The translations under genes were made by a program, and so were the position numbers. This document shows positions 1 through 64,000 of a DNA stretch of 64,000 nt, piece by piece (position 1 is the stretch's first letter; every line of letters starts with the position of its first letter). Origin of the DNA: Nitrobacteraceae bacterium AZCC 2146 (GTDB lineage: Bacteria; Pseudomonadota; Alphaproteobacteria; Rhizobiales; Xanthobacteraceae). Location: the NCBI GenBank assembly GCA_036924855.1, contig JBAGRP010000001.1:4402001-4466000 (forward strand), read 5' to 3'. The notes under the pieces are model-generated. The model saw only the letters and a list, made by a program, of their open reading frames with translations. It was not told where the DNA came from and searched no databases.

Positions 1-2755
1 GCGGCAGCCCGTTCCGCCGGCCATCCTGGCAGCTGTGCCCGCTCAGTTGTCGGCGATCGTGATGAAGCTGCTCGCCAAGACAGCCGAGGAACGCTACCAG
101 ACGGCAGCGGGGCTTAAGGCCGATCTGCATAGGTGCCGCACAGCGTGGGAGCAGACATGCAGAATAGACCCATTTCCGGTCGGCTTGCAGGATGCATCGA
201 ACCGGCTGATGATTCCCGAAAAGCTTTACGGGCGCACGAGCGAATCGCCACATTGCTTACGGCGTTCGACGGGATAGCCACTCACGGTGAACCGTCGCTT
301 GTTCTGGTCTCAGGCTATTCGGGTATCGGCAAATCCTCAGTCGTCAACGAGTTGCACAAGGTCATCGTTCTGCCGCGAGGAATTTTCATTTCAGGCAAGT
401 TCGACCAGCGACTGAGAGACGTTCCATATGCCACTCTCGCCCAGGCTTTCCAGGAGCTCATGCGTCAGACCCTGAATAGCGGCGAGGATGACATCCACTA
501 CTGGCGCGATGCCATCCTCGATGCGGTCGGCAGTCAGGGCGCTCTTTTGACCGATCTGATCCCCGAGCTTGTGGTCCTGATCGGACCACAGCCACCGGTC
601 CCCGCACTGCCTCCCTTGGACGCGCAGCTCCGATTTCAGGCTGTATTCCAGCGCTTCATCGGCGTATTTGCCGGCGCCGACCACCCGCTCGTTATTTTTG
701 TGGATGATCTCCAATGGCTCGATCCGGCAACGCTCGTGCTTATCGAATATCTGATGACGAGCCCCGAGACGCAGTATCTCTTGCTCATCGGTGCGTACCG
801 AGACAACGAGGTGGGTCCCGGCCATGCGCTCATGGCTACAGTGGATCCGAAGGACCGGCACCCCTATCGACGAGCTCGTCCTGGCTCCGCTCTCGGTTGA
901 TCACATTGAACAGCTCCTTTGTGACGCACTTCGCTGCGGGCAGGTCCAGATACGGCCGCTCGCCGAGCTCGTCTTTCGCAAGACCGGAGGCAATCCCTTT
1001 TTTGCCATCCAATTCCTCACGAACCTCGCTGAGGAAGGCCTCCTGAAGCTAGATACCAATTCGAGGTCCTGGATATGGGATATTGACGGCATCGAAGCCA
1101 AATCGTTCACCGACAATCTCGTGGATTTGATGGTCAGGCGCCTGCAGCGCCTGCCTCACGATTCTCAGGACGCGTTGAAACAGCTCGCTTGCCTGGGAAG
1201 CCACGCCGATTTTCCGACACTCGCAATCGTTCATGGCGCATCCGAAGAGTCGATGCATGAGAGCTTTCGCGCCGCCGCATATTCGGGTGTCATTTTCTCG
1301 CGCGAAGGACATTACCGGTTCCTGCACGATCGGGTTCAGGAGGCAGCGTATGCGCTCATTGCGACCGGCTCTCGCGCCGAAGTCCATCTTCAAATTGCGC
1401 GCCATCTCTTGGAGGGGATGCCGCAGCAAAAAATTCCCGAGAGAGTATTCGATATCGTCAACCAATTTAATCGAGGCGCTCTTTTTTTCGCGACTGGGCG
1501 GAAAAGGAGACGGTGGCGCGCTTCAACCTTCAGGCCGGTCAGAAGGCCAAGACCTCCTTGGCTTACGCATCCGCCTGCAGCTACCTTTCCGCCGGCCTAT
1601 CCACCCTGAAAGAAGAAGGATGGCAAGAGTCTTATGATCTGACTTTAGCTCTGTGCTTCGAACTTGCCGATTGTGCGCTCCTCGGCTCGAATTTTGAAGA
1701 GGCCGAATTCCACATCGAACAGATGCTGATCAAAGGCCGGCGGAAGGTCGATCGGGCGGAAGCCTATCGCTTGAGAGTCATTCTCCAGCTCATGATTGGG
1801 AAAACCGAAGAAGCAGTTCGGACCGCACTCGAATGCCTTCGTATGTTTGGTCTGACATTGCCCGAGCGTCCCACACCAGCAGAAGTTAAGGAAGAGTACG
1901 AAGCGTTGCTGCGCGATCTCGGCGACCGCCCGATCGAGAGCCTGATCGATTTGCCACTGATGCGCGATGAAGAGATGCGCGTGGCTACAAACGTCATGGC
2001 GAGGCTCGGCATCGCGGCCTATGTCTTTGATCCGGACTTCTATCGAATGAGCGTGTGCCGCACGGTTCGGTTGGGACTTGAGCACGGCATGAACGAGTTC
2101 GTCACGCTTGTGCTTGCCGGGATCGCCCTCTTTATTGGTCCAATTTTTGATCGTTACGAGGACGGTGAACGCTTTGGGCGCGTGGCCGTTGAAGCAGCCG
2201 AGCGCCATGGATTCGAAGTACAGCAGGCAGGCACAAACCTCATGCTGCAGATGGCGCTGATCTGGACGCGCCCCATCGAAATGGCTCTGGGCTGTCTGGA
2301 TAAGACCAGTCAAGTCGCCCAGGCGACGGGGCGAGGTCATCTATGCCTGCTTAGCTCAGGAACACCGCCTTACTAATCGTATCGCGCGTGGCGATCCGCT
2401 CGATCAAATCTGGCAAGACTCGACGCTGGCCCTCGATTTCGTTCGGCGGGCCAAATTCGCCAATGCATTGATATTGTCTCAAGCGCACAGGACTTCGTCC
2501 TGACGCTTCGGGAAGGTGCTGGAGGGAACGCCCCGACCAACGAAGCTAAGATCGAGGCACAAGCAATTGAAAGCGGGATCCCGGTCGTCATCTGCTTTCA
2601 TTGGATTTTGCAATTGCAAAAGCACTTTCGGTTGGGATTCCCCGATAGAGCGCTCGAGTTTGCGGAGCGGACGAAGCCCGTTCTTAAGTCGGCTCGGCTT
2701 CACATCCAATGGGTGGATTACTGCCTCTACCATTCTCTAGCTCTCGCCGCGCAAT
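1..2755 (+). pseudogene. Trifunctional kinase/ATPase/sensor kinase, decayed fragment
   Basis: Remnant of the same family as the intact genes at 12100-19887 and 36788-42700. It enters from the left edge in the C-lobe of the kinase-like domain (IVMKLLAKTAEERYQTA, near position 50), continues through the AAA_16-type ATPase (intact P-loop GYSGIGKSS near 313-340, Walker B FVDDLQWLD near 700) and into the long helical-repeat region. Homology moves between reading frames near 235, 845, 1500 and after 2370, so no full protein can be made. The last family-like residues are near 2750, where the sequence switches to a sugar-binding protein; GAF, PAS and histidine kinase parts are missing. Family assignment is by direct comparison with the two intact copies in this window. 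Confidence 0.85.
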
Positions 2756-3248
2756 TTTCAAAGGTATCGCCAACGGAGCAATCCGAACAGCGTCCAGCGA
2801 GATCAAGATCGACGCCGAGGTGTTTGGCGATTGGAATTATGCAAAGGCGAAGGGCTTGTGCGAGAACCTCGTGCTATCGGGCAAGAAGGTTGATGGCATC
2901 TGGTTCTCAGGCGCCGAGATGACACGCGCCTGCATCGATGTCTTCAGGCAGAGCGGCAAGCCGCTCGTCCCGATGACCGGCGAAGGCAATAACGGTTTTC
3001 TACGTGTCTGGAGCGAAACGGGCGTCGAGAGCATCGCGCCGGTGTTCACGCCCGGCCTCGGACCTGCACTCGTTCGCGCGGCGGTGGCGCTCCTCGAAGG
3101 CAAGCAGTTGAACACGACCTACTTCTCATCGCCGCCGCCGATCCTCAAAGCCGACTTGATGAAGTATTTTCGTCCCGATCTGAACGATGCTTTTTGGGTG
3201 CCGTCGACCCTGCCGGAGGATAAGATCGAGGCCATGTTCAAGAAGTAG
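2756..3248 (+). pseudogene. Sugar ABC transporter substrate-binding protein, C-terminal fragment
   Basis: About 160 codons matching the C-terminal lobe of periplasmic ribose-type binding proteins: FGDWNYAKAKGLCENLVL, then DGIWFSGAEMTRACIDVF and MTGEGNNGF, ending WVPSTLPEDKIEAMFKK. The N-terminal lobe and signal peptide are absent because the gene starts abruptly at the junction with the kinase remnant near 2755. The fragment could only be read as a fusion to kinase debris. It is followed 7 bp later by the ABC ATPase gene, the usual order for sugar transporters. Binding-protein family membership is clear from motifs; the sugar cannot be told. Confidence 0.8.
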
Positions 3249-3255
3249 GTGTAGC

Positions 3256-5749
3256 GTGGAGATCGACCCGATACGCGTCGCGCCGCAGCAAGCATCCGAT
3301 GTCGTGATCTCTGTACGCTCGGTCTCCAAATCATTCCGGGCGACAGCAGCCTTGACCGACGTCAGCATCGAAGGACGAGCCAGCTCCATTCACGCTGTCA
3401 CCGGCGAGAACGGGGCCGGCAAATCGACGCTGATGAAGCTGTTGGCCGGCGTCTATCATCCCGATGCAGGCAGAATTTACCTAAATGGCCGCCCCGTCCA
3501 TTTCGAGAACCCTACTCAAGCGCTCAGGGCAGGCCTATCGACAGTGTTCCAGGAACTGACTTTACTGCCAAACCTGAGGATTGCCGAGAACATGCTTCTT
3601 GGCCGCGAGCCAGGCCAGTACGGATGGCTCGGCCGCGGGGAGATGGTGGCCAGCGCTCGCAACGTGCTTCGCCAGATCGGCATCGATCTCGATGTCGAGC
3701 GGCCCTGCGGGACACTGACGATCGGCGAGCAACAACTCATTGAGATCGCCAAAGGTGTTTCGATCGACGCTGCTGTCTTTATCTTCGACGAGCCGACCGC
3801 GGCCCTGAGCAGGGCCGAAGTCGACAAGCTGGAGTCGTTGCTGAGGACCCTGCGCGACAAGGGGAAGTCGCTGTTCTACATCAGCCACCGCGTCGAGGAG
3901 ATATTCCGCTTTTGTGACACAGTGACCGTCCTAAAAGACGGCAGATGCGTGACGACAGAAACCACGAATAACCTCGACGTGGACCGGCTGGTGACCTTGA
4001 TGGTCGGTCGGTCGTTGGCCGGTGTTTTTCCTGCTCGAGCATCCCCGCAGTGCGAAGCTGCGCTCGACATTACGAATTTCGTGACCGTCGCAGGGGCGCC
4101 GGCCGTCTCGTTTCATCTACGGCGCGGCGAGATCGTCGTCCTCGCGGGGCTGGAAGGACAGGGCCAGCGTGAAATCCTCCGCGGCCTCGCCGGAGCCTTT
4201 GCGCCGCAGGCCGGCGAGTTCACCAAGACCGCGATGGACGGAGCGAAGCTACCCTATGACCCGCGCCGGGGAATTGCTCGATGCGTTGCGGACGGGGTGG
4301 CACTCATCCCCGAAGACCGAAAGCTCGACGGACTATTTCTCGACCTCTCGATAGAGCAGAACTTCGTCATCGGCCAGTTGCAGGGGATGGGGTTGGCCCG
4401 CAAGACGCGGTGGGACGCGGGATTGATCTCCAGGTTGATGGCGACCATGCAACTGCGGGCCGATCCAGACGGTTCGCTCTCTGTCCGGAGGCAACCAGCA
4501 GAAGGTGATGCTGGGACGATGGCTTCAGATGAGGACCGACATACTGCTCATCGAGGAGCCGACGCGCGGCATCGATGTCGGAACCAAGGTCGAGATCTAT
4601 CGTCTGCTTCGCGATTTCGCCAACCAAGGAGGAGCCGTGCTTCTCGTCGCAAGCGATTTAATCGAGGTGATGGGATTGTGCGATCGCATCTTGGTGGTGC
4701 GCGCCGGGCAGATCGTCGCCGAGGTCGACGCCGAGTCGGCGACCGAGAAAAGCGTTTTGGAGCGCTCTCTGCGCAGCGGCTCCGACGACAATCGGTCGCG
4801 GGGCGCAAGCTCGGTGCTGCTCCAGATCCAGATGGAGCAATTGCGCACCGGGATCAGCCCGTACACGGTGAGCGTTCCAGTGCTTCTCTTCGCGGCGCTG
4901 GCGCTCGCCGCGCCGAACTTTCTCGATGGGCAGAATCTGTCAAACCTGTCAGGACAGGTGACCGCCCTGCTGCTCGTCACACTTGGACAATTGGTCGTGT
5001 GTCTCGTCGCCGGCATCGATCTCTCGGTAGGATCGGTGGTGGGTCTCGCAAGCTGTATCGCGGCCACCCAGAGCGACCCGCTCGTGCTCATCGTGCTCGC
5101 CCTGGCCCTCGGTCTCGGCGTCGGACTAGTGAATGGCTGCGGCGTCGCCCTGGCAGGCATTCACCCCCTCATCATGACTCTGAGCTCGATGACGTTCTTG
5201 CAGGGGCTTGCGCTGCTGGTGCTCCCGATCCCGGGCGGCGGCGTTCCTCCGTTCCTCCTGCGCGCGGCCAAGGCAACGATCCTGGATATGCCGGTCTCGC
5301 TGATCTGGTGTGCTGCGGCAATGACTCTACTGGCAGTTCTACTTCATCGCACGCGTCTCGGACTGCATATCTTCGCAGTCGGTGCAAACGGATCGAACGC
5401 GCGTCTCAATGGCGTACGCAGTCGCCGGGTCACGGTCATAGCCTATGTGCTGTGCAGCCTCCTCTCCGTCGCAGCCGGCCTTTATCTGAGCGGCCACGTT
5501 TCCTCTGGCGACCCGACGATGGGGCAAGCGTTTGCGCTCGATTCGATCACGGCCGCGGCTTTGGAAGGGGTCAGGCTCACTGGCGGCGTCGGCAGCATTC
5601 TCGGCTGCGTTACCGGAACCCTGACCTTGGGTTTCGTGACCAATGGCATCAACCTGCTCGGCATTTCGCCGTTTCTGCGGCTGGCGGTGACCGGAACGCT
5701 GTTGCTGGTTGCCATATGTTTGCAGCGACGATCGACTATCGGGCTATGA
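3256..5749 (+). pseudogene. Sugar ABC transporter ATPase fused to permease, frameshifted
   Basis: RbsA-type duplicated ATPase followed without a stop by an RbsC-type permease. A GTG start at 3256 gives the first ATPase domain (Walker A GENGAGKST, signature TIGEQQ, Walker B FIFDEPTAAL) and the start of the second domain. Near 4475 homology jumps from frame 1 to frame 2, where LSGGNQQKVMLGRW and LLIEEPTRGIDVGTK continue; the natural protein is therefore broken unless this is a sequencing error. From about 4850 the frame-2 protein is a polytopic permease (LVAGIDLSVGSVVGLAS, AVGANGSNARLNGV) ending at 5749. ATPase-permease fusions of this kind occur in rhizobia. The uninterrupted frame-1 ORF spanning 3187-6729 is a read-through, not a gene. 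Confidence 0.8.
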
Positions 5750-6729
5750 TAAAGCCGGGTGACAAAATCGCACGCGCTGAATCATGGCAGCGGCTTCGCC
5801 TCGTCGGCGTCGCCCTTTTGACGATGCCACCGGCCTATAGCTGCACGTTAGCCTTGTTGGCACTGACGGCCATGCTGCGTCCCGCTCTTCTTTCGCCGGA
5901 GTTGCTGCTTCTGATCCTCCGGCAGGCCGCACCCCTAGGGCTTACGACCATTGGCCAGTCCCTCATCATGCGCGGGCTGTCGCTGGATCTGTCCATTGGC
6001 GGTGTCGTGGTTGCAGTGACCTATGCCCTGACAAGCGGCTATGGGCACCTCCCTGAGGCGCTGCTCCTCCCGGCGTGCCTGATCCTCGGCATGGGGATTG
6101 GCGGGGTGAATGGCTTCTTGATCGTTCGATTCAGAGCGTCGTCGGTCATCGTCACCTTAGCGGTGGCGATGATCCTCTACGGGATCGTGATTGCGCTCAG
6201 CCAGTTGCGCGCACCCGGCGACGCGCCGGAGTCCTTGAAGCTTGTCGGATCCGGCCGGATTGGGATCCTCCCGAATGCGCTGGCACTTTGGTTTGCCGCG
6301 CTTATCCCCGCAACACTATTGTTGAGAAGTACGGTCTTCGGCAACTATCTCGACGCTGTAGGTGCCAATCCGCGTGCTGCCACTTTATCTGGATTCCCCA
6401 TCAGCGGATTATCTTCATCACTCATGTCTTGTCCGGTGCGACGGGGGGTGTTGAGCGCTTTTCTGCTCACCGGCTTTGTCGGGATGGGAAGCGTGACGGT
6501 TGGTCAGGATCTCCCGTTGAACACCCTGGCGGCTTGCATTCTCGGCGGCGTCAATTTCGGCAGCGGGCTAGGCGGGATAACTGGACCGGCGGTCGCCGCG
6601 TTCATGCTGACATTCCTCTTCAATCTACTTACCAACTTCGGACTGGGCGAGCCGGAGCAGCTGATGCTGCAGGGCGCCATCATTGTGGTCGCGGCTTTGA
6701 CCTATTCGATGCGGCAGAGAGACCAATGA
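5746..6729 (+). CDS. Sugar ABC transporter permease (RbsC-like), possibly damaged
   Basis: 327-aa membrane permease of the ribose/xylose class. The ATG overlaps the stop of the preceding gene (ATGA), the classic sign of translational coupling. Typical features: about eight to ten hydrophobic segments, the LSLDLSIGGVVVA loop, AVGANPRAA-like segment (here AVGANPRAATLSG) and a glycine-rich LGGVNFGSGLGGITGP near the end. Between about 6405 and 6450 the expected membrane helix is seen in another frame (IIFITHVLSGATGG) while the open frame reads a polar LSSSLMSCPVRRG, which suggests two compensating indels replacing about 14 residues. With its ATPase and binding protein broken, it is probably a non-functional relic. 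Confidence 0.7.
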   Translation: MIKPGDKIARAESWQRLRLVGVALLTMPPAYSCTLALLALTAMLRPALLSPELLLLILRQAAPLGLTTIGQSLIMRGLSLDLSIGGVVVAVTYALTSGYGHLPEALLLPACLILGMGIGGVNGFLIVRFRASSVIVTLAVAMILYGIVIALSQLRAPGDAPESLKLVGSGRIGILPNALALWFAALIPATLLLRSTVFGNYLDAVGANPRAATLSGFPISGLSSSLMSCPVRRGVLSAFLLTGFVGMGSVTVGQDLPLNTLAACILGGVNFGSGLGGITGPAVAAFMLTFLFNLLTNFGLGEPEQLMLQGAIIVVAALTYSMRQRDQ

Positions 6730-6799
6730 GCGGGGACCCCTCCTCCGCGGTAGCCGACGCGAATTGCAGCCGGGACCATTGCCGATCCACTTCACAAAA

Positions 6800-7159
6800 T
6801 CAGATCTTCTGCGCGATCCAATAGCCCGCGCATCGCGCCGTCCCTGCCCGGCCGCTCCAGACGCCTCGACCCGCCACGCCCGCCAGGCGGCCCAAGCCGG
6901 ATGCATATCTCTCTCCGACAGTCACCGAGGCACGAACAATACCGTTCTTTCCGACGCGCCCCCTGAACCTCACCAGATTGGGATGCGTAACAACCCCGCT
7001 CGAGATGTTGACTGCGAAATTATAGCTTTGGTCGCACGCTCCCTGTTGCGTCACGAAGACCAGATTCCAGGATCCGTCATAGGGCGATGCCGCAACGGCG
7101 GACGGAACAACGGCTATGCAACAAGCGAGGCCTAACGCGAAGCGCGCGATTTTCTTCAT
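6800..7159 (-). CDS. Small secreted protein, unknown function
   Basis: 119-aa protein. The chosen ATG (7157-7159) is preceded by a GGGACGAG-type ribosome binding site and opens a clean signal peptide (KKIARFALGLACCIAVV, cleavage near AVAA-SP). The mature part contains DGSWNLVFVTQQGACDQSYNF and a Gly/Ser-rich C-terminus with GVWSGRAGTARCAGYW. This looks like a family of small periplasmic proteins common in Bradyrhizobium, but I cannot give it a function. A longer in-frame extension exists to 7288; it lacks the ribosome site and would bury the signal peptide. Confidence 0.6.
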   Translation of the reverse strand: MKKIARFALGLACCIAVVPSAVAASPYDGSWNLVFVTQQGACDQSYNFAVNISSGVVTHPNLVRFRGRVGKNGIVRASVTVGERYASGLGRLAGVAGRGVWSGRAGTARCAGYWIAQKI

Positions 7160-7621
7160 CTTCTCGTCCCCTGGTTCCAGACAATTAGGAAGCTGTGGTG
7201 GCAGGAAGACGGTGGCCCTTGGACATAAGCGTTCATTTTGCGACCCTGCCGACAGATACACCGGTGGTTTTGCTCCGCCAACTTTCAATAGCTCTTATGA
7301 CGCGATCTACTGTACACGCGTATCGCGGAGTTCTCCCAAGGTTGGCCAGAAGTACACTTTTGTCTAGTTCTGGCCTATGTGCCTTGTTCGACTTCGCCGG
7401 ATAGTCGACACAGCTGAGATTGGGGGTCGCTCAATCCGATGCTGCCAAGGCAGTCCGCCTTTGCTGGCTTCTCTGGAAGGCCTTGGTAGTTTCTCCGGAA
7501 GGGTACCCCCCTGCTCTCGCCCAAACGGAGCCGCCGCTCGCATGCCGCCTGTCCCTCCGATAGCTCAGCCGTCTTGAATGATTTCACCGGTTCCGGATTA
7601 ATCTCGGTCGCAACCGCACTG
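7160..7621. other. Gap without a supported gene
   Basis: A minus-strand ORF (7375-7587, 70 aa) covers part of the stretch, but it has no recognisable motif or ribosome binding site. Nothing else is supported. Confidence 0.4.
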
Positions 7622-8032
7622 CTACGAAGCCGTCCTGCACCCGATCGGTTTCAACTCGGCCACCGCTACATTGGGGGTGCCTAGCTGTGCAGCCATATCG
7701 GTGACGAGATTGGTCAGCTGCAATTCCTCCCGAGACAGTTCATGCAAATCTTCCCACGGCGGCACGTTCAGCGACAGCGACAACAGATCACCCGTGCCAC
7801 CCATCTCAAAGGTGTACTTGGCAAGGCGTCCGATATCGCGTTCCATGATCATCAGATCATCTGCGCTGTAGGTCGCCGCCTTGGCGTGATCGGCGCGGTC
7901 CCCCATCCAGATCTGATGCACCCGAACATGGGCAGTCTCGGGCACGTAACGCGTCTTGCCCGAGAGGAGCAGAAAGACACACATCGATTCGCAATGCGCG
8001 ACGGACAATACGGTTGTGTCCATGATTCTCAC
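7622..8032 (-). pseudogene. ClpP-like periplasmic protein, N-terminally truncated
   Basis: 136-aa reading frame resembling the C-terminal half of COG3904-type predicted periplasmic proteins with a ClpP-like fold. Supporting motifs are CESMCVFLLLSGKTRYVPETA (nucleophile-elbow region), VRVHQIWMGDRA and the conserved tail region LSREELQLTNLVT. The signal peptide and first ClpP half are missing, so it probably starts inside the ancestral gene; ATG at 8023 or 8032 are the only starts. It is most likely a relic. Assignment rests on remembered family patterns. Confidence 0.45.
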
Positions 8033-8626
8033 TCGTTAACTCCGCCTATTGTGTTGCACCTCGACAGATCGGCATTGCAACCCAACCCTACTCGCAGAGA
8101 GATGGACCAACCATTGCGCAGAGGTTGCTTCCGTACCGTACATTTAGGTGAGAGGAGCCTACTTAGGTTTAGGATATGCCTATCTCAGCCTTGCCTTGCG
8201 ACGCGCAGCACGCCTTGGCGCAGGGGCCGAGTGTCTCGTCGATGATGATTTTTGATGGCGCAGCGGCCGCATTCGACGCTGCGAGAGGCGGGTTCGGACG
8301 GCGTTGCTCGTCAGGGGTGGTTGCTTGTCGAGGCGTTTCGCCCGTTGATGGAGCGACGCGGACGACGGCGCCGCACAGGTGTGGAAAAGCGCCAACGGCA
8401 CCGCCGGTAAGCAGCCTGCCGGTAGATCGATCCGCGGGTCAGCTGGCGCGTGTTCCGGCCGTTCCGCGTCGTCCGGCGCATCGAGCCAGACCATGTCAGA
8501 AGATTTTGCTGCGATCGGGATGCGAACCTTTTAGTGGCTGCCCTTGCTATCCCAGTTCGCATCATTGATTACATAGCCGTCCACATATTAACAGTAGAGG
8601 CCTTTTCCACTCGCCAGTCGCTCAAA
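8033..8626. other. Gap without a supported gene
   Basis: GC-rich stretch with overlapping arginine-rich ORFs on both strands (8176-8568 and 8180-8565). They have no motif, no consistent ribosome binding site and look like chance reading frames. The AT-richer end (8560-8625) lies beyond the 3' end of the cyclase gene. Confidence 0.4.
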
Positions 8627-9838
8627 CTAATCGTGCAACGGTGAGTCGTGAGTCCCTGTAGCTGCAGCCTCATCCGGCAAACCGAACACACGCTGCGCCT
8701 TGGAGAAGCCTGCGATCGGGAATTCGCCGAGGTCAGTCCAGTCGTTCCCGCACACACCGGCAAAGGCCGCCGACGCCACCACTGTACGGTGAAGACGGCT
8801 GGCGATCTTCTCCAGCCTTGCTGCGAGATTGACCGCGGGCCCGATGCAGGTGAAATCGAGGCGGCTGCTTCCACCGATATTGCCGAACAATATCCCGCCG
8901 ATATGAAGCGCTACGCCGAAGCGAAAGCGTTCGATCGCCTCACCACTCGGATAGTGCATCGCGTCGACGTTGGCGCGAGCCTCACGCGCCGCCTCCAAAA
9001 CGCGCCCGCAAACCTCGCCAAGATTGCCGCCGTCTTTGGCGATCGGGTAAACCGCGAGCAACCCGTCGCCCATGAATTTCAGGATCTCGCCGCCTTGCTT
9101 GCGTATGGCGGGCACCTGGCAATCGAAATATTGATTGAGAATGTCGACCACGATTTCGGGTGCGAGCCGATCGGAGAGCGCAGTAAAGCCGCGCAAATCC
9201 GACAGCCAGATCGCGGCCTGCATGGTTTCGGCGTGTCCGCGGCGGATTTCGCCAGCAAGAATTCGCTCGCCGGCGCGGTTGCCGACATAGGTGTCGAGCA
9301 GCGTGGCGGCGGTGCGGCGCCACGCGAAAATCTCGCCTAGCCTCGCAAAGGGCGCCACAATCTTCCGCAACGCCTCAAGCTGCTCGTCGGAGAATCCATC
9401 AGGCGCTTTCGTGGTCCAGCTCGAGGCGTGAACGGTGCCGTCGGTAAACACTAGCGGCAACGCGATGTAGTCCGTGACGCCTTCGGCGCGCATATCGTCA
9501 AAGAATGGGAAGCGTTTACTCTCGGGGTCGTCGAGACGATACCTCACCTCGTGCCCGCTGCCGTAGAGAATGGCCAGCGGATTACGGGTAAACTCGGAGG
9601 ATTCCGGCATGTCGAAATCGATGGTGCCGACGACGACCTCGGCACCCGGCCGCCACACGAAGCTGCGGCCGAAAGCGTCGGGATGCAGCGTCTGCACGAA
9701 CGCGCCGACACGCCAGAGCGGCAGGCCCGCGTCAACCAGGCGCTCGCAGCTCTGTGACAACAGCGCCATCGGCGTTCGCGCCGACCGCGCGCCATCCATC
9801 AGCCAATCGACGAGCCTCTGAAGAACGGTCGTGTTCAT
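8627..9838 (-). CDS. Class III adenylate/guanylate cyclase
   Basis: 403-aa soluble cyclase making cyclic nucleotide from ATP or GTP. The N-terminal half (about 1-185) looks like a GAF-type sensory region (VTDYIALPLVF, DEQLEALRKI). The C-terminal half is the catalytic domain: WLSDLRGFTALSDR carries the first metal-binding Asp, EILKFMGDGLLAVYP carries the purine-contacting Lys and the second metal Asp, and CIGPAVNLAARLE carries the transition-state Asn and Arg. GPAVN in place of GDTVN is a known variant in rhizobial cyclases. ATG at 9838 is preferred over an upstream extension to 9886. A C-terminal relic of a second, similar cyclase lies just upstream on the same strand. Confidence 0.85.
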   Translation of the reverse strand: MNTTVLQRLVDWLMDGARSARTPMALLSQSCERLVDAGLPLWRVGAFVQTLHPDAFGRSFVWRPGAEVVVGTIDFDMPESSEFTRNPLAILYGSGHEVRYRLDDPESKRFPFFDDMRAEGVTDYIALPLVFTDGTVHASSWTTKAPDGFSDEQLEALRKIVAPFARLGEIFAWRRTAATLLDTYVGNRAGERILAGEIRRGHAETMQAAIWLSDLRGFTALSDRLAPEIVVDILNQYFDCQVPAIRKQGGEILKFMGDGLLAVYPIAKDGGNLGEVCGRVLEAAREARANVDAMHYPSGEAIERFRFGVALHIGGILFGNIGGSSRLDFTCIGPAVNLAARLEKIASRLHRTVVASAAFAGVCGNDWTDLGEFPIAGFSKAQRVFGLPDEAAATGTHDSPLHD

Positions 9839-9901
9839 GATCGCGCCATTAGCGGACCAAGTTGCCGCGCAGTCAAGCCGGCACAAGTGCTTTGCGAAAC
9901 A

Positions 9902-10060
9902 TCACCTGACCGCGCCGGGCTGCGGCACCACCTGGACGCGGTCGATCCCGCTGGCCTTATCCCGCAACCCAAACACCCGCTGCGCCTTGGGAAAACCGGC
10001 CATCGGAAATTCACCGAGATCGGCCCAATCGCAGGCGCACACATCGGCGCACGCCGCTGA
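9902..10060 (-). pseudogene. Class III cyclase, 3' end fragment
   Basis: The minus strand reads CDWADLGEFPMAGFPKAQRVFGL and then a stop at 9902-9904. This matches the last part of the neighbouring intact cyclase (DWTDLGEFPIAGFSKAQRVFGL). Only about 50 codons remain; the rest of the gene is absent upstream. It is best read as what is left of a tandem cyclase pair after deletion. Confidence 0.75.
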
Positions 10061-10820
10061 CGCCGGCCATCGAGATCGCGAGCCAGCGTCGTCACTGTAA
10101 CGAGTCCCAATCCTGTAATAAGGCAGATAGTTCTGAGGCGGGTATTCGCGATCCGCTATAGGCTCATTCTAGATCTCCGAGTGGATGACCACATCGTCCT
10201 CTGCTACAATTCCCCGTCTCCCTCAGCGTACACTGTACGCCGACAGCTCCCGTCGGTGCTCGCCCCGTGAGCTTCGGCGCGATGCTCATAGCTTGCCGCA
10301 AGCCTCTCGAGGCGAGCCGCAACGGGCTCATCAGTGATGGTTCCAACGATTCGCTACAAGGCGTCTGCGACGTCGACCCAGGCTCCGCTAGGCATTAGCA
10401 TCTCCGGCAGCTCGCTTGTGATAATATCTGCGTACCCTTTGAGTTAGCCCGATGCTATTGCGCCGAGGTGTAGGGAATCGAAAGAACGATAATGGAGCCC
10501 TGCCGTCGCAGCGCTTCTTCAATAAGTATTCTGCCTGTCCGCCCCCCGTTTATCATTACCACTACGAATAGAGATTAGCGTGGGACTCGATTGAACGGTC
10601 CATGCACCCGGCTTGCTTTGAGACCATGCATTCTGACGTGCAGCGAATGACGGTTCGTTATCCGATTCCGGTGCCAGGCTGCTGGCCGCCTCGAAAACAA
10701 GATTTTAAGGCCGCAATTCGCACGTTGCGGCTATATGTTACGGGTAAGTTATTCGCGATGTGATGCTGGGTAGGCAGACCGTGTCGTCGATGGTGAGAAC
10801 ACTGGGTGCCTTGCGATTTC
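10061..10820. other. Long gap, no convincing gene
   Basis: No complete gene is seen. On the minus strand a short frame (about 10460-10556) reads INGGRTGRILIEEALRRQGS and ends in a stop, which looks like true coding sequence of a lost gene but cannot be identified. Confidence 0.35.
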
Positions 10821-11438
10821 TCAGGGCATCAGGTTGAGCTTAGCCGCCATTTGGCCAAACTCGGGGAGCGAACGAGCATTCATTTTCCGCATCGCCTTGC
10901 TCCGGTGGACCTTCACTGTAGCTTGGGCAATACCGATATCGTCGGCAATCTGCTTGCTAAGGCGTCCCCGCGCGACCTGAATCATAACTTGTAACTCCCT
11001 GGGACTTAAGGTCGCGAAACGCTTTTTGAGGTCGGCCAGCGAGCTTTCATTTTCTCGACGGACGCGATCACGCGTCAGGCCGCACTGAATAGCGTCAAGA
11101 AGCTCCTGATCGCGTATTGGCTTCGTGAGGAACTCGATCGCGCCACTTTTCATGGCTTGCACCGACATCGGAATATCGCCGTGCCCTGTGATAAAGATGA
11201 TTGGGAGGTCTCTGCCTGCCGCTGCGAGCTCACGCTGGAATTCAAGTCCGCTTTGCCCCGGCAATCTCACGTCCAGTACTAGGCAGCTGGGCCCCTCCGT
11301 CGGCTCAGATTTGAGAAAGTCGGAAACGGACGCAAATAGCTTTGCGCTCAAGCCGACAGACCGAAACAGGCGCCCGAGCGAGTTACGAAGATCGCTGTCG
11401 TCGTCGATGACCAGGATTGTGGAAGTGGCGTTAAGCAT
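10821..11438 (-). CDS. FixJ-family response regulator
   Basis: 205-aa two-domain regulator. The receiver domain (about 8-120) has the acidic pocket IDDDSD, the phosphoacceptor Asp in CLVLDVRLPG, the Thr of IFITGHGD and the Lys of FLTKPI. The C-terminus (about 140-205) is a LuxR-type helix-turn-helix (LSPRELQVMIQVARG, KQIADDIGIAQATVKVHR). FixJ/NodW-type proteins are phosphorylated by PAS-type sensor kinases and activate transcription. It is transcribed away from the single-domain receiver at 11710 across a 271-bp intergenic region that could hold both promoters. Its partner kinase is unknown; the large kinase at 12100-19887 is the nearest candidate. Confidence 0.9.
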   Translation of the reverse strand: MLNATSTILVIDDDSDLRNSLGRLFRSVGLSAKLFASVSDFLKSEPTEGPSCLVLDVRLPGQSGLEFQRELAAAGRDLPIIFITGHGDIPMSVQAMKSGAIEFLTKPIRDQELLDAIQCGLTRDRVRRENESSLADLKKRFATLSPRELQVMIQVARGRLSKQIADDIGIAQATVKVHRSKAMRKMNARSLPEFGQMAAKLNLMP

Positions 11439-11709
11439 GGCTGCCGCTCAGCGTTAGATGACCGCTAAATTGAGCCCCAGTCCATTCGTAAGACTAGCCG
11501 AGCAAATACGAACGTAATCCCAAACCGCGAACCTGAACAGGCCCATTCTGAACAGACCCGCGGGACGGCATAAACCAAGGTTTATTGAAGTTGCGATTGC
11601 CCGGCGGCGTGCTTTGGCCCACATTCAGGTCTACACAGCCTCATGCGACCGCGGGCACCGTCTTCGGGGACGCCTGTCTGACGTATTTAAACGAACTGCG
11701 GGAGGCTGT

Positions 11710-12084
11710 ATGCCAAAACGGTCATTGGTCTCGGTCGTTGAAGATGATCAGTTCTTTCGTGAGTCAATGAGAAGGTTCATGAGGTCGCTGGGCTATCGAG
11801 TTGAGGCTTTCGCATCGGCAGCCGATTTCCTCGCATCCCCTCATCTTGGCGAGACTGCCTGCCTGATCGCGGATGTCAACATGCCGGCGAAGACTGGCAT
11901 TGAGCTCTACAGACACCTCATAGATTCAGGTCAAGCAATTCCGACAATCCTCGTGACTGCCTACCCCAACGATGTTGACCGAATCCGCGCCTCGACCGAT
12001 GGCGTCGTCTGCTACCTTCGCAAGCCGGTCAACGAGCAGCATCTGAAACGGTGCCTTCACGCAGCTCTCAAGTCCGGTGAATGA
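11710..12084 (+). CDS. Single-domain response regulator
   Basis: 124-aa receiver domain with no output domain. Acidic pocket VEDDQ, phosphoacceptor Asp in CLIADVNMPAK, Thr in ILVTAYP and Lys in YLRKPVN are all present. ATG 11710 is preceded by a GGGAGG-type site; an in-frame extension to 11614 lacks one. It converges on the 3' end of the giant sensor kinase (stop at 12100), 15 bp apart. Receivers like this often sit beside large hybrid-like kinases and act as phosphate sinks or shuttles. A link to that kinase is inferred only from position. Confidence 0.88.
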   Translation: MPKRSLVSVVEDDQFFRESMRRFMRSLGYRVEAFASAADFLASPHLGETACLIADVNMPAKTGIELYRHLIDSGQAIPTILVTAYPNDVDRIRASTDGVVCYLRKPVNEQHLKRCLHAALKSGE

Positions 12085-12099
12085 ACGCTTGAAGAAAAT

Positions 12100-15000
12100 T
12101 CATGGTCCCACCTGCACGGCAGGCAAGGTGAATTTAAATATAGTGCCGCGAGGTTCATTCGCCTCTGCCCACAGCCGGCCCCCATGGGCGTCGATGATAG
12201 ACCGGCAAATCGACAGCCCCATCCCCACACCGCGGGACTTCGTGGTGTAGAACGCCTCGAAAACACGCTCCAAATGTGTCGGATCGATGCCAGGCCCGGA
12301 ATCGCGCACTGCCACGAGAACGCCTGTGTGGTGTTGCTCCGTGCTGATCAATAGCTCTCGCGGCTCTGCCTCAACCAAGCCCATTGCTTCGGCCGCGTTC
12401 AGGATCAGGTTCAGGACCACCTGCTGCAATTGTACACGATCGCAGTGAATTGGAAATAATCCCTCAGAAAGCTGGGTCTGGACCGAGACGCCATTTTTGA
12501 CGATTGCGCTTCGCCCCAATACAATTATCTCGTTGATCGCCTCATTAAGATCAAAGTGCTCCTTGCGCGGGGGCGCCTTCTTGATGTGATCACGGATGCG
12601 GTCGACGATGTCTCCGGCGCGATCGGTATCGCCCACAACGCAGCTGAGTGCCTCCCGGACCTCGTTCAAGTCGGGTGGCTGCATGTCCAGGAAATTCTGG
12701 GCCGCACGGGCGTTGTTGCGGGCGCTGGCGATCGGTTGCGTGATTTCGTGAGACAGCGAGGCAGCCAACTCTCCCATCATGCTCACGCGGTTCATGTGAG
12801 CGAAATCGGATCGCATCTGCTCCAATTGCGCCAGCGCCCGTGTGCGGTCTTCAATGTCGGTCGCCAGAATGTACCAGCGCGCGATGTGCCCGGTGTCATC
12901 GCGAATTGGGACGCCGCGGGTGTCAAACCACCGATATTCGCCGTCAAAGCGCCGCAAGCGCAGGTCGATATGGTAGGAAGTCCCGGAAGCTATCGCTCTC
13001 TTAAAACTTTCAAAAACACGAGGACGGTCTTCTGGGTGCAACGCACCGTTTGTTCCCCAGTTCCTTATCCATTCCAGCGATTGGCCAAAGTATTCGAAGG
13101 CTTGGCGATTGACGGTTTCGAATTCACCGTTCGGGGCCAAAATCACAATTAGACCGGCTATCCCGTCAATTGCTGAACGCGCACGCGCCTCGCTCTTTTG
13201 CAACGCTTCTTCGGCGCGCTTGCGGTCCGTCACATCTAAAATTGTGCTGACAATCTCGATAAGCTCTCCACTTGCTGAGAATTTAGGGTGAGCGTTTCCT
13301 TCGACATATTTGATGCCGGTAGGGGTTACGAATCTGACTTCGAACCTATAGTCCTTCTTCTCGCGCAAACTGCGGCGGGCCACCTCAAGCACTGGTCCTC
13401 GGTCATCGGGATGGATCATCTGCACAGCAGCCTCGCGAGTCGGCAGCCCATTGCGCGGATCAACCCCGAGAATTCGATAGGTCTCGTCCGACCAATAGAA
13501 ATTTGTCGTGTCGGAATAGACTGCGGTGCCGGTCTGGCTGAGCCTTTGCGCTTCCGCCAGATAGGATTCGCTGCGGCGTAGCCGGTCGTCGGCCTTCTTG
13601 GCCTCATCGATGTCCATAGTCAGTCCGTACCACTGGACGATGCGTCCCTGTTGATCGCGCAGAGGCTCACTGCGCGAATGGTACCAACGATATTCGCCGT
13701 CCGACCGACGCACACGGTGCACGGCTTCGTGGGAAGTTCCAGTCTCAATTGCGTGGGAGAACCCCCTTACAGTTTCCGGAAGATCGTCAGGATGCAGGAA
13801 CATGCCCCAACCATCACGAACAAAATCTTCAAGCCGCACGCCGCAATAGTCTAGAATGCGCTGATTGGCATATGATACTTTGCCATCGGGCTCAGTCGAC
13901 CAGAGAAAGGTTGGGACCGTTTCGATGATTTGGCGAAGCTTGTATTCGCTTTCCCGTATTGCTTCCTCGGAGCGCTTGCGTTCCGTCACATCGATGATTG
14001 TACTGACAACCTCCAGAAGTTCTCCGCTTGCTGAGAACCGAGGGTGAGCAACCCCTTCGATATATTTGACGGTGCCATCGGGTAATAAGAGTCTGCACGC
14101 GATGCTATAGTCTCTCTTCTCGAGGAGAGCACGCCGGGCCAGTTCCTGCACCCGTTCTCGGTCATCGTGGTGTATTACCTGCGCCGCAGCGTCGCGGCTC
14201 GGCAGCCCGTAACGCGGATCAAACCCGAAAATTCGAAGAGTTTCATCTGAGAAATAGAAAATCTCGCTGTCGTTGTAGACTGCGGTGCCGGTGTGGCTCA
14301 GCCTCTGGGCTTCCGCCAGATAGGCTTCGCTGCGGCGTAGTTGATCTTCGGCCTTCCTCGCTTCATCGATGTCAACAGACAAGCCATACCACTGGACGAT
14401 GCGTCCCTGTTGATCGCGCAGAGGTTCGCCGCGAGTATCGTGCCACCGAAACTCGCCGTCCGCCCGACGCAGGCGCGTCACATGCCGGAACGAAGTCCCG
14501 GTCTGGATTGCGTGATAGAAAACCCTTGCAGTTTCCGGATAGTCATCTGGATGGATGTACGCCCACGAACCGCCATGCTTAAGGTTCTCTAATTGTACGC
14601 CGTAATAGTCCAACGCGCTTTGACTGAATTGGGTCGGTTCGCCGGCGGGATCCGCTGACCAGACGTGGCTTGGGACCGATTCAATGATTTGACGGAGCTT
14701 GTATTCGCTCTCCCGCAATGCTTGTTCGGCTCTCTTGCCCTCATCGATATCAACAGACAAACCGTACCACTGGACGATCCGCCCCTCTCGGTCGCGTAGC
14801 GGCTCCGCGCGACCATGGTGCCAACGATACTCTCCGTCCGCCCGGCGCAGACGGTGCACAGAATCGAAGGAAGTTCCGGTCTTAATTGCCTGATCTAAAG
14901 CCCTTGTAGTTTCTGGAAGGTCGGCTGGATGCACGAATGTTTCCCAACCACGATGCTGAAAATCCTCCAATCGCTTGCCACTGTAGTCCAAAAGGCGCTG

Positions 15001-18000
15001 ATTGAAATGGGTCGGTTCGCCGGCGGAGTCCGTTGACCAGATGAAGCCTGGTACCGTTTCGATAATTTGGCGGAGCTTTAACTCACTCTCGCGGGACTTC
15101 TCCTCCGCGCGCTTCAGGGTTGTCAAATCGAGTACGAATGCAACACCCTCGCTACTTTCCTCTTCGAATGTTGCAGCACCAATCAGTACGGGCACACGGC
15201 TACCGTCTTTTTTTGTATATTCCGTCTCGAATGGTTCGAGGCGGCGACTACGTTTTTGCCGTTCGATCGTCGCGTTATTCCGATCGCGCCAATCGGGCGT
15301 CGTCAGATCGCTCCACTTTATGCGGCCCGAAACTAGGTCTTCGCGATCATAGCTCGCCATTCGAAGAAATTCGTCATTAGCCTCAAGCACGCGACCTTCG
15401 AAATCCCCGATGACGATCCCGATGATGTTGGAATCGACCAGTCGCCGGATTTTCGCCTCGCGCACCCTGCCGTCGCGATACAAACGGGAATTTTCCAGTG
15501 CGATGGCGGCCTGTGAGGCGAGCAATTTCAGAACCGAGACCCGGCCGGGCGCGAATACGCGGGGCGCCAGGTTATTTTCGAGGTAGAGCACACCGATGAG
15601 TTTGGCCTGATTGAGCAGTGGCAGACAGAGAATGGACCGAGCCTGCCGCTGGCTTATATAGCTATCGACGCCAAACGGGGACTGAGCCACGGCATCGTCC
15701 GATATAACAATCTCGCGGGTGCGTAAGACGTAGTGGAGCACCGACTCGGGCAGCATGCGCCCGCTCACGACATCATCGGCCAGACGTACGGTCACCACAT
15801 CACCGTTGGTCGTAGCTTCCGCCTCAATTCGAGGCTCATGCCCGCATGGATTAATCAACAGCGCCCGTTCAGCACCTGCCTGCTCCATTGCAATTTGCAT
15901 GAGCGTATCGATCAGATTGTCTTGTCCGGTGTCGCTTGCGACAGCTTGCAGAACCTTCATTACCGTCGCAAAGTCGAGACGTTCAACCTGCACATTGATG
16001 GTGCTCGTCGGGCCAGGAAGCGGCTCTTCTTGCCCGAGATCCGGATACGTCGTGTCGAGTTGCCGCACCTTTCCGACCGCTCCCCAGCGGAGGTAGCCGT
16101 AGCGGGCATTGCGCAGATACAGATGCGCGAACTGCCTCAACCCGCGCGCAGCGTAAAAGCGCGCAGCCAGTTCGTAAGCGAGCGCCTCGTTGTGAACAAA
16201 GCCATTTGCGCGGGCCGAGTTGATCGCCTGCTCGTAGAGACGCTCGGCATCGAGTTCGCGGCCTTCGATCCGGGCGATCTCTGCGCCAACAAGTGCAACG
16301 CGGTTCTCGAAATTTTCAGGGCAGTTCGCTGCCCAGGCCCGGAGTTGGGCGTCATGCGCCGCGAGCGCCTCTCGATGCGCCGCGTACGGATCCGGGCCCA
16401 TAGGCTCGCAGCATGCGGCACGAGAGAGCGCGGCATAGAGGTGGTATTCCGCCCTATCCAGCAGAAGGACCGACAGCGACGTTGACGTCGAGAACAAGCT
16501 TTCCGCCTTCTTCGCGGCCTCGATGGCCGACGCGTGGTCGCCGGCGAAGAAGCGCGCCTGCAACTTTCGAACCCAGTAGAAAGCTTCCGGCAAGGCGAAG
16601 GCCGGGTGACCGGTCAGGCGTCCCTCGAACGAGCGCTCCGTGAACACGCCATGGTCTAGCGAGCCGAATTTAGCGGTTTCGCCGCGGAGCGTCCGGACGA
16701 GCGCGAGTGGGGGGGAAATCATGTCGGCGGCGTATTCGTGCCGCATCGAGCGCGCGAACTCGAACCCGTGCTCGGCTTCACGTTCGACGTGATCGAGCGG
16801 ATCGCCCGAGGCGAGAAGTGTGGAAATGAGAGTGCGACAAGCGTACGCAGCGAAACTCGGGTCGCCCTGTTCGTTCGTCAGTTGCAACGCACGACGCGCC
16901 GGATCGATCCCTTCCCGAACTGGTCGTGTCCACGGGATCACGAGCATAAAGATCACGTAGGTCTTTCCTCCGAAGCGCTTCCATCCGCGGCGTTCGGTGA
17001 GGTCGCAGGCCATCTTTCCGAGTCGATAACCAGTGTCGTAGTGGCCGAAGTGGTAGGTTGCGATCAGGCCGACCGAAGCGTAATGCGCCGGCGCGGCGTC
17101 GCTGTTTCCGCGCTCCAGGCTGAGCTTGACCGCCCTGCAGTGGGCGAGCGCGTACAGATTCTCGTCGGTGTACCACGTCGCCACTCCGAAAGTTGTGAGT
17201 ACGTCGAGGGTCGCCAGAGACTCCGGATCCTGCATCAGCGGCAGGCCGATGAGATCCTCGATCGCGCGGCTTCCGAGCTCGGTCCAGATCCGCTCGTACT
17301 CGCGACGCGCTTCCCCCCCGGAGGGATGCGCCGACCAGTCGATGCCCACATGCCGGAGGTATTCCAGGCCCACCCCAACCGCGCGATCGAATGCGCCGAG
17401 CATTGTGTATAGATCCACGCGCCGAACTGCGACCGCCGCTCGTTGGGGCGTATCGGCGGCGCGCGTTGCAAGAGCCGCCAAACGCTCCTCCGCGGACGGC
17501 AGCGCGCCCGTGCAGCGCTCGCAGTCGGCCAGGTGCAGTTCCAACGCAAAGGCGATGTCCTGCCGGCGCTCCCACGTGCCCTCCAGCAACATCGCCGCGC
17601 CGGCGACGAGATACGTCAGTGCCGAGGCGTAGGCAGACGAGGCCTTCGCGCGCTTGCCGGCAACCAAGTTGAACTCGGCCAGCTGTTCGCGCTCTTCCTG
17701 TGCGGTTATTAATGCGGCGCCGCGGTTGAGCTGATTGACGATCTCGAAGATCATCTCCTCCCGCTTCTCCAGCGGCGTCTGCGCCGCGAGCAACCTCCCG
17801 ATCCGCAGGTGGACCTCGGCGCGCGATGCTTCCGGGATCAGCGAATAGGCGGCCTCCTGTACTCGGTCGTGTGCGAACGTGTATGCGCCCTCCTGTAGCT
17901 CAACCAGCTCTAGCCGGACCGCTTCCCGTAGATCGGCATGGGCCTGCGCCTCCGACGTCCCGAAGGCGATTGAAAGCATTGTAACCTCGGCAGTGTTGCC

Positions 18001-19887
18001 GACGCAGGCCAGCTGCCGCAGGGCAGCCTGTGTCTCACGGGGCAAGCGGGCCAGCTTCCCGACCATCAGCTCCACGACATTGTCAGTGTAGTCTTCAGCG
18101 CGAATACGTTCGAGATTCCACGACCAGCATGCTGCGTCATGGTCGAAGCGGAGCAGTCCCTCTTCGGCAAGCGCCCAAATAAACTGGATCGTGAAGAATG
18201 GATTGCCTCCCGTCTTCTCGTGTACCAGTTGTGCGAGCGGCGCTACGCGCCCCGGTTCGCCGTGAAGAGCTTCCGCCAGCAACTGCCCAAGATGCTCGCA
18301 ATCGAGCGGCGCCAGCGCGATCTCCTGGATCTTCGCGCCGGTATTCCTGATGGCCTGCAGTTTCCTGCTCAGCGGATGCGCGACATCGACCTCGTTGTTC
18401 CGATAGGCGCCAATCACCAGCAGGTGCTGCACGTCTGGCGAAGTCAACAGATGCTCAAGCAAGTCAAGGGTCGCCGCGTCGAGCCATTGCAAATCATCGA
18501 AAAAAAGTGCCAGCGGATGTTCGGGTCGGGCGAAGACGCCGATAAATCGCAGAGACACCAGCTGGAAGCGCCTTTGCGCGTCCGCTGGAAGAATATCAGC
18601 GACTGCTGGCTGTTCTCCGATGATGAGCTTCAGTTCGGGAACGAGCTCGACCATGAGCTGGCCGTTCGGGCCCAGCGCCTTGCACAGGGCGTCGCGCCAG
18701 TTCGCCAACTCGGCGTCGCTCTTGCTGAGAAGAGGTCGCACCAGGCTCTGAAAAGCCTGCGCCAACGTCGAATAGGGAATGTCTCTCTTGTATTGATCGA
18801 ACTTGCCAAAAGCGAAGACGCCGCGCGGTGGCACCAGAACCTTGTGCAGCTCGTTGATGACCGAGGATTTGCCGATGCCGGAGTAGCCCGAAACCAGCAC
18901 CAGCTCCGGTGTTCCGCTCTTGACTGTTCGGTCGAAGGCGGCGACCAGGGTCGCAATTTCGCGGTCACGGCCATATAGCTTCTCGGGAATCAGGAGTCGG
19001 TCGGGCGTGTCCTGTTGGCCCAGTGGAAAGTCATCTATGAAGCCCTCCGCTTTCCAATCGGTTAGACAGCGTCGAAAATCATGCTCGGCGCCGACCGCGG
19101 TCTGGTAACGCTCCTCGACGGTTTTGGCGAGCAGCTTCATGATGATTTCGGAGACCGGAGCCGGGATATTCTCCAGCCGCTCGGCGGGCGGCACCGGCGT
19201 TCTAGCGATATGGCAGTGCACCCACTCCATGGGATCGACCGCGGTAAAGGGGAGCGAGCCTGTGAGCATCTGGTAGAGGGTAACGCCAAGTGAATAGAGA
19301 TCGCCGCGAGAATCGAGCGAGCGATTCATCCATCCCGTCTGTTCGGGTGCCATGTAGGCAAGTGTCCCCTCGACAACCTCAGGGGGGGTGGGCGACTGGC
19401 GCTCGCGCGGAAGGCGCGATGCAATGCCAAAGCCCGTCAACCAAACTTGGTCGGCCGAAGCACTAACGAGAATATTGGTAGGCTTGATGTCCTTATGAAC
19501 GAGACCGCGCCCGTGGAGCCGGCCCAAGGCAACTGATAGCGCGACCGCCAGGCGCAGGAAGACCTCGAGCCCCATGGGCGGACCAATAAGGCGATCGAGT
19601 GGCTCGCCACCCGGGTCCTGAAGCAGGAGCATGGCCTGTCCTTGCTCGCGTACGAACTCCAACGGTCTTGCGGCCCACTCAGCGTCTAGTTCCTCCCTCA
19701 ATTCGTATTCGTGAGCAAATCGATCCAAAACGGCGGGTGCAGGACGCTCAATGGCGGTGAGCACAGCCAACACGAGAGCAGTGTCGCCGCCGTGACTCTT
19801 TCGTCTGCAGAAGACACGCTCACCGTCCGCCCAGAGGACCTGGAAGGCGCCATTGCCGCCGGGGGGAATTCGAAAAGACGGATTCAC
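12100..19887 (-). CDS. Trifunctional Ser/Thr kinase-like / AAA ATPase / PAS sensor histidine kinase
   Basis: 2595-aa cytoplasmic signalling protein. Order: protein-kinase-like domain (1-270; catalytic-loop HKDIKPTN at 131-138, TGFG at 151-154 instead of DFG, APE near 180); AAA_16 ATPase (P-loop GYSGIGKSS 334-342, Walker B FFDDLQWLD near 462-470); a long helical-repeat region to about 1300; GAF near 1312-1470; seven PAS domains from about 1474 to 2350; HisKA-type dimerisation domain (SLSHEITQP near 2368) and HATPase (NLILNAAEAM, DSGPGIDP, GVGMGLSI near 2551). No membrane segment is seen. Loss of the metal-binding Asp of DFG suggests a weak or dead kinase lobe, while the ATPase and histidine kinase look intact. 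The family is multi-copy in Bradyrhizobium. Neighbouring response regulators are candidate partners. Confidence 0.93.
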   Translation of the reverse strand: MNPSFRIPPGGNGAFQVLWADGERVFCRRKSHGGDTALVLAVLTAIERPAPAVLDRFAHEYELREELDAEWAARPLEFVREQGQAMLLLQDPGGEPLDRLIGPPMGLEVFLRLAVALSVALGRLHGRGLVHKDIKPTNILVSASADQVWLTGFGIASRLPRERQSPTPPEVVEGTLAYMAPEQTGWMNRSLDSRGDLYSLGVTLYQMLTGSLPFTAVDPMEWVHCHIARTPVPPAERLENIPAPVSEIIMKLLAKTVEERYQTAVGAEHDFRRCLTDWKAEGFIDDFPLGQQDTPDRLLIPEKLYGRDREIATLVAAFDRTVKSGTPELVLVSGYSGIGKSSVINELHKVLVPPRGVFAFGKFDQYKRDIPYSTLAQAFQSLVRPLLSKSDAELANWRDALCKALGPNGQLMVELVPELKLIIGEQPAVADILPADAQRRFQLVSLRFIGVFARPEHPLALFFDDLQWLDAATLDLLEHLLTSPDVQHLLVIGAYRNNEVDVAHPLSRKLQAIRNTGAKIQEIALAPLDCEHLGQLLAEALHGEPGRVAPLAQLVHEKTGGNPFFTIQFIWALAEEGLLRFDHDAACWSWNLERIRAEDYTDNVVELMVGKLARLPRETQAALRQLACVGNTAEVTMLSIAFGTSEAQAHADLREAVRLELVELQEGAYTFAHDRVQEAAYSLIPEASRAEVHLRIGRLLAAQTPLEKREEMIFEIVNQLNRGAALITAQEEREQLAEFNLVAGKRAKASSAYASALTYLVAGAAMLLEGTWERRQDIAFALELHLADCERCTGALPSAEERLAALATRAADTPQRAAVAVRRVDLYTMLGAFDRAVGVGLEYLRHVGIDWSAHPSGGEARREYERIWTELGSRAIEDLIGLPLMQDPESLATLDVLTTFGVATWYTDENLYALAHCRAVKLSLERGNSDAAPAHYASVGLIATYHFGHYDTGYRLGKMACDLTERRGWKRFGGKTYVIFMLVIPWTRPVREGIDPARRALQLTNEQGDPSFAAYACRTLISTLLASGDPLDHVEREAEHGFEFARSMRHEYAADMISPPLALVRTLRGETAKFGSLDHGVFTERSFEGRLTGHPAFALPEAFYWVRKLQARFFAGDHASAIEAAKKAESLFSTSTSLSVLLLDRAEYHLYAALSRAACCEPMGPDPYAAHREALAAHDAQLRAWAANCPENFENRVALVGAEIARIEGRELDAERLYEQAINSARANGFVHNEALAYELAARFYAARGLRQFAHLYLRNARYGYLRWGAVGKVRQLDTTYPDLGQEEPLPGPTSTINVQVERLDFATVMKVLQAVASDTGQDNLIDTLMQIAMEQAGAERALLINPCGHEPRIEAEATTNGDVVTVRLADDVVSGRMLPESVLHYVLRTREIVISDDAVAQSPFGVDSYISQRQARSILCLPLLNQAKLIGVLYLENNLAPRVFAPGRVSVLKLLASQAAIALENSRLYRDGRVREAKIRRLVDSNIIGIVIGDFEGRVLEANDEFLRMASYDREDLVSGRIKWSDLTTPDWRDRNNATIERQKRSRRLEPFETEYTKKDGSRVPVLIGAATFEEESSEGVAFVLDLTTLKRAEEKSRESELKLRQIIETVPGFIWSTDSAGEPTHFNQRLLDYSGKRLEDFQHRGWETFVHPADLPETTRALDQAIKTGTSFDSVHRLRRADGEYRWHHGRAEPLRDREGRIVQWYGLSVDIDEGKRAEQALRESEYKLRQIIESVPSHVWSADPAGEPTQFSQSALDYYGVQLENLKHGGSWAYIHPDDYPETARVFYHAIQTGTSFRHVTRLRRADGEFRWHDTRGEPLRDQQGRIVQWYGLSVDIDEARKAEDQLRRSEAYLAEAQRLSHTGTAVYNDSEIFYFSDETLRIFGFDPRYGLPSRDAAAQVIHHDDRERVQELARRALLEKRDYSIACRLLLPDGTVKYIEGVAHPRFSASGELLEVVSTIIDVTERKRSEEAIRESEYKLRQIIETVPTFLWSTEPDGKVSYANQRILDYCGVRLEDFVRDGWGMFLHPDDLPETVRGFSHAIETGTSHEAVHRVRRSDGEYRWYHSRSEPLRDQQGRIVQWYGLTMDIDEAKKADDRLRRSESYLAEAQRLSQTGTAVYSDTTNFYWSDETYRILGVDPRNGLPTREAAVQMIHPDDRGPVLEVARRSLREKKDYRFEVRFVTPTGIKYVEGNAHPKFSASGELIEIVSTILDVTDRKRAEEALQKSEARARSAIDGIAGLIVILAPNGEFETVNRQAFEYFGQSLEWIRNWGTNGALHPEDRPRVFESFKRAIASGTSYHIDLRLRRFDGEYRWFDTRGVPIRDDTGHIARWYILATDIEDRTRALAQLEQMRSDFAHMNRVSMMGELAASLSHEITQPIASARNNARAAQNFLDMQPPDLNEVREALSCVVGDTDRAGDIVDRIRDHIKKAPPRKEHFDLNEAINEIIVLGRSAIVKNGVSVQTQLSEGLFPIHCDRVQLQQVVLNLILNAAEAMGLVEAEPRELLISTEQHHTGVLVAVRDSGPGIDPTHLERVFEAFYTTKSRGVGMGLSICRSIIDAHGGRLWAEANEPRGTIFKFTLPAVQVGP
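13200..14717 (-). repeat. Tandem duplication of a PAS-PAS module inside the kinase gene
   Basis: Two in-frame units of about 759 bp (253 codons) lie head to tail, roughly 13200-13958 and 13959-14717. Anchors: the block beginning accactggacgatgcg occurs at 13629 and 14388, and tgtattcgct occurs at 13941 and 14700, both 759 bp apart. Each unit encodes one PAS with the motif QGRIVQWYGL and one PAS beginning AEAQRLS-TGTAVY. A related third block at 14766 is offset by 378 bp, showing an older single-PAS duplication. Confidence 0.9.
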
Positions 19888-19994
19888 CGAGGCACTCCAC
19901 TGCCGACCTAGGACGACCGTTTTGCTGAGTGCGGCCGGAGCGCTCGGCTTATAGGCTAGGTACGGCCCCGAAACTAGTTTACCACGGACTTCGT

Positions 19995-20458
19995 CTCTGC
20001 GCTATCGACGCCTTGTTCGAGACCGAGCGAGGCATCAACGGCGAGGCGCCCGAACGGCGCCAGGCGGTGCGTCAGGAACTGAGCGCGCCGCTGGTCGACC
20101 GATCTGGAAACATGGATGCGCGAGCAACGCGCCAAGCCGTCGCGCGGCAACGACGTCGCCAGGGCGATGGACTATATGTTCAAACGCTGGAGCGCATTTA
20201 CCCGCTTCCTCGACGATGAGCGCATTTGCCAGTCGAACAACGCCGCCGAACGGGCCCTGCGCGGCATCGCCCTGGGCCGGAAGTCCTGGCTGTTCTGCGG
20301 CTCCGATCGCGGCGGCGACCGTGCCGCGATGATGTACAGCCTGATCGTCACCGCCAAGATGAAAGACGTGGATCCACAGGCCTGGCTCGCCGATGTCCTG
20401 GCGCGCAATCGCCGAGCACCCCCTCCAAAAGCTCGATGAACTGCTGCCGTGGAATTGA
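19995..20458 (+). pseudogene. IS66 transposase (TnpC) 3' fragment
   Basis: C-terminal remnant of an IS66 transposase similar to TnpC at 47781-49436. It begins near ALFETERGINGEAPERRQAV, shifts frame near 20100 to MREQRAKPSRGND, contains NNAAERALRGIALGRKSWLF (the conserved glutamate region) and DPQAWLADVLAR, and after another shift ends in KLDELLPWN with a stop at 20456-20458. The first two thirds of the gene and tnpA/tnpB are missing. Confidence 0.85.
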
Positions 20459-20729
20459 CGCGACCGACGCAGGCAAGTCGATCAGGCAGCCTGAGTGACA
20501 GTTACGCAGTCCTCACCGGATGCCTACAGCGGAAGTAGCCGAACTCCGAATGAGGCTAAGGCACGATCGTTCGATGCAACCGCAGTGTCGTCCAAGACTG
20601 GCGCTTTGTCCGATGCTAATCGGTGGCTGACCCTAGAGACCATCGGAGCTCGGTGTAGCATAGCAATGTAGTGCAGGCTCACCGACAGCCGACGCAAACG
20701 TCTCCTAACAGCGAGAGTATGCAATCACC

Positions 20730-21860
20730 GTGACGACTAATTTTGGCGACTTTCAAAACGAGGTCTACTCCGAAGCAGTAGGGGGCGTTAATTCGCGCTA
20801 CCCCTTTGACTTTGCATCCATCGAGCGGAAAGCGTCCGAGGCCCTGTCGGATTGGGTATACCGGTATGTGTCTGGAGCCTCCGGGGACGGACGGACACAG
20901 CGCGCCAACATCGACGCGTATTCCCGCTACGGCATCGTGCCCCGGATGATGGTCAGTCCGCCCGAGCGCGACCTCTCTATCCGCTTATTTGGGAAACATC
21001 TCGCCTCGCCGGTATTCATGTGCCCAATCGGGTTGGTGGGCCTGTGCGCGCCCGATTTTCAAGGCGACGTGGCGGCCGCACAGGCGTCAGCGGCAACCGG
21101 TGTGCCGTTCACATTGTCGACCTTCTCGCAATCACGGATGGCGGAGGTCACCAAGCACACCGGGGAAACGCCCAGCTTTTTTCAGCTGTACCTCCCAGGT
21201 GATCGCGAACTGGCGGCCAGTTTCATTAATCGCGCGGAGAGTAGCGGTTATTCTGGTTGGATATTCACCGTGGACAGCTGGACGCTTGGCTACCGGCCAA
21301 CCGATGTCGAACGGGGGAACTTCCCTCAGTTCCGCGGCTACTGCATGCAGAACTATTACTTAGACAAGAACTTCACCAAACATCTCGCCAAGGCACCCCG
21401 CGAAGACCAAGCGGCTGCCCTGCAGCACTACCTCAATATCTTCTCCAATCCGGTATCGTGGGACGACCTGCGCTGGATTAGGATCCAGACGAAGCTCCCT
21501 AGCGCCGTCGAGGGTATTCAACATCCTGATGACGCACGTTTGGCAATTGAGAACGGTGCCGATGTGCTCTATTGCACCAACCACGGCGGGCGGCAGGCGA
21601 ATTCAAACATCCACGTTGCAATTGCTGCTGGGCATCGTCAAGGCCGCTGGCTCCGCTCCGGTTATATTCGACTCCGGTGTGCGCAATCCGACAGACGTGA
21701 TCATCGCGCTGGCGATGGGAGCAACGGCCGTTGGGATCGGGCGCCCTTACGCGTACGCCTTGTCCTACGGCGGTGCGGAGAGTCTGACTCACTACCTCCG
21801 GTCTCGCCGAACTCGACCTGTGTTTAGCGGTTTGTGGATTCAAAGACATCGCCACCCTTT
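20730..21860 (+). pseudogene. FMN-dependent alpha-hydroxy-acid oxidase (lactate 2-monooxygenase-like), frameshifted
   Basis: Member of the FMN-dependent L-lactate oxidase/monooxygenase family. Seen in order: FDFASIERKA near the start, YVSGASGD, substrate-domain FTVDSWTLGYRP, GIQHPDDAR, and the catalytic-His motif NHGGRQ near 21580. Shortly after NHGGRQAN homology moves to another frame (IVKAAGSAPVIFDSGVR, ATAVGIGRPYAY) and near 21800 to a third (SGLAELDLCLAVCGF, stop at about 21858). The N-terminus is complete, so this is a recently broken gene or one with sequencing errors. The natural product would be about 375 aa. Confidence 0.8.
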
Positions 21861-22218
21861 GACAGGCCGGCTGCGAAGAAGCGTTCTCCGCGAGGCCGTT
21901 GCTGCGATAATTGAAAATTTGGCTGCCAACGATAGCGTATCCGAGGTCGAACGTTTGCGTTGATCGAACAAGCCTGCGTGATCTTGGACCGGGCTCCGGT
22001 TGACTGTTCGCATCACCTCACACGTGACGCCTTCCTACTGCCGATGTGCACTGGTTTCTCGCAGGAAGAATCGCGTTTTTTCGAGACAATCTCGGAAGCG
22101 CCGATCGTCCAGTTTTGCCGGTCGAAGGCATCGGTCTGAACGTGTTTCAAGGCGACAGCGGATTGGCAGACACACGGTTGCCGAAGCGCAACTATAACTT
22201 CGAGTGTGACCGAAACGC

Positions 22219-23667
22219 ATGTTCAAACCGAGATCTTTTCTGCACATGTGTAATGAGATCTGTCTCTTGAGCACGCTTGTTGTCACGGTTGCGTTGTTCG
22301 TCGGGATCATCGGACCTGCATCCGCGCAGTTATTCAACTTCGGTGGACCACCGCAGCGACCGCAACGCATCATCGGATTTGGCAGTGGCGGCGGTTGGTT
22401 CGGCAAAGATTTAGTCGCACCGTTTCGGCCAGAAGCGCCGCAGCAGCGAACGGTGCGGCGTGTGCCGGCACGCGTGGCCGTGCACGAGGACTTTTCCCAC
22501 GCTCCTCCACCGGAGAAACGCGTGACTGTGCTCGATCGCAGAGTGCTTTTACTCGGCGACGGCATGGCGGATTGGCTTGGCTATGGTCTTGAAAACGCCT
22601 ATGCTGAACAGCCGGATATGAGCGTGATCCGAAGAGACAAGGCCGTCTCCGGTCTGATCCGCTATCAGCGAAGGGGCGATCCGGCCGACTGGGCCGCCGC
22701 GGCCAAAGGCATCCTCGCCACCGAGAAGCCGGACGCCATCGTCATCATGCTTGGGCTCAACGACCGCGTATCGATGCGGGAGCCGATGACTGAGAAATCC
22801 GATGGCAAGCCGTCGGACAAAAAGAGCGGCAAGAAGGACGCCCGCACCAAACCGGACGGCGCAGCCGACGCCGCGAAGCCTTATGACAGGGCTGCCGATA
22901 CCGAACTGTCTGACGACGCCAACGATGGCGACGTGCCGTCAATCGTCGCGGCGGAGAAGAGCGCGCGCTCGCCGAATGGCGTGTACGAATTCCGCGAGGA
23001 CAGCTGGGTCGAGCTCTACACCAAGAAAATCGAGGAGATGATCGCGGTCGCGAAATCCAAGGGCGTGCCGGTGCTATGGGTCGGAGTGCCTGCGGTTCGC
23101 GGCACCAAGGCGACCGCGGATATGCTGTTCTTGGATTCGCTGTATCGCGACGCCGCTGGGAAGGCCGGCATCACCTATGTCGATGTCTGGGACGGATTTG
23201 TCGACGAGGCCAGCCACTTCCTGCAGCAGGGCCCCGACTTCGAAGGCCAGATCCGCCGGTTACGCTCCTATGACGGCGTGTATTTCACCAAGCCCGGCGC
23301 GCGCAAGCTGGCGCATTATGTCGAGCGCGAAATCACCCGGCTGCTGGCGTCGCGCTCTGCGCCGATCACGCTGCCGAGCGAACCGGCCACGCCCGATGCC
23401 AATGCGCGGCCCGGCCAGCCGGCGCTGCGTCCGCTGGCGGGACCGATCCTGCCGCTGGTGGCTTCCTCCGTCGGCACCGAACAATTGCTTGGCGGTCCGG
23501 GATCGCGACCGGCCACGTTAGATGCGCTCGTCGTGCGCACTTTGGTCAAGGGTGAACCGCTCGCGCCGCCCGCCGGCCGCGCCGATGATTTCGCCTGGCC
23601 GCGCCGTGAGATCGGCCACGAACAAGCCAAGGTTGAAACGCCGATCGCCTCGGCATCACGTCGGTGA
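22219..23667 (+). CDS. SGNH/GDSL-like (DUF459) exported protein, catalytic residues missing
   Basis: 482-aa protein with a signal peptide in its first 40 residues (LLSTLVVTVALFVGI, cleavage near ASAQ). It resembles the DUF459 branch of SGNH hydrolases: block I LLLGDGMADWLGYGL near residue 115, block III MLGLNDR, and block V YDGVYFTKPGARKLAHYVE. In active family members block I is GDS and block V has His after DG-V; here these are GDG and DGVY, so Ser and His of the dyad are absent. A Lys/Asp-rich low-complexity insert (about 195-240) sits between blocks. An ATG at 22249 is an alternative start. I expect an exported non-catalytic or binding protein. Confidence 0.75.
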   Translation: MFKPRSFLHMCNEICLLSTLVVTVALFVGIIGPASAQLFNFGGPPQRPQRIIGFGSGGGWFGKDLVAPFRPEAPQQRTVRRVPARVAVHEDFSHAPPPEKRVTVLDRRVLLLGDGMADWLGYGLENAYAEQPDMSVIRRDKAVSGLIRYQRRGDPADWAAAAKGILATEKPDAIVIMLGLNDRVSMREPMTEKSDGKPSDKKSGKKDARTKPDGAADAAKPYDRAADTELSDDANDGDVPSIVAAEKSARSPNGVYEFREDSWVELYTKKIEEMIAVAKSKGVPVLWVGVPAVRGTKATADMLFLDSLYRDAAGKAGITYVDVWDGFVDEASHFLQQGPDFEGQIRRLRSYDGVYFTKPGARKLAHYVEREITRLLASRSAPITLPSEPATPDANARPGQPALRPLAGPILPLVASSVGTEQLLGGPGSRPATLDALVVRTLVKGEPLAPPAGRADDFAWPRREIGHEQAKVETPIASASRR

Positions 23668-23669
23668 CC

Positions 23670-23834
23670 GTGAGCCACGACGGTTTAGATCTGAAGACGA
23701 TCGTCAGTGATCGCTGGAGAATTCCCGAAGGTATCGTTGTGGACGCTGCGGCCGGTCAGATCTACTGGACCGATACGGCTAATCTTCCGACCGTGCGCTT
23801 AGCCCGTTGCAATCTTCAGCAGACGGACCGGTAG
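23670..23834 (+). pseudogene. YWTD/beta-propeller protein fragment
   Basis: A short frame just after the SGNH gene reads DGLDLKTIVSDRWRIPEGIVV and then DAAAGQIYWTD, the pattern of one YWTD blade in NHL/LDL-receptor-like propeller proteins. Only about 55 codons are present, stopping at 23832-23834, against several hundred in a complete protein. It is taken as debris from a lost gene. Confidence 0.55.
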
Positions 23835-24008
23835 GTGTTACATGGGAAATCTGCGCTCAGCTCAAACGAAGTTCATCAATATCTTCGCAAATATTAGCAT
23901 AGATTTCGCAAGCTTCATTCGAATCCAATGATGCCGCAGTTGATCACTCGGAAGCGCGATCGAGATCGCATCGCTCTTATTGTTGCTTGTCGGCTCTCAC
24001 GCAACAGC

Positions 24009-25178
24009 GGGATCAAGAGAGGAACCAAGATGATCACGGCCCTACAGTTGAAAGCGCCCAAAACGCCAATCTCGCTTCCTGCCTCCGATGGCGATCTCCA
24101 TTACGTGACGGAGTGTCTCACCGAGGCGGAACTGCACCAGATCAAGCAGCGTCTCCATCAGGGTGAGCGGCAGAAAGCGGCGCGCGGCGCGCTCCGCCTT
24201 TCCGTTCCCGTGGGACTGGCTCATGATCGTTCGAGCGGGATCATCCTCAATCCCGATGAGGAGGTGCAGGCGCGACTGAGCTTGGTCTTCGCTAAATTCC
24301 GCGAGCTTCGGAGTGCCCGGGCCGTCATGCGCTATCTGCGCAAAAACGATCTGCCGCTACCGGTGCGCCCGATCCTCGGCCCGGCGCCGCCCGATGTGGT
24401 ATGGCGTAAGGCAAATAGTCCACAGGTCCTCAGCATTCTCCAAAATCCCGCCTATGCCGGGGCGTATGTTTATGGGCGGCGGCGGCTGGAAGGCGGGCGA
24501 ATCCGCCGCGACGTTTATCGTCCGAAGACGACCTAGGTCCCCATCGCGGACTGGGAGGTTTGCCTTCAGGCTGCCCATCCTGGTTACATCGGCTGGGAGG
24601 AGTTCATGGAGAACCAGAGGCGACTGGCAAACAACATCAACCGCTACGAAGCCGGCCATTCGGGCGTGCCGCGCAAGGGAGCGGCGCTGCTGCAGGGCAT
24701 CGCTGTTTGTGGACGATGCGGTCGCCGGATGAGCCTGCGCTATAGCGGTCCTGCGGGCGATTACCCCGTCTACACGTGTCGTGCCGACCGCGACCAGGAC
24801 GGAGGGCCGTTATGCCAGGAGGTGCGCGCGCTACCTGTCGACGCGCGCGTCGAAAGCACCCTGCTTGAGGCTTTGACGCCGGACAAAATCGCCATCGCCA
24901 TCGCCGCGTTGGGCCAGGTCGAAGCGGAGACGCGCCAGCTTGAACGCCAGTGGGCGCTGCGGCGCGAACGAGCGCGCTATGAGGCGGAAAGAGCACGGCG
25001 CCAATATGATGCGGTGGAACCCGAGAACCGCTTGTTCGCTGGAGTGCGTTTGGGAAGAGAAGCTACGCGCCGCCGAGGCGATCGAACAAGATTACGAACG
25101 CTGGCGGTGCGACGAGCCTCTGGTCGTGAACGAGCCGGATCGCGAAGCGCTGCAAAAGCTGGGCGAAGATCTAGACGA
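24009..25178 (+). pseudogene. Large serine recombinase, central and zinc-ribbon part
   Basis: Decayed recombinase lacking the N-terminal resolvase domain with the catalytic Ser. Present are the Recombinase domain (ELHQIKQRLHQGERQKAARG, SPQVLSILQNPAYAGAYVYG), an in-frame TAG stop at 24534-24536, then the zinc ribbon (CGRCGRRMSLRY, with C-x-C further on) and a coiled-coil region that shifts frame near 25025 (to [19 protein letters not shown]). It stops at [11 protein letters not shown] near 25175; its next segment appears at 25685-25832, after foreign DNA. Confidence 0.85.
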
Positions 25179-25185
25179 TCAAGGA

Positions 25186-25305
25186 AGCAGGCATCATGAC
25201 AGCTTCGGCGAGCCAACCATCGCAGATGCCATCCTCGACCGGATCATCCACAACTCCCACCGTATCGCCCTCGAAGGCGACAGCATGCGAAGGAAAAAGT
25301 TGAGG
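25186..25305 (+). pseudogene. istB: IS21 helper ATPase IstB, C-terminal fragment
   Basis: The frame reads [20 protein letters not shown] followed by [12 protein letters not shown], the typical C-terminal end of IstB, the ATPase that helps the IS21 transposase. The first 200 or so residues (with P-loop) are absent. It is fused directly to recombinase sequence on the left and to inverted trbE sequence on the right. Confidence 0.75.
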
Positions 25306-25374
25306 ACGACGCCCTCCCCAACCAGTGCGGCCCAAGGCAAGAAATCCGCGAGGCGGGTCGAGCGCGCCCCTTGA
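25306..25374 (-). pseudogene. trbE: trbE N-terminal piece, inverted
   Basis: The minus strand reads [20 protein letters not shown], which matches codons about 9-30 of conjugal transfer ATPase TrbE (consensus RLADYLPWA-LVAPGVVLN). The preceding codons of the same gene (MMHLAEYRRS) are on the plus strand at 25650-25684, and later codons are on the plus strand from 25829. This segment is therefore inverted relative to the rest of trbE. Confidence 0.65.
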
Positions 25375-25460
25375 CCGACGTCGAAAACAGCGAGACGAAT
25401 ACCAACTGACTTCAACAACCAGGCAACCGAAAGCCAGCGCCGCCACGCTGTCCGCGATTT

Positions 25461-25512
25461 AGCGAAACTGCTGTCCGTCAGTTAGCGAAACCACTGTCCA
25501 GTTTTTGCGAAA
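25461..25512. repeat. Short direct repeats resembling an IS21-type end
   Basis: Two copies of a block starting agcgaaac and containing ctgtcc occur 23 bp apart (25461-25480 and 25484-25503), followed by tgcgaaa at 25506. IS21-family ends carry multiple short internal repeats, and the istB 3' fragment lies about 160 bp upstream, so this may be the right end of a degraded IS21 element. It abuts trbD sequence. Confidence 0.45.
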
Positions 25513-25516
25513 TACG

Positions 25517-25639
25517 CACGCAGGCCTCTTGCTCTGGGCGATAGGCCATGCGGCCGCGGTGTGGGCTGCCAAGCGTGACCCCGCCTTCGTGGATGTGGTG
25601 CGCCGTCATCTGCGCATTCCCGGTCATCTCAGCGTTTGA
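25517..25639 (+). pseudogene. trbD: Conjugal transfer protein TrbD, C-terminal fragment
   Basis: The frame GLLLWAIGHAAAVWAAKRDP then AFVDVVRRHLRIPGHLSV with stop at 25637-25639 matches the C-terminus of TrbD (VirB3-type membrane subunit of the mating-pair apparatus). The trbE start follows 10 bp later, the normal trbD-trbE order. The N-terminal transmembrane part is gone. Confidence 0.6.
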
Positions 25640-25649
25640 GTTTTCAGTC

Positions 25650-26457
25650 ATGATGCATCTTGCCGAATACCGCCGCTCCAACATGCCCGGCATCTGGCAT
25701 TCCCCCTCAACGACGTCGGCCGAACGCAAGGGCATCTTGCGCCTCATCATCTGCGAAGTGATCCTCGATCAGAAACGATTTCAAGGTCAGGTCTGGTTCA
25801 AGATCGTGTGGCAGACCGGAGCACAGCGCAGTGCCGGCCGAACTCGTCGCCATCGCTGGGCGCCTCAACAGTGCCTTGCGCCGTCTCGGTTCGGGTTGGG
25901 CCGTTTTTGTCGAGGCTCAACGTCATTCTGCCAGCCGCTATCCAGCAAGCACGTTTCCGGATGTGGCGTCCGCCCTGGTCGATGCCGAGCGGAAAGCCCA
26001 GTTCGAGGAGGCGGGGGCTCACTATGAGTCGAGCTATTTCCTCACGTTCCTTTATCTGCCGCCGGCCGAAGACGCCGCGCGGGCCGAACGGTTTTTGTAT
26101 GAGGGTCGAGATCGGACCGAAAACGCCGACGCCCACGAAGTGTTGCGAGGGTTCGTCGATCGAATCGACCGGGTGCTGCAGCTAGTCGAGGGCTTTATGC
26201 CCGAATGCGCCTGGCTCGATGACCCGGAGACACTGACCTATCTGCATTCTTGCGTATCGACGAAGCGTCATCGCGTTCGCGTGCCCGAGATCCCCATGTA
26301 TCTCGACGCGCTGCTGGCGGATCAGCCGCTGACCGGCGGCCTTGAGCCGATAGTGGGTACATCGCATCTACGGGTTCTCACTGTCGTCGGGTTTCCGACC
26401 GCGACGGCGCCCGGAATACTCGACGAACTCAATCGTTTGGCATTTCCGTATCGCTGA
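25650..26457 (+). pseudogene. trbE: Conjugal transfer ATPase TrbE, N-terminal part interrupted by recombinase sequence
   Basis: Begins MMHLAEYRRS at 25650. At 25685-25832 it carries foreign sequence that is the missing C-terminal part of the serine recombinase (GIWHSPSTTSAERKGILRLI, VILDQKRFQGQVWFKIVWQT). TrbE homology then resumes at PAELVAIAGRLNSALRRLGS and continues through AHYESSYFLTFLYLPPAEDA, STKRHRVRVPEIPMYLDALL and VVGFPTATAPGILDELNRLA to a stop at 26457. Intact TrbE is about 810 aa and carries Walker motifs after this region; those are missing. The gene is dead, but shows that a Trb-type conjugation system was once here. Confidence 0.8.
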
Positions 26458-26660
26458 GATCATCGAGACCTACGCCATCGCGGGCTTCACGAAAGCGCTG
26501 GGCGACTGGAGGCCGCAGAACGGGACATTCTCGGTGACCACCACCGGATAGCTACGACGGCGACCGACGCAGAAACGTTTTGGTGCGGTGAGGTCAGGTA
26601 CGGCGCGGCGTGGTGGGGCGTGCCCCGGCGAGCTATGGCAGGGCCCGGTGTGGCCATGCG

Positions 26661-26692
26661 CGAGGAGGCGCCGTCGAGACGGCGCCTCCTCG
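26661..26692. repeat. Perfect 15-bp inverted repeat (hairpin)
   Basis: The arms cgaggaggcgccgtc and its exact reverse complement are separated by only ga. It lies about 200 bp after the trbE remnant and 70 bp before the ribosome binding site of the next ORF. No T-run follows on either strand, so it is not a standard intrinsic terminator. Confidence 0.8.
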
Positions 26693-26764
26693 ATCCAAAA
26701 AATCAAACCGAAGCGACGTGCGGCTGTCCGCGCGATCGAAGAGGCATGTCCGAAGGAGATCACG

Positions 26765-27232
26765 ATGGACGCAATGAGCGAACCGATGAAACGATCGGAC
26801 ACCGGTGCCGCCGCCGCTCCCGACGCCGTCAGCGCGCCGACGGCCTGGTGGAGATGCGTGCGCGCGGATGAGTTCGACGCCGCATCGATGCACAAGATGA
26901 AGACGGCGATCGCGACGCTGGCTCCGTTGGAGAACCGCAGACCGCCAGATGACTTCATCAGAAGTGAGTCAGACCCGAAGTGGGACCCCGGGCTACGTGA
27001 AGGCCAACCTGTTGATCTAATTTGTGAACTAGGCAGACAACCCGGATCCCGATCGGCGCCGATCCGGACCCCAACCCGAACGAATTTCCTCGTGCTACAT
27101 CAAAGCATTGTGATCATCCGAGTTGGGGTCCCGCTTCGGTGCTTATTCACAAATTATCGCAGGCAATGCTCATACGCCGCGCTATTTAGCCTGGTTGGGA
27201 CGTCCGATTCCGGGACGTTTTGGCACGATTGA
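26765..27232 (+). CDS. Hypothetical ORF running into a repeat element
   Basis: 155-aa frame with a strong ribosome binding site (AAGGAGAT, 7 bp before the ATG). The first 65 or so residues (SEPMKRSDTGAAAAPDAVSA, WWRCVRADEFDAASMHKMKT) look like real coding sequence but match nothing I recognise. From about residue 70 the frame runs through the 186-bp repeat, so the natural C-terminus was probably replaced when that repeat arrived. Function unknown; possibly a truncated gene. Confidence 0.35.
   Translation: MDAMSEPMKRSDTGAAAAPDAVSAPTAWWRCVRADEFDAASMHKMKTAIATLAPLENRRPPDDFIRSESDPKWDPGLREGQPVDLICELGRQPGSRSAPIRTPTRTNFLVLHQSIVIIRVGVPLRCLFTNYRRQCSYAALFSLVGTSDSGTFWHD
26973..27151. repeat. About 180-bp palindromic repeat element, copy 1
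   Basis: Closely matches the element at 51856-52041 over its whole length, including the block gatcggcgccgatc (a perfect 14-bp palindrome), cgaacgaatttcctcgtgct and the right terminus cggtgcttattcaca. The left terminus has diverged, so the left boundary is approximate. See the second copy for structure. Confidence 0.85.
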
Positions 27233-27345
27233 ACATGACTATATCGGGCGCGCTTTCTGTACGCATCCGACGAGCGCCGTCTTGTCTGACGCGGGGTATT
27301 TCGCGAAGCGTGTGGCCTTAAGTCTAGCTTTAAGGTCATCAGGCG

Positions 27346-27744
27346 ATGCGGGTCGAGGTTTTAGGCGGGTTGGAGCGGCGGCGGCGCTGGTCGCAGGATG
27401 ACAAGGCGCGAATCGTCGAGGAGACGTTGGCGCCAGGGGCGAAGGTGACGGAGGTTGCGCGTCGCAATGGGGTTGCGGCGAGTGTGGTGTTCACCTGGCG
27501 CCGACAGGCGCGGACGGCCGAGCGGGTCGAGCCATGTTTTGCGCCGGTGCAGATTGCCGCGGCGGAAACGGGCGAGCAAGCCGCCAAGGTTGTGCCGGAG
27601 GCCGACAGGCGGGTGCGGCCGGTGCCGGTCGCCCGGACTGGATTGATCGAAATTGATTTTGGCAGCCGGGGACGCGTCCGGGTGGATGCGCAAGTCGACG
27701 CGGATGCATTGGCGCGGGTTCTCGACGTGCTGGAACGTCGATGA
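27346..27744 (+). CDS. tnpA: IS66 TnpA
   Basis: 132-aa accessory protein of IS66 transposition. The N-terminus carries a helix-turn-helix (RRRWSQDDKARIVEETLAPG, VTEVARRNGVAASVVFTWRR), and the C-terminus ends in the usual VDADALARVLDVLERR. The exact role of TnpA in IS66 transposition is unsettled; DNA binding is likely. Its stop overlaps the tnpB start (ATGA). Confidence 0.93.
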   Translation: MRVEVLGGLERRRRWSQDDKARIVEETLAPGAKVTEVARRNGVAASVVFTWRRQARTAERVEPCFAPVQIAAAETGEQAAKVVPEADRRVRPVPVARTGLIEIDFGSRGRVRVDAQVDADALARVLDVLERR

Positions 27745-28088
27745 TTGCGATACCTGGCAATGTGCGGGTTTGGCTTGCGACGGGTCATACCGACATGCGG
27801 CGCGGATTCCCCAGCCTCGCGCGACTCGTGCAGGAGGGTTTGAAGCGCGATCCTCATATTGGTGATCTCTACGTTTTTAGGGGCCGTCGCGGCGACCTGA
27901 TCAAGATCATTTGGCATGATGGTCAAGGCGCGTGTCTGTTCACAAAGCGGTTGGAGCGCGGCCGCTTTCTGTGGCCATCGCTGGCGGACGGCGTTGTCAC
28001 GATCAGCGTTGCGCAACTATCCTATCTCCTGTCCGGAATTGACTGGCGGATGCCACAGGCAACCTGGCGTCCGCAGGCTTCCGGTTAA
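27741..28088 (+). CDS. tnpB: IS66 TnpB
   Basis: 115-aa IS66 Orf2-like protein, full length for the family. Diagnostic motifs are ATGHTDMRRGF, GLKRDPHIGDLYVFRGRRGD and IKIIWHDGQG. It is required with TnpA and TnpC for IS66 transposition in known elements, with unknown biochemistry. The overlapping ATGA with tnpA suggests coupled translation; tnpC follows after about 70 bp. Confidence 0.95.
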   Translation: MIAIPGNVRVWLATGHTDMRRGFPSLARLVQEGLKRDPHIGDLYVFRGRRGDLIKIIWHDGQGACLFTKRLERGRFLWPSLADGVVTISVAQLSYLLSGIDWRMPQATWRPQASG

Positions 28089-28158
28089 GCTGTGGCTTTT
28101 TGACTCACGAAGGAAATCTGGCGGGATTTTTAGCGGCGAATATGGTTGGATCGTCGTC

Positions 28159-29748
28159 GTGACGAGCCCCTCCGATCCGCTTCCCGCCGACCTTGCCGCT
28201 GCGCACGCGATGATCCTTGCGCAGCGAGAATTGCTGACGCTGGCGAAGAGCGAGGTGACCGTCGGTCGTCTGGAAATCGAACGGCTGAAGCTGATGCTGG
28301 CCAAGGCGCGGCGCGAGCAGTACGGGCAATCCTCTGAACGCGGCAGGCTGCTGGTCGAGCAACTTGAGCTCGCCATCGAGGATCTTGAAGAAACCCAGGC
28401 CGAGCAGGAAACAGAGGCCGAGATCGCGGCGCCAGCAGCCGCTCGGGAGAAGCGCGCCAACCATCCCCGGCCGGCCCGCCGGCCGTTGCCCGACCATCTG
28501 CCGGTGGAGCGCATTGTCGAGCCGCCGCCGTGTGCCTGCGGCAAATGCGGCGGCCAACGGCTTCACAAGCTTGGCGAGGTGGTATCGAAGACCCTTGAAT
28601 GCGAACCAAGGCGCTGGAAGATTATCGAGCACGTCCGTGAGAAGTTCTCTTGTCGGGACTGCGAGGCAATTACCGAGGCGCCGGCACCCTCCCATCCGAT
28701 CCCGCGCGGCTTCGCCGGGCCGAGCCTGCTGGCGATGGTGCTGGTCAACAAGTTCCTGCTGCATCAGCCGCTGAACCGCCAGAGCAAGACCTATGCCCGC
28801 GAAGGGATCGAGATCGACGTCTCGACGCTGGCGGATCGGGTCGGCGCCTGCGTGGTGGCGCTCGACCCAATTATTGAGGTGATCCGAACCCATGTCATGA
28901 GCGCGGAACGCATCCACGCCGATGACACGACGGTGCCCGTACTCGCGAAACTGAAGACTGTCACCGGCCGGATCTGGACCTATGTTCGCGATGACCGGCC
29001 GTTTGGCGGCAGAGACCCACCGGCGGCAGCGTTCCATTACTCGCGCAGTCGTGCCGGGGAACATCCGCAAGGTCATCTTGCCGGCTATGTGGGCCTGATG
29101 CAGGCCGATGCCTTTGATGGATACAACCAGCTCTACAAGGCTCAAAGGAAGCCGGCTCCGATCCTTGAAGCGGCCTGCTGGAGCCACGGCCGGAGGAAGT
29201 TTGTCGACCTGGTGAAACAGGGAGAGGCACCGATCGCCAGCGAGGCTGTACGTCGTATCGACATGCTCTTCGAGATCGAGCGCAGCATTAACGGCAAAAC
29301 GCCGGAGCAACGGCTTGCCGTTCGCCGTGAACAATCGCGGCCGCTCATTGCCGAGCTTGAAATCTGGATGCGCCAACAGCGAGCGTTGCTCTCCACCAAA
29401 AACGATACCGCCAAGGCGATCAACTACCTTCTCAACCGCTGGGCAGCGTTCACCCGCTTCCTCGACGACGGCCGCGTCTGTCTTACGAACAACGCCGCCG
29501 AACGAGCGTTGCGGGGTGTGGCGGTCGGAAGAAGAAACTGGACCTTCGCCGGTTCAGACGCTGGCGGCCATCGTGCCGCCGCCGTCTATACCCTGATCGA
29601 AACCTGCAAGATGAACGACGTCGATCCGCAAGCCTGGCTCGCTGACGTATTGGCGCGGCTTCCAGATCACCCCGCCAGCAGGGTCGCCGAGCTGCTTCCC
29701 TGGAATTGGAAGGCGAACCAACAGTCCAAGACCGCCGTTGCTGCCTGA
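28159..29748 (+). CDS. tnpC: IS66 TnpC transposase
   Basis: 529-aa DDE transposase. Order: N-terminal coiled coil (VGRLEIERLKLMLAKARREQ), zinc-finger region (CACGKCGG and CRDCEA), then the catalytic core with DDTTVPVL, LMQADAFDGY and NNAAERALR as the likely D, D and E positions. GTG at 28159 is used because the open frame further upstream (to 27916) only reads tnpB in another frame. The C-terminus ends in LLPWNWKANQQ. Confidence 0.93.
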   Translation: MTSPSDPLPADLAAAHAMILAQRELLTLAKSEVTVGRLEIERLKLMLAKARREQYGQSSERGRLLVEQLELAIEDLEETQAEQETEAEIAAPAAAREKRANHPRPARRPLPDHLPVERIVEPPPCACGKCGGQRLHKLGEVVSKTLECEPRRWKIIEHVREKFSCRDCEAITEAPAPSHPIPRGFAGPSLLAMVLVNKFLLHQPLNRQSKTYAREGIEIDVSTLADRVGACVVALDPIIEVIRTHVMSAERIHADDTTVPVLAKLKTVTGRIWTYVRDDRPFGGRDPPAAAFHYSRSRAGEHPQGHLAGYVGLMQADAFDGYNQLYKAQRKPAPILEAACWSHGRRKFVDLVKQGEAPIASEAVRRIDMLFEIERSINGKTPEQRLAVRREQSRPLIAELEIWMRQQRALLSTKNDTAKAINYLLNRWAAFTRFLDDGRVCLTNNAAERALRGVAVGRRNWTFAGSDAGGHRAAAVYTLIETCKMNDVDPQAWLADVLARLPDHPASRVAELLPWNWKANQQSKTAVAA

Positions 29749-30033
29749 GCGCTTCGCGGCAGACCATCGCGCCTGCCTGGGGCGCTGGCCGGATGCGTAC
29801 CGCTTTCTCGCTGAATTTGTCGGTAGCTCGGCCCCAAATGTGGGTTGTGTATCTCGAAAAAGGGGCGATGAGACAGCGATCTCGTGCGTTTGAATAGTCC
29901 ACGATTTGATTAGCTACCGTGAAGACTGGCTGGTGGCTTTGCTGCTGTTCGCAAGGCCGTGCAGCTGGGCGGTGACGGGCTGGGCCTCGCGGTTGACTAT
30001 CGGCCGACTGCCAGCGTCGAGTGTCAGATCTAT

Positions 30034-30232
30034 CGCTGTCGCTTCCGTTACCTTCCCGTGACAGCCGCGCTCGCGGGCGCCATTTTCCTTATCGACACGC
30101 TGTCGTCGCTCCAGTTTGCGGTAGCTTCTCTCTATGTAATTGTTGTTTTGATTGCCTCCCGTGACCTTCATCGCGGCGGTGTTGTGATCATGGGCGTCAC
30201 TCGCGCACTTCTTACGGACTTCAGTTACGTCC
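30034..30232 (+). pseudogene. Sensor kinase N-terminal membrane segment, fragment
   Basis: The frame reads YLPVTAALAGAIFLIDTLSS, FAVASLYVIVVLIASRDLH and GVVIMGVTRALLTDFSYVL, which resembles the N-terminal membrane region of Bradyrhizobium sensor histidine kinases. It is cut at about 30232, where sequence becomes the 3' end of the livM-like gene on the opposite strand. No kinase domain follows. Confidence 0.45.
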
Positions 30233-31246
30233 TCGCGACTCCAGAAGCTCTCTGCTGCGGGTTAGGCCGTTCGGTCGCAAGATGAGGATCAGCGCCATCA
30301 CAACGCCAAGCCCAATTTCCTGAGTCCCGGCTGGCAGCAAAAAGCTAATGCTGCCGAGCGAGACTCCTTGTTCCAGCGTGCGAAGAATTTCAACCACGAA
30401 GGTCACAACCACGACGCCAACGACAGCTCCGCTCAGGCTACCGATCCCGCCAACGACCAGCATCGACAGAGTAACGAATGTCATTTCTAGATAGAATTCA
30501 TCAACGGTGATATTGCCAAGAAACTGGGCATAAAGTCCTCCTCCGGAGCCGACGATAGCCGCGCTCAAGACGAAGGCAATTAAGCGTTGGCGGACGATGC
30601 GGACGCCAGATGCCTTGGCGGCAACATCATCGTCGCGCGACGCCCGCAACATCAGACCCCAGTGCGAGATCTGGAACAAATAGGCAGCGCCAATGGCGCC
30701 AAGGGCAAAAGCAAGGCCGATCCAAGGATCCACGATGGTCGGCAGACGGGCCAGTGAACCAGCGCCGGCGGTGACCGAATCCCAATTGGAATAGAATCTC
30801 TGCACGATAATGAGGAATGCAAATGTCGCGATCGATGCCGCGATGCCGCGCAGTCGCAGGATGGCGATGCCCGATCCCAGAGCCACCACCGCCGGAAGCA
30901 GCATGGCGCCCGCTTGTGCCACCAGAAATGGATATTGCTTATCCTGCAGAAAACTCGGTAGCCCGGTCAGCATGAGCTGTTTCCACTCCGGATCGGCGGT
31001 TGCCCAGCCGGCCGCGTACGCGCCGATACAAACGAAGGCGATATGGCCGAACGACACAATACCGGAATTGCCGACGAAAATGTAAATTCCGACGACAATT
31101 GTCATGCGAAGTAACATTTCGGTGAGGGTGAGCTGCAGATGTTGTCTAAAGTCGGTCAGCACACCGACCGTCACTAGCAATGCCAGGCAGCAGCCGAGAA
31201 TGATTGGGGCGCGATGCCGCACTAAAATCTCGATTGCTCCCTTCAT
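30221..31246 (-). CDS. livM: Branched-chain amino acid-type ABC permease LivM
   Basis: 341-aa inner-membrane permease with about nine hydrophobic segments. LivM hallmarks are seen: IYIFVGNSGIVSFGHIAFVCIGAY near the N-terminus, GLMLRASRDDDVAAKASGV (the ATPase-contacting EAA-like loop) and VVGGIGSLSGAVVG. ATG 31246 is used; the open frame extends through GTG and TTG codons to 31279, which would overlap livH. It is the last gene of the livG-livF-livH-livM array. The real substrate may be an amino acid, urea, amide or aromatic acid. Confidence 0.9.
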   Translation of the reverse strand: MKGAIEILVRHRAPIILGCCLALLVTVGVLTDFRQHLQLTLTEMLLRMTIVVGIYIFVGNSGIVSFGHIAFVCIGAYAAGWATADPEWKQLMLTGLPSFLQDKQYPFLVAQAGAMLLPAVVALGSGIAILRLRGIAASIATFAFLIIVQRFYSNWDSVTAGAGSLARLPTIVDPWIGLAFALGAIGAAYLFQISHWGLMLRASRDDDVAAKASGVRIVRQRLIAFVLSAAIVGSGGGLYAQFLGNITVDEFYLEMTFVTLSMLVVGGIGSLSGAVVGVVVVTFVVEILRTLEQGVSLGSISFLLPAGTQEIGLGVVMALILILRPNGLTRSRELLESRGRN

Positions 31247-31265
31247 CCGCGGCACTGCTCGTCTA

Positions 31266-32180
31266 TCACACCCGTTCAATTGCGCTCTTCATCTGAACCA
31301 GGCCCCCGGGTCGCAGCAATAGAACCAGGATAACGACCGCGAATACGAACGCTTCCCGGAAGCCGCGCAAATCGGGCGGCAAATAGACCTGAAGAAAGGT
31401 GACGATGATACCGACTAAAAATCCACCCATTACGGAGCCGACCAGGCTTCCCATACCGCCGATCACGACTGCGACGAACGCATATAGGGCCAGCGGAACG
31501 CCCATTGCATGGCTGAGCGAGCCCGACTGCGTCAGATAGAGCAAGGAAACAACGGCAGCGAGCATGCCACTGATCGCAAAAGCGAACCCAATAACGACGT
31601 TCCCCCGCACGCCAAGATACTGCGCCATACGAAAATCCTCGGCGGATGCCCTCATCTGTATTCCAACTAACGTGTGCTTGAGAAACACTGTCAAGGCGCA
31701 CATCAACATCAGCGTGACCGTAATCGTGACGATCTGCAACAGAGGCAAATGCAGCCCGCCGATAAGAATTTGCGTGTTAAGTTCGGACCACAGGTTCACT
31801 GCTTTAGGCCGCGAGCCGTAAATCATCAGCACCCCGTTCTGAATGATATAGCTTACCGCGAACGAGGCGATCATCAGCGTCGAAGAGGATGCCCGCCGCA
31901 ACGGGCGGAAGACGAGAGCATCCGTCAACAACGCTATCACGATTAAAATCAGGCAAATCGAGGGGATGAGCGCGGGCCAGCTCCAGGCGCCGATCAGCAT
32001 TCGCGCAGTTACGTCGGTCGAGGGCGCGATGAGAGCATAGCAGCCGATCGTAATGAAGTCGCCTTGAGCGAAATTTATCAAGCGAAGAATGCCAAACTGT
32101 AACCCGATGCCCAAGGCGACGAGCGCGTAAATGCTCCCCAGACTGAGCGCGTCGATGATATTTTGCGGGAGCTCGTTCAC
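31266..32180 (-). CDS. livH: Branched-chain amino acid-type ABC permease LivH
   Basis: 304-aa permease of normal family length. Typical motifs: IIDALSLGSIYALVALGIGL at the N-terminus, RLINFAQGDFITIGCY, GIQMRASAEDFRMAQYLGV (ATPase-contact loop) and VVIGGMGSLVGSVMGG near the end. It pairs with LivM to form the membrane channel. It follows livF by 33 bp and precedes livM by about 20 bp, so all four genes are probably one transcript. Confidence 0.92.
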   Translation of the reverse strand: MNELPQNIIDALSLGSIYALVALGIGLQFGILRLINFAQGDFITIGCYALIAPSTDVTARMLIGAWSWPALIPSICLILIVIALLTDALVFRPLRRASSSTLMIASFAVSYIIQNGVLMIYGSRPKAVNLWSELNTQILIGGLHLPLLQIVTITVTLMLMCALTVFLKHTLVGIQMRASAEDFRMAQYLGVRGNVVIGFAFAISGMLAAVVSLLYLTQSGSLSHAMGVPLALYAFVAVVIGGMGSLVGSVMGGFLVGIIVTFLQVYLPPDLRGFREAFVFAVVILVLLLRPGGLVQMKSAIERV

Positions 32181-32213
32181 CGGTCGTCTCCTAAGAGGCG
32201 GTCGACCGTTCTA

Positions 32214-32945
32214 TTATAAGCCAAAATACGCCTCTTTGATTGCCTGGCCGTCCTTCAGCTCCGCCGCCGTTCCGTGCAGTCTAATCTCGCCGGCCCTCAA
32301 CAGGTAAATGCGGTCGGCGTGTTTGACAATACGGCGCGAGCTTTGCTCATTGATGAGCAGCGTAAGCTTCTCCCGGGCGCGCAGGTCGAGCAGAATCCTG
32401 TAAATCTGGTCGATGATTTTCGGGGCCAGCCCGAAAGAAGGTTCATCGATTAGGATCATCGGCGCGCGGGTCATCAGCGCCCGGGCAATTGCCAGTATTT
32501 GCTGCTCGCCACCCGAGAGCCGTCCGGCGGGAGTGGAGCGACGCTCTTTTAGGGCAGCGAAATAATCCAATATTCGGATAAGGTCCTTTGCCGCGTCGCG
32601 CCGATCGCCGTGCCGGCTGACACCGATCAACAAGTTCTCTTCGACCGTCAGGCTGCCGAAGATGTGCCTGCCCTCAGGCAGCAGAGACAATCCTAGCCGC
32701 GCGATCTTGTCAGGCGACATGCCGATGATGTTCTGTCCGCGAAAGCGGATCGTTCCCTTGCTGGCGGCCACGCCTCCGGCAATCGCCGAGAGAAGGGTCG
32801 ATTTGCCGGCACCGTTCGGCCCGATGATGCCGACGACCTCGCCTTCAGCGACCGTCAGCGAGACGTCGCGCAAAGCGACGACTTCACTGTAGCGCACGTG
32901 CAAGCCCTCGACTGCGAGGAACGGCTCGGCGATCCCGCTCGTCAT
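32214..32945 (-). CDS. livF: Branched-chain amino acid-type ABC ATPase LivF
   Basis: 243-aa ATPase. Walker A GPNGAGKST near 43-51, Q-loop region LLPEGRHIFGSLTVEENL, signature LSGGEQQILAIARAL, Walker B MILIDEPSFGLAP, and the switch region LLINEQSS, where the usual catalytic-switch His position is Asn-Glu-Gln as is normal for LivF. The start codon overlaps the livG stop by 4 bp, indicating coupled translation. Confidence 0.93.
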   Translation of the reverse strand: MTSGIAEPFLAVEGLHVRYSEVVALRDVSLTVAEGEVVGIIGPNGAGKSTLLSAIAGGVAASKGTIRFRGQNIIGMSPDKIARLGLSLLPEGRHIFGSLTVEENLLIGVSRHGDRRDAAKDLIRILDYFAALKERRSTPAGRLSGGEQQILAIARALMTRAPMILIDEPSFGLAPKIIDQIYRILLDLRAREKLTLLINEQSSRRIVKHADRIYLLRAGEIRLHGTAAELKDGQAIKEAYFGL

Positions 32946-33685
32946 TCCTCGATACCGAGATATGCGGCGACGAACCCCTCGTGTTGTTGGATCTTATCGG
33001 GAGTGTCCTCCGCTATCGTACGGCCGCCATCTAGCACGTGAATGCGGTCGCTGATGCCCATGACAACTCGCATGTTGTGCTCGATAAGCAGGACGCCGCA
33101 GCCGAAGGTTGCCGGAATGGATCGGATCAGCGCCATTAGGTGCGCGCACTCGGAATCGGACATGCCCGCGGTCGGTTCGTCGAGCAACAGGAAAGCCGGG
33201 GTGACGACGAGCGCGCGGGCGATAGCGACGAGCTGTTGATCGGCGTAAGCCAGCGCTGAAGCGAGCAATTGCGCTTTGTCGGCGAGATCGATCCAGCCGA
33301 GCACCTTCATTGCCAGCGCCTTGGCGGCACGTCGGGAGAGCCCAAGACTGACCGCGGTCACCTCGACGTTGTCGAGCACGGTCATATCCTTGAACAGGCG
33401 ACCGGCCTGGAAAGTTCGCGCAACACCCGCTCGGCGGAAAAAATCGGGCTGCCAACCAGAGGCATCATGGCCGTCGAGGAGCACTCGGCCAGCGCTCGGC
33501 CGCTGAAACCCGCTGAGACAATTCACCAGAGTTGTTTTGCCGGCACCGTTCGGTCCAATGAGACCGAACACTTCGCGCCGATGGATGGCCAGCTTGACTC
33601 CGGAAAGCGCAGCCAATCCGTCGAAATGAACGGCGACGCCCTCAACTGCCAATTGCACCGAATTTGGGAAAGCCGAGGCTTCCAT
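32942..33685 (-). CDS. livG: Branched-chain amino acid-type ABC ATPase LivG, variant signature
   Basis: 247-aa ATPase. Walker A GPNGAGKTT, LivG-type NCLSGFQRPSAGRV, ARTFQAGRLFKDMTVLDNVE, Walker B FLLLDEPTAGMSD and switch His in LLIEHNMRVVM. The ABC signature region reads LAYADQQLVAIARAL, where LivG proteins usually have L-YG-QR; the conserved Gly is Ala, which could weaken ATP hydrolysis. It is the first ABC gene of the cluster, 590 bp from the binding-protein gene. Confidence 0.9.
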   Translation of the reverse strand: MEASAFPNSVQLAVEGVAVHFDGLAALSGVKLAIHRREVFGLIGPNGAGKTTLVNCLSGFQRPSAGRVLLDGHDASGWQPDFFRRAGVARTFQAGRLFKDMTVLDNVEVTAVSLGLSRRAAKALAMKVLGWIDLADKAQLLASALAYADQQLVAIARALVVTPAFLLLDEPTAGMSDSECAHLMALIRSIPATFGCGVLLIEHNMRVVMGISDRIHVLDGGRTIAEDTPDKIQQHEGFVAAYLGIEE

Positions 33686-33708
33686 TTCTCATTCCCGACG
33701 CGTGGCAC

Positions 33709-33804
33709 TCACCGCCAGTTGGATGGGAGATCGATAATCGGGATCCTGGTCTGTTTGGTGAGCACGGACCTGCCGCTGACAAACGCGGTGCTTTCACCTG
33801 CCAT
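33709..33804 (-). CDS. Possible small ORF upstream of livG
   Basis: 31-codon frame (AGESTAFVSGRSVLTKQTRI, then PIIDLPSNWR) with an AGGAAG ribosome site 6-7 bp before its ATG, ending 23 bp before livG. It could be a leader peptide or the end of a lost gene. No homolog recognised. Confidence 0.25.
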   Translation of the reverse strand: MAGESTAFVSGRSVLTKQTRIPIIDLPSNWR

Positions 33805-34274
33805 CGTATCTTCCTAGCTGACTGGTACATTCTCGGCGAGTTTACCATCCCGATTTCGCAAGGTCGAGGATTTTAGCTTGATACGTGCAGGCAAGCGCCG
33901 GCTCCGCGGAACGCCACGAGAGCTTCTGCCGTGCGCCCACTGCAGCGCGTTGAAAAGTTTGGATCGCTGAGTGGCCGCATTACGATCATTCACCTTTGCG
34001 GCCGCAGTCCCAGTGCGTTCCGGCGACGACGAGCGTCTGGGGTCCTCGCCGCGTGAAATCGCGGAGCAATGGCGTCGTGAACTTCCGCCCAAGGAAGAAA
34101 TGGTGTGATGCGGAGCGCGGCTCTAAGGCCGTCAGCCTCACGGTGATCAGGTTTTGAATAAATCCGGCAGGGCGGAGGCGTATATCGCCGCGGTGAGCGC
34201 GCACAACTGGAGAAACGGCGAACTAAAATGAAGGCTAAGCATGCAGGGGCCGATTATTCGCCGCTGTTTGCGCG
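33805..34274. other. Gap between livG and the binding-protein gene
   Basis: No gene is convincingly supported. Short frames on both strands around 33970-34205 look partly protein-like but match nothing I know; they may be remains of a lost gene that once sat between the transporter genes. Confidence 0.35.
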
Positions 34275-35483
34275 TTACCGTTTCAACCGATAGAGAACGT
34301 CGTTCGGAATTGGCTCGCTGAGCCGCCAGGAATCAACCACTTCGCCAATTTGATTGCTGATCGATACGATCAGAAATGGCGACCGAACTTGGATGTGCAA
34401 CTTCTCCGTAAAGGATCGCGGGCCGAGGATGGAGGGCTCGTCGTGATAGGTATTTAGCGTGGCGACGACCTTTTCCGCATCGACCGTGCCGGTCTGCTCC
34501 ACGGCCTTCGCCCACAGCTGCAGGAAAGCATAGATCGGAAAGGCAAACTGTGTCACTGGCCCATCTTTGAACATCTGCTTGTACCGGGCAATCAGCTCTC
34601 CGATAGCAGGCCGCGGATCATCATGATACACCGACGCCTGAACTGGGACGTAAAAGTTGGTCAAATGGGGAACCCCACCGAGCCAATAGGTGCCGTCAAA
34701 TGCGCTGCTCGCGAGGATCGGTAGTTCTATGCCAGCCGCGCGAATCTGACGGATGGCACTAGAGCCTCCTGGCAAATAACTGCATAACATGACCACGTCG
34801 ACTTTTCCTGCGCTAATCGCTGCGCGCAATCGCGTCACCTGGGAGGCGATCGACACGTCATCGTTCCTGAACGTGTCCCGGCCGACAATTTTGCCACCCT
34901 CTTTTGGGAATAACCAATCGAACCCGGAGCATACCGACTTAGTGTACTCTATGCTGTCGTCCAGAAGCACGTACGCATTGCGGAAGCCCTTTTTCTGGTA
35001 GCCCCATTCCGCGAGCGAGGCGCCCTCCAATTGCGCAGCGACCCCCGCCGTGAACGTGAGCGGACCTACACCAGCAACACCTGCCTTAGCATCCTCAGCG
35101 CAGAGGAAAATGCCGATCTTGCCAGCCTTTTCCGACTGCGTCAGGGCGGCAGCTCCGTAGTCGTAGTCGCAGGTACCGATAACCACGTCGGCACCCAGCC
35201 GGAGCACCTCTAGACCAGCTCTGGCGCCCTCGGCGCGATCAGATTTGGTGTCAGCGAACACCGCCCTTAGCCGTCTACCGAGTAAACCACCCTTGACATT
35301 AACATCATCGATGAAGACTTGCGCCATCTTCGCGCTATTGTCGTCGTAAGCGGCAACCGGGCCAGACAGGGCGACGGCAAATCCAATGACAATATCGTCC
35401 GCGGCTCTCGCAGCTGGGCTGATGCTCGCTGAACCCACTAGGCCAAGTATCAGTATTGCGCCTAACCATTCGATCAGTTTCAT
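34275..35483 (-). CDS. ABC transporter substrate-binding protein (LivK-type, Peripla_BP_6)
   Basis: 402-aa periplasmic binding protein. ATG 35483 opens a signal peptide (WLGAILILGLVGSASISPAA, cleavage near ARA-AD); an open extension to 35582 is not needed. The mature part follows the LivK/AmiC pattern: DIVIGFAVALSGPVAAYDDN, GGLLGRRLRAVFADTKSD, DVVIGTCDYDYG and a C-terminal ILGPRSF. It probably feeds the livGFHM gene products downstream in the same direction. Ligand unknown. Confidence 0.88.
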   Translation of the reverse strand: MKLIEWLGAILILGLVGSASISPAARAADDIVIGFAVALSGPVAAYDDNSAKMAQVFIDDVNVKGGLLGRRLRAVFADTKSDRAEGARAGLEVLRLGADVVIGTCDYDYGAAALTQSEKAGKIGIFLCAEDAKAGVAGVGPLTFTAGVAAQLEGASLAEWGYQKKGFRNAYVLLDDSIEYTKSVCSGFDWLFPKEGGKIVGRDTFRNDDVSIASQVTRLRAAISAGKVDVVMLCSYLPGGSSAIRQIRAAGIELPILASSAFDGTYWLGGVPHLTNFYVPVQASVYHDDPRPAIGELIARYKQMFKDGPVTQFAFPIYAFLQLWAKAVEQTGTVDAEKVVATLNTYHDEPSILGPRSFTEKLHIQVRSPFLIVSISNQIGEVVDSWRLSEPIPNDVLYRLKR

Positions 35484-36787
35484 CACACACCCGCCAGCTT
35501 CCGAGAGCTTGGTCTTCGCAATGGCAAGCTTGACGAAAACCTTGTACCGCTTCAACGCCGTTCGCAAGATCCTTGACCGCACCTGGATCGACCCTGACCA
35601 ATGCGAGCGCTGGCCTGAATCTCTACGCCAGTTCCGCCGTCATTGCACCCCCGTTGGTTAGGGTCTGTGGCGACTATTGCGTATGAGAGAGGCTTTTCAT
35701 CAATTTGCTCCGTGCGACGACAGTCACTCTGCTGCGACGCTTGGAATTGGAGGGGCAACTCGGGGCACCCCCACACGTCGACCGGTGCCTCTAGTCAGAG
35801 CTGAATCGGATCGTTCGGTCGGCGTCGCGATAGACACCTTCTTCTAAGATCCTGTTGACCGCTGCGGCCGCCAGCCTTTGATCCCTAGCGGAATTAGCCG
35901 GCTTTATGGGCGAGCGCCATAAACCTTCGTATCGTTCCGTGGCCCTTTGGATGACCCGACGGTTACCTTCGTGCAATTGAGCCGCTGATTGCGATCGTCT
36001 AGGCTGCATGCTGCGCGGTCCGGCGCTGCTGCAGAACATTTGACTTGTCGAGAGGCTCATTTCGATCACCATGAAAACAGTCAAGCGCCTTGTGGCTGTC
36101 GCCGGCGCGCTACTGCCTTTTGGGGTTGGGGCCGCGGGAATATCGAAGCGCCGACGGGGGGCGCCATGACTCTCCGCTCGATTCCTTGAATAGGATGTCG
36201 TGGTTCATGGTCTGCATCATTCGGCGACGCGTAGTTTTCGACCACGCTGCAGCCCTTAACGAGCACGCCCCGATCCCTAGACATGCCCCGGCTGAGCTGC
36301 CTCTGGCAGACGATGGATCGAAACTTGGGGGGTATAACTATGGCGGGCGCCTCGATCGAAAGTGGGGTCTGACGATTCCCGAATCCCATCATTACGGGCT
36401 TTGCGATGACACTACCTCGAAGGCCATCGCTCATAACGATGGGGCGGCTCCGCCGAATATAAAGTCCGGGCGAGCCAAGGGAACGACGCAGCTTTACATC
36501 ATGCCACAAGGAAAGATGAACAGCCGCGAAATCGAGTCGGCGACCGGACACGCCGGTCGGCTTCCGTCCATCTCGGCCGCACTTTCTCTCCACGGCATTG
36601 CCGAGTCGCGCCATCAAAGGTCGGCATCTGATTCGTCGCACGAGCGTGCCATCTCTTACGTGCACCGCCGCATCCCGTCTCCGGCACAAGACGGGAGCCG
36701 TTGAGCTGGTACCGAAACGACGGGCCAGACGTTCAGATTCAACTAAAGATATAGCACTAAATTACAGCCAACGGCGGAGCACGGTAA
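35484..36787. other. 1.3-kb gap without a supported gene
   Basis: Long frames exist on both strands between 36081 and 36704, but they mirror each other, lack ribosome binding sites and contain no known motif. A minus-strand end RLAAAAVNRILEEGVYRDAD (stop near 35793) looks somewhat protein-like but cannot be extended into a gene. The last 60 bp before 36788 are AT-rich and may hold the promoter of the kinase gene. Confidence 0.4.
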
Positions 36788-39700
36788 TTGGAGCCATCGT
36801 TTCAATTCGACGCACTAGGAGAAGATGGCTTTCAGGTCTTGTTGGAGGACAGTGAGCGCGTCTTGTGCCGAGGGTGGCGCCTGGGCAGAAATGGCAGCCG
36901 CAGCCCCATATTGGTCGTACTGCCTGCTGTAGAGCGCCCGTCGCCCTTGAGCCTCGAACGCCTCGCCCACGAATATGGGTTGAAGGATGAGCTAGACGGA
37001 GTGTGGGCCCTGCGTCCGCTTGAGCTCGAATCCGACCGCGCTCGAACAAAACTGGTGTTCGAGGACCCTGGCGGCGAGCCGCTCGTGCTGCTGCTCGGCG
37101 CGCCCATGGAAATGGGGAGCTTCTTGCGCCTCGCCATCGGCACAGCCGCTGCCGTGAGCAAGATGCATCAACACGGCCTCGTCCACAAGGATATCAAGCC
37201 GGCTAATATCCTGGTGAACTGCGCTGATGGGCGGGTGCGCCTCACCGGGTTCGGTCTTGCGTCACGCTTACCGCGCGAGCGGCAGGCGCCCGAACCGCCC
37301 GAAATCATCGCCGGAACGCTCGCTTACATGGCGCCCGAACAGACCGGACGGATGAATCGCTCGATCGACTCACGCAGTGACCTCTACGCCCTGGGCGTCA
37401 CGTTCTACGAGATGCTAACGGGAGCGCTGCCGTTCAACGCGTCCGATCCGATAGAATGGGTGCACTGCCACGTTGCGAGGCGGCCGGTGGCGCCCGCCGA
37501 GCGGCTGAATGATATCCCGAATGCCACCTCGGCAATCATTATGAAGCTGCTCGCAAAAACGGCCGAGGAGCGCTACCAGACTGCGGGCGGCCTTGAGAGT
37601 GATTTGAGACGCTGCTTGGCCGAATGGAAAGCCTTAGATCTCATCGGAGACTTCCCACTAGGCCAACAGGACACGCCCAACCGGCTACTGATTCCCGAGA
37701 AATTGTACGGACGAGCGCGCGACATCGAGACCTTACGCGCCGCTTTTGACCGTGTCATCCAGAGCGGCACCCCGGAACTGGTGCTGGTCTCCGGGTATTC
37801 CGGAATTGGTAAATCTTCGGTCGTCAATGAACTGCATAAGGTGCTCGTCCCAGCGCGCGCCCTGTTCGCCGCGGGCAAGTTCGATCAATATAAACGCGAT
37901 ATCCCTTATTCGACGCTGGTGCAGGCTTTTCGGAGCCTCGTCCGACCTCTTCTCGGGAAGAGCGACATCGAACTGAACGGTTGGCGTGACACCCTTCTGG
38001 AGGCGCTGGGCCCGAACGGACGGCTCATGATCGACCTCGTACCCGAACTGAAGCTGATTATCGGAGAACAGCCGGCGCTTCCAGACCTTCCGCCACAGGA
38101 CGCGCAACGGCGCTTCCAGCTAGTGTTTCGGCGGTTGATCGGCGTGTTCGCGCGACCCGAACATCCACTTGCACTTTTTCTCGACGACTTGCAGTGGGTC
38201 GACACAGCCACGCTGGACCTCATGGAGCACTTGTTCATACAGCCAGACGTTCGGCATCTGATGTTGATTGGCGCCTACCGGGACAATGAAGTCGATCCCG
38301 CTCACCCGCTCATGCGCAAGCTCGTGGCGATCCGTAATGCGGGCGTGCTTGTCCGGGAGATCAAGCTCGGGCCTCTGTCCCATGAAGACGTGGGGCAGCT
38401 GATTGCCGATACGGTTCGCTGCGAACGTGCGCGCGCCGCCCCGCTCACGCAGCTCGCGCACGAAAAAACCGCTGCGAACCCGTTTTTCCTGATCCAGTTT
38501 CTTCAGGTGCTTGCCGAACGAGGTTTGCTCACGTTCGAACACGACCAGGCGCGGTGGTCGTGGGACCTCGATCGCATTCATGCCAAGGGTTACACCGATA
38601 ATGTGGTGGACCTCATGGTCACCAGGCTCACGCGCCTCCCCGCCGAAACCCGGACGGCGCTCCAGGAGTTGGCCTGTCTCGGCAACGTCGCCGCGATCAC
38701 GATGCTTTCGACCGTTCTGGGGGTCTCGGAGGAGCAGATCCACACCAATCTGTGGGAAGCTGTCCGTCAGGAACTGGTCGAGCGTAGGGAAGGCTCCTAC
38801 AGGTTCATCCATGACCGGGTACAGGAGTCTGCCTACGCGCTGATCCCGGAAGCTTTGCAGGCCGAGACGCACCTTCGAATAGGAAGGCTGCTCGCGGCAC
38901 ACACACCTCCCGAAAAGCGGGAGGAGGCGATCTTCGAGATCGTCAATCAGCTCAACCGCGCCACGGCTTTGATCACCTTACGCGACGAGCGGGAGCAACT
39001 CGCCGGGTTCAACCTGATCGCGGGCAAACGCGCGAAGGCGTCGAGCGCGTACGCCTCGGCCCTGAGCTATCTCGCCACAGCCGGGCTGGTGCTGGCGGAG
39101 GACCGCTGGGAGCGGTGCTACCGTCTCGTGTTCGCGATAGAGCTCGATCGCGCTGAGTGCGAATTTCTGACTGGCGACTTGGCCGCGGCGAACGAGCGAC
39201 TTTTGACCCTGTCCCAGCGCGCGGCAAATATAGTCGATAAATCCGCCGCCACGTGTTTGCGGATTGTCCTCAACCTAACGCTTGATCGCCAAGAGCATGC
39301 CGTTGAAATCGGCCTCGAATATCTCCGGGGGGTCGGCATCGCGTGGCCGCCTCACCCAACGGAGGCGGAGGCATGGCAGGAATACGAACGCATGCGGGAG
39401 CAGCTTGGCGGTCGGCCGATCGAAGCGCTGTTCGATCTGCCACTGATTTTGGATCCGGCCTGGCGCGGCACGATGGAGGTTCTAATGAATCTCTGCACGC
39501 CGGCGTTCTTCAACGACAAGAATCTGTGGGTGCTGGTCCTGCTCAGGATGGCGAGCCTGAGCATCGAGCATGGCAATAGCGATGCATCTTGTTTCGCCTA
39601 CGCATATCTGGTCATGATCGTCGGATCCCGCTTCGGCGACTACCGAACGGCGTATCGCTTCACTCAGCTCAGTTTTGATCTGATGGAGAAGAAGGGGCTC

Positions 39701-42700
39701 GACCGCTTCAGGACCCGTGTGTACGGCGCCGGAAACTTTTGCGTGCCGTGGACCCGTCATTTGCGCGAGGCTCGTCCGCTGCTTCGCCGCGCCCTAGTAA
39801 CGGGACCGGAATCCGGCGACGTGACGTTTACGGCCTACACCTATAACAATCTCGTTGCGAACCTTCTCGGTTGCGGAGAGCCTCTCGAAGAGGCACAGCG
39901 CGAAGCGGAGAACGGGCTCAGATTCGCACAGAAGGCGCGCTTCGGCATGTCCGTTGACATCATGGCCACTCAGCTCGGTCTCGTTAAGACTCTCAGAGGT
40001 CTAACGCCGTCTTTCGGTTCATTCCACGATGAGGAATTCGACGAGTACAGCTTCGAGCAACATCTTGAGAGCCAACCGTACCATCTGCCTGGCTGTTGGT
40101 ATTGGATCCGAAAGCTGCAGGCTCGCTTGTATGCAGGCGACTACAGGAAGGCAGTCGCAGCAGCTGCGAAGGCACGACCGCTCCTTTGGACGACCACCTC
40201 TCTCTTCGAGGAGGCCGAGTATCATTTTTACGGAGCGCTCGCGAGGGCGATCGCCTCGGATTCTGCAACTCCCGATGAGCGCCGCGAGCTTCTCGAAGTT
40301 CTCGCCGAGCATCACGAACGGCTCGCATTTTGGGCCGAGAATTGTCTGGAAAACTTCGAACATCGCGCCGCGTTGGTGGGGGCGGAGATCGCACGCGTGG
40401 AGGGACGCGAGCTCGATGCTGAGCATCTCTACGAAAGGGCTATTCGCTCCGCCCGCGCACACGGCTTTGTCCACAACGAGGCGCTCGCTTACGAAGTGGC
40501 CGCGCGCTTTTACGCGGCGCGTGGGTTCACGCAGATCGCGGACCTGTATCTGCGGAACGCTCGCTACGGCTACCTCCGTTGGGGAGCCGATGGCAAGGTG
40601 CGACAACTTGACGAGATGCATCCACATCTCCGGGCGAATGAGCTGGTCCCCGGCCCGACGAACACGATGGGCGCGCCGATTGAACACCTCGACCTCGCAA
40701 CCGTGATCAAGGTGTCACAAGCCGTCTCGGGCGAGATCGTGCTGGAGAAATTGCTCGACACGATCATTCGCACCGCGATGGTACAGGCGGGTGCCGAGCG
40801 AGCTCTGATAATTCTTGCGCGCGACGTCGCACAGCGGATCGCCGCCGAAGCCACGACAAGCGGGGATTCGGTCGCCGTGCATTTGCGCGACGAGGCGGCG
40901 GGAGAAGCCGCGCTGCCGGAGTCGATCCTCCACTACGTCCTGCGCACTCGCGAGATCGTCATTCTCGATGATGCGTCGGCGCACTCGCCGTTTTCCGCCG
41001 ATCCGTACATTCGTCAACGTCGGGCCCGTTCAGTTCTCTGCGTGCCGCTACTCACTCAGGCCAAGCTGATCGGCGCGCTTTACCTGGAGAACAACCTCGC
41101 TCCTCGCGTTTTCGCGCCTGCGCGAATTTCGGTGTTGAAGCTGCTCGCTTCGCAGGCTGCGATCTCACTGGAAAATACTAGTTTGTACCGCGATCTGGCA
41201 GAGCGCGAAGCGAAGATCCGACACCTGGTTGACGCCAACATCATTGGGATTTTCATCTGGAATGTCGAAGGTCAGGTTATCGAGGCAAATGACGCGTTCC
41301 TGCACATGGTGGGATATGACCGTGAGGACCTCACCTCTGGGCGGGTGAATCAGACAGATCTGACACCGCCGGAATGGCACGCGCGCGACGCGCCGATGGT
41401 GGCGGAGCTGAAGACGATTGGAACCGTGCAGCCTTTTGAGAAGGAGTATTTCCGCAAGGACGGTAGTCGTGTGCCCGTGCTGATCGGCGTCACTGCGTTT
41501 CACGAGAAACGAGACCAAGGGGTTGGCTTCGTGCTCGATTTGACCGAACGCAAGAGGGCTGAGCGCGCGCTGCGGGACAGTGAGGAACTTAAGCGAAAAA
41601 TTATCGAGAGCAGCACGGACTGTATCGAGGTGCTGGACTTGGACGGAAACCTGCTATTCATGAGCAGTAGCGGTCAACACTTGCTCGAAATAGACGATAT
41701 TGGTCCTTACCTGAATTCCTGCTGGGTCGACTTTTGGCGGCCGCAAGACCGCTCCAGGGTAAGCGAAGCCATTGCTGCCGCACGGGCTGGAGGAATTGGC
41801 AAATTTCAGGCGTTCTGTCCGTCGGCAAAGGGCGTTCCGCGCTGGTGGGATGTAATCACCACGCCTATCTGTAATGCGGACGGCGAGCCCGAGCAACTGC
41901 TATTGGTGTCGCGTGACATTACGGAACGCAAGCGGGCTGAAGCGCAAGCACTCGAGGGCGAGCAGCGCTACCGTGACGTGCAGATGGAGCTGGCGCACGC
42001 GAATCGGGTCGCGACCATGGGACAACTCACGGCTTCGATCGCCCATGAAGTGAAGCAGCCTATCGCCTCGAGCGTCAACAACGCCGAGTCGGCCCTGAAC
42101 TGGTTGAATCGTCCAGCCCCGAATCTGGACGAAGCGCGTGAGGCGATCGCTTGCGTCGTCGACGACGGCCACCGGGCCGCCGAGGTGATCGACCGCATCC
42201 GTGACCTCGTAAGGAAAGCGCCGCCGTTGCAGGACCGCTTAGAGATCAACCGCGCGATCCGCCAGGTGATAGAGCTCACCCGTGGCGAAGCGGTGAAGAA
42301 CCGCGTTTCGGTGGACACGCAACTCGCGGAAGAGTTGCCGCCCATTGCAGGAGACCGGGTGCAACTGCAGCAAGTGATCCTGAACCTGATCATCAACGCC
42401 ATCCAGGCCATGAGCGCCACCACAGACGGGCCGCGTCGATTGGTGATCAGCACCGGGAAAGCGGAGTCCGGTGGCGTGCTCGTCGCGGTGCGGGATTCGG
42501 GTTTCGGGCTGGCGCCTGGGAATCTCGAGCACATCTTCGAGGCCTTCCACACAACCAAGCCGGGCGGTTTTGGACTGGGGCTCTCCATTTGCCGCTCGAT
42601 CATTGATGCGCATAGTGGGCGACTGTGGGCGAGCGCCAACGAGCCCCGCGGAGCCATCTTCCAATTCACGTTGCCCGCTTACTTGGACAGCGCATCGTGA
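36788..42700 (+). CDS. Trifunctional Ser/Thr kinase-like / AAA ATPase / PAS sensor histidine kinase
   Basis: 1970-aa paralog of the 2595-aa protein. It starts with TTG at 36788: the first residues (EPSFQFDAL) align with the ATG start of the paralog (NPSFRIPP), and no ATG occurs nearby in frame. Domains: kinase-like (HKDIKPAN 133-140, TGFG 153-156 replacing DFG, APE near 182); AAA_16 ATPase (GYSGIGKSS near 337, Walker B FLDDLQWVD); helical repeats to about 1300; GAF near 1317-1470; two PAS domains (about 1475-1595 and 1596-1715); HisKA (SIAHEVKQP near 1751) and HATPase (NLIINAIQAM, DSGFGLAP, GFGLGLSI near 1927). Compared with the paralog it lacks five PAS domains. No adjacent response regulator is seen. 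Confidence 0.93.
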   Translation: MEPSFQFDALGEDGFQVLLEDSERVLCRGWRLGRNGSRSPILVVLPAVERPSPLSLERLAHEYGLKDELDGVWALRPLELESDRARTKLVFEDPGGEPLVLLLGAPMEMGSFLRLAIGTAAAVSKMHQHGLVHKDIKPANILVNCADGRVRLTGFGLASRLPRERQAPEPPEIIAGTLAYMAPEQTGRMNRSIDSRSDLYALGVTFYEMLTGALPFNASDPIEWVHCHVARRPVAPAERLNDIPNATSAIIMKLLAKTAEERYQTAGGLESDLRRCLAEWKALDLIGDFPLGQQDTPNRLLIPEKLYGRARDIETLRAAFDRVIQSGTPELVLVSGYSGIGKSSVVNELHKVLVPARALFAAGKFDQYKRDIPYSTLVQAFRSLVRPLLGKSDIELNGWRDTLLEALGPNGRLMIDLVPELKLIIGEQPALPDLPPQDAQRRFQLVFRRLIGVFARPEHPLALFLDDLQWVDTATLDLMEHLFIQPDVRHLMLIGAYRDNEVDPAHPLMRKLVAIRNAGVLVREIKLGPLSHEDVGQLIADTVRCERARAAPLTQLAHEKTAANPFFLIQFLQVLAERGLLTFEHDQARWSWDLDRIHAKGYTDNVVDLMVTRLTRLPAETRTALQELACLGNVAAITMLSTVLGVSEEQIHTNLWEAVRQELVERREGSYRFIHDRVQESAYALIPEALQAETHLRIGRLLAAHTPPEKREEAIFEIVNQLNRATALITLRDEREQLAGFNLIAGKRAKASSAYASALSYLATAGLVLAEDRWERCYRLVFAIELDRAECEFLTGDLAAANERLLTLSQRAANIVDKSAATCLRIVLNLTLDRQEHAVEIGLEYLRGVGIAWPPHPTEAEAWQEYERMREQLGGRPIEALFDLPLILDPAWRGTMEVLMNLCTPAFFNDKNLWVLVLLRMASLSIEHGNSDASCFAYAYLVMIVGSRFGDYRTAYRFTQLSFDLMEKKGLDRFRTRVYGAGNFCVPWTRHLREARPLLRRALVTGPESGDVTFTAYTYNNLVANLLGCGEPLEEAQREAENGLRFAQKARFGMSVDIMATQLGLVKTLRGLTPSFGSFHDEEFDEYSFEQHLESQPYHLPGCWYWIRKLQARLYAGDYRKAVAAAAKARPLLWTTTSLFEEAEYHFYGALARAIASDSATPDERRELLEVLAEHHERLAFWAENCLENFEHRAALVGAEIARVEGRELDAEHLYERAIRSARAHGFVHNEALAYEVAARFYAARGFTQIADLYLRNARYGYLRWGADGKVRQLDEMHPHLRANELVPGPTNTMGAPIEHLDLATVIKVSQAVSGEIVLEKLLDTIIRTAMVQAGAERALIILARDVAQRIAAEATTSGDSVAVHLRDEAAGEAALPESILHYVLRTREIVILDDASAHSPFSADPYIRQRRARSVLCVPLLTQAKLIGALYLENNLAPRVFAPARISVLKLLASQAAISLENTSLYRDLAEREAKIRHLVDANIIGIFIWNVEGQVIEANDAFLHMVGYDREDLTSGRVNQTDLTPPEWHARDAPMVAELKTIGTVQPFEKEYFRKDGSRVPVLIGVTAFHEKRDQGVGFVLDLTERKRAERALRDSEELKRKIIESSTDCIEVLDLDGNLLFMSSSGQHLLEIDDIGPYLNSCWVDFWRPQDRSRVSEAIAAARAGGIGKFQAFCPSAKGVPRWWDVITTPICNADGEPEQLLLVSRDITERKRAEAQALEGEQRYRDVQMELAHANRVATMGQLTASIAHEVKQPIASSVNNAESALNWLNRPAPNLDEAREAIACVVDDGHRAAEVIDRIRDLVRKAPPLQDRLEINRAIRQVIELTRGEAVKNRVSVDTQLAEELPPIAGDRVQLQQVILNLIINAIQAMSATTDGPRRLVISTGKAESGGVLVAVRDSGFGLAPGNLEHIFEAFHTTKPGGFGLGLSICRSIIDAHSGRLWASANEPRGAIFQFTLPAYLDSAS

Positions 42701-42861
42701 TGAGGGTGCTGAGCCCGTCACTGCCGACACACATGCCTGCCAGCTTACAGCATCGCGCCAGGAACGGATTCCATCCTCGCCGCTTCTGACGCATGAGCTC
42801 CTGAAAGCTCGGGCAAGAGTGGCATATGGAACGTTTCTCTCAGCCGCTGGTCGAACTAGCC

Positions 42862-42940
42862 TGAAATGAAAATTCCCTGCGGCAAAACGATGACCTTGTG
42901 CAGCTCACGATGAACTGAGGTTTGCCGATATTGCCAGATA
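42862..42940 (-). pseudogene. P-loop-region scrap of a trifunctional kinase gene
   Basis: On the minus strand about 75 bp match the P-loop region of the decayed copy at 318-395: IGK, then LHKVIVLPQGIFISG against LHKVIVLPRGIFISG. Only this scrap is left, on the strand opposite the neighbouring intact kinase. Confidence 0.7.
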
Positions 42941-43688
42941 CGGAGCTCGGTATAGCATAGAATGCTTACTGACCGGGATGCCTGTGCCTTCATTGCACGA
43001 CGTATTTTCCGAACGGCTCCGGTCTTGTACCGAGACGGGATGCCCAATTAGGGTAAGGCCGACTCTCCACCACTGCCTCTCCCGCGGCAGCCTTCCTAGG
43101 GCAGTGCCGTTCCGATCACCCGTTATTTTGTGGCGCCCATGGTGAGTCTTCGCACCATATGTCTCGAGACAATGAGAGCGACCACTCTGTCGCCATCAGC
43201 CCGGCATCACATGGCAGGCGACGGGGGCGGCCAATGGAACTGGGGGAGCGCCGGCTGCCTGCTGCCGGGATAGGGGGCTGAAGCCGGCGATCTCATTGCG
43301 CTCGAGAGCGCTCGGCCAAGAGTCTTAGTAGAAATAGATCCCCGCGCCGGCGCCAAACCGCCCGATGTGCCGTTCTGGCAAAATACCGCTAGGCCTCAGA
43401 AGCCTGCGGCACGGCTAGGGATTGGAGCGTGCTCGTTAGGGGCTGCGGACGGCGGATCGTGCTAGGTCCTGAGACTGTCACACGCTGACGGCGCGCCGCT
43501 GTGCTCCGATACTCACAAACGCTCCGGCAGCGAAACCCATACAGAGGACCGGGCTCGCACCCTGTGCCCGAGCTGCCCCCGACAGGGCTCCTGGCGCTGA
43601 ATTCCATCCACTCACGACGATAGAACCGGTGCTCGGCATGGTGGAGACGCTAAGTTCGTCTGGTACGCGATCTGAAGCTTCGTCGAGA
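42941..43688. other. Gap without a supported gene
   Basis: No complete gene. A minus-strand frame (43478-43723, ending SGWNSAPGALSGAARAQGAS and a hydrophobic tail) is the only protein-like stretch; it overlaps the next gene's end and lacks a ribosome site. Confidence 0.35.
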
Positions 43689-43892
43689 CTATTTAGAGAT
43701 TGTATCGATCTCGGCTGACGCAACGGCCAACAGGTTCAGATAGCTCGTCTGCCCTTCTTCGGCGGCCTTGAGCATGCATGTTGCAATACGGCTAATATGC
43801 GCGGACGTTGCGTCGCAAACGGGTATTGCCGGGATGATCTCGTCCAGGACCCCGGTTATCCGCCTGATGAGGTCCGGGCTATAGCTGGGCAT
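43689..43892 (-). CDS. Small hypothetical protein after the histidine kinase
   Basis: 67-aa frame (PSYSPDLIRRITGVLDEIIP, then CMLKAAEEGQTSYLNLLAVA). Its ATG overlaps the last codons of the histidine kinase gene by 14 bp, which favours translational coupling. The pattern of a start like M-SY-P and a tail rich in KAA-EG resembles small proteins common in Bradyrhizobium, function unknown. Confidence 0.5.
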   Translation of the reverse strand: MPSYSPDLIRRITGVLDEIIPAIPVCDATSAHISRIATCMLKAAEEGQTSYLNLLAVASAEIDTISK

Positions 43893-44604
43893 GCTGCGGG
43901 CCTTCCAGGCTACGCTCGGACACAGTCCAGTGCAGCGAGCGGCTGTTCGACCGATTGGCCCGGTGCTCCTGTCCGCTGAATGGCAGCGACAATGCGAAAG
44001 AACGTCCTCCGGAGCTATTTGAATGATCGATCCGGCCACCAAGGCTTGTGGCCAGATCACCGATGATCCTTAAGCCGCGTCCCGGTCTAACGCCAGCCAC
44101 AGCTGTCCCATCATCTGAGACTTTGCACTTTGCAAACGCACGCGCCCGCGATAGCTCGACTCGAATTTCCCCTTCTTCAGCCCAGAATGCATGGCGTGCC
44201 GCATTGCTTACCAGCTCGTACACCATCATCCCTAAGCGCCAGCACCTTTCCGATTCGAGCCATACTGCGTCAGCCGAAAATACGAGCCTTATGCCCATAC
44301 CCTCCAACTTGGATCGGTTCAGCGAATGGCAAAGTGCTCGCAGATAGTCTGCGGCGTTGATGACAACATTCGGGTCCGGCATCCTCAAAGCCCGGTGGAC
44401 GCCAGCGTATTGATGAAGCAACTCAACGACATTACTCAACGCGCTCTTCACCTCCACGTTGTCCGTTCGCACGGCCGCAACAGAAACTTGACTGATCGCC
44501 GACGCGAATTCGTTATTGATCCTGTGGTTCAATTCGCGCAGAAGCGTAGTGGGTAGCGGGGCGGCAAGTTCGGTAACTGAAAAGCGCGAAGGTGCAACTT
44601 TCAT
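43879..44604 (-). CDS. HWE/HisKA_2-type histidine kinase
   Basis: 241-aa soluble kinase consisting only of transmitter domains. The phosphoacceptor box is LLRELNHRINNEFASAISQV near residues 22-41 (HisKA_2 type). The ATP-binding part has YELVSNAARHAFW (N box), SDDGTAVAG (replacing the DNG-G box) and GRGLRIIGDLATSLGGRI (G2 box and the GG-I motif). No sensor domain is present, so it likely works with a separate input protein. The first 10 residues include VAPSRFSVTEL. The small gene at 43689 follows with overlap. Confidence 0.8.
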   Translation of the reverse strand: MKVAPSRFSVTELAAPLPTTLLRELNHRINNEFASAISQVSVAAVRTDNVEVKSALSNVVELLHQYAGVHRALRMPDPNVVINAADYLRALCHSLNRSKLEGMGIRLVFSADAVWLESERCWRLGMMVYELVSNAARHAFWAEEGEIRVELSRARAFAKCKVSDDGTAVAGVRPGRGLRIIGDLATSLGGRIDHSNSSGGRSFALSLPFSGQEHRANRSNSRSLHWTVSERSLEGPQHAQL

Positions 44605-45046
44605 CGTCTTGTCCCTTTATGCCGTCGGATATCAGTATCCCAAAATCACACGAGGTCTTCCGGCTGACTGTACAGGGCAACAACTGCAAATCCATTGCGC
44701 GAATGGCATCCAAACTAAGCTTACGATACGGACGTCGATACCAAGGTGTATTTCAAGCGATCTAGCGTTCTGCAATGCCGGCGGGTGAGAGACGCGCGTC
44801 CATTCTGACCGAGCGGTCGGTGGCCGCCGAACATTGTGCCACTTATCAGTCGCAAGGCCCAGGGCCGCCGATCCTAAACCTAGGTATGCTCTTCTCAACC
44901 AATTCGACGTGCGGGATCAACCTCCGTGCAATGGTCTGGTCTATCTCTCTATGATTATTCTTGAGGTGTAACTTGAGTAGCCCAATGGCAGGAAGGCTGT
45001 CTGGTACTGCCATGCGGGGAAACCACCACAAGGTGAGGAACGAGCA
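44605..45046. other. Gap between divergently oriented genes
   Basis: No gene is seen. It separates the minus-strand histidine kinase from the plus-strand peptidase gene and so should hold promoters for both, but no clear consensus stood out. Confidence 0.4.
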
Positions 45047-45856
45047 GTGGGCTGGATGTGCGACAATGTCGGACGTTTGATTGCCCGACTGGAGAAGCCG
45101 GCCAACTGTGAGCCGTTCTCCCAAAACGATGCGACGGCCTTACGCGATGCCCTTCGGCCCGGTGATGTATTGCTGGTCGAGGGCAAAAGCTGCATTTCCG
45201 GCAGTATCAAGTATCTCACTCAATCGATTTGGTCGCATTCGGCTTTGTACGTCGGTCCGATGGTGGGCGCCGCAACGGACGGCGAGCCGCACGTCCTGAT
45301 TGAAGCCAGTATCGGCGAAGGTGTCGTGTCGGCACCGCTGTCGAAATATCTGCATTGTCAAACCCGCATCTGCCGACCGATCGACTTAAGCGGAGAGGAC
45401 TGCAAAAACGTCTGTCGCTACGCCTCCGAACGCATTGGTCTCGGCTACGATTTCAAGAATGTCGTCGACCTGATGCGCTATCTATTCCCATGGCCAACAA
45501 TGCAGCGTTGGCGTCGCCGAGTGATCGCGCTCGGCTCCGGCGATCCTGGCCGGATCATATGTTCTTCGTTGATTGCGCAAGCTTTCGAGTCGGTACGTTA
45601 CCCGATCTTGCCCAAGATCACGCACACCAAGAGCCGGCGGGGGCCGGGCAAAATCGCCGAGAACCGTCACGCGTCACTATATACGCCGAGTGACTTCGAC
45701 ATCTCTCCCTACTTCATGGTGGTGAAGCCCACGCTGATCGGCGGATTCAATTACAAAGATATGCATTGGGCCGATCTTCCCCAGGTTATGCGGCATAAGT
45801 CACGATCGCTCCAGAGGCGCGACCGCGGAGGCAGCTTAAGCTGGTCGAGGCACTGA
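45047..45856 (+). CDS. YiiX/YebB-like (permuted NlpC/P60) cysteine peptidase-like protein
   Basis: 269-aa protein. GTG 45047 lies 7 bp after a GAGGA ribosome site; an in-frame ATG sits at 45056. The core matches permuted papain-like amidases of the YiiX/YaeF type: LRPGDVLLVEG, the catalytic His in SIWSHSALYVG near residue 64, an acidic HVLIEASIGEGV segment and the Cys in RIICSSLIAQAFES near 168. No signal peptide is evident. Members of this fold cleave or transfer on amide/thioester bonds or bind lipids; the substrate here is unknown. Confidence 0.7.
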   Translation: MGWMCDNVGRLIARLEKPANCEPFSQNDATALRDALRPGDVLLVEGKSCISGSIKYLTQSIWSHSALYVGPMVGAATDGEPHVLIEASIGEGVVSAPLSKYLHCQTRICRPIDLSGEDCKNVCRYASERIGLGYDFKNVVDLMRYLFPWPTMQRWRRRVIALGSGDPGRIICSSLIAQAFESVRYPILPKITHTKSRRGPGKIAENRHASLYTPSDFDISPYFMVVKPTLIGGFNYKDMHWADLPQVMRHKSRSLQRRDRGGSLSWSRH

Positions 45857-46130
45857 GTTGCGCAACGCTCACGCGGTTTCAGATAGGGGTATCAGTATTC
45901 GGTCCTGCATCGAACGAGCCCGCGATTGCGAGCCAGGCAGCCGCACGCGGCCGTTGTCAGTCGCCTTGCGAATAGAGGCCAGTCAACCAGAGGGGCAGTG
46001 CAGCGCCCATAAGGTGCCGATGGCTTCAACCGCTTGTTCTACGAGGGTTAAACGTATGAGTGAGACGTCGATCGAGGACCCAACGAGGGCTTCAGTTGCC
46101 GGTTACAACTGCGGGAGATAGGAGAGTCTG

Positions 46131-46367
46131 ATGTTCGTGACACTTGTGGCCGTTCTCTGCCATGTCTTGCCGGCAGGACCCCGAAATTGTGTCGAAGAGA
46201 TCGTCACCGATAGCAACCTAAGCAGCATCACCTTTCAAAGCTGCATGATCCAAGGCCAGATAGGCATCGCTAACTGGATGTCCGAGCATCCGATCTATCA
46301 TGCGAACTGGACGCTCCAGCGTTACAAATGCGCGCCTGGTTATTACGAGCTGCACGTCAAGGCGTGA
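46131..46367 (+). CDS. Small hypothetical, possibly exported protein
   Basis: 78-aa protein with a short hydrophobic N-terminus (FVTLVAVLCHVLPAG) and four cysteines, including CVEEIVTDSN and CMIQGQIG. A GGAGAG-type ribosome site precedes the ATG. The pattern QGQIGIANWMSEHP and YHANWTLQRYKC recalls short Bradyrhizobium proteins. It is followed 3 bp later by a tiny membrane protein, forming a pair. Confidence 0.55.
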   Translation: MFVTLVAVLCHVLPAGPRNCVEEIVTDSNLSSITFQSCMIQGQIGIANWMSEHPIYHANWTLQRYKCAPGYYELHVKA

Positions 46368-46370
46368 CCC

Positions 46371-46469
46371 ATGAAAGAGATCGCATGGTGGATGTTCGTG
46401 GTGTTGGGCAGCGCTCTGCTCACCAATGGTATTGCCTGGTACGGCGAGATCATCGCCCGCATTCAATGA
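46371..46469 (+). CDS. 32-aa single-pass membrane protein
   Basis: Starts 3 bp after the previous stop; reads MKEIAWWMFVVLGSALLTNG then IAWYGEIIARIQ. One hydrophobic helix spans most of it. Close spacing to 46131-46367 suggests the two are co-translated. Confidence 0.5.
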   Translation: MKEIAWWMFVVLGSALLTNGIAWYGEIIARIQ

Positions 46470-46938
46470 AGCTCCGAGGGAAGACGGACATCGTTGAGCT
46501 CCTTGCGGATTTCGATCGCGATCGCAACACGGCGAACGGGCGTTTCAGCACGCTCACTTCCCCGTCGATCGCAAAACCCAGGAAGCATCCCATTTCCATG
46601 GGCGCGCCGATCAGCCGATCGAGCGGCTCGCTACCCGGATTGGCGAACACGAGCATGGACCGGCCGCCATTGCGCGCGAACTCCAGTGAAGGCGCCGCCC
46701 GTGCACCATCCAGCTCGTTCCTTAGCTCGTATTCATGCGTGTGACGATCGAGGATTGCCCGCATAGCTTGCCTCAACGCCGGCATGACGGCGAGCACCGA
46801 TTACCATTCGCGTCGAAGTCCAACGCTCGGCAGAAGACGCGTTGACCGTCCTCACAAAGGACCTCCACGTTGTAATAGCCGTATCGCTCCGGCGAGGGCC
46901 GCCTTGCGCGGAGCGATGGAGGGTGAAGACATAGGCGT

Positions 46939-47364
46939 ATGACTGACCATACGCCTAATTCGAAGGTCTCCCGACTGGAAGTTGTCTCGACGGGCGCTCG
47001 ACGCCGTTGGACATTGGAGGAAAAGCAGCGGATCGTTGCCGAGAGCTATGGCGGGCCACGATTGGTGTCAGTGACGGCTCGGCGCAATGGGTTGTCTGCG
47101 AGCCAATTGTTCACGTGGCGCCGGTTGGCGCGCGAAGACCAGCTGAGCGGGGATGCCGTGCCGGCGCTTGTTCCTGTGGAGATCGCCTTTACGCCGGCTC
47201 CGGCCTCGACGTGCACACCACAGCCGCCGTCGTCGCCTCCTGCGCAGCGTGCAAGAGTCGGAATAATCGAGATTGAGCTTAGCGGCGGCTGTCGCGTTCG
47301 CGTTGACCGGGATGTTGACGCCGAGGCACTGCAGCGGGTGCTTGAGCTTCTGAGGCGGCGATGA
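46939..47364 (+). CDS. tnpA: IS66 TnpA
   Basis: 141-aa IS66 accessory protein with an N-terminal helix-turn-helix (ARRRWTLEEKQRIVAES, VTARRNGLSASQLFTWRRLA), a Pro/Ala-rich middle and a C-terminus VDAEALQRVLELLRRR. Its stop overlaps the tnpB start by 4 bp (ATGA). It is clearly diverged from the TnpA of the first IS66 element, so the two insertions are different IS66 subtypes. Confidence 0.93.
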   Translation: MTDHTPNSKVSRLEVVSTGARRRWTLEEKQRIVAESYGGPRLVSVTARRNGLSASQLFTWRRLAREDQLSGDAVPALVPVEIAFTPAPASTCTPQPPSSPPAQRARVGIIEIELSGGCRVRVDRDVDAEALQRVLELLRRR

Positions 47365-47708
47365 TCCCGATCCCGAGCGGCGTCAGGGTCTGGATCGCCA
47401 CCGGCCACACCGACATGCGCCGCGGCATGCAAAGTCTGGCCCTGACGGTTCAGGAGGGCTTGAAGCGCGATCCTCATGCCGGCGATCTCTATATCTTCCG
47501 GGGTCGCCGCGGCGATCTGGTCAAGATTTTATGGCATGACGGGTTAGGCATGTCGCTCTATGCCAAACGCCTGGACCGCGGCAAGTTCATCTGGCCCTCA
47601 GCATCCGCTGGTGCGGTGTCGGTCTCAGCGGCCCAGATGGCTTATATGCTGGAAGGGATCGACTGGAGAAATCCGCAACTAACATGGCGACCGCAGAGCG
47701 CCGGCTGA
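47361..47708 (+). CDS. tnpB: IS66 TnpB
   Basis: 115-aa IS66 Orf2-like protein with ATGHTDMRRGM, GLKRDPHAGDLYIFRGRRGD and VKILWHDGLGMSLYAKRL. Length is standard. It is translationally coupled to tnpA and followed by tnpC after 72 bp. Confidence 0.95.
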   Translation: MIPIPSGVRVWIATGHTDMRRGMQSLALTVQEGLKRDPHAGDLYIFRGRRGDLVKILWHDGLGMSLYAKRLDRGKFIWPSASAGAVSVSAAQMAYMLEGIDWRNPQLTWRPQSAG

Positions 47709-47780
47709 GCCAAATAAAATATTGGATCACGTGGATTTTAGGGCGTCACAAATCACTGAATTTATGATTCTCTCGTTTGC

Positions 47781-49436
47781 ATGGACACGGCTCCCGACGC
47801 CCCTCCCGACGACATAGCCGCTCTGAAAGAGGCGTTGGCGACCGAGCGCGCGAAGACGCTGGATATTGCGGCGGAGCTCGCGGTCGCCCATGCGAAGGCA
47901 TCGGAAGACAGCGCGCTGATTGCCCAGCAAAAATTACGGATCGCCAAGCTCGAGCGCCAGATCTACGGACAGCGGTCAGAGCGTTCGTCTCGGCTGATCG
48001 ACCAGTTGGCGCTGACGTTCGAAGAGCTGGAAGCCAACGCCACCGAAGACGAGCTTGCGGCCGAGAGAGCCGTCGCCAGGACGACAATTGTACGCGGATT
48101 TACGCGCACGCGCCCCGAACGCAATACGTTCCCCGATCATCTTCCCCGCCAGCGCGTGGTGATCGATCCGCCAACGGCGTGTGAATGCTGCGGCGGCAAT
48201 CGCTTGCGCAAGCTCGGCGAAGACGTGACCCGGACGCTGGAATCGGTGCCGCGCCAGTGGAAAGTGGTCGAGACGGTGCGCGAAAAGTTCACCTGCCGGG
48301 ATTGCGAGAAAATCAGCCAAGCGCCGGCGCCGTTCCATGTGATTGCGCGGGGCTGGGCGGGACCGAGCCTGCTCGCGATGGTTCTGTACGAGAAGTTCGG
48401 CCAGCATCAGCCGTTGAACCGTCAGGCCGAGCGCTATGCCCTTGAAGGCGTGCCGATCAGCCTCTCGACCATGGCCGACGCCGTAGGGGCGTGCTGCACG
48501 GTGTTAGAGCCGCTGTCGCGGCTCTTGGAAGCCCACGTCATGGCAGCCGAACGCCTCCATGGCGACGACACCACCGTGCCCGTGCTCGCCTTGGGCAAGT
48601 GCGATGTCGCTCGATGCTGGGTCTATGTGAAGGACGACCGCCCCTTCGGCGGCTCAGATCCGCCGGCGGCGATGTTTTATTACTCGCGCGATCGAAGTGG
48701 TGAGCATCCGCAGGCGCATCTGGCCAAATACACCGGGATCCTCCAGGCCGACGCCTTCGGCGGATACATCAAGCTCTACGAGCCCGAGCGAAGTCCTGGG
48801 CTTATCAGGGAAGCGGCCTGTTGGGTCCATGCCCGGCGCCCGTTCTTCGCCATGGCGGATCTTGAGGAGAACGCGCGGCGCAAAGCGGCCGGAAAGAAGG
48901 AGATCGTCATCTCGCCCGTCGCCATGGAGATCGTGCGCCGCATCGACGCTCTGTTCGAGATCGAGCGCTCCATCAAAGGCCAAAACGCCGACCAACGAAA
49001 GGTTGTTCGCCAGGCGCAGAGCGCGCCGCTCGTCGCCGATCTGGAAGCCTATATGCGCGAGCAATGCGCCAAGCTCTCCCGCGGTCACGATCTGGCCAAG
49101 GCCATGAACTACATGTTCAAGCGCTGGGCCTCCTTCACACGCTTCCTCGACGATGGCCGCGTCTGCCTCTCGAACAATGCCGCCGAAAGAGCGCTGCGCG
49201 GCATCGCATTGGGCAGAAAGTCGTGGTTATTCTGTGGGTCCGACCGCGGAGGGCGCCGAGCCGCCGCCATGTATAGCCTCATCGTCTCTGCCAAGATGAA
49301 CGACGTCGACCCTCAGGCCTGGCTCGCCGATGTACTCGCTCGCATCGCCACCCACCCCGCCCACAGGCTCGATGAGCTGCTGCCCTGGAACTGGAAGACT
49401 GCGCAACAGCAAGGCCTTGCGGCGCAGGCGGCTTGA
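47781..49436 (+). CDS. tnpC: IS66 TnpC transposase
   Basis: 551-aa DDE transposase. Coiled-coil N-terminus (LIAQQKLRIAKLERQIYGQR), zinc-binding region (CECCGGNR, CRDCEK), catalytic core with DDTTVPVL, ILQADAFGGY and NNAAERALRG, and the C-terminal LLPWNWKTAQQQ. A segment DLEENARRKAAGKKEIVIS is longer than in the TnpC of element 1. The stop (TGA) overlaps the ATG of the following 98-aa ORF. Confidence 0.95.
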   Translation: MDTAPDAPPDDIAALKEALATERAKTLDIAAELAVAHAKASEDSALIAQQKLRIAKLERQIYGQRSERSSRLIDQLALTFEELEANATEDELAAERAVARTTIVRGFTRTRPERNTFPDHLPRQRVVIDPPTACECCGGNRLRKLGEDVTRTLESVPRQWKVVETVREKFTCRDCEKISQAPAPFHVIARGWAGPSLLAMVLYEKFGQHQPLNRQAERYALEGVPISLSTMADAVGACCTVLEPLSRLLEAHVMAAERLHGDDTTVPVLALGKCDVARCWVYVKDDRPFGGSDPPAAMFYYSRDRSGEHPQAHLAKYTGILQADAFGGYIKLYEPERSPGLIREAACWVHARRPFFAMADLEENARRKAAGKKEIVISPVAMEIVRRIDALFEIERSIKGQNADQRKVVRQAQSAPLVADLEAYMREQCAKLSRGHDLAKAMNYMFKRWASFTRFLDDGRVCLSNNAAERALRGIALGRKSWLFCGSDRGGRRAAAMYSLIVSAKMNDVDPQAWLADVLARIATHPAHRLDELLPWNWKTAQQQGLAAQAA

Positions 49437-49729
49437 TGGGGCACGTCAACAAAGTCAGCCACGTGTTCACTCTCAGCCATGTCGCTGAGATGTTCGGTGA
49501 AGACGAGGAATGGCTGTTCGAGGTCGCCGAAGAAATGGACACCGAGGATGGCCAGCTATGGGTCGTCGGCGTCGGTGAAGACGGGGTGATGGCGTTCACC
49601 GATGACGGGATCGAGAACCTCAAAGAGCTGATCGCAATCCACAAGGACACCCCCAGCATCATCGAAAAACGCCGCCAAGCGCTCGCCGCGATGATGAAGC
49701 CGAAGACCGAAGAGCCCGACGAGATCTAA
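49436..49729 (+). CDS. Fourth ORF of IS66 element 2, unknown function
   Basis: 97-aa protein starting at an ATG that shares its A with the tnpC stop codon (TGATG), so it is probably translated by reinitiation. It is acidic and mostly helical, with VFTLSHVAEMFGEDEEWLFE resembling a helix-turn-helix-like segment, then DTEDGQLWVVGVGEDGVMAF. It lies inside the right end of the IS and moves with it. It may help transposition, but no function is shown. Confidence 0.8.
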   Translation: MGHVNKVSHVFTLSHVAEMFGEDEEWLFEVAEEMDTEDGQLWVVGVGEDGVMAFTDDGIENLKELIAIHKDTPSIIEKRRQALAAMMKPKTEEPDEI

Positions 49730-49816
49730 CCGCTAACCGGATAGATCAGCGCGCTTGCGGCCTACAGCGCATGGTTACTAATAGCCGTCAAGACCAAACC
49801 GAGACGCGTCCATCAT

Positions 49817-50355
49817 GGGGCGGCGTCTTAAGTCTCTCCCTTCTGACTGCCTGTTCGGTCTTGTGCCGATCACAAGGGCCGACCGGCCTCGGCGTAGCTC
49901 GACTTGAGCTTCTGGCTCGTCGCATTCGAGGGAAAGCTTGACGCTGAAGTTCGGTGTTCAAGACTCGCAGATTGAGCAAGCGCCGATCCGGCGTACCCGT
50001 TCGTCCGCAAACAGCACCATTGTGCTCGCGTGCCGACTCCCCAACGATGGTTAAGCCAACTAAACCTTAGTATGGCTTAGCGACCAGAGCCAAACGATCG
50101 CAACCAACTAAGATTTCAGCGCGCTTTTGCATGCGTCCTGGCTCACACGCTCCGTAAGAGCCGAGTTTTACTCGGCTGCTTCCCTCGACATCAGCTGTTG
50201 CTATCCACCGCGCCAACCTCGTTACCTATGACCAAAAGAGTATCAAGAGACGCAGAGCAAGAACTAAACCAAGGCTCATTGACGACAACTACGGGAGTAA
50301 GTCGCTGTACAAACATGCAGTAGATCGTTCTGCGCAAGTCATCGAAGATACGTCC
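49817..50355. other. Gap with two hairpins
   Basis: No gene is supported. It holds an AT-rich hairpin at 50052-50079 (arms taagcca-actaa and ttagt-a-tggctta around acc) and a 7-bp hairpin at 50159-50177 (agccgag / ctcggct around tttta). Neither is followed by a clear T-run. Confidence 0.5.
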
Positions 50356-50700
50356 ATGAGATTGGCATTGCAAAAGGCGGCATGCATGGCGCGGATGGCA
50401 ATTGTGGTGTTTATTCTCTTGCTGTCGGCGCCGGAGGCGATGAGCGCGCCGAACTGCGATCAAGCGTTGAAGGCGGCGGCCTCTCAGCTTCTCGCACCTA
50501 CGAAGCTGGGCAGAATGGCTTATTTGTCTAATGACGAGAAATGCCGTGTCATCGCCAAGCAATTCGTCGAGGCAGTAACGGTTCGCCAAGTTGCCTCAAC
50601 CTGCCAGGAACGTGCGGGCCACCAACGCGCTCTCGAACTCCTTGATGAACAAATTCAGACATTCAACGACCGGCTTGCCGAACAGTCGTGCACTCAATGA
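50356..50700 (+). CDS. Small exported protein, unknown function
   Basis: 114-aa protein with a signal peptide (MARMAIVVFILLLSAPEAMS, cleavage near AMSA-PN). The mature part is helical with paired cysteines (NCDQALKAAASQL, EKCRVIAKQFVEA, STCQERAGHQ, SCTQ), the look of a small periplasmic four-Cys helical protein. An internal ATG at 50386 could be the true start. It heads a run of four short plus-strand genes. Confidence 0.55.
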   Translation: MRLALQKAACMARMAIVVFILLLSAPEAMSAPNCDQALKAAASQLLAPTKLGRMAYLSNDEKCRVIAKQFVEAVTVRQVASTCQERAGHQRALELLDEQIQTFNDRLAEQSCTQ

Positions 50701-50748
50701 CCCCGAACTGAATTCCTACCATCCCTAAACGATCCAACGGATAAGCAC

Positions 50749-50964
50749 ATGAAACTCACCGCAATAGCACTGGCTTGGACGTTCGTACTCCCGAGTATGT
50801 TCGCGTTTGCAGATCCGGTTCGCCATAAGGCGAGCGTCAGGAACCGCCACGTCTATCGCGGACCTGCGCGAATTGGATCAGATGCTTTGAATCCAAACTA
50901 TGAAGATCCGAACAGCGATGCAGACGGTCCAACCACATTGAGCGGAACCGGCTCCTCCAGTTAG
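50749..50964 (+). CDS. Small exported protein, unknown function
   Basis: 71-aa protein with an N-terminal signal peptide (KLTAIALAWTFVLPSMFAFA, cleavage near AFA-DP). The short mature part is polar and ends in DADGPTTLSGTGSSS. No conserved domain is recognised. Confidence 0.5.
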   Translation: MKLTAIALAWTFVLPSMFAFADPVRHKASVRNRHVYRGPARIGSDALNPNYEDPNSDADGPTTLSGTGSSS

Positions 50965-51011
50965 GGCGGCGCGCCGCCTGGCACGAGAGACCACAATTAG
51001 GAGGAGTCCGA

Positions 51012-51122
51012 GTGCTTCTTTGCGTTCGGTCAGCCGGAAGAAGAATTGATCTAATCTCCGCGGGCTTATGCCTTTGGGGAACCATCCTCGGGCTTGCGCT
51101 CCAGTACCTCGTCGCTCTCTAA
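51012..51122 (+). CDS. 36-aa membrane protein
   Basis: GTG start preceded by a strong AGGAGGAG ribosome site, ending in TAA at 51120-51122. It reads LLCVRSAGRRIDLISAGLCL then WGTILGLALQYLVAL, with one hydrophobic helix. It ends 9 bp before the PepSY-like gene, so the two are likely co-expressed. Confidence 0.5.
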   Translation: MLLCVRSAGRRIDLISAGLCLWGTILGLALQYLVAL

Positions 51123-51131
51123 GAGTAGCCA

Positions 51132-51746
51132 ATGTCAAAGAAACAACTGATCGTGGCCTTGTTGTCGCTGCTGGTCTGCGAGCCCTCGTACGCCCGTGCT
51201 GCCCGGGATGATACATCCACGTCCGCCCAAGAGAAAGATGGAAACGACCATGGACTTAACGACGAGACGATAAGCCGTGAACTTGAGCTGTTCCGGGCGG
51301 CGGAAGTATCGTTGCGCCAAGCGCTGAGGGTAGCTGAAACACTCCACATGGGCTCGAGGATCGTGGATATCAGTTTCGACGGAACTTCCGATTCACCTGT
51401 GTATCGAGTAAAAACGTTCCACGAAGATCGTATCTGGGAAGATATGATCGACGCAAAAACGGGGAAGGTTGCTGGTAATGCAAGGGTGTCCCACTTGAGC
51501 GAGTTGGACCTAGAGGGTCGACTTAACTTGATTGCCCTGCAATCTGTCCGCCAACAGCTTGTAGACGCCGTTCTAGTAGCCGAGGACAACACGTCAGGAA
51601 AGGCGATCAGCGGCGGACTGATGAGCGAAGCCGGTAAGCTGAATTTCGTGATCGTGATTTTATCCGGCACGAACCTAAAGCAGGTCATTCTCGAGCCGCC
51701 CAGTGCCAATGGCATGGAAGAATCACGTGCGCGTCGCTCACGATGA
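51132..51746 (+). CDS. Exported PepSY-like domain protein
   Basis: 204-aa protein with signal peptide (SKKQLIVALLSLLVCEPSYA). Residues about 58-115 form a PepSY-like unit (SLRQALRVAETLHMGSRIVD, VYRVKTF, WEDMIDAKTGKVAGNA). PepSY domains are thought to regulate or inhibit proteases or bind cofactors in the periplasm. It is the last of four small genes that share direction and features. Confidence 0.6.
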   Translation: MSKKQLIVALLSLLVCEPSYARAARDDTSTSAQEKDGNDHGLNDETISRELELFRAAEVSLRQALRVAETLHMGSRIVDISFDGTSDSPVYRVKTFHEDRIWEDMIDAKTGKVAGNARVSHLSELDLEGRLNLIALQSVRQQLVDAVLVAEDNTSGKAISGGLMSEAGKLNFVIVILSGTNLKQVILEPPSANGMEESRARRSR

Positions 51747-51855
51747 TTTCTAACGGATGGACGAGGTGAAATGCTGCGAAAGCGGCTTGAACCAAGGCCA
51801 GATCGACGCCGGCGTGCTCCACGGTCATTTTCCGGCGGTTCGAGAAACGCCTGAC

Positions 51856-52041
51856 TGTGAATAAGCACTGTACCCCGGGTTACCTGAGAGCCAACCTGTT
51901 GATCTAGTTCGTGAACTAGATAGACAGCCGGGGTCCCGATCGGCGCCGATCCGGACCCCACCCCGAACGAATTTCCTCGTGCTACGTCAAAACATTGCGG
52001 CTATCCGAGTTGGGGTCCCGCCGCTTCGGTGCTTATTCACA
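51856..52041. repeat. 186-bp palindromic repeat element, copy 2 (MITE-like)
   Basis: Bounded by inverted termini TGTGAATAAGCAC-G (left tgtgaataagcactg; right cggtgcttattcaca). Inside are atctagttc-gt-gaactagat, the perfect palindrome gatcggcgccgatc, and ggggtccc blocks that can pair. It has no coding capacity. A near-identical copy lies at 26973-27151. The 5-bp flanks (ctgac / ctagt) do not match, so no target duplication is evident. It could be a MITE, an IS end-pair, or an end of the Tn7-like element whose tniQ stops about 215 bp away. Confidence 0.85.
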
Positions 52042-52256
52042 CTAGTGCCGCGGCATGCGGCCCCAGGCCCCGTCCAAATCGCTTGCGGGGCGCATGGGCT
52101 TGACGGCGGACCGGTCAGGGGCCGGAGGCAACTGTCGCGAATGGTTGGACGACTATGAAATACTAGTCACATGGCCGAGACCGGCATTTGATGCTCGCGA
52201 TATCGTCGGCGGGATAGTCAGTATAGCCCTTGTCGCGGCTCACACGGAGCGCATGC

Positions 52257-54626
52257 TTATCGGACGGGGAGAGCGCTAACTGTTTGAGTCCGCCGTCGAT
52301 AGTTTCCGTCTGAATCTTGAAAGTAGTCCAGTTTCTTCATAAAACGGAAGATTGAGTTAGCACTCACTTTGACGCCTTCATTTTCCAGAAGACGCATGAT
52401 TTCTCTACGCGTTAGCTTCGGGTTCTCTTCGATGATCAAGTGGAGCCTATTGCGGCACCCGTCCAGTTTTGTGTTGCTAGTGATCTGGCCGCTCGCTCGA
52501 TACTCTTCAAGCCATTTGACAACTAACCTGAGCCTACAGCCCATGTGTCTGCTGACGTAGCCGACAGGAGATCCGGCTAAAACGGCCTCGACAACCTGCT
52601 TCTTCTCCTCGATCGAGTAAAATCTTCCTTCTCTGGTAAGCTTTTGCAGCAACGGAGGTTGAAATGGTATCACCCCATCAAATGCCTTGCGATTGAAAAT
52701 CAGAATTGGCCCATCGAATTGGAATTCCGGCTCCACGCCGTGCGAGCGCAGCCAACGATTTAATTCGTGATAGGCATTGAACACCGTCCTTTCGAGCATC
52801 TCTGGGCCGAAGATGTATTTCTTCGCTGCTGCCTCGATCTCCGCGCGCTTATAAATGTGGACGCCGCCTGCGATCCGTGGATTCAGCAGTCCAGCACCAG
52901 ACATCGGCCCGATCACGGCTAGGTTCGCTACGCCCAGTATCTGCGCAGCTTGCTCCCTACTCACCCACTTCTCCCGCCTCCCCTTCTCTGTGCCTCCGGC
53001 ATTTTCCACGGCTCTACAGAATTCGTTCAGATCGTCTATGGCGACGTTGCGCCGCCAGTCATTCGATCTGCTGCCCGAGCGCCGGACGACGATATCTCCG
53101 GTTAGAATGAGACTGATGATAGTCGCCCAAGAATCATGCGAACCAAAAGTCCGCACGGCGGAGAACATCTGGATACTCGTAGAATTCGCTTTTTTTGGTC
53201 GAGCTCGTTTTTTGATGGCAATTAGGACCGCGTTGATCGACGACCGGGTGAAATGAGCTTTGTTACCAAGCATGGCAACGGTAGCGCCAGTTGTACGCTC
53301 AATAATTTTCCGTTCTGCGAGTTCCGTCAACACCGCAGACGAGACTTTTAGCATGCCCCGTGCAGTCCTTTCGCTGACTGCCCCCTTGTAACACGCGATG
53401 AACGGCGCCACCTCTGTACGTCTCATCTGAATTGGTGCTGTTGCCCCAAATACGCGCTTTGTCGCCACGTGCCCGCTGTCGGCCAAGCGCTTAAGCACAA
53501 CGTCTCTTAGGCCGAACTCCCCATTGAGTTCGTTAATATTCAGCCATTCATCGCTTACATGGCGTCCTATTTGTGTAGTGCGCCTTCTGACCAGGCTGAC
53601 GTTTTGCGTCCGCGCGAGATCACGCTCGATAGCTGTCTTTACGTGTGAGCGAACTGCCGGAGCAATACGTCGGTCACCGGCGATCGCGGCGAGCGGCCCC
53701 AGCTCCTTGAAGACGCCGTGCGACGCCGGTCGCTGACTCATGAAAACCCTCATGGCGTCAGCGACGTTTCCAAAGTCACTCTCGCCACCGATGAGCGCGC
53801 GCACGGCCAAGGCGAGTCGGTCCGGGGTCAGTTCAGCGAACTCGTCGACCGTCTTGGGCCGCCCGACCCTGTGGGTTCGGCGAGCGTTGGCCGGCGACAG
53901 GACGCTCGCGATTGAGATAACCGCATCAAATAAATCAGAGCTCGTCGCGGAGCTCAGCTCGTCAGGAACAAGCCGCATCGCCGCCGCTCGTTTTTCAAGG
54001 CTAGGATCTACCAAGCCTACGACGAAGTTTACAGCTTCCTCGTCATCGACTTCGATAATCGGCTGAGGAAAGTCGCGGAGATCTGTGGAGAGCCCCTGCT
54101 CCTTAGCACATTTGTCGCATCTGAAAGGTCCATACATTGTCGACCATCCCAGCCTGCTTTTACAGATCGGGCATCGATCGAGCAGGCGTTCCCTCGTATC
54201 GGGATCGAAGGAAAACGGTCTCAGATCCCAAATCGCCTTGTGATGCGGTGAGATCGACAACGAGCGCGGCGAGACACGGCGGATCTCCGCTTCGAAATAT
54301 TGCGCGCGAATCTTCGTGCCGAAGAACTCGATGGTCAACTCTTCTGCATGCTCGAACGTTCCCCAGGGATAGAGCCTCGCGCGAAACTGCTCGGGGTCGA
54401 CTTTAAACAGCCTCGCGAGACCGTCCACATCCTCGGTTGTCAGATTATACGGCCGCGGCCGTTGTTTGGCATGAACCTTTCCTATCAGGTTGAACGCCAA
54501 ATAGAGGCTGTTGCAGACAGTTCTGCTCAGAGCACGGCTCACGTACCCTAACAGGCTCTCGTCTGGAATAGGACGGGGCATCTCGGCAACGAACGGTCGA
54601 ATGTTTCCTAATTTAACTTCGGGCAA
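52257..54626 (-). CDS. tniQ: TniQ-family target-site selector with C-terminal HTH extension
   Basis: 789-aa protein, longer than usual TniQ/TnsD. The N-terminus has the TniQ pattern (PIPDESLLGYVSRAL, 19-33) and a zinc ribbon C152-x2-C155 ... C170-x2-C173 (RCPICKSRLG, RCDKCAKE). The middle is mostly helical with a possible HTH (SREQAAQILGVANLAVIG). The last 110 residues look like paired helix-turn-helix domains of IS630-type transposases (SIEEKKQVVEAVLAGSPVG, RLRLVVKWLEEYRASGQ, then LTRREIMRLLENEGVKVSAN). TniQ/TnsD proteins bind the target and recruit TnsC; the added HTHs suggest sequence-specific recognition. It starts 6 bp after the tnsC stop. Confidence 0.85.
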   Translation of the reverse strand: MPEVKLGNIRPFVAEMPRPIPDESLLGYVSRALSRTVCNSLYLAFNLIGKVHAKQRPRPYNLTTEDVDGLARLFKVDPEQFRARLYPWGTFEHAEELTIEFFGTKIRAQYFEAEIRRVSPRSLSISPHHKAIWDLRPFSFDPDTRERLLDRCPICKSRLGWSTMYGPFRCDKCAKEQGLSTDLRDFPQPIIEVDDEEAVNFVVGLVDPSLEKRAAAMRLVPDELSSATSSDLFDAVISIASVLSPANARRTHRVGRPKTVDEFAELTPDRLALAVRALIGGESDFGNVADAMRVFMSQRPASHGVFKELGPLAAIAGDRRIAPAVRSHVKTAIERDLARTQNVSLVRRRTTQIGRHVSDEWLNINELNGEFGLRDVVLKRLADSGHVATKRVFGATAPIQMRRTEVAPFIACYKGAVSERTARGMLKVSSAVLTELAERKIIERTTGATVAMLGNKAHFTRSSINAVLIAIKKRARPKKANSTSIQMFSAVRTFGSHDSWATIISLILTGDIVVRRSGSRSNDWRRNVAIDDLNEFCRAVENAGGTEKGRREKWVSREQAAQILGVANLAVIGPMSGAGLLNPRIAGGVHIYKRAEIEAAAKKYIFGPEMLERTVFNAYHELNRWLRSHGVEPEFQFDGPILIFNRKAFDGVIPFQPPLLQKLTREGRFYSIEEKKQVVEAVLAGSPVGYVSRHMGCRLRLVVKWLEEYRASGQITSNTKLDGCRNRLHLIIEENPKLTRREIMRLLENEGVKVSANSIFRFMKKLDYFQDSDGNYRRRTQTVSALPVR

Positions 54627-54632
54627 AGTCGT

Positions 54633-55700
54633 TTACACCTTAAGTTTCTTCGACATCTCGCGGATGGCAGCGTTTGTCGTCGGCTTCGTGTTCGATTTGA
54701 AGGGGTCATAGATGCCCGCTATCGGATTGCCGTCGTCGTCCTTCTGATCCGCCTTCCAGGTCCAGAATCCATGTTTGATGTCGTCCCATCCTATGGAGCG
54801 GCGGCCATCGCGTTGTGAGATGCGTAGTGCCAGCATCAAGACCCTGCTAACGACGCCGACGACGCCATCCGCGAGGTCATAGATCTTGGCTCGGCTATCG
54901 ATATCGTCGATTAGCCCGATCCGTTTGTCGATGATACCAAGGTCGGCCATCTCTCGCTCGACGCGCCCGACAAACTTGAAGAAGTATTCGTAATCTTGCT
55001 CATCGCTCAGGCTCGCTGGCTCTAACGAGATTTCGTCAAATTTTCGGCTATTAAGCTCGGCATCAACTTGGAAGAGCAAATGCGCATCCTTGGTACCCAT
55101 CACTACGATCGAGAAGACGCCGTCGTTGACGAGGCTTTTTATGGCGACAGCCATAGTGGCCGCGTTCGCGCGCTTGTCGCGCCCAAGCATATTATGGACC
55201 TCATCCAAGACGACAATATGCGTGCCGGCTCCGCGGGCTACCTTCCGGATCGCGTCCATTGCTGCTTTGTGCGAGAAGTTGGCGACCCGCCTTTGCATAA
55301 GTTCCGCCTGAGGATCTCCAAAGGCTTCCAAGATCTGGACCTGCAGTTGCTTGGCTGTCCGCGTGCTTGCCCGACACTTGACCATTAGCACCGGTCGGTT
55401 TCCCCGGCGTCTGCGTTTCAGTTTTTCGGCGATACTCTCCATGGAGGTTGTCTTCGTCGAACCGGTCGGGCCGATGATTGGGAGGGCCCACAGCTCCGTG
55501 TAGGTGATGCTCTGCCGGAGCTCCTCCGCTTCCTTCTCCCGAAGGAGATCGTCCGCAACCAAGACTTCCGTGTCGGCGAGCATCTCAAGTATGCGTTCCT
55601 CGATCAGGTCGAGGCGACGGTTCTTGACCACCAAAGTCTTAAGCTTCGCGCGCAGCTCCGCGTTGCTCTCGCGCGCGTTGTTCTTCATTGCTGTCGTCAT
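54633..55700 (-). CDS. tnsC: TnsC/TniB-like AAA+ transposition regulator
   Basis: 355-aa ATPase. Walker A is GPTGSTKT at 77-84 (an unusual Ser-Thr where TniB normally has Gly-Ser-Gly) and Walker B HIVVLDEVHNM near 161-171; sensor 1 region VVMGTKDAHLLF follows. TnsC-type proteins form filaments on DNA and link TniQ to the transposase. ATG 55700 is chosen; the frame extends to 55730, which would overlap tnsB. The C-terminus has a basic tail (KPTTNAAIREMSKKLKV). Confidence 0.85.
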   Translation of the reverse strand: MTTAMKNNARESNAELRAKLKTLVVKNRRLDLIEERILEMLADTEVLVADDLLREKEAEELRQSITYTELWALPIIGPTGSTKTTSMESIAEKLKRRRRGNRPVLMVKCRASTRTAKQLQVQILEAFGDPQAELMQRRVANFSHKAAMDAIRKVARGAGTHIVVLDEVHNMLGRDKRANAATMAVAIKSLVNDGVFSIVVMGTKDAHLLFQVDAELNSRKFDEISLEPASLSDEQDYEYFFKFVGRVEREMADLGIIDKRIGLIDDIDSRAKIYDLADGVVGVVSRVLMLALRISQRDGRRSIGWDDIKHGFWTWKADQKDDDGNPIAGIYDPFKSNTKPTTNAAIREMSKKLKV

Positions 55701-55711
55701 CGTTGTCCCAC

Positions 55712-58078
55712 TCAGTCCTTGTCGAGCCACTTATTTATTTCTTCTGTTGACATCTTTTCTCCCTCATCGTTCGCGGCTCCGTCGGTGATCTTCGGGCCAC
55801 TGTCATTCGCGTCTTGTCTCATCCGTCGCTTCACCGCCTCGGTAAGCTGTTCGGCCCGCTCCTCCGCGGCAATCTCAGCCTTTCCTCGCAGTGTCCGCTT
55901 TGTCTTTGCCTTGGCTTTTTGGCTTTTGCCGCGTGCCTTGGGTGCGAAACGATCGTCCTCTCCTCTCTCGAAGGCCGCGACTTGCGCCGGAACGAGCGTG
56001 GCCGCACCCATTCCGCTCGTCGACGGATCGGCGGTGGCGAAAAGGATATCGGACGCCTTCATCTCGCCCGGCGGCTGCCTGGAGGGATGATCAAATGTTC
56101 CTTGAGATTGCGCCAACCCGCGGATCGCTTCCTTGGTCTCGCGCGGCGGCATCAGGCGGCCGATCCGCTCCCATATGGCTGTAATCTTGCGCCGAGCGAT
56201 CCATCGCTGTTCGTCGGTCTTAAGCGGGAGATTCTTATCCTTCGCGAAGCGAAGCACCTTTTCTGCATGCCAGAAGGAGATCGGGATCGGCAGTTCGCGG
56301 CGCGCGTCCCGCTGTGCGCCATCGATTTGCGGCCCGAACACGAAGCGGCGGTCGCGGTTTTTGAGCGTTTCAAACCTCGGGGGTTTGGCTGCGTCGTTCC
56401 ATACCTGAATGCAGGAGGCGTCGATCGGGTTATATTTGATCTTCACCCATGAGCGCCCGCTGCCAACTGGCGATTTGGGCTGATCTCGCTTTGGCGCCTT
56501 CGCGACCAGCATGTCCATCAGCCGCGACGTTACCGGCTCGTCGTGGAAAGTCATGTTCTTGAAGCGGATCCCGCGGCGGGTGAGCCTCACTTTGGCCGTT
56601 TGCCCGAGCAGATGGTCGAGGGAACGGACATCGGAGACGACGTGCCGCTTCTTCAATTTGCGTTTCCATGCTTGGGCGGGCGTCTCACCACCGAGACTGG
56701 AGTGCTCGTCGTTGTGGTACGCGATGATGGTGTGGTGCATCAGCTCGTCTAGGTCGCCCAGACTAAGAACCGCGTCCTTCCTGGGATCTATATCGACCAG
56801 GCGCATCTCGGTCGGGCCGAACGGAACCGCGCCCGGCAGCTTGTGGAAGAGACGGTCATTTAAAGTCTTGAAAAATCGCTCGCCGATTGCCTTGTATTGA
56901 GGCCTTCTGACGGGGGACCAAATAGGCTCCATGCCGACATCACGCAGCGAATCCTGGAACGACGGGCTCTTAAATTCCCACGCAGAGTCGACGAGCAGCG
57001 TCTTCGGCAATCCCCAGCCGTCCCAGCCGTCGTTAAAATCGACCTCGGGAAAGACGTGTCGCACATAGTCCTTGGAGCGGACCACGCGCTTCAAGGTCGT
57101 AAGCACCGAATAGAGGCTCGGTGGCTCAAAAGATATAAGATAGCCAAGCACCATGCGCGTCGCGACGTCGATGGCGACGGTCAATGTCGGACGTCCCAAC
57201 GGGAGGCATTGCTCGGTATCAAACACAACCCATGTATCGATGACCGTGTGATCCATGATCACCAGTTCCAGCGGCGAGGTCGCTGTCGGGCTGTCCTTGG
57301 TGCCCACGAATTTGAGAGTGGCCTCATGCTGGCCGTATTTCCGCGACCAGTTGTCGTAGTTGACAGTTGCGTTGATGCGACGCCTCAACGTCTCCGGCCG
57401 TCGGGGAAAATTGGATTCGCCGAGTGGACGTTCGCCGACGGCCCCCCTGCGATCGTTTTCGTTTTTGATCAGTTCGCGGAAACGGGCGTAAGCGTCAGTG
57501 AAGGTCCGCGCTCGAAGGTCCCAATAAAAATCGATGGTTTCTTTGATCGCCTCTTCGACGGACCGAATGAAGCGCTGCCGCGACGATTTTCCTCGACGCG
57601 AGCGAAAGACGCGCAGCGGCCTGTTGCCCGGCTCGCCGCAATTGATGATTGCATCGTAAAGTCGTGCTGGCTGAACGTCGTGGGTGAGGACCTTTTTGTA
57701 GGCCGCCTCTCTATGCATTGCGATGAATTTCGCGAGCCCTTTCTTTCCAAGACTTGCGCCGCGTGTTTCATCCCAGGTGCGAACATAGAACTGGAGCGTG
57801 CGGGCGCGAACGGCGTCCTGCGATAACTCTTCGCCCGGACCGAAGTCACCCATATCGTTGCATGACTTCGGCTTCCCATCAGAACGACGAAAAATGTCGA
57901 CTCTCCTCGCTTTGCCCTGGTCGAGCATTTCGATGAGTTCGGCTTCGCTGAGAGGCAGCCGCTTGGCCGTCTTGTCCTTGAGGAACCAGAGAGTGTCGTC
58001 ATCCCATTCCTCGAGAAAGCGGAATCGTCCCTCGGGAAGTTCGAAGATGTCGCCGACATTGATATCGAGTGTCGTCAT
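55712..58078 (-). CDS. tnsB: TnsB/TniA-like DDE transposase
   Basis: 788-aa Mu-type transposase. The rve catalytic core has Asp in LELVIMDHTVID near 274, Asp in LLVDSAWEF near 363 and Glu in KAIGERFFKTLND near 399, a D-D-35-E spacing. Upstream are DNA-binding regions (RRPETLRRRINATVNYDNWS), and downstream a beta-barrel and a Lys/Ala-rich tail (KARGKSQKAKAKTKRTLRGK) followed by acidic residues, the part that in TnsB contacts TnsC. It performs 3'-end cleavage and strand transfer. Confidence 0.9.
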   Translation of the reverse strand: MTTLDINVGDIFELPEGRFRFLEEWDDDTLWFLKDKTAKRLPLSEAELIEMLDQGKARRVDIFRRSDGKPKSCNDMGDFGPGEELSQDAVRARTLQFYVRTWDETRGASLGKKGLAKFIAMHREAAYKKVLTHDVQPARLYDAIINCGEPGNRPLRVFRSRRGKSSRQRFIRSVEEAIKETIDFYWDLRARTFTDAYARFRELIKNENDRRGAVGERPLGESNFPRRPETLRRRINATVNYDNWSRKYGQHEATLKFVGTKDSPTATSPLELVIMDHTVIDTWVVFDTEQCLPLGRPTLTVAIDVATRMVLGYLISFEPPSLYSVLTTLKRVVRSKDYVRHVFPEVDFNDGWDGWGLPKTLLVDSAWEFKSPSFQDSLRDVGMEPIWSPVRRPQYKAIGERFFKTLNDRLFHKLPGAVPFGPTEMRLVDIDPRKDAVLSLGDLDELMHHTIIAYHNDEHSSLGGETPAQAWKRKLKKRHVVSDVRSLDHLLGQTAKVRLTRRGIRFKNMTFHDEPVTSRLMDMLVAKAPKRDQPKSPVGSGRSWVKIKYNPIDASCIQVWNDAAKPPRFETLKNRDRRFVFGPQIDGAQRDARRELPIPISFWHAEKVLRFAKDKNLPLKTDEQRWIARRKITAIWERIGRLMPPRETKEAIRGLAQSQGTFDHPSRQPPGEMKASDILFATADPSTSGMGAATLVPAQVAAFERGEDDRFAPKARGKSQKAKAKTKRTLRGKAEIAAEERAEQLTEAVKRRMRQDANDSGPKITDGAANDEGEKMSTEEINKWLDKD

Positions 58079-58136
58079 CAGATTTCCGTTGATCGGAGAG
58101 CTGGGGGGGGGGCGCTCAGCGCCGCCCCCGAGCCTT

Positions 58137-58868
58137 TCATGGTTTCGTCACTGCGCTATCGCGCGTGATCTTCTTCCTGATGTCGATTGCGGCCCTACGC
58201 GTACAGACTAGCGCGTGAAGCACTGCCTGTGCTCGTTCGAGAGGGACGTCGGCAGCAGATGCGATGATCTCGATTGCCCTTCCGTAGGGAAGCGCTTCGT
58301 TGATCTGGAAAGCCTCCTCGATCGCGAGACGCTCACGCGTTCCGATCAGTGAGAACTTGTCCTCGCAGATCATCTTCGCGTTCGAGTAGATCGGATTGAC
58401 GTCGATCTCCTCCTCCGCGATTATGATTCGGAATTTCCATCCCAATGCCGCGTAGACGCTTTCGGCCATCGCGATCTTGAAGGCATAGTCGGGATCTGCT
58501 TCGATCTCCTTCTCCGTCCTCTTGACCTCGATGATCTCGATCGTGCCGTCCTTAAGGTCCCGCCTGAGATCGGGGAAGTACAACAGCGGCTTATCGCTGT
58601 GGTCGACCCTGATCTCGAGCCTGTGAGGTTGCGCGAGGTAACGCACGAACTGGCCATCCGCTTCGGATATCCTCATCAGATGACGCTCGCCGAAACCTTC
58701 CCATGTCATGGCGCGTCGTGACTTGCGCGAAACGAAGCGACCTACCGGTTTCGAATGAGCGTACTCAACGAATGTCCGTATCGGTTGCCAGTTCGGCGCT
58801 TCCACAATCATCGCCTTCGATGTCGCGAACATATTCGCGCGAGTATGAAGATTTGCACCATTACTCAT
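58137..58868 (-). CDS. tnsA: TnsA-like endonuclease
   Basis: 243-aa protein. ATG 58868 is fixed by a strong AAGGAGGT site 7 bp upstream. The restriction-endonuclease-like fold is recognised by E61 (TWEGFGERH), D100 (LLYFPDLRRD) and E114-V-K116 (EIIEVKRTEKE), the E-D-EVK triad of TnsA, which cuts the 5' strands so that transposition is cut-and-paste. The C-terminal part (IDVNPIYSNAKMICEDKFSL onwards) fits the TnsA C-domain that binds TnsC. It precedes tnsB by 58 bp. Confidence 0.88.
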   Translation of the reverse strand: MSNGANLHTRANMFATSKAMIVEAPNWQPIRTFVEYAHSKPVGRFVSRKSRRAMTWEGFGERHLMRISEADGQFVRYLAQPHRLEIRVDHSDKPLLYFPDLRRDLKDGTIEIIEVKRTEKEIEADPDYAFKIAMAESVYAALGWKFRIIIAEEEIDVNPIYSNAKMICEDKFSLIGTRERLAIEEAFQINEALPYGRAIEIIASAADVPLERAQAVLHALVCTRRAAIDIRKKITRDSAVTKP

Positions 58869-59278
58869 GGTTGAGACCTCCTTAAGCTCGCGTGGGCTTG
58901 CGGAACGACATCGCCCCGATCGGACCGCGACCGTGGCCGTGTGATGCGAGTACGGCGGCGCCATAAGCGTTGCCGCAACCGCAATCGTTCGGACACGCGT
59001 CGGATTCGGCGGTCCAACTCCTCAACTTCGATGTCGACGGCAATCGAGGCCAACCGATAGCCACCGCCGATCGAAGCGATGACGTCTGCGGCTGAGATCG
59101 TCGGCCGTTCACCGTCGGGCCCACGTGCGATACACGCGCTTCCGATAGTGAATCCGGTGTCCACGTCGGTGCAGATCGCCCGGTAGGGCGAACTCGACTC
59201 TCGCGGCTCGGCGACGGTGATCTCGCAAGTCCGGTAGTCGGATCGCGGTCCCCGCAATGTTAAGAAAGAGATGGCCAT
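58865..59278 (-). CDS. Hypothetical protein upstream of tnsA
   Basis: 137-aa frame with GGAAGGAG 8 bp before ATG 59278. The first 100 residues are plausible coding sequence (SDYRTCEITVAEPRESSSPY, YRAICTDVDTGFTIGSACIA). After about residue 105 the frame becomes Arg-rich, while the neighbouring frame reads ACPNDCGCGNAYGAAVLASH and ends at 58882; a frameshift near 59020 is possible. Unknown function; adjacent to tnsA (3-4 bp overlap if read as listed). Confidence 0.5.
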   Translation of the reverse strand: MAISFLTLRGPRSDYRTCEITVAEPRESSSPYRAICTDVDTGFTIGSACIARGPDGERPTISAADVIASIGGGYRLASIAVDIEVEELDRRIRRVSERLRLRQRLWRRRTRITRPRSRSDRGDVVPQAHASLRRSQP

Positions 59279-59992
59279 GCTCTGGCTCCTTCCTGATTTC
59301 GGAGAGAGCCCGCAGCCGGTGACCGAGTTCGTTCACCATCTTCGGGCAAAGCTCCGCCGTTCCCGCAGACGCAGCACCTGCGGGTTTGCCTTCGTTTCGG
59401 AGCCGGTCTATGAGCCTGCGTGTGGATACGCAGCCGCCCGCGGCCGTTCCCCAGGGTTCGTTCGGATGCCTTGGGCAAAGCTCCGCGCTCGCGGCCGAGG
59501 TGATGCAACACCTCGGTCCCGCCCACGTCCGGAGCGTTGCGCTTTCAAGCGTCGCTAGAGGCTTCCGATGCCGCGTACGTCGCGGCGGCCGATTTCCTGC
59601 TACATGGCAATGCTCTCCCGAGACCGGCGCACGCTTGCGACGGACTTCTTCAGTTTCGGGAATCTTGCGGAGCGCGCCGGGCCGCTTAAAGCCAGCCGGG
59701 ACGCAAAAACGCGACTGCCGCTATTCGGCGGCCCTGTCGCTATCCCCTTCGGGATTCATGGAGACTTTCATGGCACTGCTCCTCGCCGGCGCGAAGCCGG
59801 TAATCGATAGATCGATCGCTTGAGGAGACGGACCTCTCCGCCGGCGCTGCCGGCAGATCCTTTTCGGATCGTCGGCCGGACTACGCCTGGCGTACGAAGC
59901 GCGTCGCCCGCGGGCGCGCGAAAAGGATATGGGTCATTTTGCTCATGATCTCGGTCTAATGCGAAAACATGAAGCAACCTGCCTCGGGTTCG
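59279..59992. other. Structured gap between accessory genes
   Basis: About 700 bp with no good ORF but many inverted repeats, including atccc-cttc-gggat (59740s), a GC-rich gccggcgctgccggc (near 59840) and gatcc-tttt-cggatc (near 59858), plus the two-copy motif described separately. Short frames (for example minus-strand THILFARPRATRFVRQA starting near 59948) cannot be supported as genes. It may hold promoter, small RNA or transposon-related sites. Confidence 0.5.
59340..59519 (-). repeat. Two copies of a stem-loop plus GCGGAGCTTTGCCC motif
   Basis: Read on the minus strand, each copy is a hairpin followed by the identical 14-mer GCGGAGCTTTGCCC and then a GAACGAAC block. Copy A: hairpin ccgaggtg/cacctcgg (59498-59519), 14-mer at about 59475-59488. 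Copy B: hairpin cccgcag/ctgcggg (about 59363-59385), 14-mer at about 59344-59357. The hairpin bases differ while pairing is kept, a sign of selected RNA or DNA structure. Confidence 0.6.
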
Positions 59993-60259
59993 TTAAAGTT
60001 CGACGAAGTCCGCCTTCATGATCTCCTCCGAAGCCTTCGCCAATAACGTCCAGACGCTCTGCCTGCGATCGTGCGCCAGCACAGTGCAAGCGGCCTTGCA
60101 GGGCGGATTGCCGGTCAGCGGGTTTGCGTCTTCCATGACGTCGACTGAGTAGTCAGATACGTGCGCTAAGTTAGAGACGTTGACGACCCGCATCGAGCCG
60201 ATGGTGCGGCGGAGCGGTTCGTATCCGCCGGGGACGAGGTCGACTGTGACGACGAGCAT
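59993..60259 (-). CDS. Small hypothetical protein
   Basis: 88-aa protein with a strong AGGAGGG site before ATG 60259. It reads VVTVDLVPGGYEPLRRTIGS, then VSNLAHVSDYSVDVMEDANP and ends WTLLAKASEEIMKADFVEL. It looks like a compact alpha/beta domain. I know similar short proteins from rhizobial accessory regions but not their function. It sits between the DUF6634-like gene and the structured gap, same strand. Confidence 0.6.
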   Translation of the reverse strand: MLVVTVDLVPGGYEPLRRTIGSMRVVNVSNLAHVSDYSVDVMEDANPLTGNPPCKAACTVLAHDRRQSVWTLLAKASEEIMKADFVEL

Positions 60260-60410
60260 TGAGCCCTCCTGCTGTGGTTAATGATCGCTGGTCTAAACTT
60301 GGTCGCTCGAAAGAGCCGTCGCGTCGACGGCCCGGTGGAATCGACTGACGCTTGATCAAAGCTTCGATAGGTTCATCTTCACTCTTTTCTCACTGGTATC
60401 GGCTTCATCA

Positions 60411-60746
60411 TTACCGCGCGCCAAGCCGATAGACCCGATTCCAGGAGCGTGCCCACTGCCGGTTACGGTCGAGCCAGATCAGTTGTGAAGTATGGATCCT
60501 GGTGCCGTCGGGGTGCTGTGGATGGCCGGCAACGCTTCCCACCAGAACCAGGACCATGGCCTGAGGATCCTCCTTGCGGGCAACGTGCACGAAGCTTGCG
60601 CGCCAGCTCTCAAGCATCGGCGCGCGCTCCAGTTCGAGCAGAGAGGGCTCCTCTCCCTTCATATAGGACTCGAAGTCGCGCTCTAATTGGACCATCTCAT
60701 TCTCTTCTTCAATCGACATGTTCGAAATCCCGGTCATGCTACGCAA
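60411..60746 (-). CDS. DUF6634-like small protein, paralog b
   Basis: 111-aa protein paralogous to the gene at 63110-63439: VGSVAGHPQHPDGTRIHTSQ here against VGSVRGHPILGNRARVHTSQ there, then RQWARSWNRVYRLGA against HGWVRTWSRYYRLGA. Start could be 60746, 60737 or 60719 (all ATG). It begins about 12 bp after the AAA+ ATPase stop. The conserved GHP, HTSQ and W-R-YRLG residues suggest a small beta-rich domain; function is not known. Confidence 0.7.
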   Translation of the reverse strand: MRSMTGISNMSIEEENEMVQLERDFESYMKGEEPSLLELERAPMLESWRASFVHVARKEDPQAMVLVLVGSVAGHPQHPDGTRIHTSQLIWLDRNRQWARSWNRVYRLGAR

Positions 60747-60758
60747 CTTGAGAGGTAT

Positions 60759-62156
60759 CTAGTGTCTCGCTGCGGTAGCATTTCGCGCCGCAACGGTGCC
60801 CGCCACAATCCTTTGCAGCTTACGAATACTGAATCCGGCCTTCTCCCAGGCTCGCCCGATTACCTCGATCTCATCGGTCGCAAGTGGCCACGTGAATGCT
60901 TCCTCCCCGTTCTCGACCGCGAGCTCCCGGAGCACGTTAGCCGCCAACGCCGGCAGGTCTGCGAGCCGCGGCGTCTCCACCCTGACGATGCGATAGCGGT
61001 CCTTCAGCGGCGCCGGCAATTCTTCAATGCTGTTCGCAGTCGCGATGTGTGAAATCCAGGATAGGTCCAACTCAGCATCGAGTGAGACGTCGCGGTAGGC
61101 GCGCGCCGTTTCACGCTCCAGAAATGGCAGGAGGGCACTCCACAAACGGCCATTGCGCGACGATGTGCCTGCCTTGTCGATCTCGTCGATAAAAACGACG
61201 GGGTTCGATATTCGTGTCTGGTTGACAGCTCGCGCGGGCGCGGACGGAACCGTATTACCCCAAGCCTTCGGGCTGCCACCGAACATGTTGTCGCTCGCAC
61301 CTCCGCCGTCATAGCGATACACACCTATGCCGAGCAGGTCGCGGAAAAGTCTGCGCACCAACCGTGTCTTGCCGACGCCTGCGGGACCCGTCAGCAAAAT
61401 CGGCGACAGCCGCACCGGCTCACCTTCATGCAGGTCGCGCAGCAAGAGGTCGATCGCGCCAATGGCATGAGGGTATTCGGCCGTCAGTTTTGCGCGCACG
61501 GCGCCGATGTCTCTGGCAACCCGCAGCGGCAGCTTGGCGTCCACCAGGTCCTTGAATTCGGACTGGTAGTCGTTGAGTTTTGTTGCTTTGCCCTTCGGCA
61601 TGACGACGATGCCCGGTTCCTTCGGCTTGCCTCCCTGACCATCTTCGTTCTGTACGCGCGCCGGCGGTAGACCCTCCGAAGGGTCGTCCTGGTCCAACAT
61701 CGCGAGCCGGACAATCTGGAACATACTGCTATCATTGTCTGTAAAATCACCCCGCGCGGCCTGCCACCAGACGTCGAGACGCTGAAGAATGTCGTACTTA
61801 GTAACCCTTGCCATCGGCCATTCCCAAAAGTGTTCGATGGCCAAGGCAAGCTGCGGCAGCACTATCTCGAAGGTCTGTGGTTCGGTCGGATCGGCCGCCA
61901 GCATCAGTGCACTGAGTGCTTCCTTGCCGTGGCCTGCGGCGAACAACAGGTCGGCGAGAGTTTTGCATGCCTCTTTGCAACGCTTCTTGTCCACAGACCA
62001 GAAATCCGTAGCGACTTCGTCCCGTGGCACGTCGCCGATTTCTTCTATGCGCGACCAGAAAAGCCCCGCGGCGTGCGGCCAGCTGCGTTGCCACAGGAGC
62101 GCTACCGGCAGAGGTACCGATGATAGATTTTTCGATAAGCGGTCGCCGCCAGCCAC
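60759..62156 (-). CDS. Lon-like AAA+ ATPase without protease domain
   Basis: 465-aa protein with GTG start 62156 after a GAGGGAGG site. Residues 1-210 are an uncharacterised helical N-terminal region (SWPHAAGLFWSRIEEIGDVP, CKTLADLLFAAGHGKEAL). The AAA+ module has Walker A GPAGVGKT 257-264, Walker B VVFIDEID 320-327, sensor 1 HIATANS and an Arg-rich KDRYRIVRVE near the sensor 2 side; the FIDEIDKAG pattern resembles Lon/HslU. No Ser-Lys protease domain follows. It follows the phosphoesterase gene by 11 bp. It could remodel or unfold a partner protein or complex. Confidence 0.8.
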   Translation of the reverse strand: MAGGDRLSKNLSSVPLPVALLWQRSWPHAAGLFWSRIEEIGDVPRDEVATDFWSVDKKRCKEACKTLADLLFAAGHGKEALSALMLAADPTEPQTFEIVLPQLALAIEHFWEWPMARVTKYDILQRLDVWWQAARGDFTDNDSSMFQIVRLAMLDQDDPSEGLPPARVQNEDGQGGKPKEPGIVVMPKGKATKLNDYQSEFKDLVDAKLPLRVARDIGAVRAKLTAEYPHAIGAIDLLLRDLHEGEPVRLSPILLTGPAGVGKTRLVRRLFRDLLGIGVYRYDGGGASDNMFGGSPKAWGNTVPSAPARAVNQTRISNPVVFIDEIDKAGTSSRNGRLWSALLPFLERETARAYRDVSLDAELDLSWISHIATANSIEELPAPLKDRYRIVRVETPRLADLPALAANVLRELAVENGEEAFTWPLATDEIEVIGRAWEKAGFSIRKLQRIVAGTVAARNATAARH

Positions 62157-62167
62157 CCCAGCCTCCC

Positions 62168-62947
62168 TCAGATCTCGATCACGTAGCTCGGATCGAAGCG
62201 CATGTTTTCCCAGCCGCGCTGCTTAGGCGGCCAAGGGCCATAGCCCTTTGAATTGCTGACGATGCGCGTGCGCCCGACTGTGAAGTCGCGACTTTCGTGT
62301 GTGTGTCCGTAGATCCAGAGGTCCACGTTCTCCAGGAGGTCAGAGCAGTCGCTGGTATAGGCCGCCGAAAGTATGTCGGTCTCCGTGCCCGCCTTCACAG
62401 CTTCTCGTACGCATCCGTGGTGCGTGACGACGACGGTCCGGTCCGCACGGGCCTCGTGCGTAGCGCGCGCGATGAAGTCGCGGGAGTCAAAGTGACGGGC
62501 GAGCGTGTCCGTTGGACGTAGACGCTCTACATATCGGCGCTTACGGATCCGATGGTAATCGTTCATTCCCTCGGCCGCGTAACTCATGGCGAGATCGCGG
62601 TTCCCGAAGAGTTCGAAATTAGTCCAGAGGGTTGCGCCGACGAATAGCACATTTTCGATCATGACCGCGTTGTTCTGAAGGATGTGAAGAGACGTTCCCG
62701 CGGCCGCCAAGCGCGCCTTTTCGACGGTACGATCGATATCGCAGCCCCAAAATTCATGATTGCCTGCAACGTAGATGATTGGCTCGTCGGTCACGCGGCT
62801 CAACAACCACTCTACACCGCGCTCCATACGGGTGATCAGGTCGCCGGCGACGACAAGGACATCGAAATCCGGACGAGCCGCGCCCGCAGGCAGGTCCCAA
62901 CCACGGGTCTGCTCCATGTGGAGGTCACTGATGATCCACAGTCTCAT
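62168..62947 (-). CDS. Calcineurin-like metallophosphoesterase
   Basis: 259-aa enzyme with a complete metallophosphoesterase motif set: D8-x-H10 (ISDLH), D36 (VAGDL), N63-H64-E (AGNHEFWG), His in VVVTHHGC and GHTH near 213 with the surrounding IYGHTHES. These bind two metal ions and hydrolyse phosphomono- or diesters. No signal peptide or nuclease extra domain (no MRE11-type capping) is seen. It is directly followed by the AAA+ gene, suggesting a functional pair. Confidence 0.88.
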   Translation of the reverse strand: MRLWIISDLHMEQTRGWDLPAGAARPDFDVLVVAGDLITRMERGVEWLLSRVTDEPIIYVAGNHEFWGCDIDRTVEKARLAAAGTSLHILQNNAVMIENVLFVGATLWTNFELFGNRDLAMSYAAEGMNDYHRIRKRRYVERLRPTDTLARHFDSRDFIARATHEARADRTVVVTHHGCVREAVKAGTETDILSAAYTSDCSDLLENVDLWIYGHTHESRDFTVGRTRIVSNSKGYGPWPPKQRGWENMRFDPSYVIEI

Positions 62948-63109
62948 GAACGTTCCTTGATTTCGAGCGAGCCAACGTCGACGTCAACGAGACCGTCGGC
63001 GTTCCGATCGGACCATCGGCAGGCCATGACGCGGATGATCGATTGCAGCGGAGGCGTTCTTTCGTCCGCTTGACGGCGCGAGCACCTGCCACTCACTAAC
63101 CGGAGGTTA

Positions 63110-63439
63110 CTAGCTCTTCGAATCGGGCGCCGGCCCTTCGGGTGCTCCGAGCCGATAGTAGCGGGACCACGTCCGCACCCAACCGTGCTGCGGATCGACG
63201 AGGATGACTTGAGACGTGTGCACCCGAGCACGATTACCAAGGATCGGGTGTCCGCGGACTGAACCAACAATGCAGCGCGCCGATACGAGACCGCATGACC
63301 ACTGATCGATTGTTGGAGCGGCGCTCAAATCCATAGAGCGCGGTATTTCGCCCATCTGAAGATCGTGGAAATCAGAAAGCAAGCTTGTCAGATTGTCCTC
63401 GACAGAATTCAGGCTACCGCATTGAGTGATTATAGACAT
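63110..63439 (-). CDS. DUF6634-like small protein, paralog a
   Basis: 109-aa protein with a GGAG-type site before ATG 63439. It shares the C-terminal core GHP-x-(9)-R-x-HTSQ-x-(9)-W-RxWSRYYRLGAP with the gene at 60411-60746. The N-terminal 40 residues differ. Lying 160 bp upstream of the phosphoesterase, it frames the enzyme pair with the other paralog. Family name is from memory; function unknown. Confidence 0.7.
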   Translation of the reverse strand: MSIITQCGSLNSVEDNLTSLLSDFHDLQMGEIPRSMDLSAAPTIDQWSCGLVSARCIVGSVRGHPILGNRARVHTSQVILVDPQHGWVRTWSRYYRLGAPEGPAPDSKS

Positions 63440-63530
63440 CTTGACGACTCCGCGATTTGCGTCGGCCGCAGTTGCATGGTCACTCGCTGACCAGCGTGAA
63501 AGCCGACCGAGCGAAGGCGATTCGATGAAG

Positions 63531-63932
63531 TCAGAATTTCGCGACTAGCCACAGGTCGCTGAGAAGCCGACAAGATGGGTCGTATTTCGATCGACGCCGT
63601 AGTGCGGAGGAGATCAGAATCGCTGATGTTGCATCACCCTCAAGTGCGCAGGCCAGGACAGCCGACAGCGCTAGGTCGACCTCAGCAACCGTGATCGGTC
63701 GCGCTTTCATTTGTTCGACCGCGACGCGAATTGCGACTGCCGCATCGCCAAGAATTGCGCGAGACCAATCTGGTTCTTCGTGAATTTCGGTCCCAAGCAA
63801 AACTTCGCGGATCCCGCCAATGCCCCTGCATAGAAGAGCACTGGGCCTGCGTGTACGCCACCAAATGAGCGGAGAGAACGGTGCAATATCCGGTGCCAAT
63901 GAAGATGGCGCGCGATTCCCCGATGCGTGCAT
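63531..63932 (-). CDS. Hypothetical protein at right edge
   Basis: 133-aa frame. ATG 63932 is favoured by AGGAGTG 5 bp upstream; an in-frame ATG at 63959 has none. Content: APFSPLIWWRTRRPSALLCR, a hydrophilic middle DWSRAILGDAAVAIRVAVEQ, and a small helical C-terminus VDLALSAVLACALEGDATSA. It is not recognised. It is first in the same-strand row that leads to the transposition genes; more genes may lie beyond the window. Confidence 0.5.
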   Translation of the reverse strand: MHASGNRAPSSLAPDIAPFSPLIWWRTRRPSALLCRGIGGIREVLLGTEIHEEPDWSRAILGDAAVAIRVAVEQMKARPITVAEVDLALSAVLACALEGDATSAILISSALRRRSKYDPSCRLLSDLWLVAKF

Positions 63933-64000
63933 GAGACACTCCTGTAATGTCGCAATCATGGATTTACTGATGCGCCGCTGGGCGGCGAAGGACTCGATTT

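Follow-up and report, generated by a model that had tools for sequence, protein, structure and literature searches.

What kind of system do a calcineurin-like metallophosphoesterase (MPE) gene, a protease-less Lon-type AAA+ ATPase gene and two small DUF6634 genes form when they lie side by side in Nitrobacteraceae bacterium AZCC 2146? The genes occur near the end of a 64,000-nucleotide stretch of contig JBAGRP010000001.1, which was analysed as a whole and is referred to here as the window. Since such modules are found repeatedly on mobile DNA, and in many cases close to genes for defence against viruses, the DUF6634/MPE/AAA+ module of alphaproteobacteria may be an undescribed defence system.

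Organization of the Locus

The four core ORFs are encoded on the minus strand in the 5′ to 3′ order DUF6634b, MPE, Lon-type ATPase and DUF6634a (Table 1). A gap of 162 bp separates DUF6634b from MPE, while the MPE/ATPase and ATPase/DUF6634a gaps measure 11 and 12 bp, the distances already given in a first-pass annotation of this DNA. That annotation took the four genes as the whole module; they do belong together, but the upstream boundary lies further out and takes in orf63531 and an XRE regulator. It also described the module as framed by two DUF6634 genes, which holds in this locus but not as a general layout, because elsewhere DUF6634 genes differ in both position and number. The annotation noted neither the neighbouring Tn7-like genes nor the XRE regulator, nor that the ATPase can be replaced.

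Table 1. Features of the module and the neighbouring Tn7-like element (positions in the window).
Feature	Position	Strand	Details
TniQ-like protein	52257..54626	-	PF06527 29 bits (cut-off 27); PADLOC TniQ 6e-4
TnsC/TniB-like ATPase	54633..55730	-	PF05621 58 bits (cut-off 22.4)
TnsB-like transposase	55712..58078	-	rve and Mu-transpos_C below cut-off; PADLOC TnsB 7e-20
TnsA-like endonuclease, neighbouring Tn7-like element	58137..58964	-	NF033179 45 bits (cut-off 110); PF08722 26.4 (cut-off 26.5)
orf59993, small orf between module and tnsA	59993..60259	-	same position in G781
DUF6634a, small protein, part of Lon-like cassette	60411..60746	-	111 aa; PF20339 35 bits
Lon-type AAA+ ATPase without protease domain	60759..62156	-	465 aa; AAA PF00004 56 bits
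Calcineurin-like metallophosphoesterase (MPE)	62168..62947	-	259 aa; Metallophos PF00149 53 bits
DUF6634b, small protein	63110..63439	-	109 aa; PF20339 52.7 bits
orf63531 (family F4), small protein, module's first gene	63531..63959	-	no Pfam match

Proteins of the Module

The ATPase was correctly recognized at first pass as a protease-less Lon-like protein. It matches only the AAA+ part of Lon, with 78 bits against TIGR00763 over residues 253–394 and E ~1e-40 against solved Lon AAA+ modules (profile positions 322–523 of 532), and it ends after the lid, where the C-terminal Ser-Lys protease domain of Lon would start. Across 25 aligned sequences, including the window's own, the residues of Walker A (G260, G262 and K263), Walker B (D324 and E325), sensor 1 (N375), the arginine finger (R387) and sensor 2 (R445) are invariant.

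The two small proteins had been called DUF6634-like paralogs, and both indeed score above the Pfam gathering cut-off of 27 bits (Table 1), with 37% identity to each other. Of the conserved GHP and HTSQ motifs reported for them, most members of the family keep GHP and the Thr-Ser pair, whereas the Q is not conserved. Thr-Ser is at least 90% conserved in an alignment of 11 members and invariant in an alignment of four, and it is missing from some relatives. A low-confidence structural model (pLDDT 61) gave no PDB match at E ≤ 0.001, and the family is named nowhere in the literature searched.

The MPE of the window carries all of the calcineurin-like motifs (DxH, GD, GNH, H and GHxH), and its metal-binding residues (D8, H10, D36, N63, H64, H176, H215 and H217) do not vary among 14 aligned sequences, one of them the window's; some extra MPE ORFs at other loci (L041 and L067) lack these motifs. 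Membership in a housekeeping family, which would have spoken against the first-pass proposal, is ruled out by the sparse distribution of the MPE, found in just 44 of 397 genomes of the order at E ≤ 1e-15.

By both sequence and fold, the nearest solved MPE is PptH, an enzyme reported to strip phosphopantetheine from carrier proteins. This likeness, together with the conserved Thr-Ser, would suit an MPE that acts on protein modification, for example at the Thr-Ser of DUF6634, with the MPE and the AAA+ motor jointly processing the small protein. We consider this very unlikely, given that the sequence match is restricted to profile positions 3–69, that the structural model of the MPE reaches only moderate confidence (66.8), that the TM given by Foldseek is ~0.5, with MPPED2, Dbr1, nucleotidases and Mre11 following closely, and that Thr-Ser is not universal in the family.

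Recurrence of the Module

A survey of 397 genomes of the order gave 33 matches to the ATPase, the window's among them. In 26 of these DUF6634 or MPE lies no more than 5 kb away, with MPE this close in 18 and DUF6634 in 14; uniform placement would give ~0.01 co-occurrences per pair of families. The first-pass annotation had named a lack of conserved co-occurrence as grounds for abandoning its proposal, and the survey found co-occurrence far above chance. An ATPase of either the Lon type or the FtsH-like type described below (at least 100 bits) is present in 43 of 50 stretches with DUF6634, and in 37 of the 50 it lies on the same strand within 300 bp of DUF6634. DUF6634 or MPE was the route by which the FtsH-type loci were identified, so their partner counts are in part a product of selection. 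A scan of contigs with a permissive pattern gave at least 10 loci, which were kept out of the counts.

Sequence comparison shows DUF6634 to be tightly linked to an AAA+ ATPase of either the Lon type (protease-less) or the FtsH-like type (mostly with a HExxH protease motif). MPE is a frequent further partner; the orf63531 family, a PDC-S14/GIY-YIG-like protein, whose gene is absent from the window, and DUF2130 are occasional ones. The parts of the module are nonetheless separable, as judged from the stretches without an ATPase at 100 bits or more (7 of the 50 with DUF6634 and 16 of 79 overall), although some of these contain weak or incomplete hits or are cut off by the end of a contig; MPE is carried by 12 of the 16. 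Separability is the sole point in favour of a chance adjacency of unrelated genes, a reading that is ruled out by the co-occurrence counts, is further contradicted by the G781 locus described below, and deserves next to no credence.

A phage gene module was also considered and rejected: single-protein scans of a viral collection gave five distant ATPase loci and neither DUF6634 nor MPE. An alignment scan and two motif scans of the collection gave two DUF6634 loci (L137 and L165), and a third match (L166), on the strand opposite to the long phage ORFs, is probably due to chance.

Exchange of the ATPase

At other loci, the place of the Lon-type ATPase beside DUF6634 is taken by an FtsH-like AAA+ protease. 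HExxH is present in 22 of 25 such ORFs; of the remaining three, two are the AAA halves of split genes and one is a fragment. No N-terminal domain common to the two ATPase types was detected with hhalign.

The clearest case is a genome of the same genus, G781, where the same locus (L172) carries an FtsH-like gene instead of the Lon-like ATPase and DUF6634a. Shared with the window are the XRE regulator (85% identity), orf63531 (94%), DUF6634b (69%), MPE (60%), the downstream orf59993 (72%) and the Tn7-like genes. No relative of orf59993 other than that of G781 occurred in the stretches searched. In G781, TniB and TniQ match their families, and TnsA, without a PF08722 match, is assigned by position and size only. 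Searching 21 genomes with the DNA of the right flank returned mainly chemoreceptor-like repeats and also revealed G781.

A similar picture emerges from an MPE tree of 33 rows, the best version of which needs seven changes of ATPase type, three of them forced by well-supported branches; the window's MPE sits in a fully supported group of four whose other members are FtsH-type. The ATPase type differs between otherwise similar loci. The pair formed by the window's genome (G000) and G781 amounts to a natural motor swap at one locus, and a comparison of the two would discriminate directly between unfolding and proteolysis as the working step.

Linkage supports the view that DUF6634, which accompanies two different AAA+ families, is a partner of the ATPase; of the earlier suggestion that the small protein could be the sensor or substrate of the ATPase, it is this partnership that has support.

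Regulation and Mobile Elements

The XRE regulator is divergent from the module. Its relatives occur near 13 other modules or module parts, divergently in 10 of them, and an operator-like inverted repeat between regulator and module is kept in the one relative compared. In the search for ends of the Tn7-like element, a short repeat near 63954–64080 was set aside, as it looks like a regulator's operator instead; no convincing pair of terminal repeats was found around the window locus. Relatives of orf63531 occur in 17 of 79 stretches, the window included.

Tn7-like genes repeatedly follow within a few kb downstream of the module: 8 of 65 TniQ matches have a module gene no more than 12 kb away, where ~0.1 would be expected. 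In seven of these eight cases, as well as in L172, L153 and L183, the module precedes the tns genes and is read in the same direction; at least 10 of 11 in this arrangement corresponds to p ~1e-5 if four arrangements are equally likely. ClpX remodels the MuA transpososome, and MuA is related to TnsB. MuA is also reported to be a ClpX substrate. By analogy, and with a weak Mu-transpos_C match in TnsB, the AAA+ unfoldase could conceivably remodel the TnsB transpososome as a transposition accessory, with MPE trimming or repairing DNA ends. We regard this as quite unlikely: 57 of the 65 TniQ matches (some of them on short contigs) have no module gene within 12 kb, most of ~120 crudely binned module loci lack TniQ, plasmids carry many of the modules (92 plasmid records contain ATPase relatives at E ≤ 1e-10), some modules adjoin DUF6538-type integrases, and the same module accompanies a very different TnsB in G781.

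Defence Context

Genes flanking the module match models for Gabija, pAgo, SIR2, Qat, DRT, RM, Zorya, PglX and Lamassu. This PADLOC survey sampled 105 of 245 near genes and 105 of 181 farther genes, with the best 25 families considered; several models can match one gene, some (e.g., DndA/SspA desulfurases, RtcR and mad) may match housekeeping relatives, and the control was small (47 genes) and non-random. A defence role fits these flanking genes and the PADLOC candidate matches of module proteins.

Alternatively, the module might be passenger cargo, or a marker of the preferred insertion side of Tn7-like and integrase-type elements, and might serve maintenance, for example through addiction or plasmid stability, instead of defence. 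The plasmid records and the MbcA/ParS/Xre antitoxin genes adjoining some relatives point that way; the matches of flanking genes to several defence models speak against it, as does the lack of any match to a known toxin family (Pfam, other profiles and PADLOC) in the window's module, and we rate it as unlikely.

Proposed Mechanism

The reading that we prefer, with a probability of about 0.5, is that the XRE-controlled, mobile-element-borne module is a conflict system, directed against phages or mobile elements and probably defensive, that would act through ATP-driven remodelling. The same slot is filled by an FtsH-like protease at some loci and by a protease-less Lon-type ATPase at others, so the common step would be ATP-driven unfolding or remodelling and not proteolysis. 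DUF6634 would serve as a dedicated adaptor or substrate of the motor, and MPE, the candidate effector, would be released or activated by the motor once the operon is switched on. The window locus would be derived, a Lon-like ATPase and DUF6634a having replaced an FtsH-like protease. A bolder version, which is tentative and on balance doubtful, would make DUF6634 a socket for interchangeable unfolding motors and the module a new class of defence or conflict system, with immunity arising from the unfolding of a DUF6634-guarded MPE and not from proteolysis as such.

In either form, DUF6634 gains a context through its links to a phosphoesterase and to AAA+ machines of two kinds. If the role is indeed defence, the module would represent a multigene system that has spread in Alphaproteobacteria on plasmids, Tn7-like elements and islands with integrases.

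Comparison with Known Systems

The first-pass annotation could name no described system, and none was matched in the libraries and literature searched. Against PADLOC-DB 2.0.0, no complete described defence system was matched, module genes giving only PDC-S10 and weak generic AAA hits, and no model was seen to match DUF6634, orf63531 or, above the generic AAA level, the Lon-like ATPase. A literature search, including a word search of PMC10293859, returned no description of the module. Defence systems are frequent cargo of Tn7-like elements according to Benler et al. 2021 (PMC8649781), in whose main text a word search found no phosphoesterase, calcineurin, FtsH or peptidase; the ends of the element were not found here.

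With the Lon protease (TIGR00763), the window's ATPase shares the AAA+ module and lid; it differs in having no protease domain, no Pfam match to the Lon N-terminal domain and ~250 residues of another N-terminal region. The interchangeable ATPase resembles FtsH in its AAA and Peptidase_M41 domains (four of five tested pass as M41 in Pfam), but it belongs to a DUF6634/MPE module and mostly lacks a strongly hydrophobic N-terminal segment (Kyte-Doolittle mean of at least 1.6 over 19 residues within the first 200), which is present in 3 of 25 ORFs. Finally, two PADLOC candidates have counterparts among the partners: the window's MPE resembles PDC-S10 over its first 111 residues (4e-12), and two GIY-like partners tested from other loci resemble PDC-S14 over nearly their full length (~1e-24).

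Gene content of the module

The first-pass annotation had described a calcineurin-like metallophosphoesterase (MPE) and a protease-less, Lon-like AAA+ ATPase framed by two DUF6634 paralogs, and all four genes proved to be real and arranged as proposed, with matching Pfam assignments. An inverted repeat (AAATCC-N7-GGATTT) separates the small gene orf63531 from a divergent XRE-type regulator and is kept in the one same-genus relative compared. The same interval holds one σ70-like promoter match pointing into the module, versus 0.4 expected.

Features of the module and its surroundings (L002, stretch extending past the right end of the window)
Feature	Position	Orientation	Remarks
XRE-type regulator	L002:6200-6469 (window 64200-64469)	divergent from module	past right end of window
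orf63531	63959-63531	minus	first in transcription order
DUF6634b	63439-63110	minus	second; Pfam DUF6634
MPE	62947-62168	minus	third; Pfam Metallophos
ATPase	62156-60759	minus	fourth; Pfam AAA
DUF6634a	60746-60411	minus	fifth; Pfam DUF6634
tnsA-, tnsB-, tnsC- and tniQ-like genes	58964 down to 52257	codirectional with module	left of module
L053, L054 (further Lon-like copies)	G000 C1:3.64 Mb and 7.21 Mb		DUF6634 not detected in either

Just outside the module lies a methionyl-tRNA-synthetase-like gene, so named by its sequence only (L002:7351-9132; window 65351-67132), adjoined by an IS110-like transposase fragment (L002:6569-7108). Very long ORFs occur farther left in the window, at 12100-19887 (2595 aa) and 36788-42700 (1970 aa).

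Recurrence of the gene set

Among 397 genomes of the order, taken to be Hyphomicrobiales on the basis of the named plasmid relatives, the survey returned 33 matches to the ATPase in 26 genomes (E<=1e-25), 76 to MPE in 44 (E<=1e-15) and 55 to DUF6634 in 38. With the window included, MPE lay within 5 kb of 18 of the 33 ATPase matches, DUF6634 within 5 kb of 14, and one or both within 5 kb of 26, against about 0.01 expected per pair of families under uniform placement (mean genome of 4.6 Mb assumed). Seen from the partners, 16/55 DUF6634 matches fell within 5 kb of a Lon-like ATPase and 15/55 within 5 kb of an MPE, while 34/76 MPE matches had a Lon-like ATPase or DUF6634 at that distance. Judged by this linkage, the gene set is a recurrent module. 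The ATPase motifs are invariant in 25 of 25 aligned sequences, the MPE motifs in 14 of 14.

DUF6634 loci lacking a Lon-like ATPase mostly carry another one, FtsH-like, in which AAA is joined to Peptidase_M41; M41 exceeded the Pfam cut-off in four of five such proteins tested. Profiles of our own were then run over 79 stretches, mostly of 20 kb (80 minus one duplicate), which are neither random nor fully independent, FtsH-type loci having entered via DUF6634 or MPE. DUF6634 was present in 50, with an ATPase of either type (>=100 bits) in 43 of these; in 37 the two genes share a strand and lie no more than 300 bp apart. Sixteen stretches had no ATPase at that threshold (MPE in 12, DUF6634 in seven), some of them showing weak or partial hits or reaching a contig edge. 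Further partners included the orf63531 family (17/79), a PDC-S14/GIY-YIG-like protein (14/79; PDC, PADLOC candidate) and DUF2130 (6/79). One stretch of G250 (L112:9017-10704) has a series of five DUF6634 ORFs that overlap, followed by MPE; an ATPase was not found there.

Named plasmids with a comparable set of genes come from Bradyrhizobium, Microvirga, Methylorubrum, Paracoccus and Bosea and also, beyond the class, from Polaromonas; on plasmids of Cereibacter and Acidiphilium, the ATPase occurs without such a set. The window's own genome has two more Lon-like copies, which share 92% identity, each with MPE, an orf63531-family gene and a PDC-S14-like (GIY-like) gene, and L053 adjoins a DUF6538-type integrase. 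No DUF6634 was found in that genome beyond the window.

Exchange of the ATPase type

The counterpart locus in a genome of the same genus (L172, in G781) matches the window in XRE (85% identity), orf63531 (94%), DUF6634b (69%), MPE (60%) and the small ORF orf59993 (72%). Between MPE and orf59993, a single FtsH-like AAA-M41 gene occupies the slot of the Lon-like ATPase and DUF6634a. TnsB-like, TniB/TnsC and TniQ genes follow orf59993, the gene in the tnsA position having no Pfam match, and these transposition genes are far more diverged from the window's than the module is (TnsB, 32% over 212 residues). By this comparison, the ATPase is replaceable within an otherwise equivalent locus.

A tree was built quickly from 33 MPE sequences that have a single type of ATPase close by, Lon-like for 21 and FtsH-like for 12; three rows have long branches. 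On this tree, the ATPase type must change at least seven times, and starred branches force three of the changes. The types are somewhat clustered on it (shuffle mean, 10 changes; 13-14 of 500 shuffles equally low). In the fully supported group of four to which the window MPE belongs, the other three are all paired with FtsH-like ATPases, and the Lon-like cassette is therefore likely a newcomer at this locus. HExxH is kept in 22 of 25 FtsH-like ORFs; two of the others are the AAA halves of split genes, and the third is a fragment. The two motors, whose N-terminal regions are not similar, would share a step of ATP-driven unfolding or remodelling. Both types can share a locus, as in L041 and in L165 (IMG/VR contig UViG_2643221564_000004), where genes for XRE, DUF6634, Lon-like ATPase, FtsH-like AAA and, on its own, an M41 peptidase follow one another.

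Mobile elements and matches to defence models in the surroundings

Among the PADLOC matches listed for genes within 3 kb of a module (105 sampled of 245, 65 stretches) were GajA, GajB, pAgo, SIR2, QatA, a type II methyltransferase, PD-Lambda-3 and DRT. Those listed for genes at least 5 kb away (105 of 181) included IetS, PglX, LmuA, ZorB/C, DrmMI and PtuB, along with DndA/SspA-type desulfurase models that possibly reflect housekeeping genes. These are lists of models rather than gene counts, as one gene can match several. Since genes farther away yield no fewer such matches than near ones, the enrichment is of the setting, not of the module's immediate edge. For 47 control genes, drawn from four stretches not near a module, the matches listed were mainly mad2 and mad3 (two-component-like) and a desaturase; four CBASS genes were scanned along with them. 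G327 has a Tn7-like element next to a module of MPE and FtsH-like ATPase; some 6 kb past the tniQ of this element stand type II CBASS genes (phospholipase, cyclase, E1-E2 and JAB models; L173:6958-11418). Such surroundings are suggestive, though not proof, of a defence-island setting.

TniQ (PF06527; 65 matches in 46 of the 397 genomes) lay within 12 kb of a module gene in eight cases, versus about 0.1 expected by uniform placement, a figure using a crude count of about 120 module loci. The module is upstream of and codirectional with the tns genes in seven of the eight (G243 excepted; G111 and G326 oriented from coordinates alone), and likewise in L172, L153 and the Bosea plasmid L183. Terminal repeats of the Tn7-like element were not found, so the module may be cargo or lie just outside. 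Given these neighbouring tns genes, an accessory role in transposition, by analogy with ClpX and MuA, is retained as an unlikely alternative.

DUF6538-type tyrosine integrases adjoin other modules (DUF6538 in 3/105 near genes). Beyond the window and L172, relatives of the XRE of the window or L165 occur near 13 further modules or parts of modules, divergently in 10 (not in L119, L148 or L050). An antitoxin annotated as MbcA/ParS/Xre-type in L183 has a weakly similar gene near the XRE gene of G781 (L172:8878-9267), and a 75-bp stretch similar to that antitoxin-like gene lies at about 75587-75661 in window numbering, 11 kb from the module.

Proposed mechanism and comparison with known systems

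The preferred reading, to which we give a probability of roughly 0.5, is an XRE-controlled conflict system with a putative defence role. The XRE regulator would control the module, DUF6634 would dock to the AAA+ ATPase, and remodelling by this motor would free or activate MPE. Of this picture, sequence establishes where the regulator lies, how the genes are linked, that the motifs are intact and that the motors are exchanged. In a literature search that also covered two Tn7 papers by main-text word search, DUF6634 was named in no paper and the module was described nowhere.

The DUF6634 model (four sequences, pLDDT 61) has an N-terminal helix and a small beta sheet, with no PDB match at E<=0.001. 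For the MPE model (two sequences, pLDDT 66.8), the nearest structure is PptH, followed by MPPED2, Dbr1, nucleotidases and Mre11; PptH is also the sole match of the MPE profile among PDB sequences (positions 3-69). Against solved Lon structures, the profile of 25 ATPase sequences aligns with the AAA+ and lid regions at E of about 1e-40, which places the protein, by sequence, in the Lon clade. Unlike in Lon itself, the match ends where the protease domain would begin.
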